The translations under genes were made by a program, and so were the position numbers. Shown in pieces: positions 1-64,000 of a DNA stretch of 64,000 nucleotides (position 1 is its first letter; the number at the start of each line of letters is the position of its first letter). Location of the stretch: assembly GCA_023129715.1 (NCBI GenBank), contig JAGMBO010000029.1, positions 1 to 64,000 on the forward strand, given 5' to 3'. Under the pieces are notes generated by a model, which made no database searches, was not told where the DNA came from, and saw only the letters and a list, made by a program, of their open reading frames with translations. The DNA comes from Candidatus Eiseniibacteriota bacterium. GTDB lineage: Bacteria > Eisenbacteria > RBG-16-71-46 > CAIMUX01 > WJJG01.

Positions 1-122
1 AGGTCTTCTTCGTCCGCGTGCGCCAGGGACAGCAGTAGTTCCTGGGCGAGCGTCGGGCGATCTACAGGGCGAGGCAATTGCACGCTCGCGGTGCCTCTGC
101 CAGTGGCCTAAGCTGAGCGGCA

Positions 123-1184
123 ATGGAACCGACGGAATCGCTCTGCCAGCGCCAACACCTGGCACGTCCCCATCGGGGGCGCTGCGAGGAGATCGTGCGG
201 GATCTGGTCGGACTTCAGGCCCAGAGCCCGGAGGTCCCGGCGCTCTCCCTGTGGACCCGCCGAGCACGTTTCCGCCCAGAGCTGCTGGAGCGGGCAATGC
301 TGCGCGAGCGTACGTTGGTCAAGACCTGGGCCATGCGCGGCACGCTGCATGTCCTGCGTACGGAAGATCTCGCCCTCATCCTGCCCACGATCAAGGCGGC
401 GACGCTCGCGCGCATGCGCGAGCACATGGTCAAGCTCGGCTACGACCCTGCCGGGCGCACCCACGCACGGCTGCGAGAACGGCTGCTGCGCATCTTCGCG
501 CAACCGACCGAACGCTCGCTTGCCGGAGAGCGGGCGGGCATCTCCGATACGCGGCTGCTCTGGTTACTCTGCGCAGAGCTGAGCGCCATGGGGCGTCTGC
601 TGCATGTCGACATGCGGGCCGGCAAGAGCATCCTGGCCGATCGCCGCGAGTGGATCGGTGAAGTGGGGACAGTGCCGGCGCGCGAGGCGCTCGGACGCCT
701 TCTGGTCCGTTATCTGCGCGGCTACGCACCGGCAACGATGCGGGACTTCGCCCACTGGTCGGGGCTCAAGGCGGCTCTGGTGCGAGCGGCCCGCGCGGCC
801 GCAGGCGATCAAGTCCGCGCAGAAGGCGATGACCTCTTCCCAGCGCAGGAGACGCGACGACGAAGCGTCTCCCGGCTGCCCGTTCGGCTGCTTCCCCGCT
901 TCGATCCCTTCCTGCTCGGCCATCGGGAGAAATCGCACTATCTCGACGCGCGCTTTCGCCAGAGGGTCTACCGGCCCGTCGCGGAGGTCGCGGCGGTGAT
1001 CCTCATCGATGGACGGGTCGGCGGGACCTGGCGGCAGGTGAAGCGCGCAACGTTCCTCGACATCGACCTGCACCCCTTCCACCCCATCGCTCGCAGTGAC
1101 CGCACTGCGGTCGAGGCGTTGGCGCTCGATGTGGCCGCCCAGCGCGGCCTCGCCATCGGGCGGGTCTCCTGGAGACAGCCATAG
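123..1184 (+). CDS. Winged-helix DNA-binding protein, AlkZ/YcaQ-like (HTH_42)
   Basis: 353 aa. The family comprises stacked winged-helix domains, and members such as AlkZ unhook interstrand DNA crosslinks as glycosylases. Visible here are the N-terminal GLQAQ segment (Gln32 and Gln34 match the spacing of the AlkZ catalytic Q-x-Q pair) and the conserved TWAMRGTLH block near residue 70. A C-terminal VILIDGRVGGTWR strand is typical of the family. The ATG has only a weak upstream purine stretch (TGAGCGGCA), so the start is plausible rather than proven. It converges on the SRPBCC gene. Glycosylase activity is inferred; a DNA-binding role without catalysis is possible. Confidence 0.8.
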   Translation: MEPTESLCQRQHLARPHRGRCEEIVRDLVGLQAQSPEVPALSLWTRRARFRPELLERAMLRERTLVKTWAMRGTLHVLRTEDLALILPTIKAATLARMREHMVKLGYDPAGRTHARLRERLLRIFAQPTERSLAGERAGISDTRLLWLLCAELSAMGRLLHVDMRAGKSILADRREWIGEVGTVPAREALGRLLVRYLRGYAPATMRDFAHWSGLKAALVRAARAAAGDQVRAEGDDLFPAQETRRRSVSRLPVRLLPRFDPFLLGHREKSHYLDARFRQRVYRPVAEVAAVILIDGRVGGTWRQVKRATFLDIDLHPFHPIARSDRTAVEALALDVAAQRGLAIGRVSWRQP

Positions 1185-1227
1185 ACCACCTCTCGGGCGA
1201 CCTGAGCTCTGGGGATGGGACGCGTCT

Positions 1228-1713
1228 CTATTCCGTCAGCGGCGGACAATAGGGGTTCGACCAGTCGATCGGTCCGGTTTCGAAGCGGTATCTCAGGCGA
1301 CCGAGTACGATGTGCCAGGCGGCGACGAAGTAGGCAAAGGCCTGGCCCCACTCTTCACCTTCGCCCCAACCACTGTGAGTCAGGCGCACTAGGGTTTCCG
1401 ACTCCCCCGCGGGTTCCAGCTCGACGACGACGCGGGTCAGTTCGCCGCGAACATTGGGGAACTCGGGAGGCGCATTCCATTCGAAAGCCAGCATGCGCTC
1501 GGGGAGGCAATCGAGAACCTTGATGCCCTCCGATCCCTGGAACCCGGGAGGAGCGTCGAGGTTGAAGAGCATCTCGTAGGGGCCGCCGGGACGCGCCTCG
1601 ACGTTCGCCCGCGGGGCGAAGAACGACTCGGCCCCCTCAGTCGTGGTCCAGGCCGCCCACACCTCGCTCGGCGATGCCGGCACCCGCACTTCCTTGCGAA
1701 TCAGACGCGCCAT
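1228..1713 (-). CDS. SRPBCC (AHSA1-like) ligand-binding domain protein
   Basis: 161 aa starting at MARLIRKEV. The frame is open further upstream, but this ATG begins the conserved domain. The family pattern is clear: an N-terminal strand with VPASPSEVWAAWTT, a central GGPYEMLF, then a C-terminal long helix with WGQAFAYFVAAWHIVLGRL. Such START-like folds bind hydrophobic ligands or act as Hsp90-activator-like domains; the substrate cannot be read from sequence. No signal peptide, so cytoplasmic. It converges with the AlkZ-like gene and lies 122 bp downstream of the M14 peptidase on the same strand. Confidence 0.8.
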   Translation of the reverse strand: MARLIRKEVRVPASPSEVWAAWTTTEGAESFFAPRANVEARPGGPYEMLFNLDAPPGFQGSEGIKVLDCLPERMLAFEWNAPPEFPNVRGELTRVVVELEPAGESETLVRLTHSGWGEGEEWGQAFAYFVAAWHIVLGRLRYRFETGPIDWSNPYCPPLTE

Positions 1714-1835
1714 GCACTCATCCCTGTTCCGGCCGTCCAGCTCGCCTGGGGCCAACCGGCCCGTGAGGCGGGCACGAACTCCTGTTCGGGCCAACGAAGC
1801 CCCAATGGTAATGAAGCCGGGAAACGTCGGCCGCC

Positions 1836-3395
1836 CTACTCGACCGTGATCAGCTTCTTGACCAGTCGCTCGTCGTCGACTCTGAGTCGTAGCAGGTAGG
1901 CCCCACTGGGCAGCGCCCGGTCGACCGCAAGGGTCCGCACGCCGCGCTGCAGCCGGCCCTCGACCAGCTCCTGCACCGGTCGGCCGGTCACATCGAGCAA
2001 CTGCAGCGAAACGAATCCGTCGTTCTCGAGGCGGAAGTGCACATCGCCCCCCGCCCGCATGGGCGTATCGAACCAGAGCGAGGCGGTGCTGATCGGTCCG
2101 ACCGGGCCGACGGCCGCCGGATCGGCAATGAGTTCGAAGTCGAGGTGTGTCCAGCCACTGGCGCCGACATAGACGATCTCGGTCTGCGAGTAGTGATCGG
2201 GCGCCGTCACCGTGACCGTATAACTGCCCGAATTGAGCAGGCGCCAGTACTGGCCGAAGAACTGCTCGGTCATCCGCGGCCCGATAGCGCAATCGTGAAC
2301 CTGGTGCACCTTGACCTCGGCTTCCAGTGGGATGCCGAGCGTGGCGCTGGTCACCGTTCCGGTCAGGCCGGGGCCGTCATAGGCGCGCTCCATCAAGTAG
2401 AAGAGCCCGCGGCCGGCCCGGTGGGCGACGGTGTCGACCATCGCCCCCGTCCACCAGAAGCGATCGGAGATCTCGTAGAGATAGGTGCAGATGCCGGTGT
2501 TCTTATAGACCCAGCACTGCTCCTTGGGCAGTGTGTTGTAGCATGCGACGGTGCCATCGACGTAGACGCCGTCATCTTCCGTCTCGCAACGGCCGGCGAG
2601 CTCTTCGCAAATCTGCGAGTAGATGCCCCCATCGGGCCCCGCGCCGTACTTGTCGACCTCCCACCAGGGCCACCAGATCCTGTTCGCGATACTGATCGCG
2701 TCGGGACTGTGTAGGTCCATGACGAAGACCGGCCGCTCGCGCAGGATCAGATCACGGATCGCAACCACACAGGGCTCCGAGAAAGGAGCGGGGCCCTTGT
2801 AACGGGAGCTCGTCCAGGCGGTCGAATCGTACTCCGCCCAGCGGTAGTCCCAGTTGCGGTTGGGATCGACCCCGTCGACCGGGAAGGTGTGGTCGCTGTC
2901 ACTGTTGTTGTCGCGGTTCGTCTTGCGCCACCAGTCCCAGTTGTCACCGCCGGCGAACACATGGCGATGGCCGGCAACATTGACGATCGGCACGAACCAG
3001 AGCTCGAGATTGTCGGCCCACCGGCGATAGACGCCCGGCTGATTGTAGCGCGAGAGCAGGCGATCGATCATGAAGACGATTGCATTGGTACCACTGGGCT
3101 CGTTGGAGTGCTGGGCGCCATGGATCAGAATGCGCGCCTGGGGCTCGTGCTGGGCGGCGTGGTCGGAAATCTTGATCGCCCAGATCGGCTCGCCCCCCTC
3201 ACCGCTGTAGCCGATGATCTCGCGGTGGAAGGCAACCGGATGGTCGGCCGCCCACTGGTCGCAGAGGGCGAGGATCTCATCGTAGTCGTAGTAGCGGGCA
3301 TCGGGGCCGGTGAGGGGATCGCCCCACGCCTCGCCCGCCACCAAGAATAGCGTGGCACACAACAAGATGCGCATCACAAAACCGGTCCACCGCAT
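1836..3395 (-). CDS. Secreted M14 zinc carboxypeptidase with FlgD-like C-terminal domain
   Basis: 519 aa. ATG at 3395 is preceded by GGAGG at 7 nt, which decides the start over longer in-frame options. A signal peptide (about residues 1-25) ends at AWG. The M14 zinc ligands are visible: His96 and Glu99 in HGAQHSNEP, and a later His in VMDLHS. Substrate-binding NRNWDYRW and the catalytic Glu in YEISDRFWW are also present. A carboxypeptidase-regulatory-like beta domain follows. The last about 90 residues form the FlgD-like domain with RPVQELVEG and SGAYLLRLRV, probably a surface-sorting module. It has its own upstream promoter. Expected to trim C-terminal residues of peptides outside the inner membrane. 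Confidence 0.88.
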   Translation of the reverse strand: MRWTGFVMRILLCATLFLVAGEAWGDPLTGPDARYYDYDEILALCDQWAADHPVAFHREIIGYSGEGGEPIWAIKISDHAAQHEPQARILIHGAQHSNEPSGTNAIVFMIDRLLSRYNQPGVYRRWADNLELWFVPIVNVAGHRHVFAGGDNWDWWRKTNRDNNSDSDHTFPVDGVDPNRNWDYRWAEYDSTAWTSSRYKGPAPFSEPCVVAIRDLILRERPVFVMDLHSPDAISIANRIWWPWWEVDKYGAGPDGGIYSQICEELAGRCETEDDGVYVDGTVACYNTLPKEQCWVYKNTGICTYLYEISDRFWWTGAMVDTVAHRAGRGLFYLMERAYDGPGLTGTVTSATLGIPLEAEVKVHQVHDCAIGPRMTEQFFGQYWRLLNSGSYTVTVTAPDHYSQTEIVYVGASGWTHLDFELIADPAAVGPVGPISTASLWFDTPMRAGGDVHFRLENDGFVSLQLLDVTGRPVQELVEGRLQRGVRTLAVDRALPSGAYLLRLRVDDERLVKKLITVE

Positions 3396-3506
3396 CGACT
3401 TTCCTCCGCAGCGGAAATCTCGGGGCGCGCCTCGCGGCCTGCACGGGCGCGAGTTGCACCTGCCCCGGAGAGCACCTCGCCTCCCGCGCGGCACCCACAT
3501 AGTGCA

Positions 3507-3536
3507 ATTATACCGTACGGGGCCCCGAGGCGTGAA
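3507..3536 (-). promoter_or_regulatory. Predicted sigma70-type promoter for the M14 peptidase gene
   Basis: On the minus strand, TTCACG (3531-3536) and a perfect TATAAT (3507-3512) are separated by 18 bp. They lie about 110 bp upstream of the ATG at 3395. The -35 box matches four of six consensus bases. Confidence 0.6.
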
Positions 3537-3553
3537 GGACATGCGCAGAGCGT

Positions 3554-3570
3554 GCCCTGCGCCGCAGGGC
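3554..3570 (-). terminator. Small GC hairpin after the barrel gene
   Basis: GCCCTGC and GCAGGGC pair around a 3-nt loop, 47 nt downstream of the stop of the gene ending at 3617. There is no T-run, so a terminator role is tentative. Confidence 0.25.
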
Positions 3571-3616
3571 TCCCTGAGCCGCGCGGATGGTGCCGGAACG
3601 TCTCGCGGGCCGGCCC

Positions 3617-4927
3617 TCAGAGCGCGAGACCGAGGCCCAGACCCAGGCCTAAGCCATTGCTAGAAAAGGGATTGAAGGTGCCCCACGAATGCAGGGCGAG
3701 GTCGAGACGGATCGTCCGCCAGCCCAGGCCCAAGCCGCCGGCCAGGCCGGCGCCCTCGAGCCCCCCGAGCGAGCCTCCGCCGCGCAGCAAGAGCCAGTCG
3801 CGGACCCGGTACTCCACCCCCAGGGCGGCTCGCGGCGCATCGGGGGCGCCGAATCCGTCGCCCGAGGCCCAGGCGAGATCGGCCGCCAGCGACCAACGAT
3901 CCAGCCGGCGGGCGATGCCGAAGGCCCAGGTGACCGGGAGATCGCTACGCCATGCGGCGCGCGCAATCGACTCGCTCTCGGTCTCGACCGTCTCTCCGTC
4001 GATCTCTTCCAGGGTCACATCAGAGGCGTCGAAGGACTCGGTGCGCTCTTCGGCCTCTTCGTCCCAGCGGATCGCGCCGAATAGATCGCGAATGCTCAGC
4101 CCCGCGTACCACCCATCTGCGAGTCTTCCGGCCACACCGAGATCACACGCGAAGCCCCACCCCCCTTGCGCCAAGGCGGTTCGCACGAAGCCCGAACCAT
4201 CCAGGGACGTCTCGGTGGTCGTCAGACCTCCCTCCGCCTCGAGCACCTGCGCGTAGCTCCAACCGCGCAGCAGCTTCAGGGAAACGCCCACCGTCCACTC
4301 TCCGGCCCAGCTTCCGAGTCGGGGCAGCAGGGCCTCGAGCGGCCGGCCGCCGCAGAGCGCGAACTCGCTGAACACCACTCCGTGGCCGTCGGCGCCGGCG
4401 AGGTCGAAGCTCTCGCCGACCGTGTTGCCGTAGAGGATCAGGCGCAGGTATTCCTTGGGCACGCTGACCGTGGAGGCCGCACGCGTGCGGGAGGAAACCG
4501 CCCAGTCGCCCCAGGCGCTACTGAGCGCAGAGACGCTCCCGCTTCCCGCGAGATCGAAAGAGTTTCCCTCGATCCGCTCCAGGATCGTCTGTTTCTCTGC
4601 CTCCCCCCAGTAGGCGCCGTTGAGCTGCCGATAGTCATCGAGCGAGTAGCTGTTGTTCCCGATCCCGGCATGAGCGGCCAAGAGAACCACGCCGCGCTCG
4701 CGATAGAGGGCGAGGTTGGCTGGATTCCAGGCAGGCGCGTCGGTTCCGGAAGCAAGGGCCGTGTAGGCGCCGGCCATGCCGGCGGCCCGCACCTGGGCGG
4801 CACAGGGCCGGCCGAGTCCGTAGAGGAGCAGTGCCGCTACGCAGAGCAGCAGACCAACGGGTCGCCTGATTCCATCCAGGGGCCACCCTGATCCGTTCGT
4901 GTCCGTTCTCACGCCCGCGCCACTCAT
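3617..4927 (-). CDS. PorV/PorQ-like outer-membrane beta-barrel protein
   Basis: 436 aa. A signal peptide is followed by AGMAGAYTALASGTDAPAWNPANLA, the signature of PorV/PorQ-type barrels (written here in part). The remainder is alternating beta strands ending in an aromatic/hydrophobic tail. A GTG at 4933 overlaps the upstream stop, but GGAG lies 5 nt before the ATG at 4927 and would abut the GTG, so 4927 is preferred. It is translationally coupled to the lipoprotein gene (stop 4930-4932), suggesting joint assembly or function in the outer membrane. The C-terminus is a Gly-Leu repeat encoded by a short repetitive DNA stretch. The exact cargo or partner is unknown. Confidence 0.75.
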   Translation of the reverse strand: MSGAGVRTDTNGSGWPLDGIRRPVGLLLCVAALLLYGLGRPCAAQVRAAGMAGAYTALASGTDAPAWNPANLALYRERGVVLLAAHAGIGNNSYSLDDYRQLNGAYWGEAEKQTILERIEGNSFDLAGSGSVSALSSAWGDWAVSSRTRAASTVSVPKEYLRLILYGNTVGESFDLAGADGHGVVFSEFALCGGRPLEALLPRLGSWAGEWTVGVSLKLLRGWSYAQVLEAEGGLTTTETSLDGSGFVRTALAQGGWGFACDLGVAGRLADGWYAGLSIRDLFGAIRWDEEAEERTESFDASDVTLEEIDGETVETESESIARAAWRSDLPVTWAFGIARRLDRWSLAADLAWASGDGFGAPDAPRAALGVEYRVRDWLLLRGGGSLGGLEGAGLAGGLGLGWRTIRLDLALHSWGTFNPFSSNGLGLGLGLGLAL

Positions 4928-4929
4928 GC

Positions 4930-6957
4930 TCACTCCACCCGGTACTGCAGGGACACCATCCCACCGATGGTCGCGTAGTCGGTCGTCCAGATCTCGACCG
5001 CCTCCTCATCGTCACCAACGAGGGTGACTTCGATCGCCCCGTGGAGACCCGGCAGGGCGAAGACCGCGACGTCGTCGCCGGGAAGATAGACATCCAGCGC
5101 CTGATCGATCGGGGCGCTGACCCGTCCCGTCGCTGGGTCGGTGGGCGCCGGCGCAACTTCGCCGAGATCGATCACCAACTCGTCGTTGACGAACAGGGCG
5201 CCCTCCGAGCGGGCCAGGTGGAGCCTGACCCGCACGCCGGCGGGAAAGTGGTTTGCGATCCGAGTCGCAATCGCCGCCTCTTCGAGGTGATCAGCAATCT
5301 GCGCACGCCCCTCCTCGTCGATGTCGACAACGAATGGATCGCCCTCGTGGTGGGCCGACGCCAGCACCAGCTTCATCGGCACGGTAAGGGCGAATGAACC
5401 GTCGATGAAATCACTCGCCGATACCTCGATCTCGCTGCTCCCATCACCGACGACGATCTGCCCGTCGACCCAGACGCGCTCGGGGCGCAGATTGAGCAGA
5501 TCGAGGATGTTCGAATTGCTCTCATCGAGCATGACGATCGTCTCGGTCGGCCCCTCGTCACTGCCCGGCTCAACCGTGACGGAGAACGGCACCGAGAGGG
5601 TCTCAGCGCCGGCGACGGCGACCAGCGCGAGGTCGGCGCGTAGCGAGACTTGCGTCCGGTTGCACACCCGCAGCTGCATCTCGGCGGCGGCGAAGAGGAT
5701 CCCGTCGATCTCCTCGGGAAACTCGATCTCGGCCTCGGTCGCCGGCACCGGAATGGTCACCTCCTCGAGCACCCCGCGCACGGAGTCGAAGCGGATCTCG
5801 CTCGCGGCGCACTCCGCGGCGATCTCCTGCCCGACCTCGACGGTGCACGATTCATCCCCGGCGGCCGTCTGCACGCTAAGTTCCCAGGGCACACTAACCG
5901 ACTGCTCGCCCGTCAGCGTGGCACCGGCGAGGGAGACGGCCAGCAGCACCTCGCCCCCCGGCGGGAGCTGGGCGTGGAGCTCAATCGGCTCCCGATCCCG
6001 GCGCAGCGTGGGGCAGGAGAGCAAGATCTCCGCGGCAACCGGTAGCTCGCTACGCACCATCCACTCGAACTCTCCGCTCGCGATCCGTGCCTCGCTGATG
6101 CGGAAGCGCTCGTCGAGGGCGACCTCGTCTTGGTGGGCGAACTCGAGCGCGGGCGGGCGACCGGTCAGCCGGGCGATGCGGCAGTCGCTGAAGGCGAACG
6201 CGAGATCGATGCCCTGGTCGGCCGTCACCTCCACCGGCACCCCCGCGCTGCCGGGCGACCAACCTCGGATCGCGGCCGCGAGGTGATTGCCGATCGTCAC
6301 GCCCGCCAGCTCGGTCAGGACGACCGCTGTCTGCTGCGGAGCGATCTCGCCATCGATCGTTAGCCGGACCACCTCCCGCGAGGGGCTCACACTGAGATCG
6401 AGGAGTGCCACCTCGATGGCATGTCCATCGACAGCCGCCCCGCCGATCGGTACCGGCAGGCGATTGGTGAGCCGGACCCACAACTGGCCGCCGGCGATCT
6501 GCACCTCCTCGAACTCGGAAAACACACCGAGATCTACCGCCCCGGGCTCGAAAAGGAAGGGATCGATCGGCAGGCTCACGCCCGCCGGTGGAATGAACGG
6601 CAGCAGCTCGCCGAGATCAAAGCCGCAGGACTCGATCTCGGGCATGGTGAAGTCGATCTCCGCGAGCGAGGCCTCGAAGCGGCGGGCCAGCAGCGTGCAC
6701 CGTAGTCCCTCTTCGAGGTAGACCGCCGCGAGATCCTCGCCCGCCTCAATGGTCAGAGGTCCCGCCTCCAGCGAATCACCCTCGACCGCCTCGAGATCAT
6801 TGGCCATATCGAGACCGGTGTAGGTCTCCTCGCCGAGCGGGACGTTCAGCGTGGTGCTGAAGCTCGGTGCCTCGGGCGCCTCGAGCCCACAGCCGGAGAC
6901 AGCAGCGAGCGACGCGGCAAGCACGAACGGAACGAAGGTGCTTCTCTGGCGGACCAT
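4930..6957 (-). CDS. Large putative lipoprotein, function unknown
   Basis: 675 aa. A type II signal peptide ends in the lipobox AAVSGC (Cys about residue 23), so a membrane-anchored lipoprotein is predicted. The mature part is acidic and beta-rich, with several segments of similar style (strand-rich, E/V/L, DLGEV, LPV), suggesting repeated beta-sandwich modules. I recognise no family. The start has GGAGAG 7-12 nt upstream. It is the first gene of a two-gene operon with the PorV/PorQ-like barrel, overlapping or abutting its start, so a structural or carrier role with that barrel is a reasonable inference. Confidence 0.7.
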   Translation of the reverse strand: MVRQRSTFVPFVLAASLAAVSGCGLEAPEAPSFSTTLNVPLGEETYTGLDMANDLEAVEGDSLEAGPLTIEAGEDLAAVYLEEGLRCTLLARRFEASLAEIDFTMPEIESCGFDLGELLPFIPPAGVSLPIDPFLFEPGAVDLGVFSEFEEVQIAGGQLWVRLTNRLPVPIGGAAVDGHAIEVALLDLSVSPSREVVRLTIDGEIAPQQTAVVLTELAGVTIGNHLAAAIRGWSPGSAGVPVEVTADQGIDLAFAFSDCRIARLTGRPPALEFAHQDEVALDERFRISEARIASGEFEWMVRSELPVAAEILLSCPTLRRDREPIELHAQLPPGGEVLLAVSLAGATLTGEQSVSVPWELSVQTAAGDESCTVEVGQEIAAECAASEIRFDSVRGVLEEVTIPVPATEAEIEFPEEIDGILFAAAEMQLRVCNRTQVSLRADLALVAVAGAETLSVPFSVTVEPGSDEGPTETIVMLDESNSNILDLLNLRPERVWVDGQIVVGDGSSEIEVSASDFIDGSFALTVPMKLVLASAHHEGDPFVVDIDEEGRAQIADHLEEAAIATRIANHFPAGVRVRLHLARSEGALFVNDELVIDLGEVAPAPTDPATGRVSAPIDQALDVYLPGDDVAVFALPGLHGAIEVTLVGDDEEAVEIWTTDYATIGGMVSLQYRVE

Positions 6958-7161
6958 GGTGGATCTCTCCGCGCCCGTGCGGCGATCTTCATGCTGCCGG
7001 CGGGGGATTGGTGATTCGGTCTACCCCCTCATCGGGCTGGGGTTGCCCCACAGCCCCGGGGCAGAACGTGGCAGGGAGCGTGCCACTGCCGGGGCGCGGG
7101 GGCGGACGCCGTAAGCCACTGGGAACCTTGCAGCTCAGGCGCCAGTCGGCCGGCTCAGGAG

Positions 7162-7201
7162 AATCCGGCGAGCGGAACGCAGTGATTCCGCCCGCCGGAT
7201 T
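7162..7201 (-). terminator. Long hairpin downstream of the DUF362 gene
   Basis: AATCCGGCG (7162-7170) plus GCGGAA (7172-7177) pair with TTCCGC (7186-7191) plus CGCCGGATT (7193-7201). One A/C mismatch separates the two stem parts and the loop is 8 nt. It starts 30 nt past the stop codon of the DUF362 gene. No T-run follows, so it may act as a terminator or as an mRNA end-stabiliser. Confidence 0.5.
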
Positions 7202-7230
7202 GCAAATCGCACTACCACCGGTGCCCGCCG

Positions 7231-8325
7231 CTACCGCGGGTAGCTTGCAAAGAGGCGACCCCAGGGAGACTCGCTTTCCCACTTGCGCACGACGCGGCGC
7301 CCCTTGACCGGATACCAGATGCGGTCATGGAACATCTCCGACCCGAAGATGAAGAGATTGACCAGCGGCGTGTGGAAGAAGAGCTTCTGCAACGCCTTCA
7401 GCGGCGTGTCGAACCAGAGCATACGGCCGACGCCCGTGGCCAGGTTGACCCCCACCGGGAAGTCCCAGCGCTCGTCGGCGACATCGGTGTCACCGACGAC
7501 CTCGATCTCGCGCGGATCCCCAACGCCCAAACCGCGCTCATGCGCCAGCGCGATACAGGGAAGCTGCGTCCAGTCGAGCCCCATCATCGTGGCCGCAATC
7601 GCATCGATCGCCACCTGGTCGGCGGATGCCAGAATGACGTGCTTGTCATGTGGATGCACCGTGCGGGGCCCCGGCCCCGACCCGGCGGTCGTCCCATCCA
7701 TCGTGGCGAACATGCCGGGGTGGATTTCCTTGCCGATGGCGAGCAGATCGACCAACGTCTCGTGGATCAAGGTGTGCGTGTAGTGCCGCTTGTAGTTGAG
7801 CAAGCCCCCGAAGGCGTTCTTCAGCGCGCCGGTGTACTGCGTGTAGGAATGGGTCTTCACCGTCGGCATCTGGACGATGTTCTTGCCGATGAAGAAGTCG
7901 GGGATCCGGATGTCATCACCGAAGATCTTCGGCAGCGCGATCAAGGGCCGCTGTGGTTTGAACGGGATCCACTTCATGTGATCATCGCGGAAATTGAAGA
8001 GCACCGGAATCTCGAAGCGCTTGTAGAGCGGTGTGAACTTCAGCTCTTCCTCGCCCCGCTCGGGAATCGTCACCACCGTGTGGTTGTGGACCGCGACCAG
8101 ATCGCGGTGGCCGGCGTCCTGCAGCCCGAGAATCGTGCCCTCGAGCTGCCAGGGAGTCGTGTTGACGCCGGGAAAGACGAAATGCCAGGTGATGTTGTCC
8201 TTGAGAATCGTGGTTGCGGAGGCGTCGAGTGCCCCCTTCAGCCCGCCCAGCTCGCACAGGCGCTGGTAGTCCTTGACGACGCTCTCGGGACGGGTTCGTA
8301 GGATCGCGACCCGGGCCTTGGCCAT
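7231..8325 (-). CDS. DUF362 domain-containing protein
   Basis: 364 aa, no signal peptide. The family pattern is visible: N-terminal VAILRTRPESVVKDY, central KNIVQMPTVKTHSYTQYTGALKN with FGGLLNYKRHY, and ILASADQVAIDAIAATMMGLD. DUF362 proteins are often fused to ferredoxin domains, but no CxxCxxC motif is seen here. The biochemical role of the family is unsettled; some members are linked to metal or Fe-S handling. GGAGGAGG lies 3 nt upstream of the ATG. It is divergent from the M32 carboxypeptidase gene. Confidence 0.85.
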   Translation of the reverse strand: MAKARVAILRTRPESVVKDYQRLCELGGLKGALDASATTILKDNITWHFVFPGVNTTPWQLEGTILGLQDAGHRDLVAVHNHTVVTIPERGEEELKFTPLYKRFEIPVLFNFRDDHMKWIPFKPQRPLIALPKIFGDDIRIPDFFIGKNIVQMPTVKTHSYTQYTGALKNAFGGLLNYKRHYTHTLIHETLVDLLAIGKEIHPGMFATMDGTTAGSGPGPRTVHPHDKHVILASADQVAIDAIAATMMGLDWTQLPCIALAHERGLGVGDPREIEVVGDTDVADERWDFPVGVNLATGVGRMLWFDTPLKALQKLFFHTPLVNLFIFGSEMFHDRIWYPVKGRRVVRKWESESPWGRLFASYPR

Positions 8326-8456
8326 GGGCCTCCTCCTCTGTGCTCAGTACCCCAACCTGCGGGGCCGATGCGCTCGCACCCCAAGGTCTTGCCATGCCGC
8401 TCCGCAGATGATCAGCGTTCGATTATGCCCCCTCCCGGCGCGGCCCTGCAAGCGGC

Positions 8457-8479
8457 GCCGGCGCCCGTGTGGCGCCGGC
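8457..8479. other. GC hairpin in the divergent intergenic region
   Basis: GCCGGCGCC and GGCGCCGGC form a perfect 9-bp stem with a 5-nt loop (CGTGT), between the starts at 8325 (minus) and 8579 (plus). It could be an operator-like dyad or a cruciform. No promoter boxes are convincing in this gap. Confidence 0.3.
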
Positions 8480-8578
8480 ACCTGCGCGGGGGCCATTGCT
8501 CCCCACCCTGCCGGGTTGTAGGATCGAGGTTTCGATTGCGCCCCGCGAGAACAAGACCCGATAGCCAGGAGACGATCG

Positions 8579-10093
8579 ATGACCGCTAGGACCGCCCAGG
8601 CTTACGCCGAGTTCCTCGAGCTGACCAAGGAAATCTTCTACCTGCAGTCCGCCGCCGGCATCCTCGGCTGGGACCAGCAGACGATGATGCCCCCCGGGGC
8701 GGCACCCCTCCGCGGCCGGCAGAGTTCCACGCTCACGGGGATCATCCATGATCGGCTGACCAGCTCCCGGCTGGCCGAGCTGATCGGCGAGCTGCGCGAG
8801 AACGCCGCGGCCCTCGATCCCAACGCCCAGGTCAACGCCCGCGAGATGCAGCGGGTGACGGAACGGGCCCGCAAGATTCCGCGCGACCTCGCTCAGCGGA
8901 TCAGCGAGACCCAGATCCTCTCCCAGCAGTCCTGGATCGAGGCAAAGCAGAAATCGGATTTCGACCTCTTCGCGCCCTGGCTCGAGAAGATGCTCGCCCT
9001 GCGGCGCGAAGAGGCGGATGCCGTCGGCTATGAGGAATCGCGCCTCGACGCCCTCTTGGAGGACTACGAGCCCTACGCGACGGCATCGCAGATCAGCGAG
9101 GTCTTCTCCGCATTGCGCCCTCCCCTGGTCGAGCTTGTGCAGGCGATCCGTGAGTCGGGGGTGACGCCGCGGCGCGAGATTGTCCGCCGCCGCTTTCCGC
9201 CTGAGCGGCAGAAGGAGTTCGGGCTCTGGGCGATCCGCAAGTTCGGCTTCGACTTCAATATTGGCCGCGTCGATGTCTCCGCCCACCCGATGACCGTCGG
9301 TAACACGACCGACGTGCGTCTGACCACCCGGTTCGATGAAGAGTATCTCCCGATGTCCCTCTTCGGCCTGGTGCACGAGGCGGGACACGGCATGTACGAG
9401 CAAGGCTTCGAGGTCGATCACCAGGGCACGCCACGGGCGATGGCCGTGAGCCTCGGGATCCATGAGTCACAGTCACGGATGTGGGAGAACCTCGTCGCCC
9501 GCTCACTCTCATTCTGGAAGTATGCCTTCCCCTACTTGCAGGCCTTCTTCCCCGAGCAGACCCGGGACGTGTCACTGGAAGAGTGGTATGCGGCGGTCAA
9601 CGATGTCCGCCCGTCACTGATCCGCGTCGAGGCCGATGAGGTCACCTACAATCTCCACGTCATTCTGCGCTTCGAGATCGAGAAGGAACTCGTCGAAGAC
9701 CGCATCAAGATCGCCGACCTTCCCGCGCTCTGGAACCAGCGCTTCCAGGACTACCTGGGCATCGTCCCGGAGAACGACGCCCGGGGGGTTCTGCAGGACA
9801 TCCATTGGTCGATCGGCCTGGTCGGCTACTTCCCCACTTACGCGCTGGGGAATCTCTATGCCGCCCAGTTCTTCAATACCGCCCAGAAGGAGATCCCCGA
9901 CCTCCACGAGCGCTTCGCCGCCGGTGAGTTCCTCACCCTCCGCGAGTGGCTGCGCACCAAGATCCATGCGCCGGGACAGACCTACCGGGCCGGCGAATTG
10001 GTCGAGCGCGTGACGGGCGAGCCTCTCGACGCGAAGTATCTGCTGACGCACCTGCGCCAAAAATTTGGTTCCCTCTACGGCAATTGCTGCTAG
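8579..10093 (+). CDS. M32 family metallocarboxypeptidase (carboxypeptidase Taq type)
   Basis: 504 aa, the usual length for this family. The zinc motif is HEAGH at residues 266-270 (the family usually shows HEFGH), followed by GMYEQGF. Other signatures are GWDQQTMMPPGA near residue 35, the IHESQSRMWENLV block, and RVEADEVTYNLHVILRFE. No signal peptide, so a cytoplasmic enzyme removing C-terminal residues from peptides. AGGAGA lies 6 nt upstream of the ATG. The 3' end (YGNCC, stop) runs into a tandem repeat. Confidence 0.95.
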   Translation: MTARTAQAYAEFLELTKEIFYLQSAAGILGWDQQTMMPPGAAPLRGRQSSTLTGIIHDRLTSSRLAELIGELRENAAALDPNAQVNAREMQRVTERARKIPRDLAQRISETQILSQQSWIEAKQKSDFDLFAPWLEKMLALRREEADAVGYEESRLDALLEDYEPYATASQISEVFSALRPPLVELVQAIRESGVTPRREIVRRRFPPERQKEFGLWAIRKFGFDFNIGRVDVSAHPMTVGNTTDVRLTTRFDEEYLPMSLFGLVHEAGHGMYEQGFEVDHQGTPRAMAVSLGIHESQSRMWENLVARSLSFWKYAFPYLQAFFPEQTRDVSLEEWYAAVNDVRPSLIRVEADEVTYNLHVILRFEIEKELVEDRIKIADLPALWNQRFQDYLGIVPENDARGVLQDIHWSIGLVGYFPTYALGNLYAAQFFNTAQKEIPDLHERFAAGEFLTLREWLRTKIHAPGQTYRAGELVERVTGEPLDAKYLLTHLRQKFGSLYGNCC

Positions 10094-10211
10094 GGCGACG
10101 ATTGCCACATTGCTAGGACGGCGATTGCCGCATTGCTGCTAGGACAGCGATTGCCGCCCTCCTAGGACGATGATTGCCACATTGCCAGGACGGCGATTGC
10201 TGCCCGACGCC
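10076..10211 (+). repeat. Imperfect tandem repeat at the 3' end of the M32 gene
   Basis: Five units of 23-26 bp: 10091-10113, 10114-10139, 10140-10162, 10163-10185 and 10186-10211. Each begins (t/c)agg(a/g)c and contains gattgc. A sixth partial copy (10076-10090) lies inside the last codons and stop of the M32 gene. Units differ by a few substitutions. No coding sense is evident. The rest of the gap to 10572 holds only the promoter for the next gene. Confidence 0.85.
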
Positions 10212-10425
10212 ATGCCTCGGAACTCAGCGCCTCGCGGGGAGTATGCGGAGGATCACGGAGATCAAGGCATCGATGTAGGGGCGCCGCAGGCGTCCAGCGC
10301 GTCGCGTGGCTGAACCCGGCCAGTGATCCATAGCGTGTTCCTGTATAGGAAGATGGCGGAAACCGACACCTAAGTTGGGCGTGGGCCGGTCCGGGGCGCG
10401 AAGGTCATTCAGGAAAGTGGAGATC

Positions 10426-10454
10426 TTGACCTTCGAGGGCTGTATCAGTATAAT
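10426..10454 (+). promoter_or_regulatory. Strong sigma70-type promoter for the MXAN_6640 protease gene
   Basis: TTGACC (10426-10431), a spacer of exactly 17 bp, and TATAAT (10449-10454). The transcript would start near 10461, giving a leader of about 110 nt before the ATG at 10573. Confidence 0.8.
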
Positions 10455-10572
10455 TTACAGGGAGTTTCCGCATCTCGCCTCCCCGCGTCGGCCGCGCGGG
10501 CGTCGGGCGATCGCATGTGTACTGACGGCCGGGTGGTGATCGAGCACCGGCATCGGATGGGAGGTAGGCATC

Positions 10573-12330
10573 ATGAGATTCATTGGTTACGGGATCGGCT
10601 TGCTGTTGGTCGGGGTCTTCGCTCTCGGCACGCCGGCAACCGCGGCACAGAAGCCGTTCGTCACGTATGACCATCCGGCCCTCGAGGCAATCAGCGAGGC
10701 CTATGCCGCGGATCAGATCAGCAAGGCCGAGGCCATGCTCTACCGCTTCTACTTCGTGATGGCCCCCGAGCGGCTTCCCGCGCAGTTCTCCATCCCGGGA
10801 CCGCCGATCAAGAGCGGTACGCCGATCCTGACCGAGGTCCTCACGCAGCTCGATCAACTCACGCCCTTGATGCGTGGCGAGGTCGCGGGGATGCGCCTCC
10901 GGCCGAGCCTGCCCAACACGCGCACGTCGGCCCATTATGTAATTCACTACGACGGGGCCTCAACGACCGAGGAGTACATCGATGTCATCGAGGGGGCCGC
11001 GGAAGCTGCCTGGGCGAAATACCACACTGACATGACCTGGAATGTCCCTCCCGGCGACGGCTCGATCGGCGGCGGAACCGATCTGACCGATTGCTACGTT
11101 CACTCCCTCGGATCGGGCATTCTCGGAATGGCCCAGCCCGAGAGCTTCGTCCCCGGCGGCGCGTCGAATGATGCGACCGGCTACTTCCATGTCAACACCA
11201 CGATCAGTGACGAACCGCTTCGCTGTGTCACGACGGCGCACGAGTACATGCACGTCACGCAGTTCGGCTACCTCTACGTCAGCGGCATCACCTGGTGGAT
11301 GGAAAACTGCGCGATGATGGGAGAGGAGTGGACCTACGACGTCTACAACGAGTACCTCCCCTATCTCCCACCGTTCTTTACCTATCCCTACTGGTCGCTC
11401 GACACGTTCGGCGGATCCTACGAGTACGCGCAGATCACCTGGCCGATGTACCTTTCCGAGCGTTTCGTGCTCGAAACAGTGGAGGAGATCTGGGAAGAGC
11501 AGATGTGGAGCTTCAGCGGAAACTTCTGGACCGCGATCAACACGGTCCTTGCCCCCTACGGCTATGGCTCCAACTCCGCCTATCTCGAGTTCATGCGCTG
11601 GTGCTTCTACACCGGCAGCCGCGATGACGGCAATCACCTGAGCGAGGCCGGCGATTTCGGGATGGTCTATAATGTCGACAAGGTGGTCTCGGAATTCCCC
11701 TCCGGCGAGAAGGGCCCCCGGCCCCTCAAGCTGCCCGAGCCGCTGGGCACGAGCGTGATCATCATTCGCCCGGAGACCAGCAGCAGCGACAATATCCTCG
11801 AGATCACCTTCGATGGGCCCGCTTCCACGCTCGCCGTCGAGTTCATTCGCGAAGCGGCCGACGGTTGCACCGAGTACTTCATGACGATCGACGATAATGG
11901 CGATGGCTACATCGAGATCCCCAACTTCGACACTGCAATCTACGTCCACATGCTCACATCGATGAAGAGGAACGCCGGCTCGGCCCAAGACTTCTCCTTC
12001 TGGGCAGAGACCAGCTATGACCCGCAGGGCCTGGCCGATCTCGACAGCGGGCGCCTGGTCCGCATCCACCCCAATCGGCCGAACCCGTTCGCCAATCGCA
12101 CGGCCATCGAGTACGCCTTGCCCAACGCGGCCAACGTGCAAATCCGCATCCTCGATCCCACGGGCCGCGTAGTGCGCCACCTCTATGAGGGGCATCAGTA
12201 TGCGGGCGACTACGAAGTCACCTGGAACCGCCAGGACGACGCCGGCCGCGGGGTCGGCAGCGGCGTCTATTACGCGCTCCTGACGGTCGCTGGCCAGGAG
12301 CTGGCCCGCAAGATGACGGTACTTGACTAA
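10573..12330 (+). CDS. Secreted MXAN_6640-type metalloprotease with FlgD-like C-terminal domain
   Basis: 585 aa. A signal peptide ends about residue 26 (TAA-QK). The zinc-binding HEYMH is at residues 223-227 within TTAHEYMHVTQFGY, and the downstream ENCAMMGEEW offers the likely third ligand. This arrangement is that of the MXAN_6640 family of putative metalloproteases. The C-terminal about 90 residues contain PNRPNPFANRTAIEYALP and GVGSGVYYALL, the FlgD-like sorting-type domain. GGGAGG is 8 nt upstream of the ATG. It is transcribed from its own strong promoter and followed by a rho-independent terminator, so it is a single-gene unit. Confidence 0.85.
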   Translation: MRFIGYGIGLLLVGVFALGTPATAAQKPFVTYDHPALEAISEAYAADQISKAEAMLYRFYFVMAPERLPAQFSIPGPPIKSGTPILTEVLTQLDQLTPLMRGEVAGMRLRPSLPNTRTSAHYVIHYDGASTTEEYIDVIEGAAEAAWAKYHTDMTWNVPPGDGSIGGGTDLTDCYVHSLGSGILGMAQPESFVPGGASNDATGYFHVNTTISDEPLRCVTTAHEYMHVTQFGYLYVSGITWWMENCAMMGEEWTYDVYNEYLPYLPPFFTYPYWSLDTFGGSYEYAQITWPMYLSERFVLETVEEIWEEQMWSFSGNFWTAINTVLAPYGYGSNSAYLEFMRWCFYTGSRDDGNHLSEAGDFGMVYNVDKVVSEFPSGEKGPRPLKLPEPLGTSVIIIRPETSSSDNILEITFDGPASTLAVEFIREAADGCTEYFMTIDDNGDGYIEIPNFDTAIYVHMLTSMKRNAGSAQDFSFWAETSYDPQGLADLDSGRLVRIHPNRPNPFANRTAIEYALPNAANVQIRILDPTGRVVRHLYEGHQYAGDYEVTWNRQDDAGRGVGSGVYYALLTVAGQELARKMTVLD

Positions 12331-12345
12331 CCGCGAGGGGTAGAA

Positions 12346-12389
12346 GAGGACCACTACGCGGGACAGAGAGGACCACCGCGCGGGACAGA
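12346..12389 (+). repeat. Two 22-bp direct repeats
   Basis: 12346-12367 and 12368-12389 share gaggaccac(ta/cg)... cgcgggacaga and lie head to tail just after the protease stop. The gap 12331-12609 otherwise contains a terminator and the leader of the next gene. Confidence 0.7.
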
Positions 12390-12436
12390 AAATGACCGCG
12401 ACAAGGAGACGAAGCTACAAGCACCGGCAATGCCCG

Positions 12437-12472
12437 CGGCGGCGCTCACAGCTGGGCGCCGCCGTTTCTTTT
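12437..12472 (+). terminator. Rho-independent terminator
   Basis: CGGCGGCGC (12437-12445) pairs perfectly with GCGCCGCCG (12456-12464), followed by TTTCTTTT. It separates the protease gene from the membrane operon. Confidence 0.8.
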
Positions 12473-12609
12473 GCTTGTTCTGCCACCCGGCCACCCGCTA
12501 GAGTGTGCCTTTCCACCGCCCGCCATCTGCAGGCAGAAGCGACGCGCGCCCGGGGCGACCCCCCGGGGTCCTGCCGCAGGGATGCGGGCCAGACGGAAAG
12601 GGCCGACCT

Positions 12610-13845
12610 GTGGGACGCACGATTCTGTTCCTCCTGCTTGCCACCCTGACCCTGCTCCTGCTCCCGGGAGGGGCCCGTTCCGCGCCGGAACCACCGGCCC
12701 GGCTCACCGCCCGGGACAATCCCAACGACTCGGGCCATGGCATCTTGCTGGAGTGGGAAGCACCCGCCGGCGCGGAGAGCATTCTCGCCTACGAGGTCTT
12801 CCGACTGCCCTGGCGGCCGGAGAGCGAGGGACCACCCCACGCCCCCGATACCCCCGACTCCGTCTGGATCCAGGTGGGCACCGTGCCCCAAGTGGAGGAT
12901 CAGCGTTCCCTCGAGTATGTCGATGAAGACGACGAACGCATGCTCGGAACGGCGGTCAACCAGCATTTCGTGCCCCGCAACGGCTCGGTCTACTACCGCG
13001 TGCGCTCGCTAGCCACCGACGGAACGCGGTCGGCCTTCTGTCCCATCGTCAGCGGCACGGCGATCGGGAACTGGTTCCACACCCAGCGCGTCAACGCGCT
13101 GGTGATTGCGATCATCCTGGGCGCGCTGATGGTCTACTTCATCCGCAAGTCGGCCGGCGGCATCAAGCTCTACATCCGGCCGATTCCGGGGCTCGCCCAC
13201 ATCGACGAGGCGGTCGGGCGGGCGACCGAGATGGGCCGCCCGATCCTCTTCGTCCTCGGCACCGGAACCGCCGGCGACATCGCCACCCTTGCGGCCTACA
13301 CGATCCTGGCACGCGTGGCGCGGATCACCGCCGAGTACCAGACGCCGGTGCTCGTTCCGGTCAACGACCCGGTGATGATGCTCATGGCTCAGGGGACGGT
13401 CAAAGAAGCCTACCTCGAAGCCGGACGGCCCGATCTCTATCGCCCGGAGAACATCTTCTATATCTCGGCAATGCAGTTCCCCTATGTCGCCGCGGTCAAC
13501 GGGCTGATGCTGCGCGAGAAGTGTGCGACCAATTTCTACATGGGCGTCTTCCATGCCGAGAGCCTGCTGCTCGCCGAGGCGGGATCGACGACCGGCGCGA
13601 TCCAGATCTCAGGCACCGATCAAGTTTCCCAGATCCCCTTCTTCGTGGCCGCCACCGACTTCACCCTGATCGGCGAGGAACTCTATGCCGCCTCGGCCTA
13701 TCTCTCGCAGGACCCCAAGCTGATCGGTCCGCTCAAGGCCCAGGACTTCGTCAAGGCAGCGATCCTGCTCATCGCGCTCCTCGGAGTCCTCGAAGCCACG
13801 CTTCTGAGTAGTCAGTGGGTTCGCAGTCTGATCGAGGCGCACTAG
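12610..13845 (+). CDS. Membrane protein with N-terminal FN3-like domain (DUF6754-like)
   Basis: 411 aa from the GTG at 12610, chosen because it begins directly before the signal sequence (GRTILFLLLATLTLLLLPGG) and has GGAAAGGG 7 nt upstream. The frame remains open to 12505. A fibronectin type III-like region (residues about 30-145, with LEWEAPAGAESILAYEVFR and VYYRVRSLATDG) is predicted outside. Then come a membrane helix (ALVIAIILGALMVYFI), an about 220-residue soluble alpha/beta domain (GRPILFVLGTGTAGDIATLAAY, ATNFYMGVFHAESLLLAEAG) and a final membrane helix near the C-terminus. The layout resembles DUF6754 proteins from memory. First gene of a four-gene membrane operon; biochemical role unknown. 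Confidence 0.7.
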   Translation: MGRTILFLLLATLTLLLLPGGARSAPEPPARLTARDNPNDSGHGILLEWEAPAGAESILAYEVFRLPWRPESEGPPHAPDTPDSVWIQVGTVPQVEDQRSLEYVDEDDERMLGTAVNQHFVPRNGSVYYRVRSLATDGTRSAFCPIVSGTAIGNWFHTQRVNALVIAIILGALMVYFIRKSAGGIKLYIRPIPGLAHIDEAVGRATEMGRPILFVLGTGTAGDIATLAAYTILARVARITAEYQTPVLVPVNDPVMMLMAQGTVKEAYLEAGRPDLYRPENIFYISAMQFPYVAAVNGLMLREKCATNFYMGVFHAESLLLAEAGSTTGAIQISGTDQVSQIPFFVAATDFTLIGEELYAASAYLSQDPKLIGPLKAQDFVKAAILLIALLGVLEATLLSSQWVRSLIEAH

Positions 13846-13944
13846 CCGGAGGGGACAGCCGTGGCGGTCCCCCGGAAAGGATGCCGGTATCCGGCCGAAG
13901 GTAATCGCCGGAAACAGGCAGTCGGAACTCGACAGGGGTAGGTA

Positions 13945-14571
13945 ATGAAACGACAGCTTCCCATCATCCTCGTCTTCATCTGCGGCATCACGATGGTCAT
14001 TCAGTTCTTCGTGCCGCACGAATACTCCGAGGATCTGTTTCAGTACGCCAATGACTTCGTCATCGTCATCGGCATTCTCGCCCTGCCGGTCGGCATCTAC
14101 AGCCTGATGACCCAGACCGTGCGCAAGGCACGCCGGGAGCCGAAAGAACGGCTCTACTCCCTGGCAACCATCGCCGGGTTCCTGGTGATGATCATCGCCG
14201 GATCGAGGCGCGAGTGGTTCACGGGTGCGACCTCGCTCAGCTCGAACATGTTCAACTATGTGCTCGTCCCCGCCCAGGCGACGCTCTTCTCGATGCTCGC
14301 CTTCTACATTGCCAGCGCCGCCTACCGCGCCTTCCGCGCCCGGACGCTGCTGGCGGCACTGCTCCTACTCACTGCGTTTGTCGTCATGCTGCGCATGATC
14401 CCCTTGCCCGAGCCGCTCTCGACCTGGAACAACGACGTCGTCCGCTGGATCCTGGAAGTGCCCAACATGGCGGCCAAGCGGGCGATCATCATCGGCGTCG
14501 GACTCGGTGCGGTCACCTACAGTATCAAGATCGTCTTAGGCATCGAACGCTCTTACATGGGAGGAGACTAG
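13945..14571 (+). CDS. Multi-spanning membrane protein of the four-gene operon
   Basis: 208 aa with about six hydrophobic segments: LPIILVFICGITMVIQFF, FVIVIGILALPVGIY, TIAGFLVMIIAG, LFSMLAFYIASAAY, LLAALLLLTAFVVML and IIIGVGLGAVTYSIKIVLG. A basic cytoplasmic loop (VRKARREPKERL) lies after helix two. GGGGTAGGTA precedes the ATG. The next gene begins 4 bp after its stop, so co-translation is likely. No family recognised. The gap from the previous gene (99 bp) shows no terminator. Confidence 0.65.
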   Translation: MKRQLPIILVFICGITMVIQFFVPHEYSEDLFQYANDFVIVIGILALPVGIYSLMTQTVRKARREPKERLYSLATIAGFLVMIIAGSRREWFTGATSLSSNMFNYVLVPAQATLFSMLAFYIASAAYRAFRARTLLAALLLLTAFVVMLRMIPLPEPLSTWNNDVVRWILEVPNMAAKRAIIIGVGLGAVTYSIKIVLGIERSYMGGD

Positions 14572-14575
14572 ACCC

Positions 14576-15424
14576 ATGGCGTGGTACGACCGGCTCCTGG
14601 CCGTCGATCGCCGCTGGATCTACCTGATCCTGGCGGTGGCGGTCGTTATTCCGGCCATCTGGACGATGCACATTCCGGTGAGCCTCTCCAGCGAGGTCGA
14701 GAACGTCTTCGAGCGCGTCTCCGGGATACAAGACGGCAAGATCATGTTCCTGGCGATCGACTACGATCCCTCGACAATGGCTGAGCTGAGCCCGATGGCC
14801 GAGGCGATCCTGCGCCAGGTCTTCCGGCAGAACGGGCGCGTGGTCTTGAGTTCCCTCTCGCAGTTTGGCCCCGCGATGACCGATGAGATCATGACGCGCA
14901 TCGCCGGAGAGATGGGCAAGGTCTCGGGTGAAGACTACGTGTTCCTCGGATACAAACCCTATCCGGCGATCACGATCTTGGCGATGGGCACCGACTTTCG
15001 CGTACCTTTTCCCACCGACTACTACGGTGATCGGGTCGATGATCACCCCATGATGGCCGGCGTGCACAACTTCGATGACGTCGAGTTCGTCCTCTCGCTG
15101 GCCGGCGGCAACGCCGCCGATATGTGGATCGTCTACGGCAACGCCAAGTATGGGGTGCCGCTGGCGCTCGGCGTAACCGGCGTCATGGCGACCGACTACT
15201 ACCCCTACCTGCAGTCGGGACAGCTCTTCGGGCTGCTCCCCGGGATCAAGGGCGCCGCCGAATACGAGCAGCTCAACGAATCCCCCGGCGACGGCTTGCG
15301 CGGGATTCCCTATCAAACCACCTCGCACGCGGTGGTGCTGGTCTTCATCGTGCTGACCAATATCGCTTTCTTCGCCAAGCGTTCCGCCCAGCGCAAGCAT
15401 GGCATGCAGGCGGGGCTGTCGTAG
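14576..15424 (+). CDS. Bitopic membrane protein with large extracytoplasmic domain, unknown family
   Basis: 282 aa. There is one helix at each end (WIYLILAVAVVIPAIWTM near residue 18 and AVVLVFIVLTNIAFFA near residue 258), with an alpha/beta domain of about 210 residues between them. That domain contains IMFLAIDYDPSTMAELSPMA, NGRVVLSSLSQFGPAM, DYVFLGYKPYPAITIL and GNAADMWIVYGNAKYGVPLALGVTGVM. Alternating strand and helix suggest a Rossmann-like fold. GGGAGGAGAC precedes the ATG. Translationally close to both neighbours in the operon. Its soluble domain and that of the first operon gene could be related, but this cannot be shown by eye. Confidence 0.65.
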   Translation: MAWYDRLLAVDRRWIYLILAVAVVIPAIWTMHIPVSLSSEVENVFERVSGIQDGKIMFLAIDYDPSTMAELSPMAEAILRQVFRQNGRVVLSSLSQFGPAMTDEIMTRIAGEMGKVSGEDYVFLGYKPYPAITILAMGTDFRVPFPTDYYGDRVDDHPMMAGVHNFDDVEFVLSLAGGNAADMWIVYGNAKYGVPLALGVTGVMATDYYPYLQSGQLFGLLPGIKGAAEYEQLNESPGDGLRGIPYQTTSHAVVLVFIVLTNIAFFAKRSAQRKHGMQAGLS

Positions 15425-15456
15425 TTCTCGAGTAGCGGGAGAAGAGGAACACTGCT

Positions 15457-16095
15457 ATGGATCCAACGAGTGCCTGGGGAATGGTCTGGCGGGGCATCGC
15501 CGCCCTGATAACGCTCGCGATCTTCTCCTTCCTCTGGCGGGACAACCCGGTGTACAAGTTCATCGAGCGCCTGTGGGTCGGGGTCGTCACCGGCTACTGG
15601 ACAATGCTGCTCTACTACACGAGCTTCACCGACAAGGTGCGCGTGCCGATCTTCGAAGAGGGGCAATGGTGGTATATCTTCCCCTCCCTCCTTGGGGTGC
15701 TGATGTGGTTCCGGCTCTCGAAGAAGTACGGGTACGTCTCACGGTATGCGCTCGCCTTCTACATCGGGATCTCGACCGGCGTCTTCATTCCGCTGACGAT
15801 CAAGACCTCGATTCTCTACCAGGTCCAAGGCACGATCCGCGCGATCGATCCAACGTGGACCGGGATCATGTTCGGGATCGCCTTCCTCGGCATTCTCTGC
15901 TCGCTGAGCTACTTCTTCTTCTCCAAGGAACACACCGGTGTCCTGGGAGTCAGCTCGAAGATCGGCATCTACACCCTGATGATCGGCTTCGGCGCCGGCT
16001 TCGGCCTGACCGTGATGGGGCGTGTCGCCCTGCTGGTGCAGCGGGTGATCTTCCTGCGCGACTATGGAATCGACTTGCTTGGGGGCGGGCTCTGA
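15457..16095 (+). CDS. Multi-spanning membrane protein, last gene of the operon
   Basis: 212 aa with about six hydrophobic stretches, including IAALITLAIFSFLW, WWYIFPSLLGVLMWF, YALAFYIGISTGVFIPL, MFGIAFLGILCSLSYFFF and IYTLMIGFGAGFGLTVMGRVALLV. A hydrophilic stretch with DNPVYKFIERLW sits after the first helix. GAGAAGAGGAAC lies upstream of the ATG, 32 bp after the previous stop. The operon ends at a perfect hairpin terminator 36 bp downstream. No recognised family. Confidence 0.65.
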   Translation: MDPTSAWGMVWRGIAALITLAIFSFLWRDNPVYKFIERLWVGVVTGYWTMLLYYTSFTDKVRVPIFEEGQWWYIFPSLLGVLMWFRLSKKYGYVSRYALAFYIGISTGVFIPLTIKTSILYQVQGTIRAIDPTWTGIMFGIAFLGILCSLSYFFFSKEHTGVLGVSSKIGIYTLMIGFGAGFGLTVMGRVALLVQRVIFLRDYGIDLLGGGL

Positions 16096-16131
16096 AGCCC
16101 CCGGTAACTCGGGGCAGCGCGAGTGGATTGT

Positions 16132-16175
16132 GAAAGACCGCAGGCGTCCCACGAGGGTGGCGCCTGCGGTCTTTC
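16132..16175. terminator. Bidirectional rho-independent terminator
   Basis: A perfect 15-bp inverted repeat, GAAAGACCGCAGGCG / CGCCTGCGGTCTTTC, with a 14-nt loop. The A/T-rich ends serve both directions. It sits between the converging membrane operon and the secreted-protein gene ending at 16192. Confidence 0.9.
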
Positions 16176-16191
16176 GCTTCCGCGTCGATGC

Positions 16192-18138
16192 TTACCGGAT
16201 CACCACGCTGCGCAGCACGACCTCCCGCCCGGCACCGATTAGGCGCATGAAGTAGACGCCGGCTCCGACCCGCTCGCCGCGCTGCGTACGTCCATCCCAG
16301 GCGAGTTGGTAGACCCCGGCGGCCAGATCGCCTTCCTGCAGCGTGCGGATCAGACGGCCGTTGACGTCGAAGGCACGCAGGGAAACCCGCTCGGGGCGTT
16401 GCAGCACCAGGCGGAGCTGCGTGCACCCGGTATGGGGATTCCCGCCGATGAGCGAGTAGGCGAAGTGATCTCCTGCCGGAGCGGCGATCTCGGCTTCCTG
16501 CTCGAGGCACTCGGGCGTGCCGACGACGATGCGTAACTGCGCCACTCCCGGCTCGGTGATCTCGGTCTCATAGGCGCCCCCCGGAGCGCAGTCGATCCAG
16601 ATCTCGCTCTCGAGATCGATCAGGCGGACGCCATACCCGTCGGGCAGCTCTTCCGGGAGTTCCCAGGTCAGACGGACCGGACCCGTCTTGCCGGTGACGA
16701 GCTCGACGGCCCAGGTATCGCCCGGGTCGGTCACCGGCCGCACGTCGCATCGCATCGCCTGCAGGCCGGCGGACATGTCGGTATTGACGACGCGCGCCAG
16801 CATTGCCTGCTCGAAGGCGGCCGGGGGCATGAGTTGGTCGCGGGTGTCCCAGCCTGGGGCCGCCTCGTCCGCCGATCCCATCCCGAGGGTGACGGGTGCG
16901 CCGTCGCCGAGCCGCGCGGTCAACTGCAGCGACCAGTCGGGCGCCGGTGCCGGCACGGGCGACTGGGGCGTGCTCCACAAGTATGCCTCATTCGCCGGGA
17001 GCACGAGATCGATCGCCGTCTCGCCCAAGTTGGCAATGAAGTACCCCGTCCAGGGCGCGAGCACCTCTGTCTCCGCCAGGTGGTGCTGCCCGTCGTAGGC
17101 GTGGAGCGGCCAGGCTTCCAGCAGTTCGGCGGCGACCGCCTGGGCCAGCGTCAGTTTCTGGGTACCGTCATCGATCAGCACATCACCGAGGGCAACATCA
17201 TAGGCGAAGGGATTGCCGATCTGGTTCCAGCCGGGAGAGAGTGGAATGGCGATACCTTCCTCGGCGGCCGCGAAGACGGTCCCGCCCGTGAAATCGACAG
17301 TGCGGGCCGCGCGGGTGAAGAGCCAGAAGGCTTTTCCCGGTGCGAAGGACTGGGCCGCCTCGGTCCCGGCCTCGGCATATGTTCGGCTCTCCGGGTCCCA
17401 GCGCCCGCAGCGCCAGGCCTCACTCGGTTCCCCAAGGTCGTCGCCGAGAACCGCCTCGACCGAACCATCCGCGAGCACGGCCGGCACGCTGATCATGCGG
17501 CAGGCGCCGGCGGCGACGGCCAGCGCGCCCTCTCCGTGATCCTCGACCACCTGGACACCCTGCTGGAGGGGCGCACCATCATAGTCCCGCACCGGAGAGC
17601 GAGTAACCCGACCCGGCTCGTGAGCCTCGATGTAGTACTCGACCCCGCGCAGCCCGATCGCCTCTTCAGGAATCACCGCCGCCCAATCTCCATCGCTCTG
17701 CGCCAGCATCGGCAGGCAGGTGAATTCGCGCTGGCCGGCCAGACGGTAGTAGAGCAACACCGAGTCGGCCGGGGTCGGCGAGACGATCTCCGCCTCGACC
17801 GAGAGCGTGTCTCCCGCCTCGATCCAGGTGGATTCCGCTGGTCGCTCACGGATCACGAAGGGTTCCACCAGCCCGGCGAGGATCCCCGCCGAGAGGGACT
17901 TGCCGGCGGGATCGTGGAACGCCACCGCACTGGCCGGCTGGCCGATCGCGGCGACCTGTTCCCAGGCCCCCGCCGTGCGCGTACCACCGGCGGCGACCCA
18001 GGCGCAACGTCCCGGGGTCACCTCCTGCGCCGCGGCGTCAGGGAGGACCGCCGCCTGTGCACAGACTGCCGCTGCGAGGAGAAGGGCAAGGATCAGTCTG
18101 CGTGGTTCGCCGGACCCGCAGCTCGTATCTCGCAACAT
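16192..18138 (-). CDS. Secreted protein with FlgD-like C-terminal sorting-type domain
   Basis: 648 aa. A signal peptide (LILALLLAAAVCAQAA) is cleaved about residue 38. The body is beta-rich: an N-terminal region with ESTWIEAGDTLSVEAEIVSPTP (interaction-type beta sandwich), then LSPGWNQIGNPFAYDVALGD and APWTGYFIANLGE, a pattern common in secreted proteins of this bacterial style that carry the FlgD-like tail. The C-terminal domain ends with RTQRGERVGAGVYFMRL. No catalytic motif recognised. GGGAGG lies 6 nt upstream of the ATG. It follows the tail-collar gene on the same strand by 108 bp and may be co-transcribed. Confidence 0.75.
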   Translation of the reverse strand: MLRDTSCGSGEPRRLILALLLAAAVCAQAAVLPDAAAQEVTPGRCAWVAAGGTRTAGAWEQVAAIGQPASAVAFHDPAGKSLSAGILAGLVEPFVIRERPAESTWIEAGDTLSVEAEIVSPTPADSVLLYYRLAGQREFTCLPMLAQSDGDWAAVIPEEAIGLRGVEYYIEAHEPGRVTRSPVRDYDGAPLQQGVQVVEDHGEGALAVAAGACRMISVPAVLADGSVEAVLGDDLGEPSEAWRCGRWDPESRTYAEAGTEAAQSFAPGKAFWLFTRAARTVDFTGGTVFAAAEEGIAIPLSPGWNQIGNPFAYDVALGDVLIDDGTQKLTLAQAVAAELLEAWPLHAYDGQHHLAETEVLAPWTGYFIANLGETAIDLVLPANEAYLWSTPQSPVPAPAPDWSLQLTARLGDGAPVTLGMGSADEAAPGWDTRDQLMPPAAFEQAMLARVVNTDMSAGLQAMRCDVRPVTDPGDTWAVELVTGKTGPVRLTWELPEELPDGYGVRLIDLESEIWIDCAPGGAYETEITEPGVAQLRIVVGTPECLEQEAEIAAPAGDHFAYSLIGGNPHTGCTQLRLVLQRPERVSLRAFDVNGRLIRTLQEGDLAAGVYQLAWDGRTQRGERVGAGVYFMRLIGAGREVVLRSVVIR

Positions 18139-18246
18139 CGACTACCTCCCGAGATGATCCCACCGCCGCCCGCGACCCGCTCGTGCGTGTGGCGCGCGCG
18201 GCTGCAACTCACCGCTTGCTTGCTCGTCCGCGATTCCGGGCACCTC

Positions 18247-20466
18247 TTACTGCACCCGCATGATGTAGGCCAACGCATAGTAGGGCGGCATGTTGTTGTG
18301 GGCCCATCCGCTGCCGGCGCTGTTGACGGAGATGCCGGTGGTTGACGATGCGGTATTCCATCCATCCGCGATGGGGTATTCGACGGCTGTTCCGTTCTCG
18401 TCGTGGACCATCCCCTGAAGTGATCCGTAGACTGGATTCGTGTAGAGGTGGGTGTGCCCCGGGTCGCTCACTCCATGACTGTGGGACGGCATCTCGTTGA
18501 TGGTCAGCGTGTGGGATGCCTCTCCACCGGTCGCACCGACCGAGTAGGAGCTGCCCGCCCCCAGGACGAACCGATTGCGCAGATCCGGCGTCGGGTGTCC
18601 GTTCACGGTCGAGCCGTTGCACAGCGCCCAGCCGGACGGAATCGATGCAATGGATCCGGACCACATGACGATTCCGCCGATCGGGATCGTTCCCGGACCT
18701 TCCTCGTTGACAAAGCGGCCGTCCAGGCCGTCGGTGTCCGTGCCGATGGTGACCGTGTTCCCCTCGTCGTCGGGGGTGATCTCGATGTAGTCGCCGGTGA
18801 CGAGATCGATATCCCCGCCGTCGTTGTGAACACCGTCGAGCGAGCTCACGATGTCGGGCACGACCATCGGCGTGGTGATCGACTCCTCCTGGTTCTCGTT
18901 GACGAAGCGCTCATCGTGGACACTGCCGTCGATATACTCAGCGGTCAGCTCCACCGTATCGTCACGCACGTGGATGCCGTTGCCCGTCTGGACATCCAGC
19001 ATCGGCTGCGGCCCGCCCGAATTGGTTACCAGCAATCCCGCACCGCCGAGCACATCGGTGACATCGCCGCCCTCGCAGTCGGCGGCGGTGATCCGGATCG
19101 TATTATTGATATCGTCGGCCGAGATCGAGATGTTGTTCCCGGCGATCAGGTCGATGTTGTCGCCGTTGCTGTAAACACCATTCAGACTGCTCAGCACCGC
19201 CGGGGCGAACATCGCCAGCGTGACCGAGTTCTCCACCCCCGACTGCATGAAGCGCTCGTCGTAGGCGCTGCCCGTGGCGTAGGGCCCAGCGAGGACAAGC
19301 CGGCCCCCGTCGAACGCGAGTCCCGTGCCCGCATCGACCGCCAGTGCACCCTTGCTCGCCGTCAACCCATCCCCGGCATCGACCGCGACCGCATCCTCGG
19401 TGACGGTGATCCCGACACCCGCCCCAACACTCAAGCTCACCTGCGGCCCGTCGGGGTCGGTGGCGGTCAGACCCGGACCGGCGAAGACGTCGGTTACATC
19501 GCCACCACCACCAGCGGCCGCCGAGATGGTGATCGTCCTGGCCGTCGCATCCGGCTTGATCGTGATGTTCTCTCCACCGACCAGATCGATGTCGCCGCCG
19601 CCGCCGGAGACACCATCGACACTGCCGACCAGATCCATCTCCAGCATCGCGAGGCTCACCGAGTTGGGTTCGTCGTGATTGACAAAGCGCTTGTCGTAGA
19701 CATTGCCGGCTAGATACTCGCCGGCGAGCTGCACGGCATCCGCGGTCACCGCGATCCCCGGGCCACCGCTGACATCGAGCGTCACCGCAGGCCCTTCGGC
19801 CGCGGTCGCCGTCAGGCCGGCGCCGCCATGGACGCTAGTGACATCGCCTCCCTCGCCTTCGGCGGCGGCGATCGTGATCGTCTTGGCCTTCTCATCAGGC
19901 GTGATCGTGATGTTCGCTCCGGCGACCAGATCGATGTCTCCGCCGTCGTTGATCACCCCATCGACACTGCTGACGATATCGGGGCCGATATCGACGGCAC
20001 CCAGGCTGCCGTCGAGGACCGCTGTGCCATCGATGCTGCCCGGTGTTACCTGCTCAGCGGTCTCCGCGCGCAACGCATAGGGCACGCTGCGCAGTGGGTA
20101 GCGCGGAGAGAGCGGCGCCCCGTCGACCGAGACCTCGAGCCAGTACTGCTGGTCGAAGTCGAGTGTGCTCAGTGAACCCAGCTCGACCGAGTAGAGGCCG
20201 TCGGTGATCTCCGTCGCCGCCGCCGCCTGGGTCCAGAGGGCGCCGCCGCCAGCAGAATCGGCATAGATGGCGAAGCCGAGATCGGCAGCGCCCGTGAAGG
20301 GCGCCCCGTCGAGCGAGAGTACCCCCTGGAAGGTCATCGTCTCGGGCACGGCGGCAGAGGCACTGGAAACGGAGACGACCACCAATGCGGCAGCGAGAGC
20401 CACCAGAGACGAAACGCGTGGATAGGACAATGCCTTCCGGTGCGCACGAACCCGACACCAAAGCAT
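18247..20466 (-). CDS. Secreted repeat protein with C-terminal phage tail-collar domain
   Basis: 739 aa. ATG 20466 has GGGAGG at 6 nt; the in-frame GTG at 20484 lacks a site. A signal peptide is followed by PETMTFQGVLSLDGAPF, a head found on other secreted tail-fibre-like proteins. Next come four repeats, each with a SS(V/L)DGV...GDIDL(V/I)xGxNI(T/S)I core and a GGAGLxxT segment, interleaved with AEYI/AGxVxDERFVN linkers. The C-terminus is a tail-collar domain: GGIVMWSGSIASIPSGWALC, DLRNRFVLGAG, EMPSHSHG, NNMPPYYALAYIMRV. This looks like a trimeric fibre, probably a cell-surface adhesin. No phage genes are nearby. Confidence 0.75.
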   Translation of the reverse strand: MLWCRVRAHRKALSYPRVSSLVALAAALVVVSVSSASAAVPETMTFQGVLSLDGAPFTGAADLGFAIYADSAGGGALWTQAAAATEITDGLYSVELGSLSTLDFDQQYWLEVSVDGAPLSPRYPLRSVPYALRAETAEQVTPGSIDGTAVLDGSLGAVDIGPDIVSSVDGVINDGGDIDLVAGANITITPDEKAKTITIAAAEGEGGDVTSVHGGAGLTATAAEGPAVTLDVSGGPGIAVTADAVQLAGEYLAGNVYDKRFVNHDEPNSVSLAMLEMDLVGSVDGVSGGGGDIDLVGGENITIKPDATARTITISAAAGGGGDVTDVFAGPGLTATDPDGPQVSLSVGAGVGITVTEDAVAVDAGDGLTASKGALAVDAGTGLAFDGGRLVLAGPYATGSAYDERFMQSGVENSVTLAMFAPAVLSSLNGVYSNGDNIDLIAGNNISISADDINNTIRITAADCEGGDVTDVLGGAGLLVTNSGGPQPMLDVQTGNGIHVRDDTVELTAEYIDGSVHDERFVNENQEESITTPMVVPDIVSSLDGVHNDGGDIDLVTGDYIEITPDDEGNTVTIGTDTDGLDGRFVNEEGPGTIPIGGIVMWSGSIASIPSGWALCNGSTVNGHPTPDLRNRFVLGAGSSYSVGATGGEASHTLTINEMPSHSHGVSDPGHTHLYTNPVYGSLQGMVHDENGTAVEYPIADGWNTASSTTGISVNSAGSGWAHNNMPPYYALAYIMRVQ

Positions 20467-20835
20467 CAGATACCTCCCTGTCACGATCAGATCGGAGAAC
20501 TAGACGGCCGCACCCACCGGAGGGCTGTTCCACCCCGGTGACGACCAAACACGAGATCTAGAAGCAACTATCGTCCAAGGAAGGGGGGACAATTAGGCGA
20601 TTCGGGGGGGGGTGCCCGGGCCGTGGCAACTCAAACGCATTGCGCGAGAATAGGATGGTGCACCGGGGGGGGCGATGCGGCGCTCCCCCGCGCGCGGGGC
20701 AGGGAAAGCTTGGAGGGGCTCACGGGCATCGGATCCTGCCGGGGCCTATTCGGCCCGCAGGCACCAGAGGATCTGCACGGCATTCGCATTGGCGGGGTCG
20801 CGCGCCGGCGTCTCTACGCCTCCCCGGGGGCGCAC
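20467..20835 (-). other. Intergenic region with G/C homopolymer tracts
   Basis: Contains the leader of the tail-collar gene and two long G tracts near 20610 and 20660. A weak stem (CGGGGGG with CTCCCCCG, about 20664-20696) could end the YchF-like transcript poorly placed upstream. No convincing promoter boxes or gene seen. Confidence 0.3.
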
Positions 20836-21870
20836 CTACACGTTGAAGAGAAAGTGGCAGGTATCGCCATCCTCGAGTACGTAGTCCTTGCCCTTCAGCT
20901 GCAGCTTCCCTTGCTCCTTGGCGGCCCTCTCCGATCCGGTGGCGACGATGTCGTCGTATCTGACGATCTCGACGCGGATGAATCCGCGCTCGATGTCGCT
21001 GTGGATCTTGCCTCCCGCCTGCGGCGCCCGCGAACCCTTCCGAATCGTCCAGGCGCGGACCTCGTCCTTGCCGGTCGTATAGAAGGACATCAGCCCCTGA
21101 GCGTCATAGGCGGCCGCATTCAGGCGATCGAGCCCCGCGGCCTCCAGCCCGAGTGCGGCAAGAAACCCGCCGCGCTCATCCGGATCCTCGATCGCGGCGA
21201 TCTCCTCTTCGATCTTGCACGATACCGCCAGACTACCCGGTGGCTGGGGCTCGGCGACTGCGCCCTCCGAGACGTTGTAGGCCCAGAGGACGGGCCGCAT
21301 GGTGACCAGGCACAGGCTGCGGATCGCGGCGCGCGCTTCGTCACTGAGCTCAAGACGATTGAGTGGCTGATTGCTCTCAAGCGCCTCGGAACACTTGATC
21401 AGCACTCGCTCCTCGTTGATCTGCGCGGCTGTGGCACGACCCGCCTTCTTCTCCTTGCCGATCCGCAGCAGGCGGTTCAGAACCACTTCCAGGTCGGCCA
21501 GGATGAGTTCGGCATCGAGCAGCCGTCGATCCCGCTCGGGATCGACCGATCCGGCAGCGTGATAGACATGGTCCGACTCGAAGGCGCGCACGACGATACA
21601 GAGCAGATCGCTACGACGGGCGGCATCGAGCCACGCGTGGGTCGGGGCGCCCTCGACGAGATCGGGACACAGAACGATGTTGTTCTCGGCATAGGTCACC
21701 TTGCGCGGCTCGAAGATCCGCGCGAGCACCTCCACGCGGGGATCGCGAATCCGGGCGATGCCCTCGATGCATTCTCCCGGCTTGCGGTTCTCCGGCACCC
21801 GGCGGCCGGTGAGCAGCGTGAAGAGCGTGCGCTTGCCCGAGTGGGAAAGTCCCATGAGTGCGGTCTTCAC
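20836..21870 (-). CDS. Divergent YchF/Obg-type P-loop ATPase
   Basis: 344 aa from GTG 21870 (AAGG 8 nt upstream). The P-loop reads GLSHSGKRT instead of the usual G-x-PNVGKST. The base-recognition motif NVSE (in LWAYNVSEG) matches the NVxE element that gives YchF its ATP preference. The C-terminal DUF933/TGS-like domain is intact: GLMSFYTTGKDEVRAWTIRKGS, GKIHSDIERGFIRVEIV and a final KGKDYVLEDGDTCHFLFNV. YchF associates with ribosomes and stress responses. A second, canonical YchF may exist elsewhere. The typical switch DxPG is replaced by CPDLVEGAPTH, so nucleotide turnover could differ. Confidence 0.8.
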   Translation of the reverse strand: MKTALMGLSHSGKRTLFTLLTGRRVPENRKPGECIEGIARIRDPRVEVLARIFEPRKVTYAENNIVLCPDLVEGAPTHAWLDAARRSDLLCIVVRAFESDHVYHAAGSVDPERDRRLLDAELILADLEVVLNRLLRIGKEKKAGRATAAQINEERVLIKCSEALESNQPLNRLELSDEARAAIRSLCLVTMRPVLWAYNVSEGAVAEPQPPGSLAVSCKIEEEIAAIEDPDERGGFLAALGLEAAGLDRLNAAAYDAQGLMSFYTTGKDEVRAWTIRKGSRAPQAGGKIHSDIERGFIRVEIVRYDDIVATGSERAAKEQGKLQLKGKDYVLEDGDTCHFLFNV

Positions 21871-22004
21871 TTGTTGCGCCTTCCCTCACGACCCGAACCT
21901 CCATCGCTCCCTCTGTGCTGGAGCCTTCTTCGGTCCGGTATGCAGTATCCCCCCAGAGTACCCCTGGTTCACGAGCCGGACCGGAAGGTGGCTCGTGAAT
22001 CCCC

Positions 22005-23462
22005 CTAGCTCGTTGCGTCCGGCATCCGGTCGCGGCGGACGATGTGGAGGAATGCGGCGACAACGACCAGGAGCATGAAGAAGCGCAGATCGGTCCAGGG
22101 AACGAAGTGCTTGACCGCAGTGACCAGGCGCATGGAGTCATGAGCCAGAATCACCGCCAGGGCAAGAACGGCGACCCACCATCCTCTAGGCATCCAGCGT
22201 CCGTCGACGATCAGTGTGGCCAGGACGACAACGGGCAAGTGGACCAGGACCATGTGGTGAAGCCAGGTGATCGGCGAGATCAGCAGCAAGGCGACCGCCA
22301 CGAGAGCCGCCTCGGATCCATCCACCACCCGGCGCCGACTGACGAGCCATCCCACGGGCACCGCGATGGCAAGGCACATCAGTAGAATCGCCGCGGCGCA
22401 GGTGCCTTCGGGGCAGAGGATGCGACTGACGAACCCGTTGATCGAATGATTGGAGGCGAACAGGACGGGATTGAATCCCAGCTCCGATTGGGCCGCGTAC
22501 CCGACTTGCGGCGCGATCTGGGTGACGAACTCCCAGTGCAACTGCCATCCGAGGATCAGCACGGAGATCAGAAACAGTCCGGCACCCGTGATCAAAGCCG
22601 CCGTCAAAGCCTGCCACCGGCGCTTCAGCACCAGATAGAGCAACAGGAGCACCGGCAGAGCCTTGATCCCACAGGCGACCGCCAGCACGGCGCCCGCGGT
22701 GCGATCACGGCCCCGCTGCAGCCGCTCGAAGAAGAGCAGGATCAGGAATGAGAACAGGACACTGATGGCGCCATGATGGGCGGCCACGTACCACGGCAGC
22801 CCCAACGGCACCAGCAAACCGGCGATCAGCGCCGCTGCGCGGGCCGCGGAGCTCCTCGCACCCGCGAGCCGCAGACACAGGAATAGCGAGGCCCAGATCG
22901 CCAGGAGCCCCAGGACCTGCCAGATGGCCGAGACGACCGCCAGCGGGAGGAAGGTCAGCGGCGTCCAGATCAGCGCCAGAAAGGGCGGGTAGATGTAAGG
23001 AAAGACCCTCTGCCCCTCGGGCACGACCAGATTGGCGGGCACGTAGGGATCGAGGCCGTTGCGCAGCGCCAGGCTGGCATAGTGGTAGGAGGGCAGATCC
23101 GTCGGCCAGTAGCCGAGGAAGTGGAACAGGTAGAAGCGAGCTGTCATATACATTGCAGCGACAGCAGTCAGCAGCACGATCGCACGTAGTGCTCTCTCAG
23201 TTGGGGGGAGGAAGCGGTCGAAGTAGATGCCGATCTCTCGCCGATGGAGAAAACCGAGGAGCACGCAGAAGTAGACGAATGCAAACGAGATCGCCAGTGG
23301 CGCCAGCAGTGGGCCGATGACCCGGCCGTCCGATTCACCGAATGCCGTGGCGAGCTCCCCGGTCAACAGCCCGAGGAGGACCGCCGCGGCGAGCGCGGCA
23401 AGATCGAGAAGCAGCCGCATCACTGGGCTGGTGCGTACCGCGGCCCGCTGGGATGGGGACAT
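22005..23462 (-). CDS. GT87-type (DUF2029) polytopic glycosyltransferase
   Basis: 485 aa from ATG 23462 (GGAG 9 nt upstream); a longer in-frame start at 23492 has no ribosome site. About eleven hydrophobic helices. The GT-C/GT87 landmarks are the first extracytoplasmic loop with WPTDLPSYHYASLALRNGLDPY and then FPYIYPPFLALIWTPL. These lie in the position where the family carries its catalytic Asp (D-x-x-x-Y after helix one). Likely transfers a sugar from a polyprenyl-phosphate donor to a glycolipid or protein outside the membrane. No other glycan genes adjoin it. Confidence 0.8.
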   Translation of the reverse strand: MSPSQRAAVRTSPVMRLLLDLAALAAAVLLGLLTGELATAFGESDGRVIGPLLAPLAISFAFVYFCVLLGFLHRREIGIYFDRFLPPTERALRAIVLLTAVAAMYMTARFYLFHFLGYWPTDLPSYHYASLALRNGLDPYVPANLVVPEGQRVFPYIYPPFLALIWTPLTFLPLAVVSAIWQVLGLLAIWASLFLCLRLAGARSSAARAAALIAGLLVPLGLPWYVAAHHGAISVLFSFLILLFFERLQRGRDRTAGAVLAVACGIKALPVLLLLYLVLKRRWQALTAALITGAGLFLISVLILGWQLHWEFVTQIAPQVGYAAQSELGFNPVLFASNHSINGFVSRILCPEGTCAAAILLMCLAIAVPVGWLVSRRRVVDGSEAALVAVALLLISPITWLHHMVLVHLPVVVLATLIVDGRWMPRGWWVAVLALAVILAHDSMRLVTAVKHFVPWTDLRFFMLLVVVAAFLHIVRRDRMPDATS

Positions 23463-23533
23463 GGGACCAGGCTCCTCTCGCCTTTTACGCATCGATCGTG
23501 GTCGTTGAGAAGACGTTTGCCTACCAACCCCGC

Positions 23534-24304
23534 CTACACGCGATACGGCCGCCGCCCCATCGGGTCGTGCAGCTCCACCGCCACCTTGCGCCGGCGCCAG
23601 CCGAGGATGGCCAACAAGATCATCGGCACATATGCGACGAAGAGGATCAGGAGGAAGAGCCAGTTGCGCTCGATTGCCGAAGCGATCAGTTCGCCCGCGG
23701 GCAGTCCCCAGGACGTCGTTGCCGGAGAGATGCCGAAGACGTGGCCGAGGGCAACTGCCAGGATCAGCGCGAAGAGGTAGATGAAGTTGCGCAGCAGGCG
23801 GCGCCCCATCGCCTCACGCATCGAGATCTTGAAGGTGGGATAGAGCAGTTCGGCGGTGAGATCCTTGCGCCAGGGTCCCTGCGGCATCCGCGCGCCCCCG
23901 GAGACGATCGGTGCCAGGAAATGCGCCTCCAGGATCCGCATCCGCCAACGCCAGACGTCGTAGAAGCGGTAGCGGCGGGACTCCATCGCCAACAGGACCC
24001 ATAGCGCGGCGAGATTGAAGACCAAGATCGAATCGGCACTCGGGTGCTTCAGTGACAGGGAGAGCAGACCGATCGTCACAATGATCGCCCAGTTGGTGGT
24101 CACATCCATGCGGGTGCGCCAGATGGTCAGCCGGTTCATCTCCCCGCGATAGAAGTGGACCATCGCGGTCACATCGCCGCTCGAGAAGGCCCGTTTCAGC
24201 GCCTCCCGCCCCCCGGCATCGTCGATGGTGTCGGCTCCTCCGGGCACCGGCTCACCCATGCCGGCTCCACGGCCCCCCGGCAGATCCTGCTCTCGATCTT
24301 CCAT
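23534..24304 (-). CDS. DUF2270 integral membrane protein
   Basis: 256 aa from ATG 24304, with GGGAGGAGG just upstream. The family signature runs from MVHFYRGEMNRLTIWRTRMD through TTNWAIIVTIGLLSLSL to ESRRYRFYDVWRWRMRILEAHF. Four hydrophobic helices are visible, two in the first half and two near residues 185 and 220. Function of the family is unknown. It lies 71 bp upstream of the glycosyltransferase gene on the same strand, and co-transcription is likely. Confidence 0.85.
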   Translation of the reverse strand: MEDREQDLPGGRGAGMGEPVPGGADTIDDAGGREALKRAFSSGDVTAMVHFYRGEMNRLTIWRTRMDVTTNWAIIVTIGLLSLSLKHPSADSILVFNLAALWVLLAMESRRYRFYDVWRWRMRILEAHFLAPIVSGGARMPQGPWRKDLTAELLYPTFKISMREAMGRRLLRNFIYLFALILAVALGHVFGISPATTSWGLPAGELIASAIERNWLFLLILFVAYVPMILLAILGWRRRKVAVELHDPMGRRPYRV

Positions 24305-24665
24305 GACCTCCTCCCTGGTCCGGGCATTCGCCGCGGGCATGATAGGCGGGAATCCCTAGCTAGGCACGGCCTTTCGCCGAAGCCATCCCGGGGTCCCGGG
24401 GCCAGTCACAGGAGACGATGGCCATGACGGCTCGACCCTGGACCAAGACGAGGCCCCCGGCTTCCCGTAGCTCGCCGCACGGCAAGGCAACCGGGCCATC
24501 CCCGGCAGGGCGACCGGCCGGGGAGGCGACACACCCACCGACACACCCACCGCCCTTGCGGATGCCGCGCTTGATGTGCCAATCTCACCTGCTGCAACAG
24601 GAAGCGGCAGGAGGGCTGGGGCGCGGCCCGGCCGACCGGGTCCTCCAAGGTGACCCATGCAACCG

Positions 24666-24773
24666 GGCAAGCCACGAACGCCGAGGCGGTACGGCAGGTC
24701 ACCAACGCCAAGGCGACCCGGCAAGCCACGAACGCCGAGGCGACCCGGCAAGCCATCGACGCCGGGCAGGTAC
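24666..24773 (+). repeat. Four 27-bp tandem repeats upstream of the lyase-SelD gene
   Basis: Units 24666-24692, 24693-24719, 24720-24746 and 24747-24773, consensus ggcaagccacgaacgccgag plus gcgaccc. The SelD-fusion frame is open through them and would read as 9-residue repeats (RQATNAEAT), but the conserved domain and the better start lie downstream at 24800. The rest of the gap 24305-24665 shows no gene. Confidence 0.8.
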
Positions 24774-24799
24774 CGGTGTCCAGAAACGCAGGATCACCG

Positions 24800-27253
24800 A
24801 TGAGCGGTCTGATCTACCTCGACTACAACGCGACCACCCCGATCGCTCCCGAGGTCGCCGCCGCCATGCGTCCCTACCTCGAAGGCTTCTTCGGCAACCC
24901 CTCCAGCTCGCATTCCCTCGGCATCGAGGCACGACGGGCGGTCGAGCAGGCCCGCCGGCAGGTGGCCGCACTGCTCGGCTGCCATCCGGATGAGATCGTC
25001 TTCACCAGTGGCGGTAGTGAGTCGAACAACGCGGCGATCAAGGGCACCGCCTACCTCCTGCGCGATCGCGGCCGGCACATCATCACCTCGGCGATCGAGC
25101 ATCCCGCCGTCACGGAAGTCTGCCGCTTTCTCGAGGGCGAGGAATTCCGGGTGACCTATCTGCCGGTCGATCAGACCGGGCTCGTCGACCCGGCTGCCGT
25201 CGAACGGGCGATCACGCCCGAGACGATCCTCGTGACCATCATGCACGCCAACAACGAGGTCGGCACGATCCAGCCGATTGCCGAGATCAGCCGCATCGCC
25301 CGCGCCCGCGGCGTGCCCCTGCACACCGACGCCGCCCAATCGGTCGGCAAGATTCCGACACTGATCAACGAGCTCGGCGTCGATCTCCTCTCGATCGCCG
25401 GCCACAAGTTCTATGCACCGAAAGGCATTGGCGCCCTCTTCATTCGTCGCGGCATCGAGCTGACGACGCTCGTCCATGGGGCGGATCACGAGCAGAACCG
25501 CCGCGCGGGCACCGAGAACGTCCTAGAGATCGTCGGCCTGGGAAAGGCCGCCGAGATTGCCGCCCGCGACCTCGGGCGCAACTCCGCCCACATGCGCACG
25601 CTCCGCGACCGGCTGCGCGCTACGCTGACGCAGGCGGTCCCCGATCTGCGGGTCAATGGTGGCCCACAAGCCTGCCTGCCGAACACGCTCAGTGTCTCCT
25701 TCCCCGGTCTCGAGGCGAATACGATCCTCGATGAACTGGAGCACGTCGCCGCATCCGCGGGCGCGGCATGTCACGCCGATCAGATCGATGTCTCCCACGT
25801 GCTCGAGGCGATGGGCCTCCCCGAACGGATCGCGATGGGGACGATCCGCTTCTCGGTCGGCCGCGAAACCACTCCCGAGGAGATCGACCGGGCCGCGGGC
25901 GAGGTCCTCGCCGTCATCGGGCGGATGCGCGGTGTCGCCGATGGAACAGAGGGCACCGGAGAGGCCATCGAGTCCGGGTTTGCGCGCGCTGATTCGGGCG
26001 CCGGCGCGGATGCGGGGGCAGGCGCGGATGGGGGGACCGACGCGCATGCGGGGGCCAGCGCGGATGCGGGGGCCGACGCGCATGCGGGGACCAGCGCGGA
26101 TGCGGGGGCCGACGCGCATGCGGGGGCAGGCATCGCTGCGGGTCCGGGCACGGGTGCGCGGGTGGAGGCAGACACAGGTGCAGGTGCCGCCCTGCCCGAT
26201 GGCACCGTCCGGCTGACTCGCTTCACCCATGGCCTCGGGTGCGCGTGCAAGATCCAGCCGCAGGCGCTCGAGGAGATCTTGAAGCAGATCCCGCGGATCG
26301 CCGATCCCGCGTTGCTCGTCGGCACGGAGACCTCCGACGACGCCGCCGTCTACCGGATCTCGCCCGACCTGGCGATCGTCGAGACGCTCGATTTCTTCAC
26401 GCCCATCGTCGATGACCCGCGCGCCTTCGGCGCGATCGCCGCCGCCAATGCGCTCAGTGACATATACGCAATGGGGGCGAAACCGATCTTCGCCCTCAAC
26501 ATCGTCGGCTTCCCCGTACGGCGCCTGCCGATGTCGGTGCTCAAGGAGATCCTCGCCGGGGCGAGCGAGATAGCCGAGGAGGCGGGGATCCCGATCGTCG
26601 GCGGCCACTCGGTCGAGGACACCGAGCCGAAGTTCGGCTGGGCGGTGACCGGGCTTGTCCATCCCGATCGCATCCTCGCCAATAGCACCGCGCGTCCCGG
26701 CGATGCCCTGATCCTCACCAAGCCGATCGGGCTCGGCATCCTGGCGACCGCGGCCAAGCGGGGGGCGGCGAGTGCGGCGAGCATCGCGCAGAGCACGGCG
26801 GTGATGACCGCGCTGAACCGAACCGCGGCGGAGACGATGGAATCCTATCCGGTCAGCGCCTGCACCGATGTCACCGGCTTCGGCCTGATCGGACATCTGC
26901 TGGAGATGACTGCCGGCAGCGGCGTCGAGGCGGAGATCTGGGCCGATGCGGTGCCGGTGCTCGAGGAAGCCCGGGACTGGGCCCTGGCGGGGATCGTCCC
27001 GGGCGGAACCAAGGACAATCTCGAACACGTGAGCAAGGATGTCACCTGGGACCGCGCGATCCCGATGGTCGAGCGGCTGATGCTCTGCGATGCCCAGACC
27101 TCGGGGGGGCTGCTGATCAGCCTCCCGGAAGCGCGGGCCACCGACCTTGTCACTGAGTTGCGGGATTCGGGGATTTCTGAGGCGGCTTGGATTGGACGAG
27201 TGACCGGGCCCGGGCAGGGAACCATCCGGGTCGTCCCTGAGCGCCAACAGTAA
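24800..27253 (+). CDS. selD: Cysteine desulfurase/selenocysteine lyase-like - selenophosphate synthetase fusion
   Basis: 817 aa, two enzymes in one chain. Residues 1-385 are a class V PLP enzyme: LDYNATTPIAP, GGSESNN, His101, DAAQSVGK, PLP lysine 203 in GHKFYAPKG, and catalytic Cys324 in SAGAACHADQ. That Cys loop, as I recall the family, is closer to selenocysteine lyase (GAACH) than to IscS/NifS (GSACS). Residues about 395-465 are a Gly/Ala/Asp/His linker encoded by a tandem repeat. Residues 470-817 are SelD: Cys481 and Lys484 in HGLGCACKI, TSDDAAVY, DFFTPIVDDP, GGHSVEDTEPK. SelD makes selenophosphate from selenide and ATP. The front domain would release selenium for it. ATG 24800 has AGGA 6 nt upstream. 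No selA/selB/tRNA-Sec lies in the window. Confidence 0.92.
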   Translation: MSGLIYLDYNATTPIAPEVAAAMRPYLEGFFGNPSSSHSLGIEARRAVEQARRQVAALLGCHPDEIVFTSGGSESNNAAIKGTAYLLRDRGRHIITSAIEHPAVTEVCRFLEGEEFRVTYLPVDQTGLVDPAAVERAITPETILVTIMHANNEVGTIQPIAEISRIARARGVPLHTDAAQSVGKIPTLINELGVDLLSIAGHKFYAPKGIGALFIRRGIELTTLVHGADHEQNRRAGTENVLEIVGLGKAAEIAARDLGRNSAHMRTLRDRLRATLTQAVPDLRVNGGPQACLPNTLSVSFPGLEANTILDELEHVAASAGAACHADQIDVSHVLEAMGLPERIAMGTIRFSVGRETTPEEIDRAAGEVLAVIGRMRGVADGTEGTGEAIESGFARADSGAGADAGAGADGGTDAHAGASADAGADAHAGTSADAGADAHAGAGIAAGPGTGARVEADTGAGAALPDGTVRLTRFTHGLGCACKIQPQALEEILKQIPRIADPALLVGTETSDDAAVYRISPDLAIVETLDFFTPIVDDPRAFGAIAAANALSDIYAMGAKPIFALNIVGFPVRRLPMSVLKEILAGASEIAEEAGIPIVGGHSVEDTEPKFGWAVTGLVHPDRILANSTARPGDALILTKPIGLGILATAAKRGAASAASIAQSTAVMTALNRTAAETMESYPVSACTDVTGFGLIGHLLEMTAGSGVEAEIWADAVPVLEEARDWALAGIVPGGTKDNLEHVSKDVTWDRAIPMVERLMLCDAQTSGGLLISLPEARATDLVTELRDSGISEAAWIGRVTGPGQGTIRVVPERQQ
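26003..26130 (+). repeat. 18-bp/36-bp tandem repeat encoding the inter-domain linker
   Basis: About seven units of 18 bp (type gcggatgcgggggccgac / gcgcatgcgggggccagc) alternate, giving six-residue repeats ADAGAD and AHAGAS. It sits exactly between the lyase and SelD domains, and copy-number change would leave the frame intact. Confidence 0.85.
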
Positions 27254-27352
27254 CCCACCGAGGAGGTTAGCATCCGGCGCGGGAAGCGCTCCTCGGGATC
27301 TGTCATCCGGCATCGGGCTCGCGAGCTGAGCCTGAGATAGGGAGTCTGGAGC

Positions 27353-29761
27353 ATGGAAGCGAGGCGTTTGCGATTCTCGGGTTCGGCTGCCCTCATCGGC
27401 ATCGGGCTTGTGGGGCTCGTCTGGATTGCCGGCGTTGCCGGCAGCGGCTGCCGGCCGGGGCCGGCGGCCAGGCCCACTGCCGCTGAGGCGACCAGGCCGG
27501 CTGCCGCCGAGGCGGCCTATCCAGCCACCGCCCAGCCGGCCGAGCCCGGCCCCCCCCACGACGGATCCACGCGGCATACTTATGCTGGGGCTGCTGACCG
27601 CAACCCTGCGGAGAACGGCCTCCGTTTCCGCAACCCCGCGCGCGCCGCCTTCACGCACCATGAGATCGATGCGCGCGTCGATCCCGAGGGGGCACGTCTC
27701 CAGGCCACCGACCGGGCCCTGCTCTGCCATCCACCGCGGATCCCGACTGCCGAGCCGGTGCCGTTCTTGCTCAACCGCAACCTCGAGATCCAAGGGATCG
27801 AGAGCACCCACCGCGGCACGCCCTTCGTGTCGCTGCGCTGGAGAGAGCACGAGCGCTGGCAGCCGCGCAGCTTCTGGGCCCAGCCGCAATACCCCGAACT
27901 GGGGGGACTGGAGCACGCCCGGCAAATCGACCTCTTCTTCGAACCCACCTCGGATCTCGCCTTCTGGCCCGAATCGCTTCTGGTCACCATCACCTATCAG
28001 GGCGCGGTCTACGACTCGCTCAAACCCCCGCCCGAGAGCTACCAGCGCGGCTTCGAGACCACCAGCGGCCTGATCGACCCGCGCGGCGCCTTCCTCTCCG
28101 GCGGGACGCTCTGGTATCCACAGCGCTTCGATGAGCCCTTCGGCTTCGAGCTCACCGTCAGCGTGCCGCAGGGCTGGCAGGCGGTCTCCCAGGGTGCGCG
28201 GGAGGTCCACGGCCCCACGACGGTCACCTGGCACTCCCCCGAGCCGATGGATGAGATCTACCTCGTCGCCGGCCCCTACGAGCTGCGCGAAGAGACCCAT
28301 CGCGGCGTCGCGATCCAGACCTTCACCTATGGCAATGAGGATGAGGAGATCTGTCGCACCTACCTGGATGCCACCCGCGACTATCTCGACCTCTACACCG
28401 AACGCATCGGGCCCTACCCCTTTGCAAAATTCGCCCTGGTTGAGAACTTCTGGCAGACCGGTTACGGCATGCCGAGCTTCACCCTGCTCGGCGACCGGGT
28501 GATCCGCCTGCCCTTCATCGTGCGCACCTCGTATGGCCACGAGATCCTCCACAACTGGTGGGGCAACGGCGTCTTCGTCGACTGGGAGAGCGGCAACTGG
28601 TGTGAGGGCTTGACCGTCTACGGGGCAGACTACTTGTACAAGGAACGGGAAGGCGCCGCGGCGGCCTGCGGCTATCGCCGCAACCAACTCCAAGACTATC
28701 TCAACTACGTTCGCGCCGGCCGCGACTTCCCGCTGACCGAATTCCGCCAACGGCACGACGCCTCCTCGGCGGCGGTCGGGTATGGCAAGGCAATGATGCT
28801 CTGCCACATGCTGCGCGAGCAGATGGGGAGCGAACGGTTCTGGGCGGCGCTCGCCGAGTTCTATCAGCGCTTTCTATTCTCGCGGGCCGATTGGTTCGAC
28901 CTCCTGGGCGTCTTTGCTGAATACACCGACCTCGATGTCGATCACTTTCACCAGCAGTGGATCGCGCGGGCCGGCGCCCCAATGATCAGCCTGGGTGCGT
29001 CCGACCTCATCGCGCGCAACGATGGAGGATTCGACCTCTCCTACCGGGTCGATCAGGAAGAACCCTACTACGAACTCACCGTTCCACTGCGGCTGACCTA
29101 TGCCGACGCGCCGGCCGAGGAGTGGACCCTCCCCTTGACCGGGGCGCGCACGCCCGGCAGCCAGCGGCTCTCCGAGAAGCCCCTGGCCCTCGAGGTCGAT
29201 CCCGACTTCGATCTCTTCCGCCGCCTGCACCGCGCCGAGGTCCCGGCGGCGCTGAGCCAGCTCCTTGGCGCCGATTCGGTAGCGATCGTGCTCGCCGCTC
29301 AAACCCCAGCGCCCTTGCACGAGGCTTACCACGCGCTCGCCGAACAATCGCAGGCAGCAAAACCGACCGGGGAACTCGCTGATACGGGACTGGCGTTGCT
29401 TGACCTAGCCGGCAGCAGCGCCTGGCTGCTGGGGGAACCGGAATGGAGCGCGGCCTTGGCGCCCATTCTGCCCGCCGGGGTGAACATCGAGGAGAGCGCC
29501 TTCCACGTGAACGGCGAACGCTTCGATCGCGCGACGCACGCGCTTGTGCTCGCCCTACCCCATCCGCACAATCCCGATGGGGCGATCGGCCTTCTGCTCG
29601 GCAACGAGGCGGACGCCGTCGCGGGCATCTGGCGCAAGCTGCCCCACTACGGCAAGTACAGCTACCTCGTCTTCGCGGGTACCGCCAATATCGCCAGAGG
29701 GGTCTGGAGCGTCGAACGCTCGCCGCTCAAGGTCGTCTGGAAGGAAGGAAGCCAACCTTGA
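27353..29761 (+). CDS. M1-family metallopeptidase, putative lipoprotein
   Basis: 802 aa. The hydrophobic start ends in a lipobox-like VAGSGC, followed by a Pro/Ala-rich tether, so membrane anchoring is likely. The zinc site is HEILH at residues 396-400, with WWGNGV after it and the distal Glu418 in NWCEGLTVY. The HEXXH-to-Glu spacing is 17 residues, one shorter than classical M1. GYGMPSFTLLG precedes the zinc site where canonical M1 enzymes have a GAMEN-type exopeptidase motif. The C-terminal 270 residues are beta-rich and unassigned. GGGAG is 8 nt upstream of the ATG. The stop overlaps the M28 start. Confidence 0.88.
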   Translation: MEARRLRFSGSAALIGIGLVGLVWIAGVAGSGCRPGPAARPTAAEATRPAAAEAAYPATAQPAEPGPPHDGSTRHTYAGAADRNPAENGLRFRNPARAAFTHHEIDARVDPEGARLQATDRALLCHPPRIPTAEPVPFLLNRNLEIQGIESTHRGTPFVSLRWREHERWQPRSFWAQPQYPELGGLEHARQIDLFFEPTSDLAFWPESLLVTITYQGAVYDSLKPPPESYQRGFETTSGLIDPRGAFLSGGTLWYPQRFDEPFGFELTVSVPQGWQAVSQGAREVHGPTTVTWHSPEPMDEIYLVAGPYELREETHRGVAIQTFTYGNEDEEICRTYLDATRDYLDLYTERIGPYPFAKFALVENFWQTGYGMPSFTLLGDRVIRLPFIVRTSYGHEILHNWWGNGVFVDWESGNWCEGLTVYGADYLYKEREGAAAACGYRRNQLQDYLNYVRAGRDFPLTEFRQRHDASSAAVGYGKAMMLCHMLREQMGSERFWAALAEFYQRFLFSRADWFDLLGVFAEYTDLDVDHFHQQWIARAGAPMISLGASDLIARNDGGFDLSYRVDQEEPYYELTVPLRLTYADAPAEEWTLPLTGARTPGSQRLSEKPLALEVDPDFDLFRRLHRAEVPAALSQLLGADSVAIVLAAQTPAPLHEAYHALAEQSQAAKPTGELADTGLALLDLAGSSAWLLGEPEWSAALAPILPAGVNIEESAFHVNGERFDRATHALVLALPHPHNPDGAIGLLLGNEADAVAGIWRKLPHYGKYSYLVFAGTANIARGVWSVERSPLKVVWKEGSQP

Positions 29762-31050
29762 AAGCACTCTCTCTCGCCGCGCTGCTATGGACCGTGCTCA
29801 CTCCGATGGCGCAGGGCGCGCCCGCAAACGCCTCCTGCGATCCCGCCGCCCTCGAGCGCGACGTGCGTTACCTGGCCTCCGATGAGCTGGAGGGCCGCGG
29901 CCTCGGCTCCGTCGGTCTCGAAGATGCCATCGAGATGGTCGCGCAGCGCTTCCGCGAGCTGGGTCTCGAGCCCGCCTTCCCCGACCGCGCAACGGCCGCT
30001 GCGCCCCTGGCCGGCTACCTGCAGCCCTTCCGTAGCCCCGACCACCCCGTCTCGGCCAATGTGATCGGGATCCTGCCCGGCAGCGCCGAACGCTCCCCCC
30101 GCGCCCTGGTGCTCGGTGCGCATGTCGATCACCTCGGCCGCGATCCGGGCCTGGAGGGCGATCAGATCTACAACGGCGCCGATGACAACGCCTCGGGCGT
30201 GGCCGCCTTGCTCGAAGTCGCGCGCATGCTGACTGCCGAAGTTGCCGGGGAACCCTCGGACGATGGCGTTCATGCGGCCGGCCCCAAGCGCACCGTCGTT
30301 TTCGCCGTCTTCTCCGCAGAGGAGTCGGGACTCCTCGGATCGAAGCATTACGTCGAACACCCGGCGGTGCCGCTCGACGAGGTGATCGCGATGATCAACC
30401 TCGACAGCATCGGGCGGATGCGTGATCACCAGGTGATCGCCTTCGGTGCCGGCACCGCCCGGGAATTCCCAGCGACCCTCGCCGGCCTCAACTATGCCTT
30501 CGGCTTCGATCTGGTCGCCCGCAGCGAGGGAGCGGGTGCTTCGGATCAGGCGAGCTTCTTCGCCAAACAGATCCCGGTGCTTCATTTCTTCACCGGCCCC
30601 CACCACGACTACAGCCGCGTCACCGACGAGGCGGCGAAGATCAACTTCTCCGGCCTGGCCGAGGTGACCGACTACGTCGCCGAGCTGATTCGCTATCTGC
30701 GCTACCGCCCGCGTCCGTTGACCTTCGTCGATGCCGGCGGCAAGCAGCTCGCCCAGATGGAAGCGATGGCCCAACAAGGCCAGCGCAAAGTCTCACTCGG
30801 GTTCATGCCCGACTTTTCGCACGAGAAGGGCGGGGTCAAGGTAGGCCCTGTCTCCCCCGAAGGCGCCGCCGATGCAGCCGGACTCCAGCAGGGCGACACC
30901 ATCATCGCGATCGATGGAGATGTGATCGACACGCTGGTCGACTACACCGCGATCCTGCGCAGCCATGCTCCGGGAGAGCACATCCGGCTCGTCGTCCACC
31001 GCGGGAGCGAGACCCTCGAACTGGACGCAGTGCTGCAAGAACGCCGCTGA
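29758..31050 (+). CDS. M28-family aminopeptidase with C-terminal PDZ domain
   Basis: 430 aa from TTG 29758, which overlaps the previous stop (TTGA) and has AAGGAAG 6 nt upstream. The frame is open further upstream, but this start gives a clean signal peptide (LAALLWTVLTPMAQGA). M28 metal ligands are visible: GAHVDHLGRD, NGADDNASGVAAL, FSAEESGLLGS, MINLDSIGRM and FFTGPHHDYSR. Residues about 340-425 are a PDZ-like domain (GPVSPEGAADAAGLQQGDTI and IAIDGDVI). Translational coupling suggests the M1 and M28 enzymes act together on imported or extracellular peptides. Confidence 0.92.
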   Translation: MKALSLAALLWTVLTPMAQGAPANASCDPAALERDVRYLASDELEGRGLGSVGLEDAIEMVAQRFRELGLEPAFPDRATAAAPLAGYLQPFRSPDHPVSANVIGILPGSAERSPRALVLGAHVDHLGRDPGLEGDQIYNGADDNASGVAALLEVARMLTAEVAGEPSDDGVHAAGPKRTVVFAVFSAEESGLLGSKHYVEHPAVPLDEVIAMINLDSIGRMRDHQVIAFGAGTAREFPATLAGLNYAFGFDLVARSEGAGASDQASFFAKQIPVLHFFTGPHHDYSRVTDEAAKINFSGLAEVTDYVAELIRYLRYRPRPLTFVDAGGKQLAQMEAMAQQGQRKVSLGFMPDFSHEKGGVKVGPVSPEGAADAAGLQQGDTIIAIDGDVIDTLVDYTAILRSHAPGEHIRLVVHRGSETLELDAVLQERR

Positions 31051-31115
31051 ATCGCTTCGCGCGACTCGGCACAGCCCGATGCGGCGAGCGGACCCTCACG
31101 TGGCTCCGGCACTCG

Positions 31116-32138
31116 TCAGGTTCCCGCGGTTCCCAGCGAAGGCGCGCAACGGATCGGCACTGGTGAACCGGCGGAACCGCGACGCGAGAGCGGCCGGCAG
31201 AGAACCGCGTAGCGCCAGGGGCTTCCGCGCCAGCCGTCGAATGGGTAGCAGGTCACAAGCGTCAATCCCCGGCGGGCCGGATCGATAATCGTCTCGTCGG
31301 TGTGATCAACGACTTCGATCGCCGAGACCTGGTAGCCCCGGGTCTCGCCGGCTGTCGTCACGTGGAGCAAGTCGCCGGTCTCGAGCGCTCGCAAGAACCG
31401 GAGCCACGTGTCCCGGTGCCCGACTAGAACGCAATTGCCGGGAGCATTGGGCATCGCCGTGCCGTCGAGATGCCCGATGCCGAAGGCCATCGAAGTCCCC
31501 GATCCCCCGGTGACGACGTGACGGCGAACGCCCATCCGTGGGACTTCCAGACGCGCGATCGGGTGGAAATCGGCCCATGGCCAAGGCGGATGCGCCGCGC
31601 GGTCGTTCAGGTGGGCGGCGAAGGCCCGGCCGATCAACTGACCGGCCAGAAACCCCTTGGCAGAGAGATAGAGCTGTTCGCCGAGCAGCAAGCCCCCGGC
31701 GCTCGAGAGCAACAAGGCAAGCAGGAGTACGACTGTACGCCCGATGGCTCCACGTCTTCCCAGGAGACCCAACAGCCCGTGGCAGAAGTCAGACCCCGCG
31801 GATCGTCGATGCCCGGGAGGTCGCGGAGATCGCTGAGATCGTGGAAACCGTGAAGGTCGTGAAGGTCGTGGAGGTCGTGGAGGTCGTGGAGGTCGTGGAG
31901 ACCACCTGGAGCCGGCGCGCGGCACCGCCGCCTCCGCCTGTGGATGCGACTGGCGGAGCGGAGGCCTGTTCGGCCGCGGCCGCAGATGCTCCCAGCCGGC
32001 AACGCCGTGCCAGGCCCGCCCCCCAGCCGGCGATTGCCACGCAGGCGACGCGGGCCGCGCTCGATCCGGAGACCTCGATGGCCACGCGCGCCCCGCCGGT
32101 CCGGAGGGCTCGGTCCATCCTGGTGCTAGCCCGCGCAT
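31116..32138 (-). CDS. Class GN-type sortase with long basic N-terminal extension
   Basis: 340 aa from ATG 32138 (GGAGGG 4 nt upstream), overlapping the target gene by 13 bp. Catalytic residues are His241 in VGHRDTW, Cys297 in TLVTCYP and Arg309 in SPWRYAV; these fit the GN sortases that pair with marine_srt_targ proteins. A membrane helix (RTVVLLLALLLSSAGGLLLG) starts about residue 135. Family members are near 200 aa, so the first about 130 residues, rich in Arg/Pro (PPRPPRPPRP), are extra and partly encoded by a 9-bp repeat. Possible explanations are a true cytoplasmic extension, a later non-ATG start, or a frame change. Confidence 0.85.
   Translation of the reverse strand: MRGLAPGWTEPSGPAGRAWPSRSPDRARPASPAWQSPAGGRAWHGVAGWEHLRPRPNRPPLRQSHPQAEAAVPRAGSRWSPRPPRPPRPPRPSRPSRFPRSQRSPRPPGHRRSAGSDFCHGLLGLLGRRGAIGRTVVLLLALLLSSAGGLLLGEQLYLSAKGFLAGQLIGRAFAAHLNDRAAHPPWPWADFHPIARLEVPRMGVRRHVVTGGSGTSMAFGIGHLDGTAMPNAPGNCVLVGHRDTWLRFLRALETGDLLHVTTAGETRGYQVSAIEVVDHTDETIIDPARRGLTLVTCYPFDGWRGSPWRYAVLCRPLSRRGSAGSPVPIRCAPSLGTAGT
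31820..31900. repeat. Nine 9-bp tandem repeats in the sortase N-terminal region
   Basis: Consensus gtcgtggag. Four adjacent units (31865-31900) are identical and five flanking units (31820-31864) are degenerate. Because the period is three codons, expansion lengthens the Arg/Pro tract without shifting frame. Confidence 0.9.
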
Positions 32139-34453
32139 AACACCCTCCGCCACACCCAGAGGAGCAAGAGGCCCAAGGCCAGGGCGCAGAATCCGACGAG
32201 ACGGTGCAGCGGCCCCAGCGTCCCGCCGCGCGGCAGTCCGAGAAGCTGTGAGCCGGACGGCAGGGTGTTCGGCATGCGCACCGTGCGGCAGGGGCCTTCG
32301 GCCGTGACGGCCTCTTCGACGGCGACAAGACTCGTATAGCGCGTGACCAAGTTGAAGGCGGTGCCGACTGTGACCACTTGCCGGCGCACGTCGGCAGGGT
32401 CGGCGCCCTCGTGCAGGCGGTCCATCAGCGCGGCGACCTTGGCCCGCGCCCAGCGCAGCGCAATCCCCGCCCCGGCGGGGGCCGCGCCTTCCACCGGAAG
32501 GGCAACGTCCCAGGAGCCACCCGGGATGTTCCCGCGCATGGTGACGACCGCGGGGCTCGTCTCGGGACGCAGGCGCAGAGAAACCAGCAGCGGTTCAGCG
32601 GCATGGAGATCGGGCAGTACCGCGGGATGGATATCGGCAACCGCCACACCATCCCAGGTCAACGTGAGATCGGAGGCTACGGGCCGATCGATCCGGAGAA
32701 AGAACTCATCAATGCGGTTCGACGCCTCGCCCAGGTCGGAGATGAAACCGCAGAGTCCGTGTCCATAGGCAGCCATCTTGCGCATCAGGTAGCGATTCGG
32801 CGCACGCCCGATGCCGAGCACGTGCAGGCGTACCGCTCCGAGGCCCGCGTGGAGTTCCTCGAGCACCGCGGCCTCGTTCCCGACGGCGCCGTCGGTGAGG
32901 AAGACAATGCGGCGCAGGCGATCCCGGCTACCGCGTCCCGGACCGGCCCTGGTCGGGATCTCACCGCTGCCCGCCGCGCTCATCGCCAACGCGCGCTGCA
33001 GTGCGGGCAGGATCATCGTCCCGCCGCCGGCCTCCCGTGCGGCTACCCAGCAGTCTGCCGCGGCGCGGATCTCGCGGTCGCCGGCGGACTGAAAGGTTCG
33101 CCGGAAGGCCGAGCTCAGGTTGTTGAACTCGAGGATGTTGAAGGCGTCGTCGGACCCGAGCCGTCGGAGCGCCGCCCGAAGTGCCTCTCGTGCCTGGGCG
33201 ATCGAGGGGCCCGCCATCGACCCGGAAACATCGATGACGAAGAGCGTCTCTGTCGGCAGCCCGCGTGGCCTGGGCCGTCCCCACGGATCCCGCTCCTCGA
33301 GCGCGGGGGGCACGAGCAGCAACAGGCCGTAGAGGTTCTCGTCGCCATCGCCCCCCTCCTCGAGAAGCAGCGCGACCTGCGGCTCATGGCCCGCCACCGG
33401 CTTCCATTGCAGCAGAAAGTCACGATCGGCGCGCAAGGCGCCATCAGCCGGAACGACGATCCAGCGGGGTCCCGCGTGGGAGATCGCCACGCGATGAGAG
33501 GGGCTTTCGAGCCGCTCGATCGCCACGCCGGGCTGCAGACGAACTTCCAAGGTCACCCGCATCCCGCGCGGATCATCGGTGTGCAGGAAGGGTGCCAGGA
33601 TCCGATGCGCGTCCGGCACTCCCACCGACCTAAGCTCGATCGAGACGGCTTGGGCCACGCCCCCCGCACCCGACTCGCCACGGTGTGGGTCTTGTGCCTC
33701 AGCCAACGGCACGAACCGTGGGGTGAAGGTGAGTGGGAAGGCGAGGTGAAAACGACCATCGTCGTAGGCAACCTCCTCGATGTACTCGAGATTGACCTCG
33801 ATCGCCTCGCCCGGCGGAATGTTGGCCGCCGAGATGGTGAAGAGATTCGGGCGTTCCTGATCGAGCAACGCGGCCTTGCGTCCCGCTCGCTTAGCTCGGT
33901 CGTAGGTCTGGCGAGCCTCTTCGCGCTCCTGGATCTCCGCGACGATGCGCCGCCCGCCGATGCGCATCTCCATGCGGTGGACCGCCGCCCGTTCGGGGAG
34001 GGGAAAGACATAGACGACCTCGATCGCCTCGGCATAGGGATTGTGAAAGTCCTGCCGCACACGGCCCCGCGCCATCAGCCCGGTGATCTCGATGCGCACG
34101 CCGGTCTCGCCCCGTGGCAGGGGGAGCAGCCCCTCCGGAGTGCGACGGAGCAGCTCTCCGGCCCCGATGTCCTCGAGGGCGACAACCCGCTCCGACGCTC
34201 CCGCCAGCTCGGGGTTGGCCTGCGAGTCCCGCGGGAGGAGCAGCAGGCCCGCCAGCAGAACGCCCAGCAAGCCGAGCCGCAGGCCGAGCCGCAGGCCGAA
34301 CCCCGGGCCGAGCCCCAGGCCGAGCCCCAGGCCGAGCCCCAGGCCGAGCCCCAGGCCGAGCCCCAGGCCGAGCCCCAGGCCGAGCCCCAGGCCGAGCCCC
34401 AGGCCGAGCCCCAGGCCCCGCCACCCACCAGCGCTGATCTGCCGACCCACCAT
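32126..34453 (-). CDS. Sortase target protein with VIT and von Willebrand A domains (marine_srt_targ type)
   Basis: 775 aa from ATG 34453 (AGGAGG 8 nt upstream). The N-terminus has a Gly-Leu dipeptide tract of about 40 residues leading into a hydrophobic segment (LLGVLLAGLLLLP). The VIT domain follows (ARGRVRQDFHNPYAEAIEVV, AKRAGRKAALLDQERPNLF, PPGEAIEVNLEY). The vWA domain carries a MIDAS sequence DVSGS in FVIDVSGSMAGPS, with a downstream FLTDGAVGNE. The C-terminus is LPRGGT, then a hydrophobic helix and RR, the layout of a sortase sorting signal. It overlaps the sortase gene, its presumed processing enzyme. Probably cell-envelope anchored. Confidence 0.9.
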   Translation of the reverse strand: MVGRQISAGGWRGLGLGLGLGLGLGLGLGLGLGLGLGLGLGLGLGLGLGPGFGLRLGLRLGLLGVLLAGLLLLPRDSQANPELAGASERVVALEDIGAGELLRRTPEGLLPLPRGETGVRIEITGLMARGRVRQDFHNPYAEAIEVVYVFPLPERAAVHRMEMRIGGRRIVAEIQEREEARQTYDRAKRAGRKAALLDQERPNLFTISAANIPPGEAIEVNLEYIEEVAYDDGRFHLAFPLTFTPRFVPLAEAQDPHRGESGAGGVAQAVSIELRSVGVPDAHRILAPFLHTDDPRGMRVTLEVRLQPGVAIERLESPSHRVAISHAGPRWIVVPADGALRADRDFLLQWKPVAGHEPQVALLLEEGGDGDENLYGLLLLVPPALEERDPWGRPRPRGLPTETLFVIDVSGSMAGPSIAQAREALRAALRRLGSDDAFNILEFNNLSSAFRRTFQSAGDREIRAAADCWVAAREAGGGTMILPALQRALAMSAAGSGEIPTRAGPGRGSRDRLRRIVFLTDGAVGNEAAVLEELHAGLGAVRLHVLGIGRAPNRYLMRKMAAYGHGLCGFISDLGEASNRIDEFFLRIDRPVASDLTLTWDGVAVADIHPAVLPDLHAAEPLLVSLRLRPETSPAVVTMRGNIPGGSWDVALPVEGAAPAGAGIALRWARAKVAALMDRLHEGADPADVRRQVVTVGTAFNLVTRYTSLVAVEEAVTAEGPCRTVRMPNTLPSGSQLLGLPRGGTLGPLHRLVGFCALALGLLLLWVWRRVLCAG
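34307..34414. repeat. Nine perfect 12-bp tandem repeats encoding a Gly-Leu tract
   Basis: Nine identical copies of gccgagccccag on the plus strand, read on the minus strand as (Leu-Gly)n near the start of the sortase target. Degenerate copies continue to about 34265. Perfect identity suggests recent expansion or active slippage. Confidence 0.95.
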
Positions 34454-34838
34454 GGGACCCCCCTCCTGCCCCCTGTTGCGGCGGCCTCGCCGGGTCATCC
34501 GGCCAGCCGCGGCCGCCTGCGTCAGCCCGCGCCCTGTGGTCCCCGCCCGGGTGGGGCTCCCCCGGCGAGCTGGGAGGACGGCTCTTCATCCCCCCGGACG
34601 AGCAGGGGGCAAGGGCTGTACCAAAACAAACCGACGGAAATACAGCCGGTTACAGGACCCGTCGGGCTGGAGGTGAGAGGGACGTGTCGCCCCCACGGCA
34701 CACTTCGTTGCATGAGGGCGACAGCGAGGCGGTGCAGCCAGGAAGGAAGCCCCGGGAAGCTTTCTGGACGGCCCCTCAGGGCGTCGCCGGCCGCCCGCTA
34801 TTTCAGTGAAGACAACCCCTTGCGCGGGGATTCCCGCG

Positions 34839-34867
34839 TTGAAATCCGCGCAGCGAGCTAGTATAAT
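34839..34867 (+). promoter_or_regulatory. Strong sigma70-type promoter
   Basis: TTGAAA (34839-34844), a 17-bp spacer, and TATAAT (34862-34867). Transcription would begin near 34874, giving a leader of about 125 nt to the ATG at 34999. No gene is seen in the preceding gap 34454-34838. Confidence 0.85.
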
Positions 34868-34895
34868 ACCCGCGCACCTTAGGGGAGGGAGGCAG

Positions 34896-34993
34896 CTCCT
34901 TCGGGGAGTCTAACTAGAGACTCCATGGAAGGCGCAAAACCCCTCGCGCATCCGAGTGTTAGCATTTCGGCACCTTGTTACCGCACAAGGAGG
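34896..34993 (+). promoter_or_regulatory. Structured 5' leader with competing hairpins
   Basis: Hairpin A, CTCC-ttcgg-GGAG (34896-34908), and hairpin B, GGAGTCT-aactag-AGACTCC (34905-34924), share GGAG and exclude each other. A third stem, CCTTGT-taccgc-ACAAGG (34973-34990), takes in part of the AAGGAGGAG ribosome site. The layout suggests translational control. It matches no riboswitch consensus I know. Confidence 0.45.
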
Positions 34994-34998
34994 AGACA

Positions 34999-36375
34999 AT
35001 GTCCGCATCCCGTGCTCCGTGGCGCCTCCTCACGGTCCCTGCGCTCCTGACCGCGGCGGTCCTCTGTGTGACCGCCGTTTCTGCAAGCGCGCAGACCGTT
35101 CTCTGGGAGGAAGACTTCTCGGACGTCAGTGACTGGACAACCTTTCAGGCCACAATCTCAACCGACGGCAACATCGGCACGATCGACATTCCCGCCGATC
35201 CCTGGTGGGGCAAGGCCGAGATGACCGATTGGGTCGATGCACCCTTCGGGTGTGCGCCCAACGCGGTTTGGCTGCATGTCGACTGCACGGCCATCACCGG
35301 CCGGGTTCAGGTCAACATCATGGACGCGGGCTTCGCCGAGACCAATGTGCTGACCACGCAGGGTGCCGGCGTGTACGACATCGATCTCGATGCCGCGCTC
35401 GGCTGGACCGGCCGTCAGCCGTTCAAGGTCGTTGTCTGGGTCGACTGGGCAGCGCCCGCTTCGGCCAGTTTTGATGTGATGAGAATCACGACGACGGCCG
35501 ATATGTGGGAAGAGGAGTTCGAGCCGATCCAGGCTGGCTGGCGCGATGAGACGACCCATCCCGGCTTCAACGCCTACATCACCGATGCCCCCGGGCCCTA
35601 CGTGCTGATCGAGGAGGCCCCGGGAGTCGACTTCGGCAAGGTCCTCTCGCCGGTGTTGACAGTCGATGTCGATCAGGCGCCCACCCTGACGGTGGTCGTG
35701 ATCGACGATGCGGACAACTCGAACTTCCTGATCGGCATTCAGGAAGAAGAGGGCGCCTACGAGTTCCGCTGCCTCGGCCGCGGCTACGACGAGGATGTCT
35801 TCCAGTTCAACTACAAGGAAATGATGCAGTGGACCGGCGTGCACACCTTCTCGATCCAGATCGGCGTCGAGTCGGAGGATGTCGACGGCTGGGTGACGAT
35901 CGACCGGATCACACTCGATTGCTCCGATCCTCCGCAGATTCCCGAGCATGCCTGCTGCTTCGAACTCGACAATGAGTGCTTCATGATGACGCACTGGAAC
36001 TGCCTCGGCGCAGGCGGCGTGCCCTATGACTGCCACACCTGCGAGTCGGCGGGCGGCTACTTCAACTGCCCCACCTGGCAGGTCTGCTGTGTCGGTGAGA
36101 CGTGCTACATCACCACCGAGGATGGCTGCACCGGCATGAGCGGCGACTGGCATCCGGAGTGGGATTCGTGCGGTCCTCCGAACCCCTGCGTGCCGGTGGT
36201 GGAACGGGTCTGCTGTGTCGGTGAGGTGTGCCACATCACCACCGAGGATGGCTGCACCGGCATGAGCGGCGACTGGCATCCGGAGTGGGATTCGTGCGGT
36301 CCTCCGAACCCCTGCGTGCCGGTGGTGCCGGCCGACGATCCGAGCTGGGGTGCGATCAAGGCCCTCTATCGGTAG
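34999..36375 (+). CDS. Secreted protein with duplicated beta domain and Cys-rich repeats
   Basis: 458 aa; ATG 34999 has AAGGAGGAG 5 nt upstream. A signal peptide ends at SASA-QT. Two similar beta-sandwich-like domains of about 130 residues follow (starting WEEDFSDVSDW and MWEEEFEPIQAGW). Then comes a Cys-rich tail with a CCFELDNECFMM start and two almost identical 42-residue repeats (CCVGE(T/V)C(Y/H)ITTEDGC). The last residues, DDPSWGAIKALYR, have the look of a conserved terminal tag. No enzyme motif. Probably disulfide-stabilised and surface-exposed. It forms a single-gene transcript between a strong promoter and a strong terminator, implying high expression. Confidence 0.75.
   Translation: MSASRAPWRLLTVPALLTAAVLCVTAVSASAQTVLWEEDFSDVSDWTTFQATISTDGNIGTIDIPADPWWGKAEMTDWVDAPFGCAPNAVWLHVDCTAITGRVQVNIMDAGFAETNVLTTQGAGVYDIDLDAALGWTGRQPFKVVVWVDWAAPASASFDVMRITTTADMWEEEFEPIQAGWRDETTHPGFNAYITDAPGPYVLIEEAPGVDFGKVLSPVLTVDVDQAPTLTVVVIDDADNSNFLIGIQEEEGAYEFRCLGRGYDEDVFQFNYKEMMQWTGVHTFSIQIGVESEDVDGWVTIDRITLDCSDPPQIPEHACCFELDNECFMMTHWNCLGAGGVPYDCHTCESAGGYFNCPTWQVCCVGETCYITTEDGCTGMSGDWHPEWDSCGPPNPCVPVVERVCCVGEVCHITTEDGCTGMSGDWHPEWDSCGPPNPCVPVVPADDPSWGAIKALYR
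36082..36327 (+). repeat. 126-bp direct repeat inside the Cys-rich gene
   Basis: Copy 1 begins at 36082 and copy 2 at 36208 (period 126 bp, 42 codons). They differ at only a handful of bases, indicating recent in-frame duplication of a Cys-rich module. Confidence 0.9.
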
Positions 36376-36462
36376 GGCGAATTGGCTTTGCGCGGTAACT
36401 TGCTGCATAGATGAGAAATATAGGCGTATGGCTAGACACCTAAGCAGCGCGTCATCGTCTTA

Positions 36463-36494
36463 CGAGGGAGCCTCTTAGGAGGCTCCCTCGTTTT
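36463..36494 (+). terminator. Rho-independent terminator
   Basis: CGAGGGAGCCTC and GAGGCTCCCTCG form a perfect 12-bp stem around TTAG, followed by TTTTC. Placed 87 nt after the stop of the Cys-rich gene. Confidence 0.92.
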
Positions 36495-36574
36495 CAATCG
36501 GGATCCACGGGGAAGTCGACGGCTGGAGCGGGAGGGCACTCACCCGCCAAGAACCAAGAGAGGGGAAGCTTGCT

Positions 36575-39211
36575 ATGGGGCGACACAAGCTTCTTACCAT
36601 GCTCTCCGCAGGGCTGCTGCTCGTTCTGCTGGGAGCCGTGCCGGCCAGGGCCGAAATCGTCTTCGATGATGCCGGCGACCCGATGACTCTCGCCAATGAC
36701 GGCGACTACGAGGTCGGGTTTTCCATGACCCACGGCGGCATCGTCTACATCCAAGACAAGACGACCGGCGGCACTCCCTGCATCGGCAATGCCCAGGACG
36801 ACCTCTGGCGCATCCGCTTCGATGACGCGGGGCTGATCCGCAGTTCCTCCTTTGCTGCCAAGACCGCCGAGTCTGACTTCTCCTATTCCTGGGATGCGCA
36901 AGCAGAACTTCTCTCGCTGCGCTACGAGTTGCAGGATGGGGCTTCGCTCCTGGTGATGACGGTCGACTTCGCCGCCAATGACGCGGGCTACGTCGACATC
37001 ACCGGAAACGTCGAGAACAACTACGGCGACACGATCCTCGACGTGTACCTGCCCGGCATGCTCGCCTTCGACCCCTATGCGGTCGAGCAGTTCTACTACC
37101 CCTACTACGAGGGCGTCGCCTTCCAGCGTGATTTCTTCCTCGAATTGCGCAGTGTGCAGCAGACCTATCAGCATCTCTTCACCGATTTCGCCGCCCTAGA
37201 GTCGAGTGAGGGCAACTGGGCGATCTACGCGATTCCGGGCGCGGACTTCAGCCCGGCGAGCCTGGGGTTGCGCTACTCGAGCTGGGGGGAAGGCGTCGGC
37301 ATTTACGAGCATATCTTCCGGACATCCATCGCCTCGGGCACGACCTGGACCTCAGCGCCGCTGCGCCTGCGCGTCGGCCTGCCGATCCTGGAGACCTTGG
37401 CCGCCTTCCGGATCGATCGCGGCATCGACGAGATCGCAACCGTGATCGAGAAAACCGGCAAGGATTTCGAGAAGCTCTCCGAAGCACTGCTCGTCAAGAT
37501 CGACTGTCAGCACGTCCACGACTGGGGCTGGGCAGCCCCCGGCGAGACGTTCGCATGGGTCGACAGCGTGGCGGCTCTGCTTCCGCGGTCGAGCATGCTG
37601 CACCTGGTCTCCTTCTGGCCGGGAGGGTTCGACAACAACTATCCCGACTACATTCCGCCGAACGAGGGCTACGGCGACCTGCTCGACTTCCTGGGGATCT
37701 TCACCAACGCCCATTCCCGCGGCCAGGTCGTGATGCCGTACACCAATCCCACCTGGTGGGACGACGAGTCGCCCACGCTTGACTCGCTGGGCACCGATAT
37801 CGCCGCCTGCGATCGTGATGGCAGTCCGATCTATGAGTGCTATGGAGCCAATTGCGGCTATGTCATCTGTCCCGCTCACCGGGCAGTGATTGCCCGCCAG
37901 GCGGCCACCGTGGATGAATTCACCAAGGCATTCGAAGCCGATATTCTCTTCGAGGATCAGGTTGCCGATCGGCCCTGGACCTATGACGCCAACCCGGCTG
38001 AAGCCTCGCAGACCGATTACACCGATGCGTTGATCCGGAACGCGGCCACGAGCGCGCAGAGCATTCCCCTGGCTACCGAGGGCATGCTCGATGTCCTCCT
38101 GGCCATCGAACTCGGCTTCTACGACTCGGTCATGCTGGACAAGAAGGCGGGCTGGATCGAGTCCTGGGGCGAGGAGAACTGGGTCACCTTCCCGCTGACG
38201 ATGCTCGTCGCGCACGACAAGGTTATTTTCGGCCAGCACAACCTCGCCGTCGAGGTCATGACTCACAATAAGGAAATGCTGGCCTACAACCTGGCGTACG
38301 GCTTCGGTCTCAACTTCGACCTCACCGGTCAGAGTGGCATGCTCGAGAACAAGTGGCTGGCGATCGCCGAGGCCTTCCAGCGTGAGGCGGCGGCGCGCTG
38401 CTGCGGTAAGCGGATGACCGACTTCGAGTTCCTCGATGCCAACCAGACGGTGACCCGCAGCGTCTTCGAGGACATCGAGGTCGTCGGCAACCACGGCACG
38501 GGAACCTATGACTGGGGCGATTACCAGATCGCCCCGCAGGGATGTTATGCCGCTGCCGACGACGGCTCCCTGATCGCCGGCGTGTTCACGCGCTTCAACG
38601 GCAACGATCTCGATGGTGAGCACTTCATCGTCCAGCACAAAGCCACCCCCTATCGGATCCTCGTCGAGCAGCCCTTCGGGGAAGAGGCCCTCCTGCGCGT
38701 CGACCGCCCGGGCGACTGGGACGACGATGCCCGCCTGCGTGTCGTCGCCGTGTGCGAGGGCATGCGCGTTGATGTAACCGCCGCCGCGACCACGGAGATC
38801 ATGCCGAGCTATATCCAGTTCCTCTGGCAGGAGGAGGTCGCCAACCAATCGGTGCGCCTCTTCCGCTTGACGTACAAGCCGGCGGGAACCGGTGAGCCCC
38901 CGGCCGGCACTGAGGATGAAAATGTGACCGGGATCGAGTTCGCGCTGCTTCCCAGCCAGCCGAACCCCTTCCATGGCCACACCTCGATCGTCTACGCGCT
39001 GCCACAGCGCGAGCACGTCTCGCTGCGCGTTCACGATCTCAATGGCCGCCTCGTGCGGACCCTGGTCGATAAACCTCAGGATCCGAAGCTGCACGTGGTC
39101 TCGTGGGATGGACGGAATGATCGCGGGCGGGCTGTCGAATCGGGGATCTACATGATCCGTTATCAGGCGGGGGAAGCGGAGCTGACGCGGCGTTCGATCC
39201 TGCTACGCTGA
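36575..39211 (+). CDS. Secreted glycoside-hydrolase-like protein (DUF6259-like) with FlgD-like tail
   Basis: 878 aa. Signal peptide to about residue 26 (ARA-EI). An N-terminal beta domain of about 250 residues is followed by a TIM-barrel-like region: VSFWPGGFDNNYPDY, RGQVVMPYTNPTWWDDE, DILFEDQVADRPWTYDANP, LATEGMLDVLL. Its acidic residues at strand ends resemble the glycoside-hydrolase-like DUF6259 group; this assignment is from memory of the pattern. The tail has PSQPNPFHGHTSIVYALPQ and VESGIYMIRY, the FlgD-like sorting-type domain. GAGGGG lies about 9 nt before the ATG. Its 3' end overlaps the convergent HD gene by 9 bp. Substrate unknown. Confidence 0.7.
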   Translation: MGRHKLLTMLSAGLLLVLLGAVPARAEIVFDDAGDPMTLANDGDYEVGFSMTHGGIVYIQDKTTGGTPCIGNAQDDLWRIRFDDAGLIRSSSFAAKTAESDFSYSWDAQAELLSLRYELQDGASLLVMTVDFAANDAGYVDITGNVENNYGDTILDVYLPGMLAFDPYAVEQFYYPYYEGVAFQRDFFLELRSVQQTYQHLFTDFAALESSEGNWAIYAIPGADFSPASLGLRYSSWGEGVGIYEHIFRTSIASGTTWTSAPLRLRVGLPILETLAAFRIDRGIDEIATVIEKTGKDFEKLSEALLVKIDCQHVHDWGWAAPGETFAWVDSVAALLPRSSMLHLVSFWPGGFDNNYPDYIPPNEGYGDLLDFLGIFTNAHSRGQVVMPYTNPTWWDDESPTLDSLGTDIAACDRDGSPIYECYGANCGYVICPAHRAVIARQAATVDEFTKAFEADILFEDQVADRPWTYDANPAEASQTDYTDALIRNAATSAQSIPLATEGMLDVLLAIELGFYDSVMLDKKAGWIESWGEENWVTFPLTMLVAHDKVIFGQHNLAVEVMTHNKEMLAYNLAYGFGLNFDLTGQSGMLENKWLAIAEAFQREAAARCCGKRMTDFEFLDANQTVTRSVFEDIEVVGNHGTGTYDWGDYQIAPQGCYAAADDGSLIAGVFTRFNGNDLDGEHFIVQHKATPYRILVEQPFGEEALLRVDRPGDWDDDARLRVVAVCEGMRVDVTAAATTEIMPSYIQFLWQEEVANQSVRLFRLTYKPAGTGEPPAGTEDENVTGIEFALLPSQPNPFHGHTSIVYALPQREHVSLRVHDLNGRLVRTLVDKPQDPKLHVVSWDGRNDRGRAVESGIYMIRYQAGEAELTRRSILLR

Positions 39212-39778
39212 TTCGCCCGCCAGGCTGAGCTGATCGGCGATCGCCGTCATCGCGCCGACGACCGTCACGACGTGCTCATCGAAGTCGACAGCGAGCAACT
39301 CGGCCCCGCCGCGGATCTCATCGCGGTTGACCGCCCGGGCGAAACCTTTGTCCTTCATCTTCTTCTTGACCGACTTCGGCTTCACATCCGCCACGCACCG
39401 CCCCGGCCGCACCAGGGCGACGGCGGTGATGAACCCGGTCAATTCATCCACCGCGAAGAGGGCCTTCTCCATCGGGGACTCGGGGGTGACCCCGGTGTGG
39501 GCGGCGTGCGAGAGGATCGCGCGGATCAGCTCCTCCGGGTAGTCCCGCTCCCGCAGGATCTCCGCGCCCTTCCGGGGATGCTCCGCGGCGGTCGGGTGGC
39601 GCTCGTAGTCGAAGTCGTGCAACAGCCCGACGACGCCCCATTGCTCCTCATCACCACCCAGCTTGCGGGCATAGGCGCGCATGGCCGCCTCGACCGCCAG
39701 GGCATGCCTGATCAAGCTCTCGCTCCGAGTGAACTCCGTCAGCAAGGACCAAGCTTCCTCGCGCGTGGGGTATTCCAT
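39203..39778 (-). CDS. HD-domain (HDIG-type) phosphohydrolase-like protein
   Basis: 191 aa from ATG 39778 (GGAGGAGAGC upstream; the start at 39790 lacks one). HD-superfamily metal ligands are visible in LIRHALAVE, GLLHDFDYERHP and the ILSHAAH segment. Small HDIG proteins of this type are common and mostly uncharacterised; nucleotide or phosphate-ester hydrolysis is the family expectation. Cytoplasmic. Overlaps the preceding convergent gene by 9 bp. Confidence 0.85.
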   Translation of the reverse strand: MEYPTREEAWSLLTEFTRSESLIRHALAVEAAMRAYARKLGGDEEQWGVVGLLHDFDYERHPTAAEHPRKGAEILRERDYPEELIRAILSHAAHTGVTPESPMEKALFAVDELTGFITAVALVRPGRCVADVKPKSVKKKMKDKGFARAVNRDEIRGGAELLAVDFDEHVVTVVGAMTAIADQLSLAGESA

Positions 39779-39898
39779 GCTCTCCTCCATCCTCGGGGCG
39801 CCCGGGCGGCACGATCCTCGGGTGTCCCCCCAGCCGGCCTTCCCGCCGCTCGCATGCTACGAGCACGGGGGCAGACCCGCAACCAACTCCAATGGCCA

Positions 39899-39958
39899 GC
39901 CGGCAGTGGACGGCGGGAGCCGGCAACCGACGGCACGCCGGCAGTGGACGGCGGGAGC
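39899..39958 (+). repeat. Perfect 22-bp direct repeat
   Basis: gccggcagtggacggcggga + gc occurs at 39899-39920 and again at 39937-39958 (38-bp period). It sits in the 429-bp gap between the HD gene and thiC, which otherwise holds only the thiC leader. Confidence 0.85.
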
Positions 39959-40079
39959 TCGCGGCGATGATCTGCCTGCGTCCCATCGGAGAACCGCAAC
40001 TCGGTGGCCACGCACTCGCAGTGTGTGTTCCCAGCTTTTGCTGGCCGCCGGCCGGGCCGCGGGAGTATGATGGGTCGCT

Positions 40080-40198
40080 CAGAGTCTTCCGGAGGCTCTG
40101 CGCCCCCGCCCGTCCAGGGTGGTGCGGCCGCGTAATCAGCTTTCCAATAAGAAGATACGTGGCCCCGGCGCGGCAAGTCCTCCGTCGCCACCGGAGGG
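40080..40198 (+). promoter_or_regulatory. thiC leader with a Shine-Dalgarno-sequestering hairpin
   Basis: CAGAGTCT-tccgg-AGGCTCTG (40080-40100) forms an 8-bp stem with one G-T pair. CCTCCG (40179-40184) pairs with CGGAGG (40192-40197), which contains the thiC ribosome site. A TATGAT at 40066 may be a -10 box but no good -35 is present. The conserved TPP-riboswitch segments (CUGAGA, the ACCUGAUCUGG region) are not visible. Confidence 0.4.
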
Positions 40199-40207
40199 AA
40201 AGCGCTG

Positions 40208-41530
40208 ATGACGCAGCTCGAAGCCGCTCGCGCGGGTACGATCACCCCAGCCATGCGCCGGGTCGCGGAGCGCGAACGACGCACGCCCGAGGAAATCCGC
40301 GATGCCGTGGCTACCGGCCGCGTGGTGATCCCCGCCAATCTCCATCACTTGCCCACCGACCTAGGGGGAGACGCTTCCGGGCGTCTCGACCCGATCGGCA
40401 TCGGCCGGCTGCTGACGACCAAGATCAACGCCAATCTCGGCACCTCGCCCGATCACTCCTGTAAGGAAGAAGAGCAGGTCAAGATGGATCTCGCCGTGCG
40501 CTACGGCGCCGATGCGGTGATGGATCTCTCGACCGGCGGCGATCTCGACGAAATCCGCACGCATCTGATCGCTCACGCCACGGTTCCCCTGGGCACGGTT
40601 CCGATCTACGAGATGATCTGCGACCGGCGCATCGAGGATCTGACCTACGATGACATTCTCGCGGTCATCGAGAAGCAGGCCCGCCAGGGTGTTGATTTCT
40701 TCACCGTCCACGCCGGAATCCTGCGCGAGCACTTGCCGCTGGCGGCGCGCCGCACGGCCGGGATCGTTTCGCGCGGCGGTAGCTTGCTCGCGGCCTGGAT
40801 GGATCATCATGGCAAGCAGAACCCGATGTACGAACTCTTCGATGAGCTCTGCGACATCCTGCGCCTCCACGATGTCAGTTTCAGTCTCGGTGACGGACTG
40901 CGGCCAGGCTGTCTCGCCGATGCCAGCGATGAGGCGCAGTTCGCCGAGCTGCGCACGATCGGCGAGTTGGTCCAGCGGGCGCAGGCGAAGGGCTGTCAGG
41001 TGATCGTCGAGGGTCCCGGGCATGTGCCCTACGATCAGATCGAGCACAACATGCGCATGGAAGAGGAGATCTGCAACGGCGCGCCCTTCTACGTGCTCGG
41101 CCCGGTAGTCACCGACATCGCTCCCGGGTACGATCACATCACCAGCGCGATCGGCGCCACCGCCGCCGCCTACCACGGCGCCTCGTTCCTCTGCTACGTG
41201 ACCCCGGCCGAGCACCTCGCACTCCCGGGGCCCGACGATGTGCGCGAGGGAGTCGTTGCCCATCGCATCGCCGCGCACGCCGCGGATGTCGCCCGCGGTC
41301 TTCCCGGCGCTCGCGATCCAGACGATGCGATCAGCCGGGCCCGCGTAGAATTCGATTGGGAGGCCCAGATGAACCTGGCCCTCGACGCCACCCGGGCACG
41401 CCAGATCCGCCAGCACGCCGGTCCGGAAGATGACTACTGCAGCATGTGCGGCCGGGAGTGGTGCGCGGTGCGCCGCTCGCGCGACGTGCTCCGCAAGCAT
41501 GGCCAACCCCAGCCGGGCAAGGTTTCCTAG
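40208..41530 (+). CDS. thiC: Phosphomethylpyrimidine synthase ThiC
   Basis: 440 aa, the short form of the family. Converts aminoimidazole ribotide to HMP-phosphate in thiamine synthesis using a radical-SAM [4Fe-4S] cluster. The cluster motif C-x2-C-x4-C is at Cys411, Cys414 and Cys419 (YCSMCGREWC). Other signatures are KINANLGTS, MDLSTGGDLD, FFTVHAG, SRGGS, SLGDGLRPG, EGPGHVP and GPVVTDIAPGYDHI. Ribosome site GGAGGG is 9 nt upstream and lies within a possible hairpin. No other thi genes adjoin it. Confidence 0.97.
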   Translation: MTQLEAARAGTITPAMRRVAERERRTPEEIRDAVATGRVVIPANLHHLPTDLGGDASGRLDPIGIGRLLTTKINANLGTSPDHSCKEEEQVKMDLAVRYGADAVMDLSTGGDLDEIRTHLIAHATVPLGTVPIYEMICDRRIEDLTYDDILAVIEKQARQGVDFFTVHAGILREHLPLAARRTAGIVSRGGSLLAAWMDHHGKQNPMYELFDELCDILRLHDVSFSLGDGLRPGCLADASDEAQFAELRTIGELVQRAQAKGCQVIVEGPGHVPYDQIEHNMRMEEEICNGAPFYVLGPVVTDIAPGYDHITSAIGATAAAYHGASFLCYVTPAEHLALPGPDDVREGVVAHRIAAHAADVARGLPGARDPDDAISRARVEFDWEAQMNLALDATRARQIRQHAGPEDDYCSMCGREWCAVRRSRDVLRKHGQPQPGKVS

Positions 41531-41570
41531 CATTCGGCCGGGGCGGCCGATCATGGTCCGTTCCCGGGCG

Positions 41571-41604
41571 ACCGGCGCGAACCCGAGACCGGCACGAACC
41601 CGAG
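41571..41604 (+). repeat. 17-bp tandem repeat between thiC and the tricorn gene
   Basis: accggc(g/a)cgaacccgag occurs at 41571-41587 and 41588-41604, and a third partial copy starts at 41605. Confidence 0.7.
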
Positions 41605-41653
41605 ACCGGCGCCCCGATCGAGACAGACCCAGTCGACCGATGAGGAGGAATCC

Positions 41654-44600
41654 ATGGCGACACGGACGCCGAGGAAGAAGGCCACTCGTCGAAGCATCGC
41701 CCGGAAGGCGAGCAGCGCCGGCCCGATGACGAAGCGCGCCCCCCGGGCGGCAGCCCGCCCCCACCCGCAGGCGCCGGCGCCGAGCGGTCCGCAGCCCGGC
41801 TACTATCGCTTCCCTGCGATCCATGGCGAGCGGATCGCTTTTTGCAGCGACGACGATCTCTGGGTTGTGGGGGTCGAGGGGGGCATCGCCCGCCGGCTGA
41901 CGGTCAGCAAAGGCGCCGTCACTCGGCCGGTCTTCTCACCCGATGGAGAACAGATCGCCTTCGCCGCCACCGACGAGGGGGCCAGCGAGATCTACGTCAT
42001 CGCCGCCGGTGGTGGTGAGACCCGCCGGCTGACCTTCCTGGGCGCGATGACCTTCCCGGTCGCCTGGTCCCGCGACGGGCGCGAGATCATCTTCGCCAGT
42101 GATGCCGGCCAGGCCTTCATCAACGATCATCATCTCTGCGCGATCCCGCCCACTGGTGGGCCGCATCGCCGCCTGCCGCTCGGGCCCGCCCGGGCGATCA
42201 GCTTCCAGCCCGACGGACCCGGCGTGGCGATCGCCCGCAACGGCGGCGACCCGGCGCGCTGGAAGCGCTACCGGGGCGGCACGGTGGGCACGCTCTGGGT
42301 CGACCGCGCCGGGGATGGTGCGTTCACCCAGATCTTGAAGTCCATCGAGGGTAATCTGGCGAGTCCGATGTGGATCGGCGGGCGGATCTACTTCCTCTCC
42401 GACCACGAGGGCATCGCCAATCTCTACTCGGTGCGTCCCGACGGCCGCGGCGCCCGCCGGCGGCACACCCACCACGAGGAGTTCTACGCGCGCTTCCCCA
42501 CCACCGACGGCCGCCGCATCGTCTACCATGCCGGGGCCGACTTGCATCTGTATGATCTCGCCGCCGGTGAGAGCCGCCGGTTGCCGGTCGAAGTCCATTC
42601 CTCGCGCTCCCAGCGTCAGCGCAAGTTCATCGCTGGCGGAACGCTGGAGGACTACGATCCCCATCCCGACGGCCACTCGCTATTGCTGACCGTGCGCGGG
42701 CGTTCGCTGGCCATGGGTCTCTGGGAAGGTCCGGCGACCGAGTTCGGCACCCCCTGGCGCGGCCGCCACCGTCTGGCGCGCTGGCTCAACGATGGCAAGC
42801 GCTTCGTCGCGCTCACCGATGAGGAAGGCGAAGAACAGCTCGAGATCGTCACTCCGGGCGAGAAGAGCGCGCGGATCGACGTCGGCGCGGACATCGGTCG
42901 CGTGCTGATCATGGAAGTCGCCCCGCCGCCGCCCTCGCCGGAGGAACCCGCGGGCACCCGCAAGAAGAAGGGCAAGAAGGCCGCCAAGAAGACGCCGCGG
43001 CCCAAGCCCGCACCCGATGTAATTGCGATCACCAATCACCGCCAGGAGCTCTTCGTCATCGATCTGACCGCCAAACGCACCCGGCGCATCGATCACAGCC
43101 CCTCTGACCGCATCGCGGGCATCAGTTGGTCGCCCGACGCACGCTGGTTGGCCTATGGCTTCAGTGTCGGGCGGCGCAACCGGGAGATCCGCATCGCCGA
43201 TGCCCAGACGGGAACGTCGCGGGCGGTGACCTCGGGGGACTTCATCGACTTCGCCCCCTGTTTCGACCCGGAGGGCAAGTACCTCTACTTCCTCTCCCTG
43301 CGGACCTACGATCCCGTCTACGACCTGATCCAGTTCGGTCTCGGCTTCCCGCGGGGCGTGCGCCCCTACCTGGTCACGCTCACCGAGGATGAGACCTCTC
43401 CCTTCCTTCCCGCTCCCCGGCCGCTGGGGCCCGCGAAGCCCGGCAAGAGTCTGGGCAGCAATCCCTGGGAGGTGGCGGCCGAACCGGGCAAGGAGGGCGC
43501 CTCCGGAGGCGCTGCGGAGCAAGAGGAGCCCAAGGGCCCGCGGAAAGTTGCGATCGACTGGGAAGGCATCGAGCGACGGGTGCTCGCGATCCCCGTGCCC
43601 GAGGGGCGCTATCGCCGGGTCGCCGCAATTCCCGGCAAGATCTTCTTCCTCGCCGATCCGATCGCCGGCAGCCTGGGGCAGACCTGGGCGCTCGGAACGC
43701 CGGCGGCGAAGTCGAGCATCGAGGTCTACGACCTGCGTGAGCTGAAGAGCGCGACCTTCGTCAGCGGGGTCACTGATTTCGTGATCTGTCGCGACCGCAA
43801 GACGCTCGTCTACCGCACGGGGGCCCGGCTGCGCGCCCTGGCGGCGACCGGCGAGCCGGGCAAGGCACCGGCCGATGAGAACCCCGGCCGGGCCAGCGGA
43901 TGGATCGATCTCGAGCGGGTGCGCTGCTCGGTCGACCCGACCACCGAATGGCGGCAAATGCTGGCCGAGACCTGGCGCTTGCAGCGCGATCAGTTCTGGG
44001 TCGCCGACATGTCGCGCGTCGATTGGCAGCGGGTCTATCAGCGCTACGCCCCGCTCGTCGAGCGCGTCTCGACACGGGGCGAGCTCTCGGATCTGATCTG
44101 GGAGATGCAGGGCGAGTTGGGCACCTCCCACGCCTACGAATTGGGCGGTGACTATCGCCACCCACCGAGCTATCCGGTCGGATTTCTGGGCGCCGACCTT
44201 GCCTGCGACCCGGAGACGGAGGCCTGGACCGTTACCCGGATTCCGCAAGGCGACCCCTGGGATCCGAACCAGACCTCCCCGCTGGGAGTCCCTGGTCTGC
44301 GCATCCGCCCGGGCACACGCATCCACGCGGTCAACGGGATCCCTGTCGGGCGCGATCGTTCCCCCCACGAGTGCCTCGTCCACCGCGCCGGCCAGGAAGT
44401 TTGGCTGACGATCTCCGATCCGCAGCCGGCCGGCAAAGGAGGCCGCAAGAAAGGGACGGGCCGGAGGCGCGCGGCCGCGCGGCGCACGGTCACCACCAGG
44501 ACGCTCGGCGCCGAGTACGCGCTGCGCTACCGCGATTGGGTCGAGGGCAATCGGGCCTGGGTGCATGCACAGAGCGCGGGCCGCATCGGCTACGTCCACA

Positions 44601-45235
44601 TTCCCAACATGGGCCCCCTCGGATACTCGGAGTTCCATCGCTATTTCCTAGCCGAACTCGACCGCGATGGACTGATCATCGATGTCCGCTACAACGGCGG
44701 GGGACACGTCTCCCAGCTACTGCTCGAGAAGCTGATGCGCAAGCGCGCCGGCTACGATGTGCCGCGCCACATGGCGCTCGAGCCCTATCCCTCCGAATCG
44801 CCGCGCGGGCCGATGGTCGCGTTGACCAACGAGCTCGCCGGGTCGGATGGCGACATCTTCAGCCACTGCTGGAAGATCTACGGGCTGGGGCCCTTGATCG
44901 GCAAGCGCACCTGGGGAGGCGTGATCGGCATCTGGCCGCGGCATGCGCTCGTCGACGACACGATCACGACCCAGCCGGAGTTCTCCTTCTGGTTCAAGGA
45001 TGTCGGCTGGGCGGTGGAGAACTACGGCACCGACCCGGACATCGAGGTCGACATCCGGCCGCAGGACTATGCCGCCGGCGTCGATCCACCGCTCGCCCGC
45101 GGTCTCAAGGAGGTCCAACGCCTCAGCCGGCGCTACCGCGAAGCGCTCCCCGACCTGCGGGACCGCCCCAGCCGGGCTCTGCCACGGCTGCCGGGCCGGC
45201 GTCCGGACGCTCGCGGGGATCGGACGCGACGCTAG
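41654..45235 (+). CDS. Tricorn-type S41 protease
   Basis: 1193 aa, near the size of archaeal tricorn. A basic Lys/Arg/Ala/Pro-rich head (about residues 1-45) has no signal peptide. Two beta-propeller regions follow with TolB-like repeats (FSPDGEQIAFAATDEG, WSRDGREIIFASD, WSPDARWLAYGFS). Then come a helical C1 region (ETWRLQRDQFWVADMS), a PDZ-like segment (GLRIRPGTRIHAVNGIPVG) and the S41 core, with nucleophile Ser1064 in NELAGSDGD and GKRTWGGVIGI. Two charged low-complexity inserts (KKKGKKAAKK near 440; GASGGAAEQEEP near 615) are extra loops. GAGGAGG lies 5 nt before the ATG. Likely degrades oligopeptides in the cytoplasm. Confidence 0.93.
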   Translation: MATRTPRKKATRRSIARKASSAGPMTKRAPRAAARPHPQAPAPSGPQPGYYRFPAIHGERIAFCSDDDLWVVGVEGGIARRLTVSKGAVTRPVFSPDGEQIAFAATDEGASEIYVIAAGGGETRRLTFLGAMTFPVAWSRDGREIIFASDAGQAFINDHHLCAIPPTGGPHRRLPLGPARAISFQPDGPGVAIARNGGDPARWKRYRGGTVGTLWVDRAGDGAFTQILKSIEGNLASPMWIGGRIYFLSDHEGIANLYSVRPDGRGARRRHTHHEEFYARFPTTDGRRIVYHAGADLHLYDLAAGESRRLPVEVHSSRSQRQRKFIAGGTLEDYDPHPDGHSLLLTVRGRSLAMGLWEGPATEFGTPWRGRHRLARWLNDGKRFVALTDEEGEEQLEIVTPGEKSARIDVGADIGRVLIMEVAPPPPSPEEPAGTRKKKGKKAAKKTPRPKPAPDVIAITNHRQELFVIDLTAKRTRRIDHSPSDRIAGISWSPDARWLAYGFSVGRRNREIRIADAQTGTSRAVTSGDFIDFAPCFDPEGKYLYFLSLRTYDPVYDLIQFGLGFPRGVRPYLVTLTEDETSPFLPAPRPLGPAKPGKSLGSNPWEVAAEPGKEGASGGAAEQEEPKGPRKVAIDWEGIERRVLAIPVPEGRYRRVAAIPGKIFFLADPIAGSLGQTWALGTPAAKSSIEVYDLRELKSATFVSGVTDFVICRDRKTLVYRTGARLRALAATGEPGKAPADENPGRASGWIDLERVRCSVDPTTEWRQMLAETWRLQRDQFWVADMSRVDWQRVYQRYAPLVERVSTRGELSDLIWEMQGELGTSHAYELGGDYRHPPSYPVGFLGADLACDPETEAWTVTRIPQGDPWDPNQTSPLGVPGLRIRPGTRIHAVNGIPVGRDRSPHECLVHRAGQEVWLTISDPQPAGKGGRKKGTGRRRAAARRTVTTRTLGAEYALRYRDWVEGNRAWVHAQSAGRIGYVHIPNMGPLGYSEFHRYFLAELDRDGLIIDVRYNGGGHVSQLLLEKLMRKRAGYDVPRHMALEPYPSESPRGPMVALTNELAGSDGDIFSHCWKIYGLGPLIGKRTWGGVIGIWPRHALVDDTITTQPEFSFWFKDVGWAVENYGTDPDIEVDIRPQDYAAGVDPPLARGLKEVQRLSRRYREALPDLRDRPSRALPRLPGRRPDARGDRTRR

Positions 45236-45276
45236 CCGGACACTCGCGGCGGGGGCGGGGTGAAGCCGGCCGGTCG

Positions 45277-45372
45277 CCCGTGAGGGTGGAGAAGAAACGG
45301 ACCGGGCGCCCGTGAGCCTGGGGAAGAAACGGACCGGGCGCCCGTGACGATGGAGAAAAAGCGGACCTGGCG
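45277..45372 (+). repeat. Three 32-bp tandem repeats
   Basis: Units 45277-45308, 45309-45340 and 45341-45372, consensus cccgtgag..tggagaag plus aaacggaccgggcg. They lie between the tricorn and C25 genes. Confidence 0.85.
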
Positions 45373-45436
45373 CAACTAAGTGGCGGACCTACAGGGCTTT
45401 GGAGGCAGCACCGGCCTGCGCATCCAATCGCCTCTG

Positions 45437-45535
45437 TGCTATACTGTTAGATATCACGTTCCCGTCGGAGGACAGGGAACCCAACGGAACCAGCAGCAGG
45501 AACACCCCGTAGCCACCGGCGGGGTGTTTCGGGGG
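45437..45535 (+). promoter_or_regulatory. Extended -10 promoter and two-hairpin leader of the C25 gene
   Basis: TGC-TATACT (45437-45445) is an extended -10 box without a good -35. Downstream, GTTCCC pairs with GGGAAC (45459-45481), and AACACCCCG (45501-45509) pairs with CGGGGTGTT (45520-45528). The GGGGG ribosome site follows directly before the ATG at 45540. Confidence 0.4.
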
Positions 45536-45539
45536 TATC

Positions 45540-48500
45540 ATGACATCCGGACTCATCGCCTTCCGGCAGGCTCGGCAGACCCGATCCCTCGGTATCGGTA
45601 CTGCTGTTCTGTTCCTGCTCATGCTCTTTGCGCTCCCGGGCGCGGCCCTGACCCGCTTGCCCTTGACGGCCGACGCCGAGTCGAGCCGGCCCGAGTTGAC
45701 CCTGCTCGAGGCAAGCGAGGAGGGCGCACGGATCCTCTTCGAGCTTCCCGCGCTGGAGATCGAAACCTACCAGCTCGCCGGCGAGACGTTCCATGCGGCG
45801 CTCTTCGCCGGGTGCGAGCTGGTCGGCGCCGCGGGGCAACCGGCGCTGCCGGCGATGACGCGCTTCGTCGCCCTCCCATCGCGGGCGGGGGCACAGCTTC
45901 GCGTGCTCTCCATGGAAGAAGAGATCCTCCCCGGCTTCCGGCTCCTCCCGATGCAGCCCGACGAGGGAACGACCTTCGCCCAGGATGCGGCTGCCTATCA
46001 GAAGGATGCCTTCCTCGGGGGCGAGCCGGTCGCCGTCGGCGCGCCCCTGCTGATGCGCGGCCTGCGGGTGGTTCCGGTGACCTTCCGGCCGGTGCAGTAC
46101 AACCCTCACCGTGGCGAACTCCGCGTACTCCGTCGCGTCGAGCTGGCAATCGATTTTGCCGGAGAAGACCTGCGCAATCTCAGCCGGCGCGCATCCCTTC
46201 CCGCCTCCGCCGGATTCGATCCGCTCCATTGCTCCTCGGTGATCAACTACGACGCCGTCCGCGCCACGCGGGAGACCCCCGCCGCCGATCATCTCGGCAC
46301 GTGGCTGATCATCTCGCGAGACAACTCCACGGTGCTGAGCTATCTCGAACCGCTTGTCGCCTGGCGCCAGCGCATGGGATACAACGTCGTCCAAGTAACG
46401 ACCAACCAAACCGGAACATCGCCATCTTCGATCAAGAACTACATTCAGAACGCCTACGACACTTGGGACGATCCACCCGCATACATCGTGATCGTCGGCG
46501 ATGCCAGCGGCACCTTCCCGATCGACACCTTCGTCGAGGATAACTCGGGCTACGATGGCCGCGGCGACCACCCCTATGTACAACTTGATGGCGATGATGA
46601 TCTACCCGACGCCTTCATCGGACGGCTATCCGCCCGCTACACCACCGAGCTGCGCCTGATCACCCACAAGATCGTCTCCTATGAGACCGCGCCCTATATC
46701 GACGGGCCTGACTGGTTCTCGCGGGCCTGTCTCATCGGCGACATCCAATCGGTCTCGGGCATTACCTGCATGCACGTGCAGCAGTGGCTCAAGGAGCGCC
46801 TCGTCGATCTCGGCTACACGGCGATCGACACCATTTGGAACATCCCCTACGTGCTGCAGATCGAACACTCGGTAGACCGAGGGGTCTCCTACCTCGGCTA
46901 CCGCGGCTACTACGGCATGAGCGGGTGGGATATCGGCGACATCTCTGCCACGCGCAACGGCCGTGGCATGATGCCCTTCGCCGTCAACCTGACCTGTGAT
47001 ACGGGCACCTGGTACTCGGGCACGGCGCGCAGTGAAGCCTGGCTGCTCGCCGGCAGCTATCCCGACAGCCTGAGCGGCGGGATCGGCAGCATCGGCACGG
47101 CGACCCCCGGCACGGCGACGCGCTATAACAACTGCTTCTATGGCGGCACGGCCTATGGGCTCTTCTGGGATGATCACTACCAGATCGGCGCCGCCCACGC
47201 GCGCGGCAAGGTCGAGATGGTGCTCAACTATGGCACGACGCACCCGTTGACGACGAACACCTACTGCCATTGGAACACCTTGATCGGTGATCCGGCCACC
47301 GAGATCTGGACCGCCTGGCCCCGCACGCTGGTTGTCGATCACCCGCTCGTGCTGCCGACCGGCGCCAACCGGACGGCGGTGACCGTCGAGGACGACGCGG
47401 GCTTCCCGATCGCCGGGGCGTGGGTCCATCTCTTCCAGGAGGGCACGATCTCGACCGGCGCCGAGACCGACGCGCTCGGCGAAGTCGTCCTACCGGTACC
47501 TTCCGGCGCTGCGGGCACGGTCGCGATCACCGTCACCGGGCACAATCTCTATCCCTATCAAGGCGACATTCAGATTCAGCAGCTGACGAGATTCGTGGGC
47601 ATGTCGGCCTACACAATCGACGATGGGGCGATTTACCCCGGAAACGGTAACGGCAGCGGGGCGCTGAATCCGGGCGAGCAGATCGGCATCGAAGTTGAGC
47701 TTCACAACACCGGGCTCGTCCCGGCCTACGATGTCTCGCTGACGATGACTTCGGACGACCCCTATGCCGGGATCATCTCCGCGGGCCCCGTCTCCTATGG
47801 GACGATCTACGCGGGCGCGACGGGGACGCCCTCATCGGGGGATCTGGTCTTGCGGATCCCCAAGTCGACGCCGGATGGCCATGAGCTCGTCTTCGATCTC
47901 GCCGTCTCGGATCAATCCGGCACCTGGCAGTCCCGCCTCGCGCTGACCGTCCTGGCGCCCAGCCTGATCTACGAAGACCATGTCTTGACCGGCTGCGACG
48001 AGGTTTTCGATCCGGGCGAGTCGGCCGAGTTGACCGTCTCGTTGCGCAACGTGGGTGCGATCACCGCCCCGGGACCGATTTCCGCCTACCTGAGCTCGGA
48101 CAACTACTGGATCCAGGTCATCGATCCCGATGGCACCTATGACGACTCGATCGCCAAGAACGACGACGCGACGAATAGCTCCGACCCCTTCGAGATCGTC
48201 GCGCCCGCCGATGCGATCCCCGGCCAGCTCATTCCGCTGCGCCTGGCGCTCACCTGCGCCGATGGCTCCCAGGACACCGCGCAGGTCTTCGTGACCCTCG
48301 GCACGAAGGCGACGAGTGACCCGACCGGACCTGACGCCTACGGCTATTTCGCCTATGATCACACCGATGTCGCCTACCCCGAGGCGCCGGTCTACGATTG
48401 GATCGACATCACCGGCACGGGCAGCGAGGTTGGGCTGACCGACTATGGATACGACGACGACGATTCCAAGGTCGTCGACCTTCCCTTTGTCTTCACCTTC

Positions 48501-49304
48501 TACGGCGAGGATTTCGATCGGGCCACGATCTGCTCGAACGGCTGGATGGCGATGGGATCGACTTACCTGATCAACTACCGCAACTGGTACATGCCGAGCG
48601 CCGGCGGGCCCGCCTACATGATCGCACCCTTCTGGGATAACCTCCACCAGCACAGCAACGGCAAGGTTTACCATTGGTTCGACCAGGCCAATCACCGCTA
48701 CATCGTCTCCTGGGACAACGTTTGGAACTATGAGTGCTATCAGGCGGTCGAGAGCTGTCAGGCAATCCTCTACGATCCGGACCACTATCCGACCTACACC
48801 GGCGATGGCGTGATCGTCTTCCAGTACAAGCACATCAACCAGGTCGACTTCCAGCAGATGTACTCGACCTCCGGCATCCAGAACGGCGATCACACCGTCG
48901 GACTGACCTACAGCTACTCCAATCGGCGCCCTCCCGGTGCGGTTTTCTTCTATCACCCGCTGGCGATCAAGTTCACCACCGGTAGCCCGGGCGCCGCTGC
49001 GGCGCACTCCGCGGGCTCCGCGCAGCCTAGGGTCTTCCTGGCGCCGAGCCGGCCCAACCCCTGTTCACGCGCAACGACGATCCGCTTCGGGCTCGATCAG
49101 CCCGGACCGGTCGGCTTGCGGCTCTTCGATCCTGACGGCCGTCTGGTGCGGACGCTGATCCGGGGCGTCCTCCCGCCGGGCGACCATGAGATCGAGTGGC
49201 AGGGCCGCGATGAAGCGGGGCACCTACTGCCAAGCGGTGTCTACTTCTACCGCCTCGAGACCGACGATGGGCAGCTCTCGCGCCAGCTCCTGCTGATGCG
49301 TTAG
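45540..49304 (+). CDS. Secreted C25 (gingipain-like) peptidase-fold protein with FlgD-like tail
   Basis: 1254 aa. Signal peptide to about residue 36. A propeptide-like region (ELPALEIETYQLAGETFHAA, GQPALPAMTRFVALP) precedes the C25 fold: WLIISRDNSTVLSYLEPLV, WRQRMGYNV, IVIVGDASGTFPIDTF, DAFIGRLSA. Cys486 in NLTCDTGTW fits the nucleophile. At the catalytic-His position the sequence is GYRGYYGMSGW with Arg455, so the usual His-Gly is absent. Beta-sandwich repeats and a propeller-like region follow, then the FlgD-like domain (PSRPNPCSRATTIRFGL, SGVYFYRLE). It could be inactive, or use another residue. Confidence 0.82.
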   Translation: MTSGLIAFRQARQTRSLGIGTAVLFLLMLFALPGAALTRLPLTADAESSRPELTLLEASEEGARILFELPALEIETYQLAGETFHAALFAGCELVGAAGQPALPAMTRFVALPSRAGAQLRVLSMEEEILPGFRLLPMQPDEGTTFAQDAAAYQKDAFLGGEPVAVGAPLLMRGLRVVPVTFRPVQYNPHRGELRVLRRVELAIDFAGEDLRNLSRRASLPASAGFDPLHCSSVINYDAVRATRETPAADHLGTWLIISRDNSTVLSYLEPLVAWRQRMGYNVVQVTTNQTGTSPSSIKNYIQNAYDTWDDPPAYIVIVGDASGTFPIDTFVEDNSGYDGRGDHPYVQLDGDDDLPDAFIGRLSARYTTELRLITHKIVSYETAPYIDGPDWFSRACLIGDIQSVSGITCMHVQQWLKERLVDLGYTAIDTIWNIPYVLQIEHSVDRGVSYLGYRGYYGMSGWDIGDISATRNGRGMMPFAVNLTCDTGTWYSGTARSEAWLLAGSYPDSLSGGIGSIGTATPGTATRYNNCFYGGTAYGLFWDDHYQIGAAHARGKVEMVLNYGTTHPLTTNTYCHWNTLIGDPATEIWTAWPRTLVVDHPLVLPTGANRTAVTVEDDAGFPIAGAWVHLFQEGTISTGAETDALGEVVLPVPSGAAGTVAITVTGHNLYPYQGDIQIQQLTRFVGMSAYTIDDGAIYPGNGNGSGALNPGEQIGIEVELHNTGLVPAYDVSLTMTSDDPYAGIISAGPVSYGTIYAGATGTPSSGDLVLRIPKSTPDGHELVFDLAVSDQSGTWQSRLALTVLAPSLIYEDHVLTGCDEVFDPGESAELTVSLRNVGAITAPGPISAYLSSDNYWIQVIDPDGTYDDSIAKNDDATNSSDPFEIVAPADAIPGQLIPLRLALTCADGSQDTAQVFVTLGTKATSDPTGPDAYGYFAYDHTDVAYPEAPVYDWIDITGTGSEVGLTDYGYDDDDSKVVDLPFVFTFYGEDFDRATICSNGWMAMGSTYLINYRNWYMPSAGGPAYMIAPFWDNLHQHSNGKVYHWFDQANHRYIVSWDNVWNYECYQAVESCQAILYDPDHYPTYTGDGVIVFQYKHINQVDFQQMYSTSGIQNGDHTVGLTYSYSNRRPPGAVFFYHPLAIKFTTGSPGAAAAHSAGSAQPRVFLAPSRPNPCSRATTIRFGLDQPGPVGLRLFDPDGRLVRTLIRGVLPPGDHEIEWQGRDEAGHLLPSGVYFYRLETDDGQLSRQLLLMR

Positions 49305-49517
49305 GCTTCGGGCGGAACTCTCCCACGGCCTCTGGGTTCGACGGGAGACATCGAGTCGCGTACGCGGTACTCTGGAGTCGTGATTGACGAGCAGGGACCG
49401 CGCGGGAAATGAAAAGCCGGACGACGGCGAACGAAGAGGATGCGGTACGTAGGGAGATCCGGCCGGGGGTTCGGTCGCCGAGCATCGACTCCAGCGACCG
49501 GGCCAGGAGAGCAGGGG

Positions 49518-50714
49518 ATGAAGTTCGCATCGGCAGCAATCCGACAACTCGACACCGCCCGGGCAGCGCAGGAGCTGATCGGCGAACTCGAGCGCCAGCT
49601 GGGTGGCGGGGACCGTCCGCCCGATCTCGTGCTCTTCTTCGCCACGCCGCCCCATGCGCAGTCGGCCGGTGTCACGGTGGCCAGTTTCCAGGAAGCCTGG
49701 CCCGATGCCGCATTGCTCGGCACGACGGCGGCTCGGATCCTCCATCCGACCTCCTCGCGGGTCAACCGGCCGACGCTGGCGGCGCTGGCGGCCTGGTTGC
49801 CGGATGTCGCCGTCGTCCCCTTCCGCATGCGTCTCGATGATTTCGAGCGCCCCCCGATCTGCATCGAGAAGTGGCAAGGCCTGCTGGAAGCGACTTCCGA
49901 TCCAGGTCTGGTGATCGTGATCGCCGATCCCTTCACGACCCCGACGGCCGAGATTCTCGAGAGCCTCGAGATGGTCGCGCCGGGGATTCCCGCGGTCGGG
50001 GCGCTGGCCAGCGGCGCCAAGCGGCCGGGCGGCCATGTGCTAGCGCTCAACGACACGCTGCATCGCTCGGGCTTGATCGGCGTCTCGCTGGCCGGCAACC
50101 TGCGCGCCGACGTGCTCGTCTCCCAAGGTTACAGGCCGGTCGGGCGCTTCTTCCAGGTGACCCGCGCGGAGGGCAATGTCGTCCTCGAACTGAGCGGCGT
50201 GCCCGCGCTCGAGGCGCTCGAGCAGATGGTCTCGGGTCTCGACCGTGATGAGCAGGTCTTGCTGCGCCGGGGCCTGATGCTCGGCGAGGCGGTCAGCGAG
50301 CCGGAAGAGGAACTGGGCCGCGGCGACTTCCTCATTCGGCCGGTGGTGGGACTGGACCACGAGGAGGGGGCGATCTCGGTGGCCGGCTTGGTCGACGAAG
50401 GGTGCCGGATCCGTTTCCAGGTCTGGGACAACACGCTGGTCGACGATCTCCAGCTCCTGCTCCTCCCGCAGATGGCCGATTCACAGGCCGCGGGCGGTCT
50501 GCTCTTCGGCAGCTGGCCGGGGCGCAAGCCTGCGCCGGGACTGCGCTTCTCGGTTGGCGAGATCCAGAGCACTCTCGGCTATCCTCTTCCCTTGGCGGGC
50601 TTCAGAGGATCGGGCGAGATCGGCCCCCTGCACGGCGCCAATCACCTGCACACCCACACCGCCACCCTGGCACTGATCCGCCCCGCACTGCCTTCCCATG
50701 CGGTGGTGAATTAG
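49518..50714 (+). CDS. FIST-domain (FIST_N/FIST_C) sensory protein
   Basis: 398 aa from ATG 49518 (AGGAGAGCAGGGG upstream); the frame is open further but lacks a site. The N-terminal FIST domain shows PDLVLFFATPPH, LLGTTAARI and LVIVIADPFTT. The FIST_C portion ends with AGGLLFGSWPGR and ALAGFRGSGEIGPLHGANHLH (quoted in part). FIST domains are thought to bind small molecules such as amino acids in signalling. Here the protein stands alone without kinase or cyclase domains. No signal peptide. Confidence 0.85.
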   Translation: MKFASAAIRQLDTARAAQELIGELERQLGGGDRPPDLVLFFATPPHAQSAGVTVASFQEAWPDAALLGTTAARILHPTSSRVNRPTLAALAAWLPDVAVVPFRMRLDDFERPPICIEKWQGLLEATSDPGLVIVIADPFTTPTAEILESLEMVAPGIPAVGALASGAKRPGGHVLALNDTLHRSGLIGVSLAGNLRADVLVSQGYRPVGRFFQVTRAEGNVVLELSGVPALEALEQMVSGLDRDEQVLLRRGLMLGEAVSEPEEELGRGDFLIRPVVGLDHEEGAISVAGLVDEGCRIRFQVWDNTLVDDLQLLLLPQMADSQAAGGLLFGSWPGRKPAPGLRFSVGEIQSTLGYPLPLAGFRGSGEIGPLHGANHLHTHTATLALIRPALPSHAVVN

Positions 50715-50726
50715 TCTCCACTCTTC

Positions 50727-52175
50727 TCAGCCGTCGATGACCGCCGGCGGCGGCCCGGTGGTCCCCGCCGTCACGCCCACACCCATCTCCTCCTCGGCGG
50801 GCAGCTCGCCCTCCGGCTCGATCATCTTGCGCTTCCATGTCCCGGCCGCGAACCAGATCCCCGCCGCCACGGCGATCAGGGTATTCGAGAGGAACATCGC
50901 CCACCAGATCCCCAGCGGTCCCATGGCGAGCGCGATCCCCAACAGGTAGGCGGCCGGAATCCGGATCAGCCAGAGACGGCTCAGATTGAGCACCATCACC
51001 GGCACCGTGTGGCCCGCCCCCTGGAAAGCCCCCATCAGCACCATGATAAAGCCGAAGGCAAAAACCGAGTAGGCGGTCACCTGGAAGAGATCCCGGCCGT
51101 ATTGAACCACCGCGGGGTCGCTGATGAAGATGCGCGAGATCGGCGCGCCGAAGAAGAACATCAGGGTCGTCAACGGCAGGAGGACCGCTCCGACGATCAA
51201 CGCGCTGATGCGCACGGCCCGGTCGGCCCGTTCGGGCTGGTTGGCGCCGAGATTCTGCCCGACCGCCGTTGCGCTGGCCTGGGAGAGGCCGAAGGCAGGG
51301 ATCATCACCAGGTGGATGATGCGATGGCCGATGCCGAAGGCCGCGGTGACCTCCGACCCGAAGGTGTTGACGAGCCCGATCAGCAAGGTGAAGCCGAGTG
51401 CGGTGCCGGTCTGGCCGAGGGACATGGGCACACCGATCCGCAGGATGCGCGCCGCCATCTTCGCATCCCAGCGCAGATCCGAGAGGTGCAGCTTGAAGCC
51501 GAGCTCGCCCCGGAAGAGGCGGTGCAGTCCGAGGATCCCTGCCAGGCCCCGGGCGACAAAGGTCGCCAACGCGGCCCCGACGACCCCCATCGCCGGGAAG
51601 GGCCCCCAGCCGAAAATGAGCACTGGATCGAGGGCGGCGTTGAGCAGCATCGTCACCATGTTGATGCGTAAGGGACCCTTGGTATCCCCCATGCCGGTCG
51701 AGATGCCCTGGTAGACGAAGAAGATGAACATGAACGGCAGGCCGATCACGATCCAGCGCATGTAGGCGAGTGTTTGCTCGAAGGCATCCGGCGGGGTCTG
51801 CAGCGCCAGCAGCAGCGGCCGCGCAAAAGCCAGCAGCAGGACGGCGAGAATGATGCCGGCGGCGAGGAGCAGGATCAAGGTCTGGCCCCCCGCCCGTCCC
51901 ATGGCCCGGAACCGTCCCGCGCCCCGGTATTGCGAGACCAGGGTCGTCCCCCCACTCCCCAACCCCATCGCCAGGGAAAGGGCCAGGAAGAAGACATTCA
52001 TCGTCACGGTGGGCGCAACGAGGGCGGTCTTGCCGAGCTTCCCCAGCCAGAAGGCATCGGCCAGGTTGTAGAGGGTCATCAACAGGAAGGAGAGCATCAC
52101 CGGCCAGGCAACGGCAAAGAGCCCCCTGGTGAGGGGCCCTTTGGTCATGTCCCAGCCCTTCTGCGGTGCACTCAT
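50727..52175 (-). CDS. MATE-family multidrug/cation efflux transporter
   Basis: 482 aa with twelve predicted helices. Family hallmarks are LTRGLFAVAWPVMLSFLLMT at the start, NLADAFWLGKLGKTALVAPT in helix 2, GSGGTTLVSQYRGAG, and the mirrored second half (QTGTALGFTLLIGLVNTFGS, NLGANQPERADRAV). Uses a Na+ or H+ gradient to export cationic compounds. ATG 52175 has GGGGA 5 nt upstream; a second ATG at 52148 is also possible. Converges with the FIST gene, 12 bp apart. Confidence 0.95.
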   Translation of the reverse strand: MSAPQKGWDMTKGPLTRGLFAVAWPVMLSFLLMTLYNLADAFWLGKLGKTALVAPTVTMNVFFLALSLAMGLGSGGTTLVSQYRGAGRFRAMGRAGGQTLILLLAAGIILAVLLLAFARPLLLALQTPPDAFEQTLAYMRWIVIGLPFMFIFFVYQGISTGMGDTKGPLRINMVTMLLNAALDPVLIFGWGPFPAMGVVGAALATFVARGLAGILGLHRLFRGELGFKLHLSDLRWDAKMAARILRIGVPMSLGQTGTALGFTLLIGLVNTFGSEVTAAFGIGHRIIHLVMIPAFGLSQASATAVGQNLGANQPERADRAVRISALIVGAVLLPLTTLMFFFGAPISRIFISDPAVVQYGRDLFQVTAYSVFAFGFIMVLMGAFQGAGHTVPVMVLNLSRLWLIRIPAAYLLGIALAMGPLGIWWAMFLSNTLIAVAAGIWFAAGTWKRKMIEPEGELPAEEEMGVGVTAGTTGPPPAVIDG

Positions 52176-52225
52176 CGCCGTCCCCGGTTCGAAGCGAAGA
52201 GCAGCAAGTCTAACACAGCCGATCC

Positions 52226-52317
52226 AGCCCACCAAACCGCCGAGGTGCACACCCACCAAGCCATCGAGGCGCGCCCACCACGCTACCGAGGTGCGCGCCC
52301 ACTAAGCCACCGAGGTG
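52226..52317. repeat. Four 22-24-bp tandem repeats
   Basis: Units 52226-52249, 52250-52271, 52272-52295 and 52296-52317, consensus cccaccaagccaccgaggtg plus cgcg, alternating 24 and 22 bp. They lie in the 388-bp divergent gap between the MATE and SppA genes; nothing else is recognised there. Confidence 0.85.
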
Positions 52318-52563
52318 TGCCCACGGAACCACCCGCGGGACTCGGCGGGTGCCGCCCCCCCCTGCGGCGCAACCCGCCCCGGCGCCCCATCGTATGGATC
52401 CGTATGGCACGCCTGAGGAGAGAGGTGGCATTGCATCGCGCCTCTTCCTATGATGCTCCTGTTGCCAGCCGACGCCCCCTTGACGCTGGCAGGCCCGGGT
52501 GCCGCCGAAGGAGTGCCGGGCGGCCCTGGTGTGGCAAGCAGCGGCAAGCAACGGAGGTAGGGA

Positions 52564-54306
52564 ATGAAGTCCTTCTTGAAGATGTTCGTCGCGGTCCTGC
52601 TCGTGCAAATCCTGCTGATCGCGCTCGTCGTGGGCATCATTGCCGGCAAGATCAAGGACGATGTCGAGGTGCCGCGGGGCGCCGCGCTCGTACAGGTCTT
52701 GGATGGCAACATTCCGGAGGCGCCTGCCGGCGGCGGTCTGCCGATTCCCGGATCCCGGTGCGGCACCAGCCACACGGCGATCCTCGAGAACCTGGAGAAG
52801 GCCCGCCACGACGAGCGGATCAAGGCGGTTGTGCTCAATATCGGCTTTCCCAGCATTGGCTGGGCCAAGCGTAACGAGCTGCGCGAGCGGATCACGCAGC
52901 TCCGCGACGCCGGCAAGCCGGTCTGGGCCTTCACCGAGTACCTCTCCGGCTCCGCTCTTTACCTCGGCAGCGCCTGCGACAGTCTCTTTCTCCTGCCGAG
53001 CGGCTACGTCTCTCTGCACGGCATGGCCGCCGGCCGGCCGTTTGCTAAGCAGCTGCTCGATGAGATCGGCGTCGAAGAGAACCTCCATCGCATCGAGCAC
53101 TACAAGGCCGCGGCCGAGATGATCCAACGCGAATCGATGAGCCCGACCGCCAAGGCCAATATCGAGTGGGTCCTCGATGCCATCTACCCGGAATTCGTCA
53201 GCACGATCGAGCGTGAGCGCGGGATCGATTCCGGGACGCTGGAATCAGCAGTCTTCAGCGAGGGCACGCTCGTCCCGCAGGAGGCCCTCGAGTTGGGCCT
53301 GGTCGACCGGCTGCTCTATTGGGATGAGGTGCAGGAACGGCTGCTCGACGTTCCCGGAATCGAGCGCGACGAGGACGTCGAAGAAGAGGCCTGGGGCCCG
53401 CAGCCTCGAACGATTTCCGGTAGCGACTACGCCGAAGTCACGCGCAAGGATGCCGGGATCAAGTCGAAGCATACGATCGCCGTTGTTCACGCCACCGGGA
53501 TGATCGCCGGTGAGGAGAGCGGATATAGCTTCCCCTTCGGCGCCACGATGGGCTCGGGAACGATGACGGAGGCTTTCCGCCAGGCAGCCGAAAACGAGGA
53601 TGTCGCTGGGATCATCTATCGGATCGACAGCGGGGGCGGCGAGAGCAGCACGTCATGGAAGATCCAACGCGCCGCGCTGCGTGCCGCCGAGGCGAAGCCG
53701 ATGGTCGTCTCGATGGTCGACGTGGCTGGGTCGGGAGGCTACTTGATCTGCTACCCGCTCAAACCGATGATCGCCAATCCCTTGAGTATCGTCGGTTCGA
53801 TCGGCTCGATCTCGGGCAAGTTCAACATCCACGGTCTCTACGACAAGCTCGGCATCACCTGGGACTTCGTCACGCGCGGACCGAATGCCCTCATCGAGTC
53901 CGACTACTTCGACTACACACCTGAGCAATGGGAGTCGTTCAAGGAACGGCACTGGCGCGATTACTACTACTGGGTCGACGACATCGCCCGCTTCCGCAAC
54001 ATGACTTCGGCGGAGGTCGACAGCGTCGGGCGCGGCCGCGTGTTTACCGGCGAGCAGGCTCTCGAGCGCGGCCTGATCGATGAGGTCGGCGGATTCGATC
54101 TCGCCCTGCGTCTGGTCAAGGAGAAGGCCGGCATTCCCGCCGACGAGGAGGTCGAGTTCATCCACTATCCCCAGGAGAAGGGTTTCCTGGAGAAGCTGAT
54201 GAGCGGGAACTTCGGGGCCGCGGTCCAGATGGTCATCGACGACATTCTGCGCCCGTGGCGGCGTCCCCATCAGACCTGGGCGGTGGACTGGAATCGATAT
54301 CACTAA
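52564..54306 (+). CDS. sppA: Signal peptide peptidase SppA, long (67K) type
   Basis: 580 aa, matching the double-length SppA form. One N-terminal membrane helix (FVAVLLVQILLIALVVGIIAG). The Ser/Lys dyad is Lys181 in IEHYKAAAEM (first half) and Ser390 in VAGSGGYLI (second half), the arrangement of E. coli SppA. Two ClpP-like S49 domains are visible, with RIDSGGGESS and VGSIGSISGKFN in the second. It degrades cleaved signal peptides in the membrane. GGAGG lies 8 nt before the ATG. Convergent with amrS. Confidence 0.95.
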   Translation: MKSFLKMFVAVLLVQILLIALVVGIIAGKIKDDVEVPRGAALVQVLDGNIPEAPAGGGLPIPGSRCGTSHTAILENLEKARHDERIKAVVLNIGFPSIGWAKRNELRERITQLRDAGKPVWAFTEYLSGSALYLGSACDSLFLLPSGYVSLHGMAAGRPFAKQLLDEIGVEENLHRIEHYKAAAEMIQRESMSPTAKANIEWVLDAIYPEFVSTIERERGIDSGTLESAVFSEGTLVPQEALELGLVDRLLYWDEVQERLLDVPGIERDEDVEEEAWGPQPRTISGSDYAEVTRKDAGIKSKHTIAVVHATGMIAGEESGYSFPFGATMGSGTMTEAFRQAAENEDVAGIIYRIDSGGGESSTSWKIQRAALRAAEAKPMVVSMVDVAGSGGYLICYPLKPMIANPLSIVGSIGSISGKFNIHGLYDKLGITWDFVTRGPNALIESDYFDYTPEQWESFKERHWRDYYYWVDDIARFRNMTSAEVDSVGRGRVFTGEQALERGLIDEVGGFDLALRLVKEKAGIPADEEVEFIHYPQEKGFLEKLMSGNFGAAVQMVIDDILRPWRRPHQTWAVDWNRYH

Positions 54307-54367
54307 CCCCAACCGGAATCGATCAGCGAATCTTCAGGTCGCCGGGGCCAGGCAATGGCGCCGGCGA

Positions 54368-55387
54368 TCACGCGAATACACCGGCGATCTTCGCGCCGCA
54401 CTGCGTACAACGCCCCGCCTGCAGCGCGAGCGTCTCGGCCGCGTGCCAGCCGCGGGTGATCAGCTTCTGCGCGCACTCGGGGCAGTAGGTGTGGAGGCCG
54501 TCAGCTCCGGCCACGTTGCCCACATAGACATAGCGCAGGCCCTTGGCCCGGGCGAGATCGCGGGCGCGGGCCAGCGTCTCCGGCGGCGTCGGCGGCCGGT
54601 CGCGCAGCTTGAAATCGGGATGGAAGGCGGTGAAGTGGACCGGGACCTCGGTGCCGAGGTGGGCGGTGATCCAGTCGCATTCGGCCGCGAGCATCTCATC
54701 GTCGTCGTTGAGTCCCGGAATGAGGAGCGTGGTCACCTCGAGCCAGATCTCCGTCTCCCGCCGGATCCAGACGAGCGTATCCAGCACCGGTTGTAGGCTC
54801 CCGCCCGTCAGGTCGCGGTAGAAGTCCTCGCTGAAACCCTTCAGATCGATATTGGCCGCATCGAGCTCCGCGAAGACCTCCCGGCGCGCCTGCGGAGTGA
54901 TGTAGCCGTTGCTCACCGCCACGTTGCGCAGGCCGGCGCTGCGGGCCGCCCGGGCGGTGTCGATCAAGTACTCACTGAAAACCGTCGGTTCGTTGTACGT
55001 GTAGGCGATCGAGGGAACCGCCTCTTGCTTGGCCAGGGCGACGATCTCCTCGGGCGTGCTGTGCCGCGCACGCATCTCGACCGCCTCGGGATGACTGTGG
55101 GGCCAGTTCTGGCAGAAGCGGCATCTAAGCGTGCAGCCGAGGGTGCCGAAGCTCAGCACGCGGGTGCCGGGCAGGAAATGGAAGAGGGGTTTCTTCTCGA
55201 TCGGGTCGACGGCGAAGCCGGTCGGCTGCCCATAGCTCAGTGAATGCAGCTGCCCGCCGCTGTTGCGGCGCACACAGCAGGAGCCCGCCTGCCCTTCGCC
55301 GATCAGGCAAGCCCGGGGACAGAGCTCGCATCGCAGGCGCTCCCCCTCGGCATGCCACCAGCGGGCGACCACCGGATCCGGGCTCAT
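54368..55387 (-). CDS. amrS: AmmeMemoRadiSam-system radical SAM enzyme AmrS
   Basis: 339 aa. Radical SAM cluster C-x3-C-x2-C at Cys85, Cys89 and Cys92 (GCTLRCRFCQNW). N-terminal Cys cluster (CELCPRAC, CCVRR) and C-terminal CPECAQ/CTQCGAKI zinc-like knuckle are also present, all typical of AmrS. Further signatures are FHFLPGTRVLSFGT, AYTYNEPTVFSEY, NIDLKGFSEDFYR and PVHFTAFHPDFKL. GGAGG upstream of the ATG. The usual partners AmrA and AmrB are not in the window. Reaction of the system is not established. Confidence 0.93.
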   Translation of the reverse strand: MSPDPVVARWWHAEGERLRCELCPRACLIGEGQAGSCCVRRNSGGQLHSLSYGQPTGFAVDPIEKKPLFHFLPGTRVLSFGTLGCTLRCRFCQNWPHSHPEAVEMRARHSTPEEIVALAKQEAVPSIAYTYNEPTVFSEYLIDTARAARSAGLRNVAVSNGYITPQARREVFAELDAANIDLKGFSEDFYRDLTGGSLQPVLDTLVWIRRETEIWLEVTTLLIPGLNDDDEMLAAECDWITAHLGTEVPVHFTAFHPDFKLRDRPPTPPETLARARDLARAKGLRYVYVGNVAGADGLHTYCPECAQKLITRGWHAAETLALQAGRCTQCGAKIAGVFA

Positions 55388-55451
55388 CTCTTCGTCCTCC
55401 TATGATTGGGGCGCGCTTGATTCGGGCAGGCTGCCGATTAGGCTTTTCTCC

Positions 55452-55781
55452 TTATGGGGCGAACATCTCCCCCAGAACGGAAAGCACAGAAGTCTCCGTC
55501 TTCTTGCTGATGCGACCGAGCTTTCGGACAAGCCTTGCCTTGTCGACCGTTCGAATCTGCTCCAGGACAACCTGGCCCTGCCTCCCCTGGAAGCGGCAGG
55601 GGGCTCGACTTGGATACGGACGACCCTTGGTCGTCATGGGAACCACCACAACCGTCCGGATGTGGTGGTTCATCTCGTCGGGAGATATGACCAAGCAGGG
55701 CCGAGTCTTCTTGATCGCACTGCCAAGCGCGGGGTCGAGGGAGACGAGGTGGACCTCGAAACGATTGACTACCACTCCCAT
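55452..55781 (-). CDS. mazF: MazF/PemK-type endoribonuclease toxin
   Basis: 109 aa. The fold is evident from VVVNRFEVHLVSLDPALGSAIKKTRPCLVIS, with the conserved R-P-C-L-V-I-S strand, the VVVVPMTT strand and the QVVLEQIRTVDKARLVRK element carrying the Arg/Asp active-site pair. It cleaves mRNA when freed from antitoxin. It overlaps the antitoxin gene by 13 bp, the normal coupling for mazEF. GC content is lower than in the flanking core genes, in keeping with an acquired module. Confidence 0.93.
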   Translation of the reverse strand: MGVVVNRFEVHLVSLDPALGSAIKKTRPCLVISPDEMNHHIRTVVVVPMTTKGRPYPSRAPCRFQGRQGQVVLEQIRTVDKARLVRKLGRISKKTETSVLSVLGEMFAP

Positions 55782-56023
55782 TCCTCCTGATCCCAGGACG
55801 TCGGAGCAGGTTCATGATCATCGACCCAGCGATCGTCCCCAGCCTTGGCCATCTCCTTGAACGCCTCCGCCCAGCCCTCACGCGGCTGAGAGGCAGGTCC
55901 AATCACCAATCGATTGTCTTCGACGCTGATCTCAACCTCGTCTCCCAAACCGGTTTGTTCGATCAGGGGCTTGGGAATTCGGATTCCCCGGGAATTGCCG
56001 ATGCGAACGATGCGGGATCTCAT
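55769..56023 (-). CDS. mazE: MazE-type (AbrB-like) antitoxin
   Basis: 84 aa. The N-terminal AbrB/MazE swapped-hairpin DNA-binding domain is clear: RIVRIGNSRGIRIPKPLIEQ, GDEVEISVEDNRLVIGP. The acidic C-terminus (WVDDHEPAPTSWDQEEWEW) would wrap the toxin. GGAGG is 9 nt upstream of the ATG. First gene of the operon, preceded by a palindromic operator, so autoregulation is expected. Confidence 0.93.
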   Translation of the reverse strand: MRSRIVRIGNSRGIRIPKPLIEQTGLGDEVEISVEDNRLVIGPASQPREGWAEAFKEMAKAGDDRWVDDHEPAPTSWDQEEWEW

Positions 56024-56038
56024 GTCTGGCCACCTCCT

Positions 56039-56081
56039 GGCAGTGATTACATTGTAGTCACTGCCGAGCCCCCCCCGTCAA
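56039..56081 (-). promoter_or_regulatory. mazEF promoter and palindromic operator
   Basis: A 27-bp dyad (56039-56065), ggcagtgaYtaca-a-tgtaRtcactgcc, has a single asymmetric pair. It overlaps the -10 TACAAT (56051-56056, minus strand), with TTGACG (56076-56081) 19 bp upstream. This is the expected MazE/MazEF binding site. Confidence 0.75.
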
Positions 56082-56120
56082 GGCAGGATTCCGAGCTTGG
56101 GTGGCGGTCTCTCTAGAAGC

Positions 56121-56609
56121 CTAACAAGCATCATCGGCGGGCGAGAGCGCGCCCGCTGCAGGCGCTTGTTCGGAGTCTTCCTTCTTCAGTCTTTCGTTCA
56201 GTTCCCAAAGAGCATTCCGATTGCTGTCCCACTTGAGCAATCTGAAGGCCTGTTCATAAGGAACCCACCGTACTTCCGTGTGCTCGTCCGACAGGGCGAT
56301 GACGGAATCAGTAACATGGATTGCGAAGCAATACTCCGGAATCACATACAATTCCTGATCCCACGAGGCCGCAGCGGCAAAGCCCTCCTTCGGAACTGTG
56401 GCCATGGAGTCCAGCAGAATTGGTTCTCCGGTGATTCCGATTTCCTCCCGAGTTTCGCGCTTGGCTGCTTGGACCGGAGATTCCTCATCCTCTCCACCGC
56501 CAGCTACGAATTGCCAGTATCTGGCATCAGCTCGCTTGAGCAGCGCGAATTCGGGTCCTGCCGCCCTACGACGGAATGGGATGACCAGAATCTGGAATGG
56601 TGCTCTCAT
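56121..56609 (-). CDS. NUDIX hydrolase
   Basis: 162 aa from ATG 56609 (GGAG 9 nt upstream). A complete Nudix box spans Gly37 to Gly58 (GX5EX7REx2EExG). The preceding strands (ILVIPFRRR, FALLKRADARYWQFVAGG) resemble dihydroneopterin triphosphate pyrophosphatase-like and ADP-ribose-type members, but the substrate cannot be fixed. It is part of a lower-GC accessory block between mazEF and the XRE regulator, same strand. Confidence 0.9.
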   Translation of the reverse strand: MRAPFQILVIPFRRRAAGPEFALLKRADARYWQFVAGGGEDEESPVQAAKRETREEIGITGEPILLDSMATVPKEGFAAAASWDQELYVIPEYCFAIHVTDSVIALSDEHTEVRWVPYEQAFRLLKWDSNRNALWELNERLKKEDSEQAPAAGALSPADDAC

Positions 56610-56716
56610 TTCCTCTTGCTCCGAACGCACGGCTCAGCGGTGAGCGAAGCGAATCCGCTGCAGCCGATGGTTATGCCGGCTGTTCTGGCCGTCGTCATCC
56701 GCCACCATCTGTGGGT

Positions 56717-57100
56717 TCAAATGTCATGGATTCCAAGCCGCTCAGCCAGTTCGGCATTCGCGGCCACCCACCGGCGAACCCAGCGCTTCAGGCCGAGGAA
56801 TTCAACGAAGGCCTTCAGGTAGTCCGGCTTGAGTTCGCGCATTGAGGGTTTCTCAATGGCCTTGATTCGATACTGGGGCACACGCAGCTGCGCGGCAACG
56901 TCCTTTATGGACAAGGCTCGTTTCTCACGAGCCTCTTTGCACTTGGCTGAAAGCGCCATCATTCTGATGCTGGTCTCGGGGTCATGGCCGCTCGAATCGA
57001 TGCCCGGGAATGACTGGGCGAGAAAGCCGCGCAGCTGCTTGGCCAAGGTGCGCACTTGCGAATCCGTTAGAATGGTTGTTTCCGTGACAGCCCTTTTCAC
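56717..57100 (-). CDS. XRE-like helix-turn-helix protein
   Basis: 127 aa from GTG 57100, which has AAGGAG 7 nt upstream; a TTG at 57130 overlapping the upstream stop is the alternative. The HTH region is KEAREKRALSIKDVAAQLRV followed by PQYRIKAIEKPSMRELKPDYL. The N-terminus (LTDSQVRTLAKQLRGFL) is helical. It probably regulates itself and the small partner gene directly upstream, with which it is nearly contiguous. Such pairs can be toxin-antitoxin-like, but that is not shown. Confidence 0.7.
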   Translation of the reverse strand: MKRAVTETTILTDSQVRTLAKQLRGFLAQSFPGIDSSGHDPETSIRMMALSAKCKEAREKRALSIKDVAAQLRVPQYRIKAIEKPSMRELKPDYLKAFVEFLGLKRWVRRWVAANAELAERLGIHDI

Positions 57101-57126
57101 TCGCGTCTCCTTGATGGCTGCAGGCC

Positions 57127-57441
57127 TCAATCTGACGGTGTGTTCTTGGCTCTCTTCCTTTCCGTCTTCCTTTGCGCCTGGCTGCCGGCCAATTCCTCGA
57201 TGGAAACGGTGTTTTCTGGAGCCTCTCTCGCGAAGCGGTCACGGTACAGAGTCTGGATAAACTCTGGCAACGGCCTTTTCCAGGGTTCTTGATCGTGATT
57301 GGCGATGCTACCGAGTCTCTTGGGGTTCAGACCAAGTTCTCGTGCCATTTGGACATGAACATGCGAAAGGCGATACCGCTTCCGCGCCTCGATTCATAGG
57401 CCCAGCTTGCCGGAAATGCGTTTCGGTTTGCATCGTGTCAT
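57127..57441 (-). pseudogene. Small conserved partner gene interrupted by an in-frame TGA at codon 16
   Basis: The frame from ATG 57441 (AAAGG 6 nt upstream) reads MTRCKPKRISGKLGL, TGA (57394-57396), then IEARKRYRLSHVHVQMARELGLNPKRLG (quoted in part) and KRPLPEFIQTLY. The downstream part matches a widespread small family (MARELGLNPKK... EPWK.PLP.FI), and sequence on both sides of the TGA keeps the family style. So either the gene carries a nonsense mutation (CGA to TGA is the simplest), translation restarts at ATG 57348 (73 aa), or the codon is read through. It lies just ahead of the XRE gene. Confidence 0.6.
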
Positions 57442-57499
57442 GAGATGCCTTTCTCAGCCGGTATAGCGTACGCCTCAGCAAGCACGTTGCAGGCGATGG

Positions 57500-57811
57500 T
57501 CATGATTCTCTCTGATTCCATTTTGTGGCTTGCCAGTTGCGAATGATCCCGTTGTGTCCGCAGATGGGACAATGCCAGATGATTTCATCGGCTTCTGATT
57601 CTAGACGAGATAGAATTGATCCGGTGCATTCCTCTCATCGGCATCGCAGACCAATTTCGTCAAAGTCTGAGGATCCCGTCTTGGTGGTGGCATCGATTAT
57701 GAGGACCAAGAAAGACGCAAGGCTGGCGGCAGGTTGCGGCAAATCGGCGGGCATCTCACCCGCCTCGTCAAGAAAGTGAGTGATGTCCGTTATGTACGTT
57801 CCTGTTCTCAT
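57500..57811 (-). pseudogene. Small zinc-ribbon-type protein gene interrupted by an in-frame TGA
   Basis: ATG 57811 has GGAAGG 5 nt upstream. It reads MRTGTYITDITHFLDEAGEM to DEIGLRCR, then TGA (57635-57637), then EECTGSILSRLESEADEIIW and HCPICGHNGIIRNWQATKWN before a stop at 57500. The continuing frame supplies the second half of the expected Cys motif (CR..C...HCP.CG), so the gene was once 103 codons. Relatives usually have Arg after LRCR, so CGA to TGA is likely. The intact form is often found beside IS91-type elements; function unknown. Confidence 0.65.
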
Positions 57812-58181
57812 CCATTCCTTCCTTAAGTCATAACGTAGAGGATCGTATCTGGATTGCTCACGCCTGGGCATCATGGTTTGGGCTGGCGGCTGGACGTGAG
57901 CAGTCCAGATATGATCAGTTGAACTGAGCCGATTCGCATCCCCTATGGGGATTCTTTCCGATGTTGGGGGCCTTGGGCAAGCGAAGTCTGAGGTGAAGTG
58001 CCGCTGGAGGGCGGGAAGGGCCCGAGAGGGAGCGTGGTTGCCTTGCCTTGGCATGGATCGATTGCCAGCGGACGGGATGGCTGCGGAGTTCGGGGCGGGG
58101 CTGGGATGTCGTCATCCCCGTGGATCCTGCTGGGATCGCCCGGTTCGGGGGCTGTGGTTCCGGTCGCGGTGTCGGATTCGA
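57812..58181. other. Gap containing one likely end of the IS91-type element
   Basis: No gene supported. A small stem GGGATG-tcgt-CATCCC (58103-58118) and the motif gtcgtcatccccgtggatcc at 58108 lie just downstream of the transposase. These resemble a motif at 60318. Confidence 0.4.
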
Positions 58182-59386
58182 TCATGAGGTGTCGTTCTCC
58201 TCTGGGAGGGGGATGCCGGCGCCAAGACGGTAGGGATCTGGTGCGAACCTCTCGACGACGACCATGCGCCCCTCCCGACAGGCCGGACATCGCAGGCTGT
58301 GGTTCTCGGCCGCAACCGCACCGTTGTCTGCGCCGCGTTCGCCGTCGGCGGAGTCTTGTCTCTGCACGGATCCCTTGGCCAAGAGAAGGCGACATCGTGG
58401 CAGCTTCTGGCGGCGGACACGATTGGCCAGCCAGCCATAGTGGCGGATATGCACGAACCTGCTGGGCATCAGGTGCATGAGGAATCGGCGCAGGAACGCC
58501 GGGCCTCAAGGGTCATGGTCTTCTGGCGACCGCGATCGGCGTAGTCCTTCCAGCGGAAGCTCACCCGCCCGTCCTGAAGGGCGAGGAGCCGTGCGTTGGA
58601 GATGGCCACCCGATGCGTATAGCGGGCCAGATACTTCAGGACCTGCCGAGGACCTCCGAAGGGTGGCTTGGCATAGACCACCCACTCCTTCTGTGCCAGT
58701 TGGTGCAGCAACCGCTGCCAGGCGATCGGATCGGCGAGCCTGGGCTCGCGGCGGAGCGAGTGATTCTGGGCGGCCTGTCGCAAGTATGCGAGCATCTTTC
58801 CGCGAACCAGACGACTGAGGACCTTCACGGGTAGGAAGAAGCCGGGCCGACAGGGGATCCACTGCGTCCCGTCGGCCGAGAGTCCCCCACCAGGTACCAC
58901 GCAATGGATGTGGGGGTGGTGATCGAGCCTCTGTCCCCAGGTGTGCAGGACCGCCAGGAACCCGATCTGCGCCCCGAGATGTTTCGGATCCCTGGCCACC
59001 TGGAGCAGTGTTCTTGAGACCGCCCGGAAGAACAGACCATAGACCACGCGCCGATTGTGGCGCGCCAGGGAGCTGAACTCATGGGGCAGGGTGAAGATGA
59101 CATGGAAGTAGCCCACCTCGAGCAGATCGGCAGCACGCGCCGCGAGCCAGCTACGTCGGGCCATGGCCTGACACTTCGGGCAATGTCGGTTGCGGCAGGA
59201 GTTGTAGGCGATCTGCTCGTGAGCACAGCGATCACAGACGCGCTTGTGACCACCCAGAGCCGCGGTGCGACAGCAAGCCAGATCACGGAGCACGCGGCGT
59301 TCTTCTCCCGAGAGTCGATCGAGAGTACGACCGCCGTCGGCGTAGTCTCGAATGACATCAGCGACCTCGGGCCGCTGCGGACTCAC
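58182..59386 (-). pseudogene. IS91-family transposase, frameshifted near its 3' end
   Basis: The first 300 residues (59386 to about 58505) contain the N-terminal zinc finger (CDRC, CRNRHCPKCQ) and the HUH motif HPHIH. Also present are YLARYTHRVAISN with the candidate catalytic Tyr, and the KDYADRGRQKTMTL block. After TLEA the frame shifts: the expected FLRRFLMHLMPSRFVHIRHYG continues in another frame (stop 58182) with a terminal CPACREGRM zinc knuckle. One missing base near 58505 would explain it. ATG 59386 overlaps the recombinase stop. Confidence 0.85.
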
Positions 59387-60246
59387 GAGGTAGGAGAGTC
59401 AGCGCAGGCCTGTCGCAGCAAATCGGTGGCTTTCCCTGATCTGCCGCGCGGAGGACCGGTGGCCACGTGCAAGTAAATCGATGTCGTGTTCAAACTGCCA
59501 TGACCCAAGATGTGTTGGATGGTGCGCAGGTCGGTGCCGGCCTCCAGAAGGTGGGTCGCATAGCAGTGGCGCATGGTATGTGTGGTTACTGGCTTCCTCA
59601 GAGTCGCCCGTTTTCGAGCCGCGCTGCAAGCCTTCTGGATCGCCGACGCGCCGATCGGTTTGTGAGCGAAGAGCCCGGGGAAAAGCCATGGCCTGGGTTG
59701 GCGAACTCGCCAATAGGTGCGCAGGATCTCCAACAGTGTAGGCGAAAGGGGGACGTAGCGATCCTTGCGCCCCTTGCCCTGGCGAATGCGCAGCACCTCA
59801 CGCTGGGAGTCGATGTCGGTGATCTGTAGGGCCACGGCTTCGGAGATACGTAAACCGGCAGCGTACATGGTCATCATGACCGTACGATGTTTGTGATTGC
59901 CGATGGCACGAAAGAAGCGACCCAACTCCTGGAGGCTGAGCACGACGGGGAGCTTCTTCTCTCGCTTGGCAAAGGGAATGTGCGCAATCATCTCCTCGCG
60001 TTGCAGCGTGATGTGATAGAGGAAGCGCAGGGCGCAGACGGCCTGGTTGAACACCGGCCAGGAAGCCTTCTTGCGCTCGACCAGAAAGACCTGATAGTCG
60101 CGGACGTGTTTGGCTCCCAGAAGATCCGGGGAGGTGCCGAAGTACTTGGCGAAGCGGGCGACGGCAGTAATGTAGATCTTGATGGTGCGCGGAGAGTAGT
60201 TGCGAACAAGAAGGTCATGACGCATCCTCTGTCGTAACGAGGTCAT
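59383..60246 (-). CDS. Tyrosine recombinase (XerC/D-like integrase) of the IS91-type element
   Basis: 287 aa. A complete catalytic set is visible: Arg133 in GLRISEA, Lys161 in GKGRKDRYV, His223 and Arg226 in HTMRH, His249 in LGHGS and Tyr258 in SIYLHV. The N-terminal SAM-like core-binding domain includes YSPRTIKIYITAVARFAKYF. It overlaps the transposase start by 4 bp (ATGA). It probably resolves or assists transposition of the element; this role is inferred from pairing. The gene appears intact although its partner is broken. Confidence 0.9.
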   Translation of the reverse strand: MTSLRQRMRHDLLVRNYSPRTIKIYITAVARFAKYFGTSPDLLGAKHVRDYQVFLVERKKASWPVFNQAVCALRFLYHITLQREEMIAHIPFAKREKKLPVVLSLQELGRFFRAIGNHKHRTVMMTMYAAGLRISEAVALQITDIDSQREVLRIRQGKGRKDRYVPLSPTLLEILRTYWRVRQPRPWLFPGLFAHKPIGASAIQKACSAARKRATLRKPVTTHTMRHCYATHLLEAGTDLRTIQHILGHGSLNTTSIYLHVATGPPRGRSGKATDLLRQACADSPTS

Positions 60247-60307
60247 GGTTCGACTCCTTTCGTGAGGTTGGGAATGATGGTTTGTGCAAGATCAGTCTAA
60301 TCCCACC

Positions 60308-60332
60308 TCACGGGGGGGTCGTCCCCCCGTGA
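60308..60332. other. Strong G/C hairpin at the outer end of the IS91-type element
   Basis: TCACGGGGGG and CCCCCCGTGA form a 10-bp stem around gtcgt, 62 bp upstream of the recombinase start. It is a candidate terminal hairpin of the element or a terminator. The rest of 60333-60626 holds no recognisable gene. Confidence 0.5.
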
Positions 60333-60626
60333 TCCTCGAATCCTCATCCTTGGTTGATCCCGAAATGAATGGCTAGAGAAATGGCAGGCGCTCTAATTGA
60401 CTACCGCGAAGCGGTTTAGTTCAACTATTGAGTAACCAACTATCCACATTCCCCCAGGCTCGCGGGCCAAGCTCTGCGCTGTTCGATCGCATTGCTGCAA
60501 CACAGTGAATGAATTCCTGGTGGCACGTGACCTGCTAGAGGTTACTGAGGATGAGGCGCCAAGGCAAGGCATGGCAGGGACGGGACGAGTTCCCCATGTG
60601 CCGGATATCCCGGGTAATACCTTGCT

Positions 60627-60995
60627 ATGCGAACGTTCCGATATCTGCCCCAAAGGCGGAAGGCGCGGGTATCCGCCTGCGAGGAGCATCCGCAATCGGT
60701 CGTCAATACTCGGATTCGGCACGATACGTTGCGGGTCTTTCTCAGGAACTTGGAAGAGGGCCAGACAGCAGCCTGGCAGATCCGCCAGGCTGCCGATGCG
60801 GTGAACCTCTACTGCGGCCAGTACCGACCGCCGGCGAAAGCGCCGGACCCAACAGAGCCGTCCGGCACGGCCGCCCCTGATGACGCCGGGGCGGTCTTGT
60901 TGCCGATGGAGGATCTGCTGCGGCTGCGACACTACTCGCCGCGCACGCAGCGCAGCTACGGGGAATGGACGAGGCGCTATTTCCGGTACCTGTGA
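60627..60995 (+). pseudogene. Truncated integron-integrase-like N-terminal fragment
   Basis: The frame contains DTLRVFLRNLEEGQTAAWQI and RQAADAVNLYCGQYRP, then LLPMEDLLRLRHYSPRTQRS and YGEWTRRYFRYL before a stop. This matches the N-terminal core-binding part of IntI-type integrases (W.IRQA..A..LY, ...RLRHYS.RT...Y..W..R). No catalytic R-H-R-Y domain follows, so only a remnant survives. Its 3' edge abuts the cytochrome remnant, suggesting a recombination junction near 60996. Confidence 0.55.
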
Positions 60996-60997
60996 CC

Positions 60998-61100
60998 ATG
61001 GAGCAGCTCAGGCCGTCCGCGGCGTGCGCGCTGAACAACCAGTCTTGGGCCTGGCCGGGCGAGAGCCTTTGGTGGCAGTCGGTGCACTCATCGCCGGGCG
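60998..61100 (-). pseudogene. Remnant of a multihaem cytochrome c gene
   Basis: In one minus-strand frame the sequence reads PGDECTDCHQRLSPGQAQDW then LFSAHAADGLSC. It contains a haem-binding CxxCH at 61072-61086 and the Q-W...S-H-A.. spacing seen in hydroxylamine-oxidoreductase-like multihaem proteins. There is no proper start, and the frame is lost at the integrase remnant. The match is short, so it could be chance. Confidence 0.35.
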
Positions 61101-61156
61101 CGGCATCCCCATGATCTGGGTGATCCGGGCATGGGCCCCCGGGGGCGCTCTCCGAA

Positions 61157-61720
61157 TCAGGGCATCCGCGGCAGGTCGCGCCACCAACAGGTCGATTCGG
61201 CCGCTTCCAGCGCGGCGAAGAGCTTCCGGCCCACCTCGGTCTGGAGGGCCTCCCGGGCACTGGTGAGCCACTCCTCGCAGGCAGCGCACCCGGCCGCCAG
61301 GTACTCCCGCGCCTGGAAAGCGCACTCGAGACGATCGGCGTCGCGGGCGAGCTGTGCCTCACGCGTCTCCCCCGCCTGGAATTCCAGATGCAGGGCGGTC
61401 AGCTCCTCGCCCTCCGGCAAGCTGCCGGCCTGATCGCGGAATGCGCGCGTCTCAGCCGTCCCATAGTCGAGATAAGCTTGGCCCAGCTTGTGGAGATCGT
61501 TGATCCGGGCCTCGTGTAGATCGTTCATCAGACACATCAGGGTCACCCGGGAAACGTCGACCCGCCCATCGCGCCGGGCGAGCAGGTAACCGATCCAGGC
61601 GCAGCGGAAGCTGTGCTCGGCCACCGATTCCGGCTGACGGATGCCCGCCATCCACCAGCCGGAGCGGGCAACCTGCTTGAGATGGCCGACCTCGAAGAGA
61701 AAGCGGACGAGATCCTGCAT
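61157..61720 (-). CDS. HD-domain hydrolase, YfbR/HDDC2-like
   Basis: 187 aa from ATG 61720 (GGGGGA 5 nt upstream). The family motif ESVAEHSFRCAWIGYLLARR gives the first His. The HD position reads MNDLHEARINDLHK, with Asn where most members have His. YfbR-like enzymes dephosphorylate deoxynucleoside monophosphates using a divalent metal. The Asn may be tolerated in this subgroup, but activity is uncertain. Cytoplasmic. Divergent from the lipoprotein gene, 98 bp apart. Confidence 0.85.
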   Translation of the reverse strand: MQDLVRFLFEVGHLKQVARSGWWMAGIRQPESVAEHSFRCAWIGYLLARRDGRVDVSRVTLMCLMNDLHEARINDLHKLGQAYLDYGTAETRAFRDQAGSLPEGEELTALHLEFQAGETREAQLARDADRLECAFQAREYLAAGCAACEEWLTSAREALQTEVGRKLFAALEAAESTCWWRDLPRMP

Positions 61721-61818
61721 AACCGTCCCCCGGCTTGAGATCCTCCGGCAATCGTTCGATCTATTGAGCAGGCGGCATCGGAACCCCCAGCGCTCTACGA
61801 GATGGAGGATGCGCCGGA

Positions 61819-62508
61819 ATGACCCGCTCTGCAAGGACCGGCGCACGCGCCAGGCGTGCGGGATCGTGCCGCAAAGGGTATCAGACCCGCGACATTGCCA
61901 CGCCTTGGCCGGCGACCCTGCGGCGGGCAGCGGCGCTCGTGGCGCTGACGGCGCTGACCGCGCTGGCAACTCTGGGCCTCTTCTCGGGCTGCAGTCGCCA
62001 ACCGGAGGTCGAGGGGTACAGCAAGACCCCGATGGCGCGCCAGACGGTCGCGCTCTTCCTCAAGCACCTGCAGGCGGGCGACTGCGCCTCGGCGGCGCGC
62101 TACTATGCCGGTCCCCTCGACCCCCTACTGACCGCCTTCCCCGACGTGCCCGACGACGACGTCCCGGCCTTGCTCGAGCGGTTCATGAGCAAGACGGGCG
62201 GGTTCTGCCGGGAGTACCGGATCGTGGCGGCGAGCATGCGCACCCCGATCTGCTATCCCGTTGAGGTCGAGTTCTGCACCGGCGAAGGCGAGCCCCCCAT
62301 CGAATGTGAGTTCCTGGTCTACTTCGACGGCCGCATCTATCAGCTTCTCGGCCTGCCGCCCACGATCGAGGAACTGGACACGGGCGACGATCCGGGCGGG
62401 GGAATGCTCGGCTGCGCAATCCACGCTCACGCAGCCAACCGGGAAGAAATGCGAGTCGACAGTCGGGTCTCCGGACGTCCGACCGTCCGGACTAGAGCTT
62501 CTCCTTGA
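61819..62508 (+). CDS. Small putative lipoprotein
   Basis: 229 aa. A long basic n-region (about 35 residues) precedes the hydrophobic core LVALTALTALATLGLFSGC, with lipobox LFSGC at Cys58. The mature part has a helical, then beta-rich character (TVALFLKHLQAGDCASAARY, CEFLVYFDGRIYQLLGLPP) resembling NTF2-like folds in style, but no family is recognised. A later start inside the n-region is possible. GGAGG is 10 nt upstream of the ATG. The 3' end overlaps the convergent sdhB by 17 bp. Confidence 0.6.
   Translation: MTRSARTGARARRAGSCRKGYQTRDIATPWPATLRRAAALVALTALTALATLGLFSGCSRQPEVEGYSKTPMARQTVALFLKHLQAGDCASAARYYAGPLDPLLTAFPDVPDDDVPALLERFMSKTGGFCREYRIVAASMRTPICYPVEVEFCTGEGEPPIECEFLVYFDGRIYQLLGLPPTIEELDTGDDPGGGMLGCAIHAHAANREEMRVDSRVSGRPTVRTRASP
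62470..62491. terminator. Hairpin at the convergent lipoprotein/sdhB ends
   Basis: TCCGGACG and CGTCCGGA form a perfect 8-bp stem with a 6-nt loop, directly downstream of the sdhB stop and inside the end of the lipoprotein gene. No T-run, so its termination strength is uncertain. Confidence 0.35.
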
Positions 62509-63193
62509 CCAATCTCTTGCGCAGCTTGACGATCGCGTCGGTCGGATTCAAGGACTTGGGACAAGCCTCGACGCAGTTGAATATCGTGTGACAGCGCCAG
62601 ACACCGATCTTGCTGTCCAGGATTCCCACCCGCTCGTCGAGTCCCTCGTCGCGGGTATCGCCGACGTAGCGGAAAGCCTTGAGCAGGGCGGCCGGCCCCA
62701 GAAAGCTGTCATTGTCCCAGAATGCGGGACAGGCCGATGTACAAGCGCCACAGAGAATGCACTCCCACATGCCGTCGATGACGCGGCGATCTTCGGGCGA
62801 TTGCAGGCGCTCCTTGTCGGTCGGAGGAGAGGTGTGATTGATCAGCCAGGGCTTGACCAAACGCAGTTTCTCGAAGAACTCCTCCTGCTCGACCATCAGG
62901 TCCCGCAGGACGGGGAATTGCTTGAGCGGCTCGATCGTGATCACACCCTTCAGACTGGCCACCAGCTTCTCGCAGGCAAGTTCGTTCTTGCCGTTGATCA
63001 TCACCGCGCAGGAGCCACAGATACCATGCCGGCAAGAGCGCCGGAAGGCGAGCGTGCCGTCGTGGTGCCACTTGATCGCGTTGAGCGCATCGAGGACCGT
63101 CCAAGTCTGGTCGACCTCGATGGTGAACGTGTCGTAGTGAGGCTCCTTGGCTTCCTCGGGATTGAATCGGTAGATCCGAAACGTCCGCTCCAT
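62492..63193 (-). CDS. sdhB: Succinate dehydrogenase/fumarate reductase iron-sulfur subunit
   Basis: 233 aa. ATG 63193 has GGGAG 6 nt upstream; an ATG two codons earlier would abut that site. The [2Fe-2S] ligands are Cys54, Cys59, Cys62 and Cys74 (CRHGICGSC...LAC). Cys145, Cys148, Cys151 and Cys155, together with Cys201, Cys207 and Cys211, bind the [4Fe-4S] and [3Fe-4S] centres. It passes electrons from the flavoprotein to the membrane quinone site. Directly downstream of sdhA (15 bp). The membrane anchor gene is not in view and may precede sdhA. Confidence 0.97.
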   Translation of the reverse strand: MERTFRIYRFNPEEAKEPHYDTFTIEVDQTWTVLDALNAIKWHHDGTLAFRRSCRHGICGSCAVMINGKNELACEKLVASLKGVITIEPLKQFPVLRDLMVEQEEFFEKLRLVKPWLINHTSPPTDKERLQSPEDRRVIDGMWECILCGACTSACPAFWDNDSFLGPAALLKAFRYVGDTRDEGLDERVGILDSKIGVWRCHTIFNCVEACPKSLNPTDAIVKLRKRLVKEKL

Positions 63194-63208
63194 CGCCATC
63201 TCCCTCGT

Positions 63209-64000
63209 CTAGTATTTCCGCTCCTCGGGCTGGAAGCGTGTAATCACGACCGGCTTGTAGTCGAGGCGGATCTGGTCCCCCTCGAGCCAGGACATCGTGT
63301 GCTTGTGCCACTCCTTGTCGTTGCGCCCCGGGTGATCCGTGCGCCAGTGGGCCCCTCGGCACTCGGTGCGCTGCAACGCGCAGTGAGCGATGACATAGGC
63401 GTAGTCGAGCATGTTGCCCAACTCGATCGCCTCGGTCAGCTCGCTGTTCGCGTAGGTTCCGCCATCCTCGATGGTCACGTTGCGGTACTGCTGGCGCAGC
63501 TCCTGGCAGATCTGCACCTGGCGCGCCAGGCCCTCGGCGCTGCGGAAGACCCCGGCGTTCTCCCCCATCGACAGCTGTAACCGCTCGCGCAGCTCGACCG
63601 GACGAACTCCGTTCGAACCGGCCGTCGAGAGCAGATGCTCGACTTGCTCGCGGGCAGCGTCGGCGGCATCCCCGGGCAGATCCTCGTGCCCCGCATGCGC
63701 CCGCACGTAGTCGAGCATCTTGATTCCGCCGCGGCGGCCGAAAACGGCGCACTCGAGCGTCGAGTTGGTGCCTAAGCGGTTGGCCCCATGAACCGACACA
63801 CACGCGCACTCACCCGAGGCATAGAGCCCCGGAACGGCATCCTTGCCTGCGTCCCGCAAGACCTGCGTGTCGAGGTTCGTCGGCATTCCACCCATCGAGT
63901 AGTGCGCGGTCGGCTGGATCGGAATCGGGTCGGTGATCATGTCGCGATTCATGAACTTCAGCGCCAGCTCGCGCACCTGCGGGAGCCGGGTCATGATCTT
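63209..64000 (-). CDS. sdhA: Succinate dehydrogenase/fumarate reductase flavoprotein subunit (partial, runs off the window)
   Basis: The C-terminal 263 residues are present; the frame continues past the window edge. Visible are IPIQPTAHYSMGGMPTNLDT (capping-domain and active-site His region) and GLYASGECACVSVHGANRLGTNS, the FAD-binding C-terminal loop. The helical tail has ENAGVFRSAEGLARQV, ELGNMLDYAYVIAHCALQRTECRGAHWRTDHPGR (shown in part) and an end in RFQPEERKY. It oxidises succinate or reduces fumarate. Operon with sdhB. Confidence 0.97.
   Translation of the reverse strand, partial: KIMTRLPQVRELALKFMNRDMITDPIPIQPTAHYSMGGMPTNLDTQVLRDAGKDAVPGLYASGECACVSVHGANRLGTNSTLECAVFGRRGGIKMLDYVRAHAGHEDLPGDAADAAREQVEHLLSTAGSNGVRPVELRERLQLSMGENAGVFRSAEGLARQVQICQELRQQYRNVTIEDGGTYANSELTEAIELGNMLDYAYVIAHCALQRTECRGAHWRTDHPGRNDKEWHKHTMSWLEGDQIRLDYKPVVITRFQPEERKY

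Follow-up and report, generated by a model that had tools for sequence, protein, structure and literature searches.

A recurring set of four membrane-protein genes, including DUF6754, and its linkage to a GlmL-like ATPase module in little-studied bacterial phyla

What is the function of a row of four membrane-protein genes that an earlier note, made from the letters of the DNA alone, could assign to no pathway? The genes, here called A, B, C, and D, occupy positions 12610-16095 of the window (the whole 64-kb stretch of DNA that was analyzed). As the note had claimed, ORF calls place four consecutive membrane-protein genes there, all on the plus strand, and the codon-position GC of the four reading frames is typical for coding DNA. 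The tight spacing that it described applies to B-C (4 bp) and C-D (32 bp), but not to A and B, which are 99 bp apart. Moreover, it had put a terminator on each side of the operon, and both hairpins are real: the upstream one (12436-12465, plus strand) has a 13-bp stem and -26.9 kcal/mol (z -4.2), and the one located 3' of D (16130-16177, no strand assigned) reaches -44.9 kcal/mol (z -7.6). A simple terminator scan detected the upstream hairpin alone, and this one terminator-like site in the region is fewer than the shuffle mean of 2.4. The A-rich and T-rich flanks of the downstream hairpin suggest that D shares it with the convergent gene at 16192. FlgD_ig proteins flank the ABCD copy of the window, a context that is uninformative.

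Gene A (12610-13845, plus strand) begins with a GTG start codon, and its resemblance to DUF6754, already noticed from the sequence, turned out to be full family membership (PF20539, E 4.7e-107; 357 bits against a gathering cut-off of 27). From its N- to its C-terminus, the protein is predicted to consist of a hydrophobic segment, an extracytoplasmic FN3 domain, a transmembrane (TM) helix, a cytoplasmic α/β domain, and a second TM helix (AlphaFold pLDDT 92.2). The FN3-like part (12682-13074, plus strand) is borne out both by profile and by fold, with a best Z of 12.8 to FN3 structures for model residues 23-155. The DUF6754 profile match (13066-13806, plus strand) covers the first TM helix and the cytoplasmic α/β domain. 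The matches of the fold searches with A were taken up by its FN3 domain. Titles and abstract openings of the literature searched contained no mention of DUF6754 or PF20539. In Cloacimonadota, A carries roughly 700 additional N-terminal residues, and an M23 peptidase gene adjoins it in loci of this phylum.

Genes B (13945-14571, plus strand; six predicted TM helices with both ends predicted to be cytoplasmic) and D (15457-16095, plus strand; about six predicted TM helices) encode polytopic proteins according to topology prediction, in agreement with the first description of the locus. Neither has a PDB sequence match, and profile comparison gives no support for homology between them. Some planctomycetes have about 400 residues inserted into an outer loop of B. 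Gene C (14576-15424, plus strand) had been described as a bitopic protein with a Rossmann-like extracytoplasmic domain, and its AlphaFold model (pLDDT 96.0) together with charge-based topology predicts just this order: TM helix, outward-facing Rossmann-like α/β domain, TM helix. The best fold matches of C are generic Rossmann-like proteins (Z 10.1, 9.6, and about 9) that indicate no function; a Foldseek search with the model returned nothing below 1e-3, and no PDB sequence match was found. An RCK/TrkA domain, at Z about 9, is one of many Rossmann-like rows, and among the listed VIA matches for C it is, together with transhydrogenase domain III, the only transporter-type domain. The models of A and C share the same order of elements, i.e., TM helix, seven helices alternating with six strands, TM helix. 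Profile comparison between the two α/β domains was not significant in any setting, and homology of these domains is a hypothesis drawn from the models.

Profile searches of A-D against Pfam, NCBIfam, and PHROGs gave DUF6754 as the sole match reaching its cut-off. B, C, and D matched no Pfam or NCBIfam model and are without a family, and membership of a known transporter or secretion system, which the note had named as a refuting outcome, was found for none of the four proteins. A defense or phage origin was rejected, since A-D have no PADLOC or PHROGs match, and so was a redox complex, since no cysteine is conserved at ≥95% in the alignments of A-D. These alignments comprised 75 of 75 references for A, 64 of 65 for B, 79 of 80 for C, and 71 of 72 for D. 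Because the relatives used are the top 80 of at least 577, the list of their organisms is skewed to close kin.

Many little-studied bacterial phyla possess ABCD as a fixed set, often in multiple copies. In the loci examined from several phyla, 107 of 130 A matches have B, C, and D behind them in this order; of the other 23, some are truncated by locus ends and some are real splits or a lone A. One of the searches that showed several paralogues per genome covered 36 of 37 loci (all except L085). Among 294 Planctomycetota genomes, A and C are present in an identical set of 97, including genomes in which the operon is divided, and split operons (e.g., c0-A-B apart from C-D; for c0 see below) retain every subunit. 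Within the phylum of the window, 45 of the 47 genomes encode A, among them all 26 that are ≥90% complete and ≤5% contaminated. Thus, homologues are not scattered but recur across phyla as an ordered set, which argues against a chance arrangement and strongly supports the suggestion of a dedicated four-gene set. The number of ABCD sets per genome ranges from one to seven, the host genome of the window has five paralogous operons, and tandem arrays hold two anciently diverged types. Mirror-tree correlations among A-D lie at r = 0.58-0.80, values that reflect common descent as well as interaction. No published description of the ABCD system was found in the titles and abstract openings searched.

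Directly upstream of A, several phyla encode a second module, which consists of a small protein (c2), a GlmL/MutL-like ASKHA ATPase (MutL), and a barrel-sandwich-like protein (c0). In Planctomycetota, c0 is found in 91 of the 97 genomes with A versus 1 of the 197 others, and it is present in 35 of 36 genomes sampled from many phylum labels. In the phylum of the window, MutL occurs in 44 and c0 in 43 of 47 genomes, and each in 26 of 26 of the high-quality subset defined above. Here, c0 adjoins MutL in 43 of 43 genomes and A in 28 of 43, while it lies away from A in the other 15. The module is mostly present once per genome. In some genomes, MutL occurs two or three times, and a fused type is among these copies. 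The host genome contains one full MutL and one c0 versus five ABCD sets, and its module is unlinked from all five operons. The ATPase is a member of PF13941 (E 1.7e-131), and its phosphate motifs are invariant or nearly so. It scores below the curated cut-offs for GlmL (242 vs. 475 bits), ornithine GlmL-like (233 vs. 600), and GlmL-family proteins (178 vs. 204), and none of the 47 genomes of the window's phylum has a glutamate mutase E subunit (PF06368) above the cut-off, two weak matches staying below it. Therefore, a role in glutamate mutase was rejected for this phylum, and the ATPase has another job. For c0, a weak local similarity to RnfC_N (E 5e-4) remained below the cut-off (20.5 vs. 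25.6 bits), as did NQRA_N (16.1 vs. 25).

The reading that we prefer, while giving it slightly less than an even chance, is that ABCD is one inner-membrane permease- or gate-like complex, which exists in several specificities and is serviced by a single shared GlmL-like ATPase module. A-D would form one physical, hetero-oligomeric complex with B and D as its polytopic core. A and C would each be anchored by two TM helices and expose their α/β domains to the cytoplasm (A) and at the outer face (C), a topology that is based on the charge distribution and the models. One ATPase, together with c0 and c2, would serve the one to seven membrane complexes of a genome. The ATPase and c0 may act upon the cytoplasmic domain of A. 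Turnover of nucleotide would thereby drive, or else reset, a change of conformation that passes through B and D, and the outer domain of C may bind a substrate or partner. The data show the gene set, its order and co-occurrence, its paralogy, the linkage to the ATPase, and the predicted folds; the physical complex, transport as such, its substrate, and the direction of action are what we infer.

The elaborate outer face could also point to envelope biogenesis or protein handling, with ABCD assembling, folding, or anchoring proteins there and the ATPase module powering or regulating assembly. The FN3 domain of A, the extensions of A in Cloacimonadota and of B in planctomycetes, the adjoining M23 peptidase, and the multiple paralogues per genome would all fit. 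But the most constant neighbors (MutL-like ATPase, c0, and c2) are not envelope genes, and A-D match no protease, chaperone, or secretion family, so we regard this explanation as rather unlikely.

Another explanation starts from the metabolic neighbors, since c2-MutL-c0, with or without ABCD, often lies beside glycine-cleavage and lipoate-ligase genes. At one locus (L112), gcvT, gcvPA, gcvPB, and lipoate ligase adjoin the unit (HMM-verified), a GcvP cluster is located upstream in six genome loci of the neighborhood clustering (L019-L102), and GcvP-like genes adjoin the module of the host genome (read by eye). ABCD might then be a membrane regulator of one-carbon/glycine metabolism, in which C senses an external ligand and A relays the signal to MutL/c0, which would control glycine cleavage or lipoylation. 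However, most ABCD copies, including that of the window, are far from such genes, and none were seen by eye beside the unit at the planctomycete loci L118 and L129. Accordingly, glycine-cleavage linkage was rejected as a general sole explanation, and we consider the sensor improbable. This neighborhood does not point to a transport substrate either, which counts against the permease-like reading. The C1-metabolism neighbors, the MutL family membership, and the α/β domains of the subunits would likewise suit a B12-related function, with the ATPase reactivating or loading a corrinoid on these domains in the manner of mutase reactivases or a corrinoid methyltransferase pump. In corrinoid complexes of the Mtr or mutase type, a conserved histidine of the α/β domain is the cobalt ligand. 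Yet neither α/β domain contains a histidine conserved at ≥95%, and the sole near-invariant histidine of C, H251, is within a TM helix. Together with the missed GlmL cut-offs and the absence of glutamate mutase E, this makes a B12 function very improbable.

The presence of the four-subunit set in every high-quality genome of the window's phylum, with up to seven copies per genome, and in one third of the sampled Planctomycetota suggests that ABCD is likely part of a core physiology invisible to current annotation. The linkage to an ASKHA ATPase offers a testable handle, and a cultured host may exist, since single-contig genomes of planctomycetes are among the carriers. Should the ATPase power the membrane part, ATP would be coupled to a membrane process in a new way. 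That ABCD even represents a class of ATP-dependent membrane machines of its own and a new one, with inverted twin α/β subunits (A inside, C outside), a B/D core, and an ASKHA ATPase common to paralogous complexes that energizes or resets them, we consider doubtful.

Compared to known systems, the DUF6754 entry, of which A is a full member, names one domain with no assigned function, without the four-gene set or the ATPase module. The partner ATPase belongs to the GlmL/MutL family by PF13941 and its intact phosphate motifs, but misses all three NCBIfam cut-offs (NF040745, NF040744, TIGR01319), lacks the classical partner GlmE, and co-occurs with a membrane complex instead. While c0 weakly resembles the barrel-sandwich domains of RnfC/NqrA, no other Rnf/Nqr subunit was recognized in the unit, nor were type IX or other secretion-system components among A-D (Pfam, NCBIfam, PHROGs). 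The domain of C resembles RCK domains of TrkA/MthK and other Rossmann-like domains in its general fold (Z about 9), a generic match that shows no function, and it is predicted to face outward. Group II ECF transporters and shared-ATPase ABC importers have many membrane modules with one ATPase per genome common to them. ABCD is analogous in this respect, but the ATPase is of the ASKHA and not the ABC type (A-D, c0, MutL, and c2 gave no match to an ABC family), and the membrane subunits are unrelated by sequence. If the new machine class were true, energized membrane systems of the ABC and rotary types would be joined by one more kind of arrangement, which is nearly universal in some candidate phyla and also present in planctomycetes.

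Four consecutive membrane-protein genes were found on the forward strand where the earlier note had placed them, all as ORFs: A (12610-13845), B (13945-14571), C (14576-15424) and D (15457-16095). Strong hairpins bracket the block at 12436-12465 and 16130-16177, in agreement with the terminators that had been claimed on each side. The tight spacing applies to the gaps between B and C (4 bp) and between C and D (32 bp), but not to the 99 bp between A and B. The proposed likeness of the first member to DUF6754 turned out to be membership in this family (PF20539; E = 4.7e-107), and the FN3 part of A matched titin-type FN3 domains. B, C and D gave nothing over cut-off in Pfam or NCBIfam, and searching the PDB with their profiles gave no sequence match at E-values up to 1. 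Two secreted FlgD_ig proteins flank this copy. Further along the window, we noted a Tricorn-type protease that combines a PD40 propeller with PDZ and S41 domains (41654-45235, +), a large secreted C25 (gingipain-type) peptidase with a propeptide and a C-terminal FlgD_ig domain (45540-49304, +), a class-V aminotransferase fused in one ORF to an AIR-synthase-like (SelD/PurM-type) domain (24650-27253, +), and a 344-aa protein with a YchF-type C-terminal domain and an N-terminal part without Pfam match (20836-21870, -).

The structural model of A (pLDDT 92.2) reads FN3, TM segment, alpha/beta domain, TM segment, and that of C (pLDDT 96.0) TM segment, alpha/beta domain, TM segment; these bear out the earlier description of A as an FN3-like protein with an internal alpha/beta domain and of C as a bitopic protein with a Rossmann-like one. 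From the charge distribution, the domain of A is predicted to lie inside and that of C outside. Both domains show an identical order of elements in the models; profile comparison supported neither an A-C nor a B-D relation. Of the two proteins described as polytopic, B is predicted to have six TM segments with both termini inside, while the topology of D is uncertain (four clear segments by hydropathy scan, about six read by eye). Near-invariant polar residues in A's domain, such as Q289, E317, T336, Q341 and E356, often follow strand ends, and in the model this arrangement would resemble a ligand pocket or active site. Some homologues are enlarged: two planctomycete B proteins carry an insert of ~400 residues in a predicted outer loop (locus L122, 10515-12380, -; locus L126, 4762-6612, +), and a Cloacimonadota A has ~700 additional N-terminal residues ahead of DUF6754 (locus L092, 4748-7774, +).

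The gene set is as dedicated as the earlier note had supposed. Using HMMs for A-D built from five paralogues with one rebuild, we found same-strand B, C and D after A in 107 of 130 A matches across the loci analysed. The phylum of the Loosdrechtia locus L039 is here called Planctomycetota because L059, from a genome titled 'Planctomycetota bacterium', falls in that group too. DUF6754 is carried by 97 of its 294 genomes, and the genomes with A and those with C are the identical set (97/97). In several genomes of this set the operon is split: c0-A-B lies far away from C-D (L119/L120), or MutL-c0-A is separate from B-C-D (L121/L122; c0 and MutL are described below). Genes that are separated yet retained jointly argue for a common function. 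Mirror-tree correlations among the subunits were 0.58-0.80 versus at most 0.11 in permutations, shared species history included. DUF6754 occurs in 45/47 genomes of the window's phylum, in one to seven copies, and in all 26 with at least 90% completeness and at most 5% contamination; it was absent from 14/14 well-known control genomes. A scan of named genomes gave at least 577 relatives, and the titles borne by the best 80 of these include Zixiibacteriota, WOR-3, Stahlbacteria, Cloacimonadota, Poribacteria, Latescibacterota, Coatesbacteria, Edwardsbacteria, Eisenbacteria, Fermentibacter-type, Planctomycetota and anammox genera. On a Stahlbacteria contig, a lone A stands without adjacent B, C or D (L037, 6953-8059, +).

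The genome of the window (4.83 Mb, 186 contigs) contains DUF6754 in five genes. A C gene lies near every one of them, and the complete A-B-C-D order was read at the remaining four loci, whose A proteins share 41-46% identity with the window's A. In a tree of the joined A-D alignments from 107 operons, rooted at the midpoint, two groups separate deeply. Arrays of two or three tandem copies, among them the triples of Zixibacteria, include members of both groups, so the paralogues diverged anciently and are not a recent redundancy. The window's copy clusters with the third copy of these triples (support 1.0).

Clustering of neighbours around the blocks in loci L019-L102 revealed three recurrent genes, c2, c1 and c0, which in this order immediately precede A. 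The first encodes a protein of ~140 aa without Pfam match and with only noise-level matches in a PDB search; c1 is a MutL member of PF13941; c0 (~380 aa, barrel-sandwich-like) has sub-threshold similarity to RnfC_N and NQRA_N and a weakly SPT5/KOW-like C-terminus (E 0.03). In the window's phylum, MutL adjoins c0 in 43/43 genomes and A adjoins c0 in 28/43. Among genomes reached via named loci, 35/36 have c0, and in 14 of these 35 it lies beside A on the same strand (hand count; one of these genomes, G082, is apparently G035 of the window's phylum set). In Planctomycetota, c0 is present in 91/97 genomes with A versus 1/197 without (Fisher p 2e-67, uncorrected for descent). Two planctomycete genomes of 7.7-7.8 Mb, essentially one contig each, have an uninterrupted c2-MutL-c0-A-B-C-D (L118, L129); in the window's genome, c2-MutL-c0 is on a different contig, beside GcvP-like genes. 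Fused MutL-c0-like ORFs of ~1000 aa also exist; a second, divergent MutL type is joined to a c0-like part in single ORFs of ~870-1000 aa (L116, 9951-12902, -; L117, 3154-5760, -). The genes gcvT, gcvPA, gcvPB and lipoate ligase stand beside c2-MutL-c0(-ABCD), HMM-verified in L112 and elsewhere read by eye. By sequence reading, Poribacteria copies have AroK/AroB-like neighbours, and L019 and WOR-3 loci GlgC-like ones, the L019 nucleotidyltransferase being verified.

Taken together, there is good support for a dedicated membrane system of four genes, which has several ancient paralogues and to which an ATPase module is functionally linked. A-D may form one physical complex; the ATPase would act on A, and the output may be gating or transport. 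Among the alternatives, a role of ABCD in envelope biogenesis is the strongest, with which the elaborate outer domains are consistent.

ABCD had no functional family match and no description in the literature searched; its novelty is judged from this lack, which is no proof, and an earlier description may exist. For the ATPase (MutL, c1), identity with GlmL proper was rejected: its score was under all curated cut-offs, and glutamate mutase E was over cut-off in 0/47 genomes of the window's phylum. It is a GlmL/MutL-like ASKHA ATPase, and its phosphate motifs DCGSTTTKA and GVDIGGATTD are fully or almost fully conserved across 16 sequences that span several phyla.
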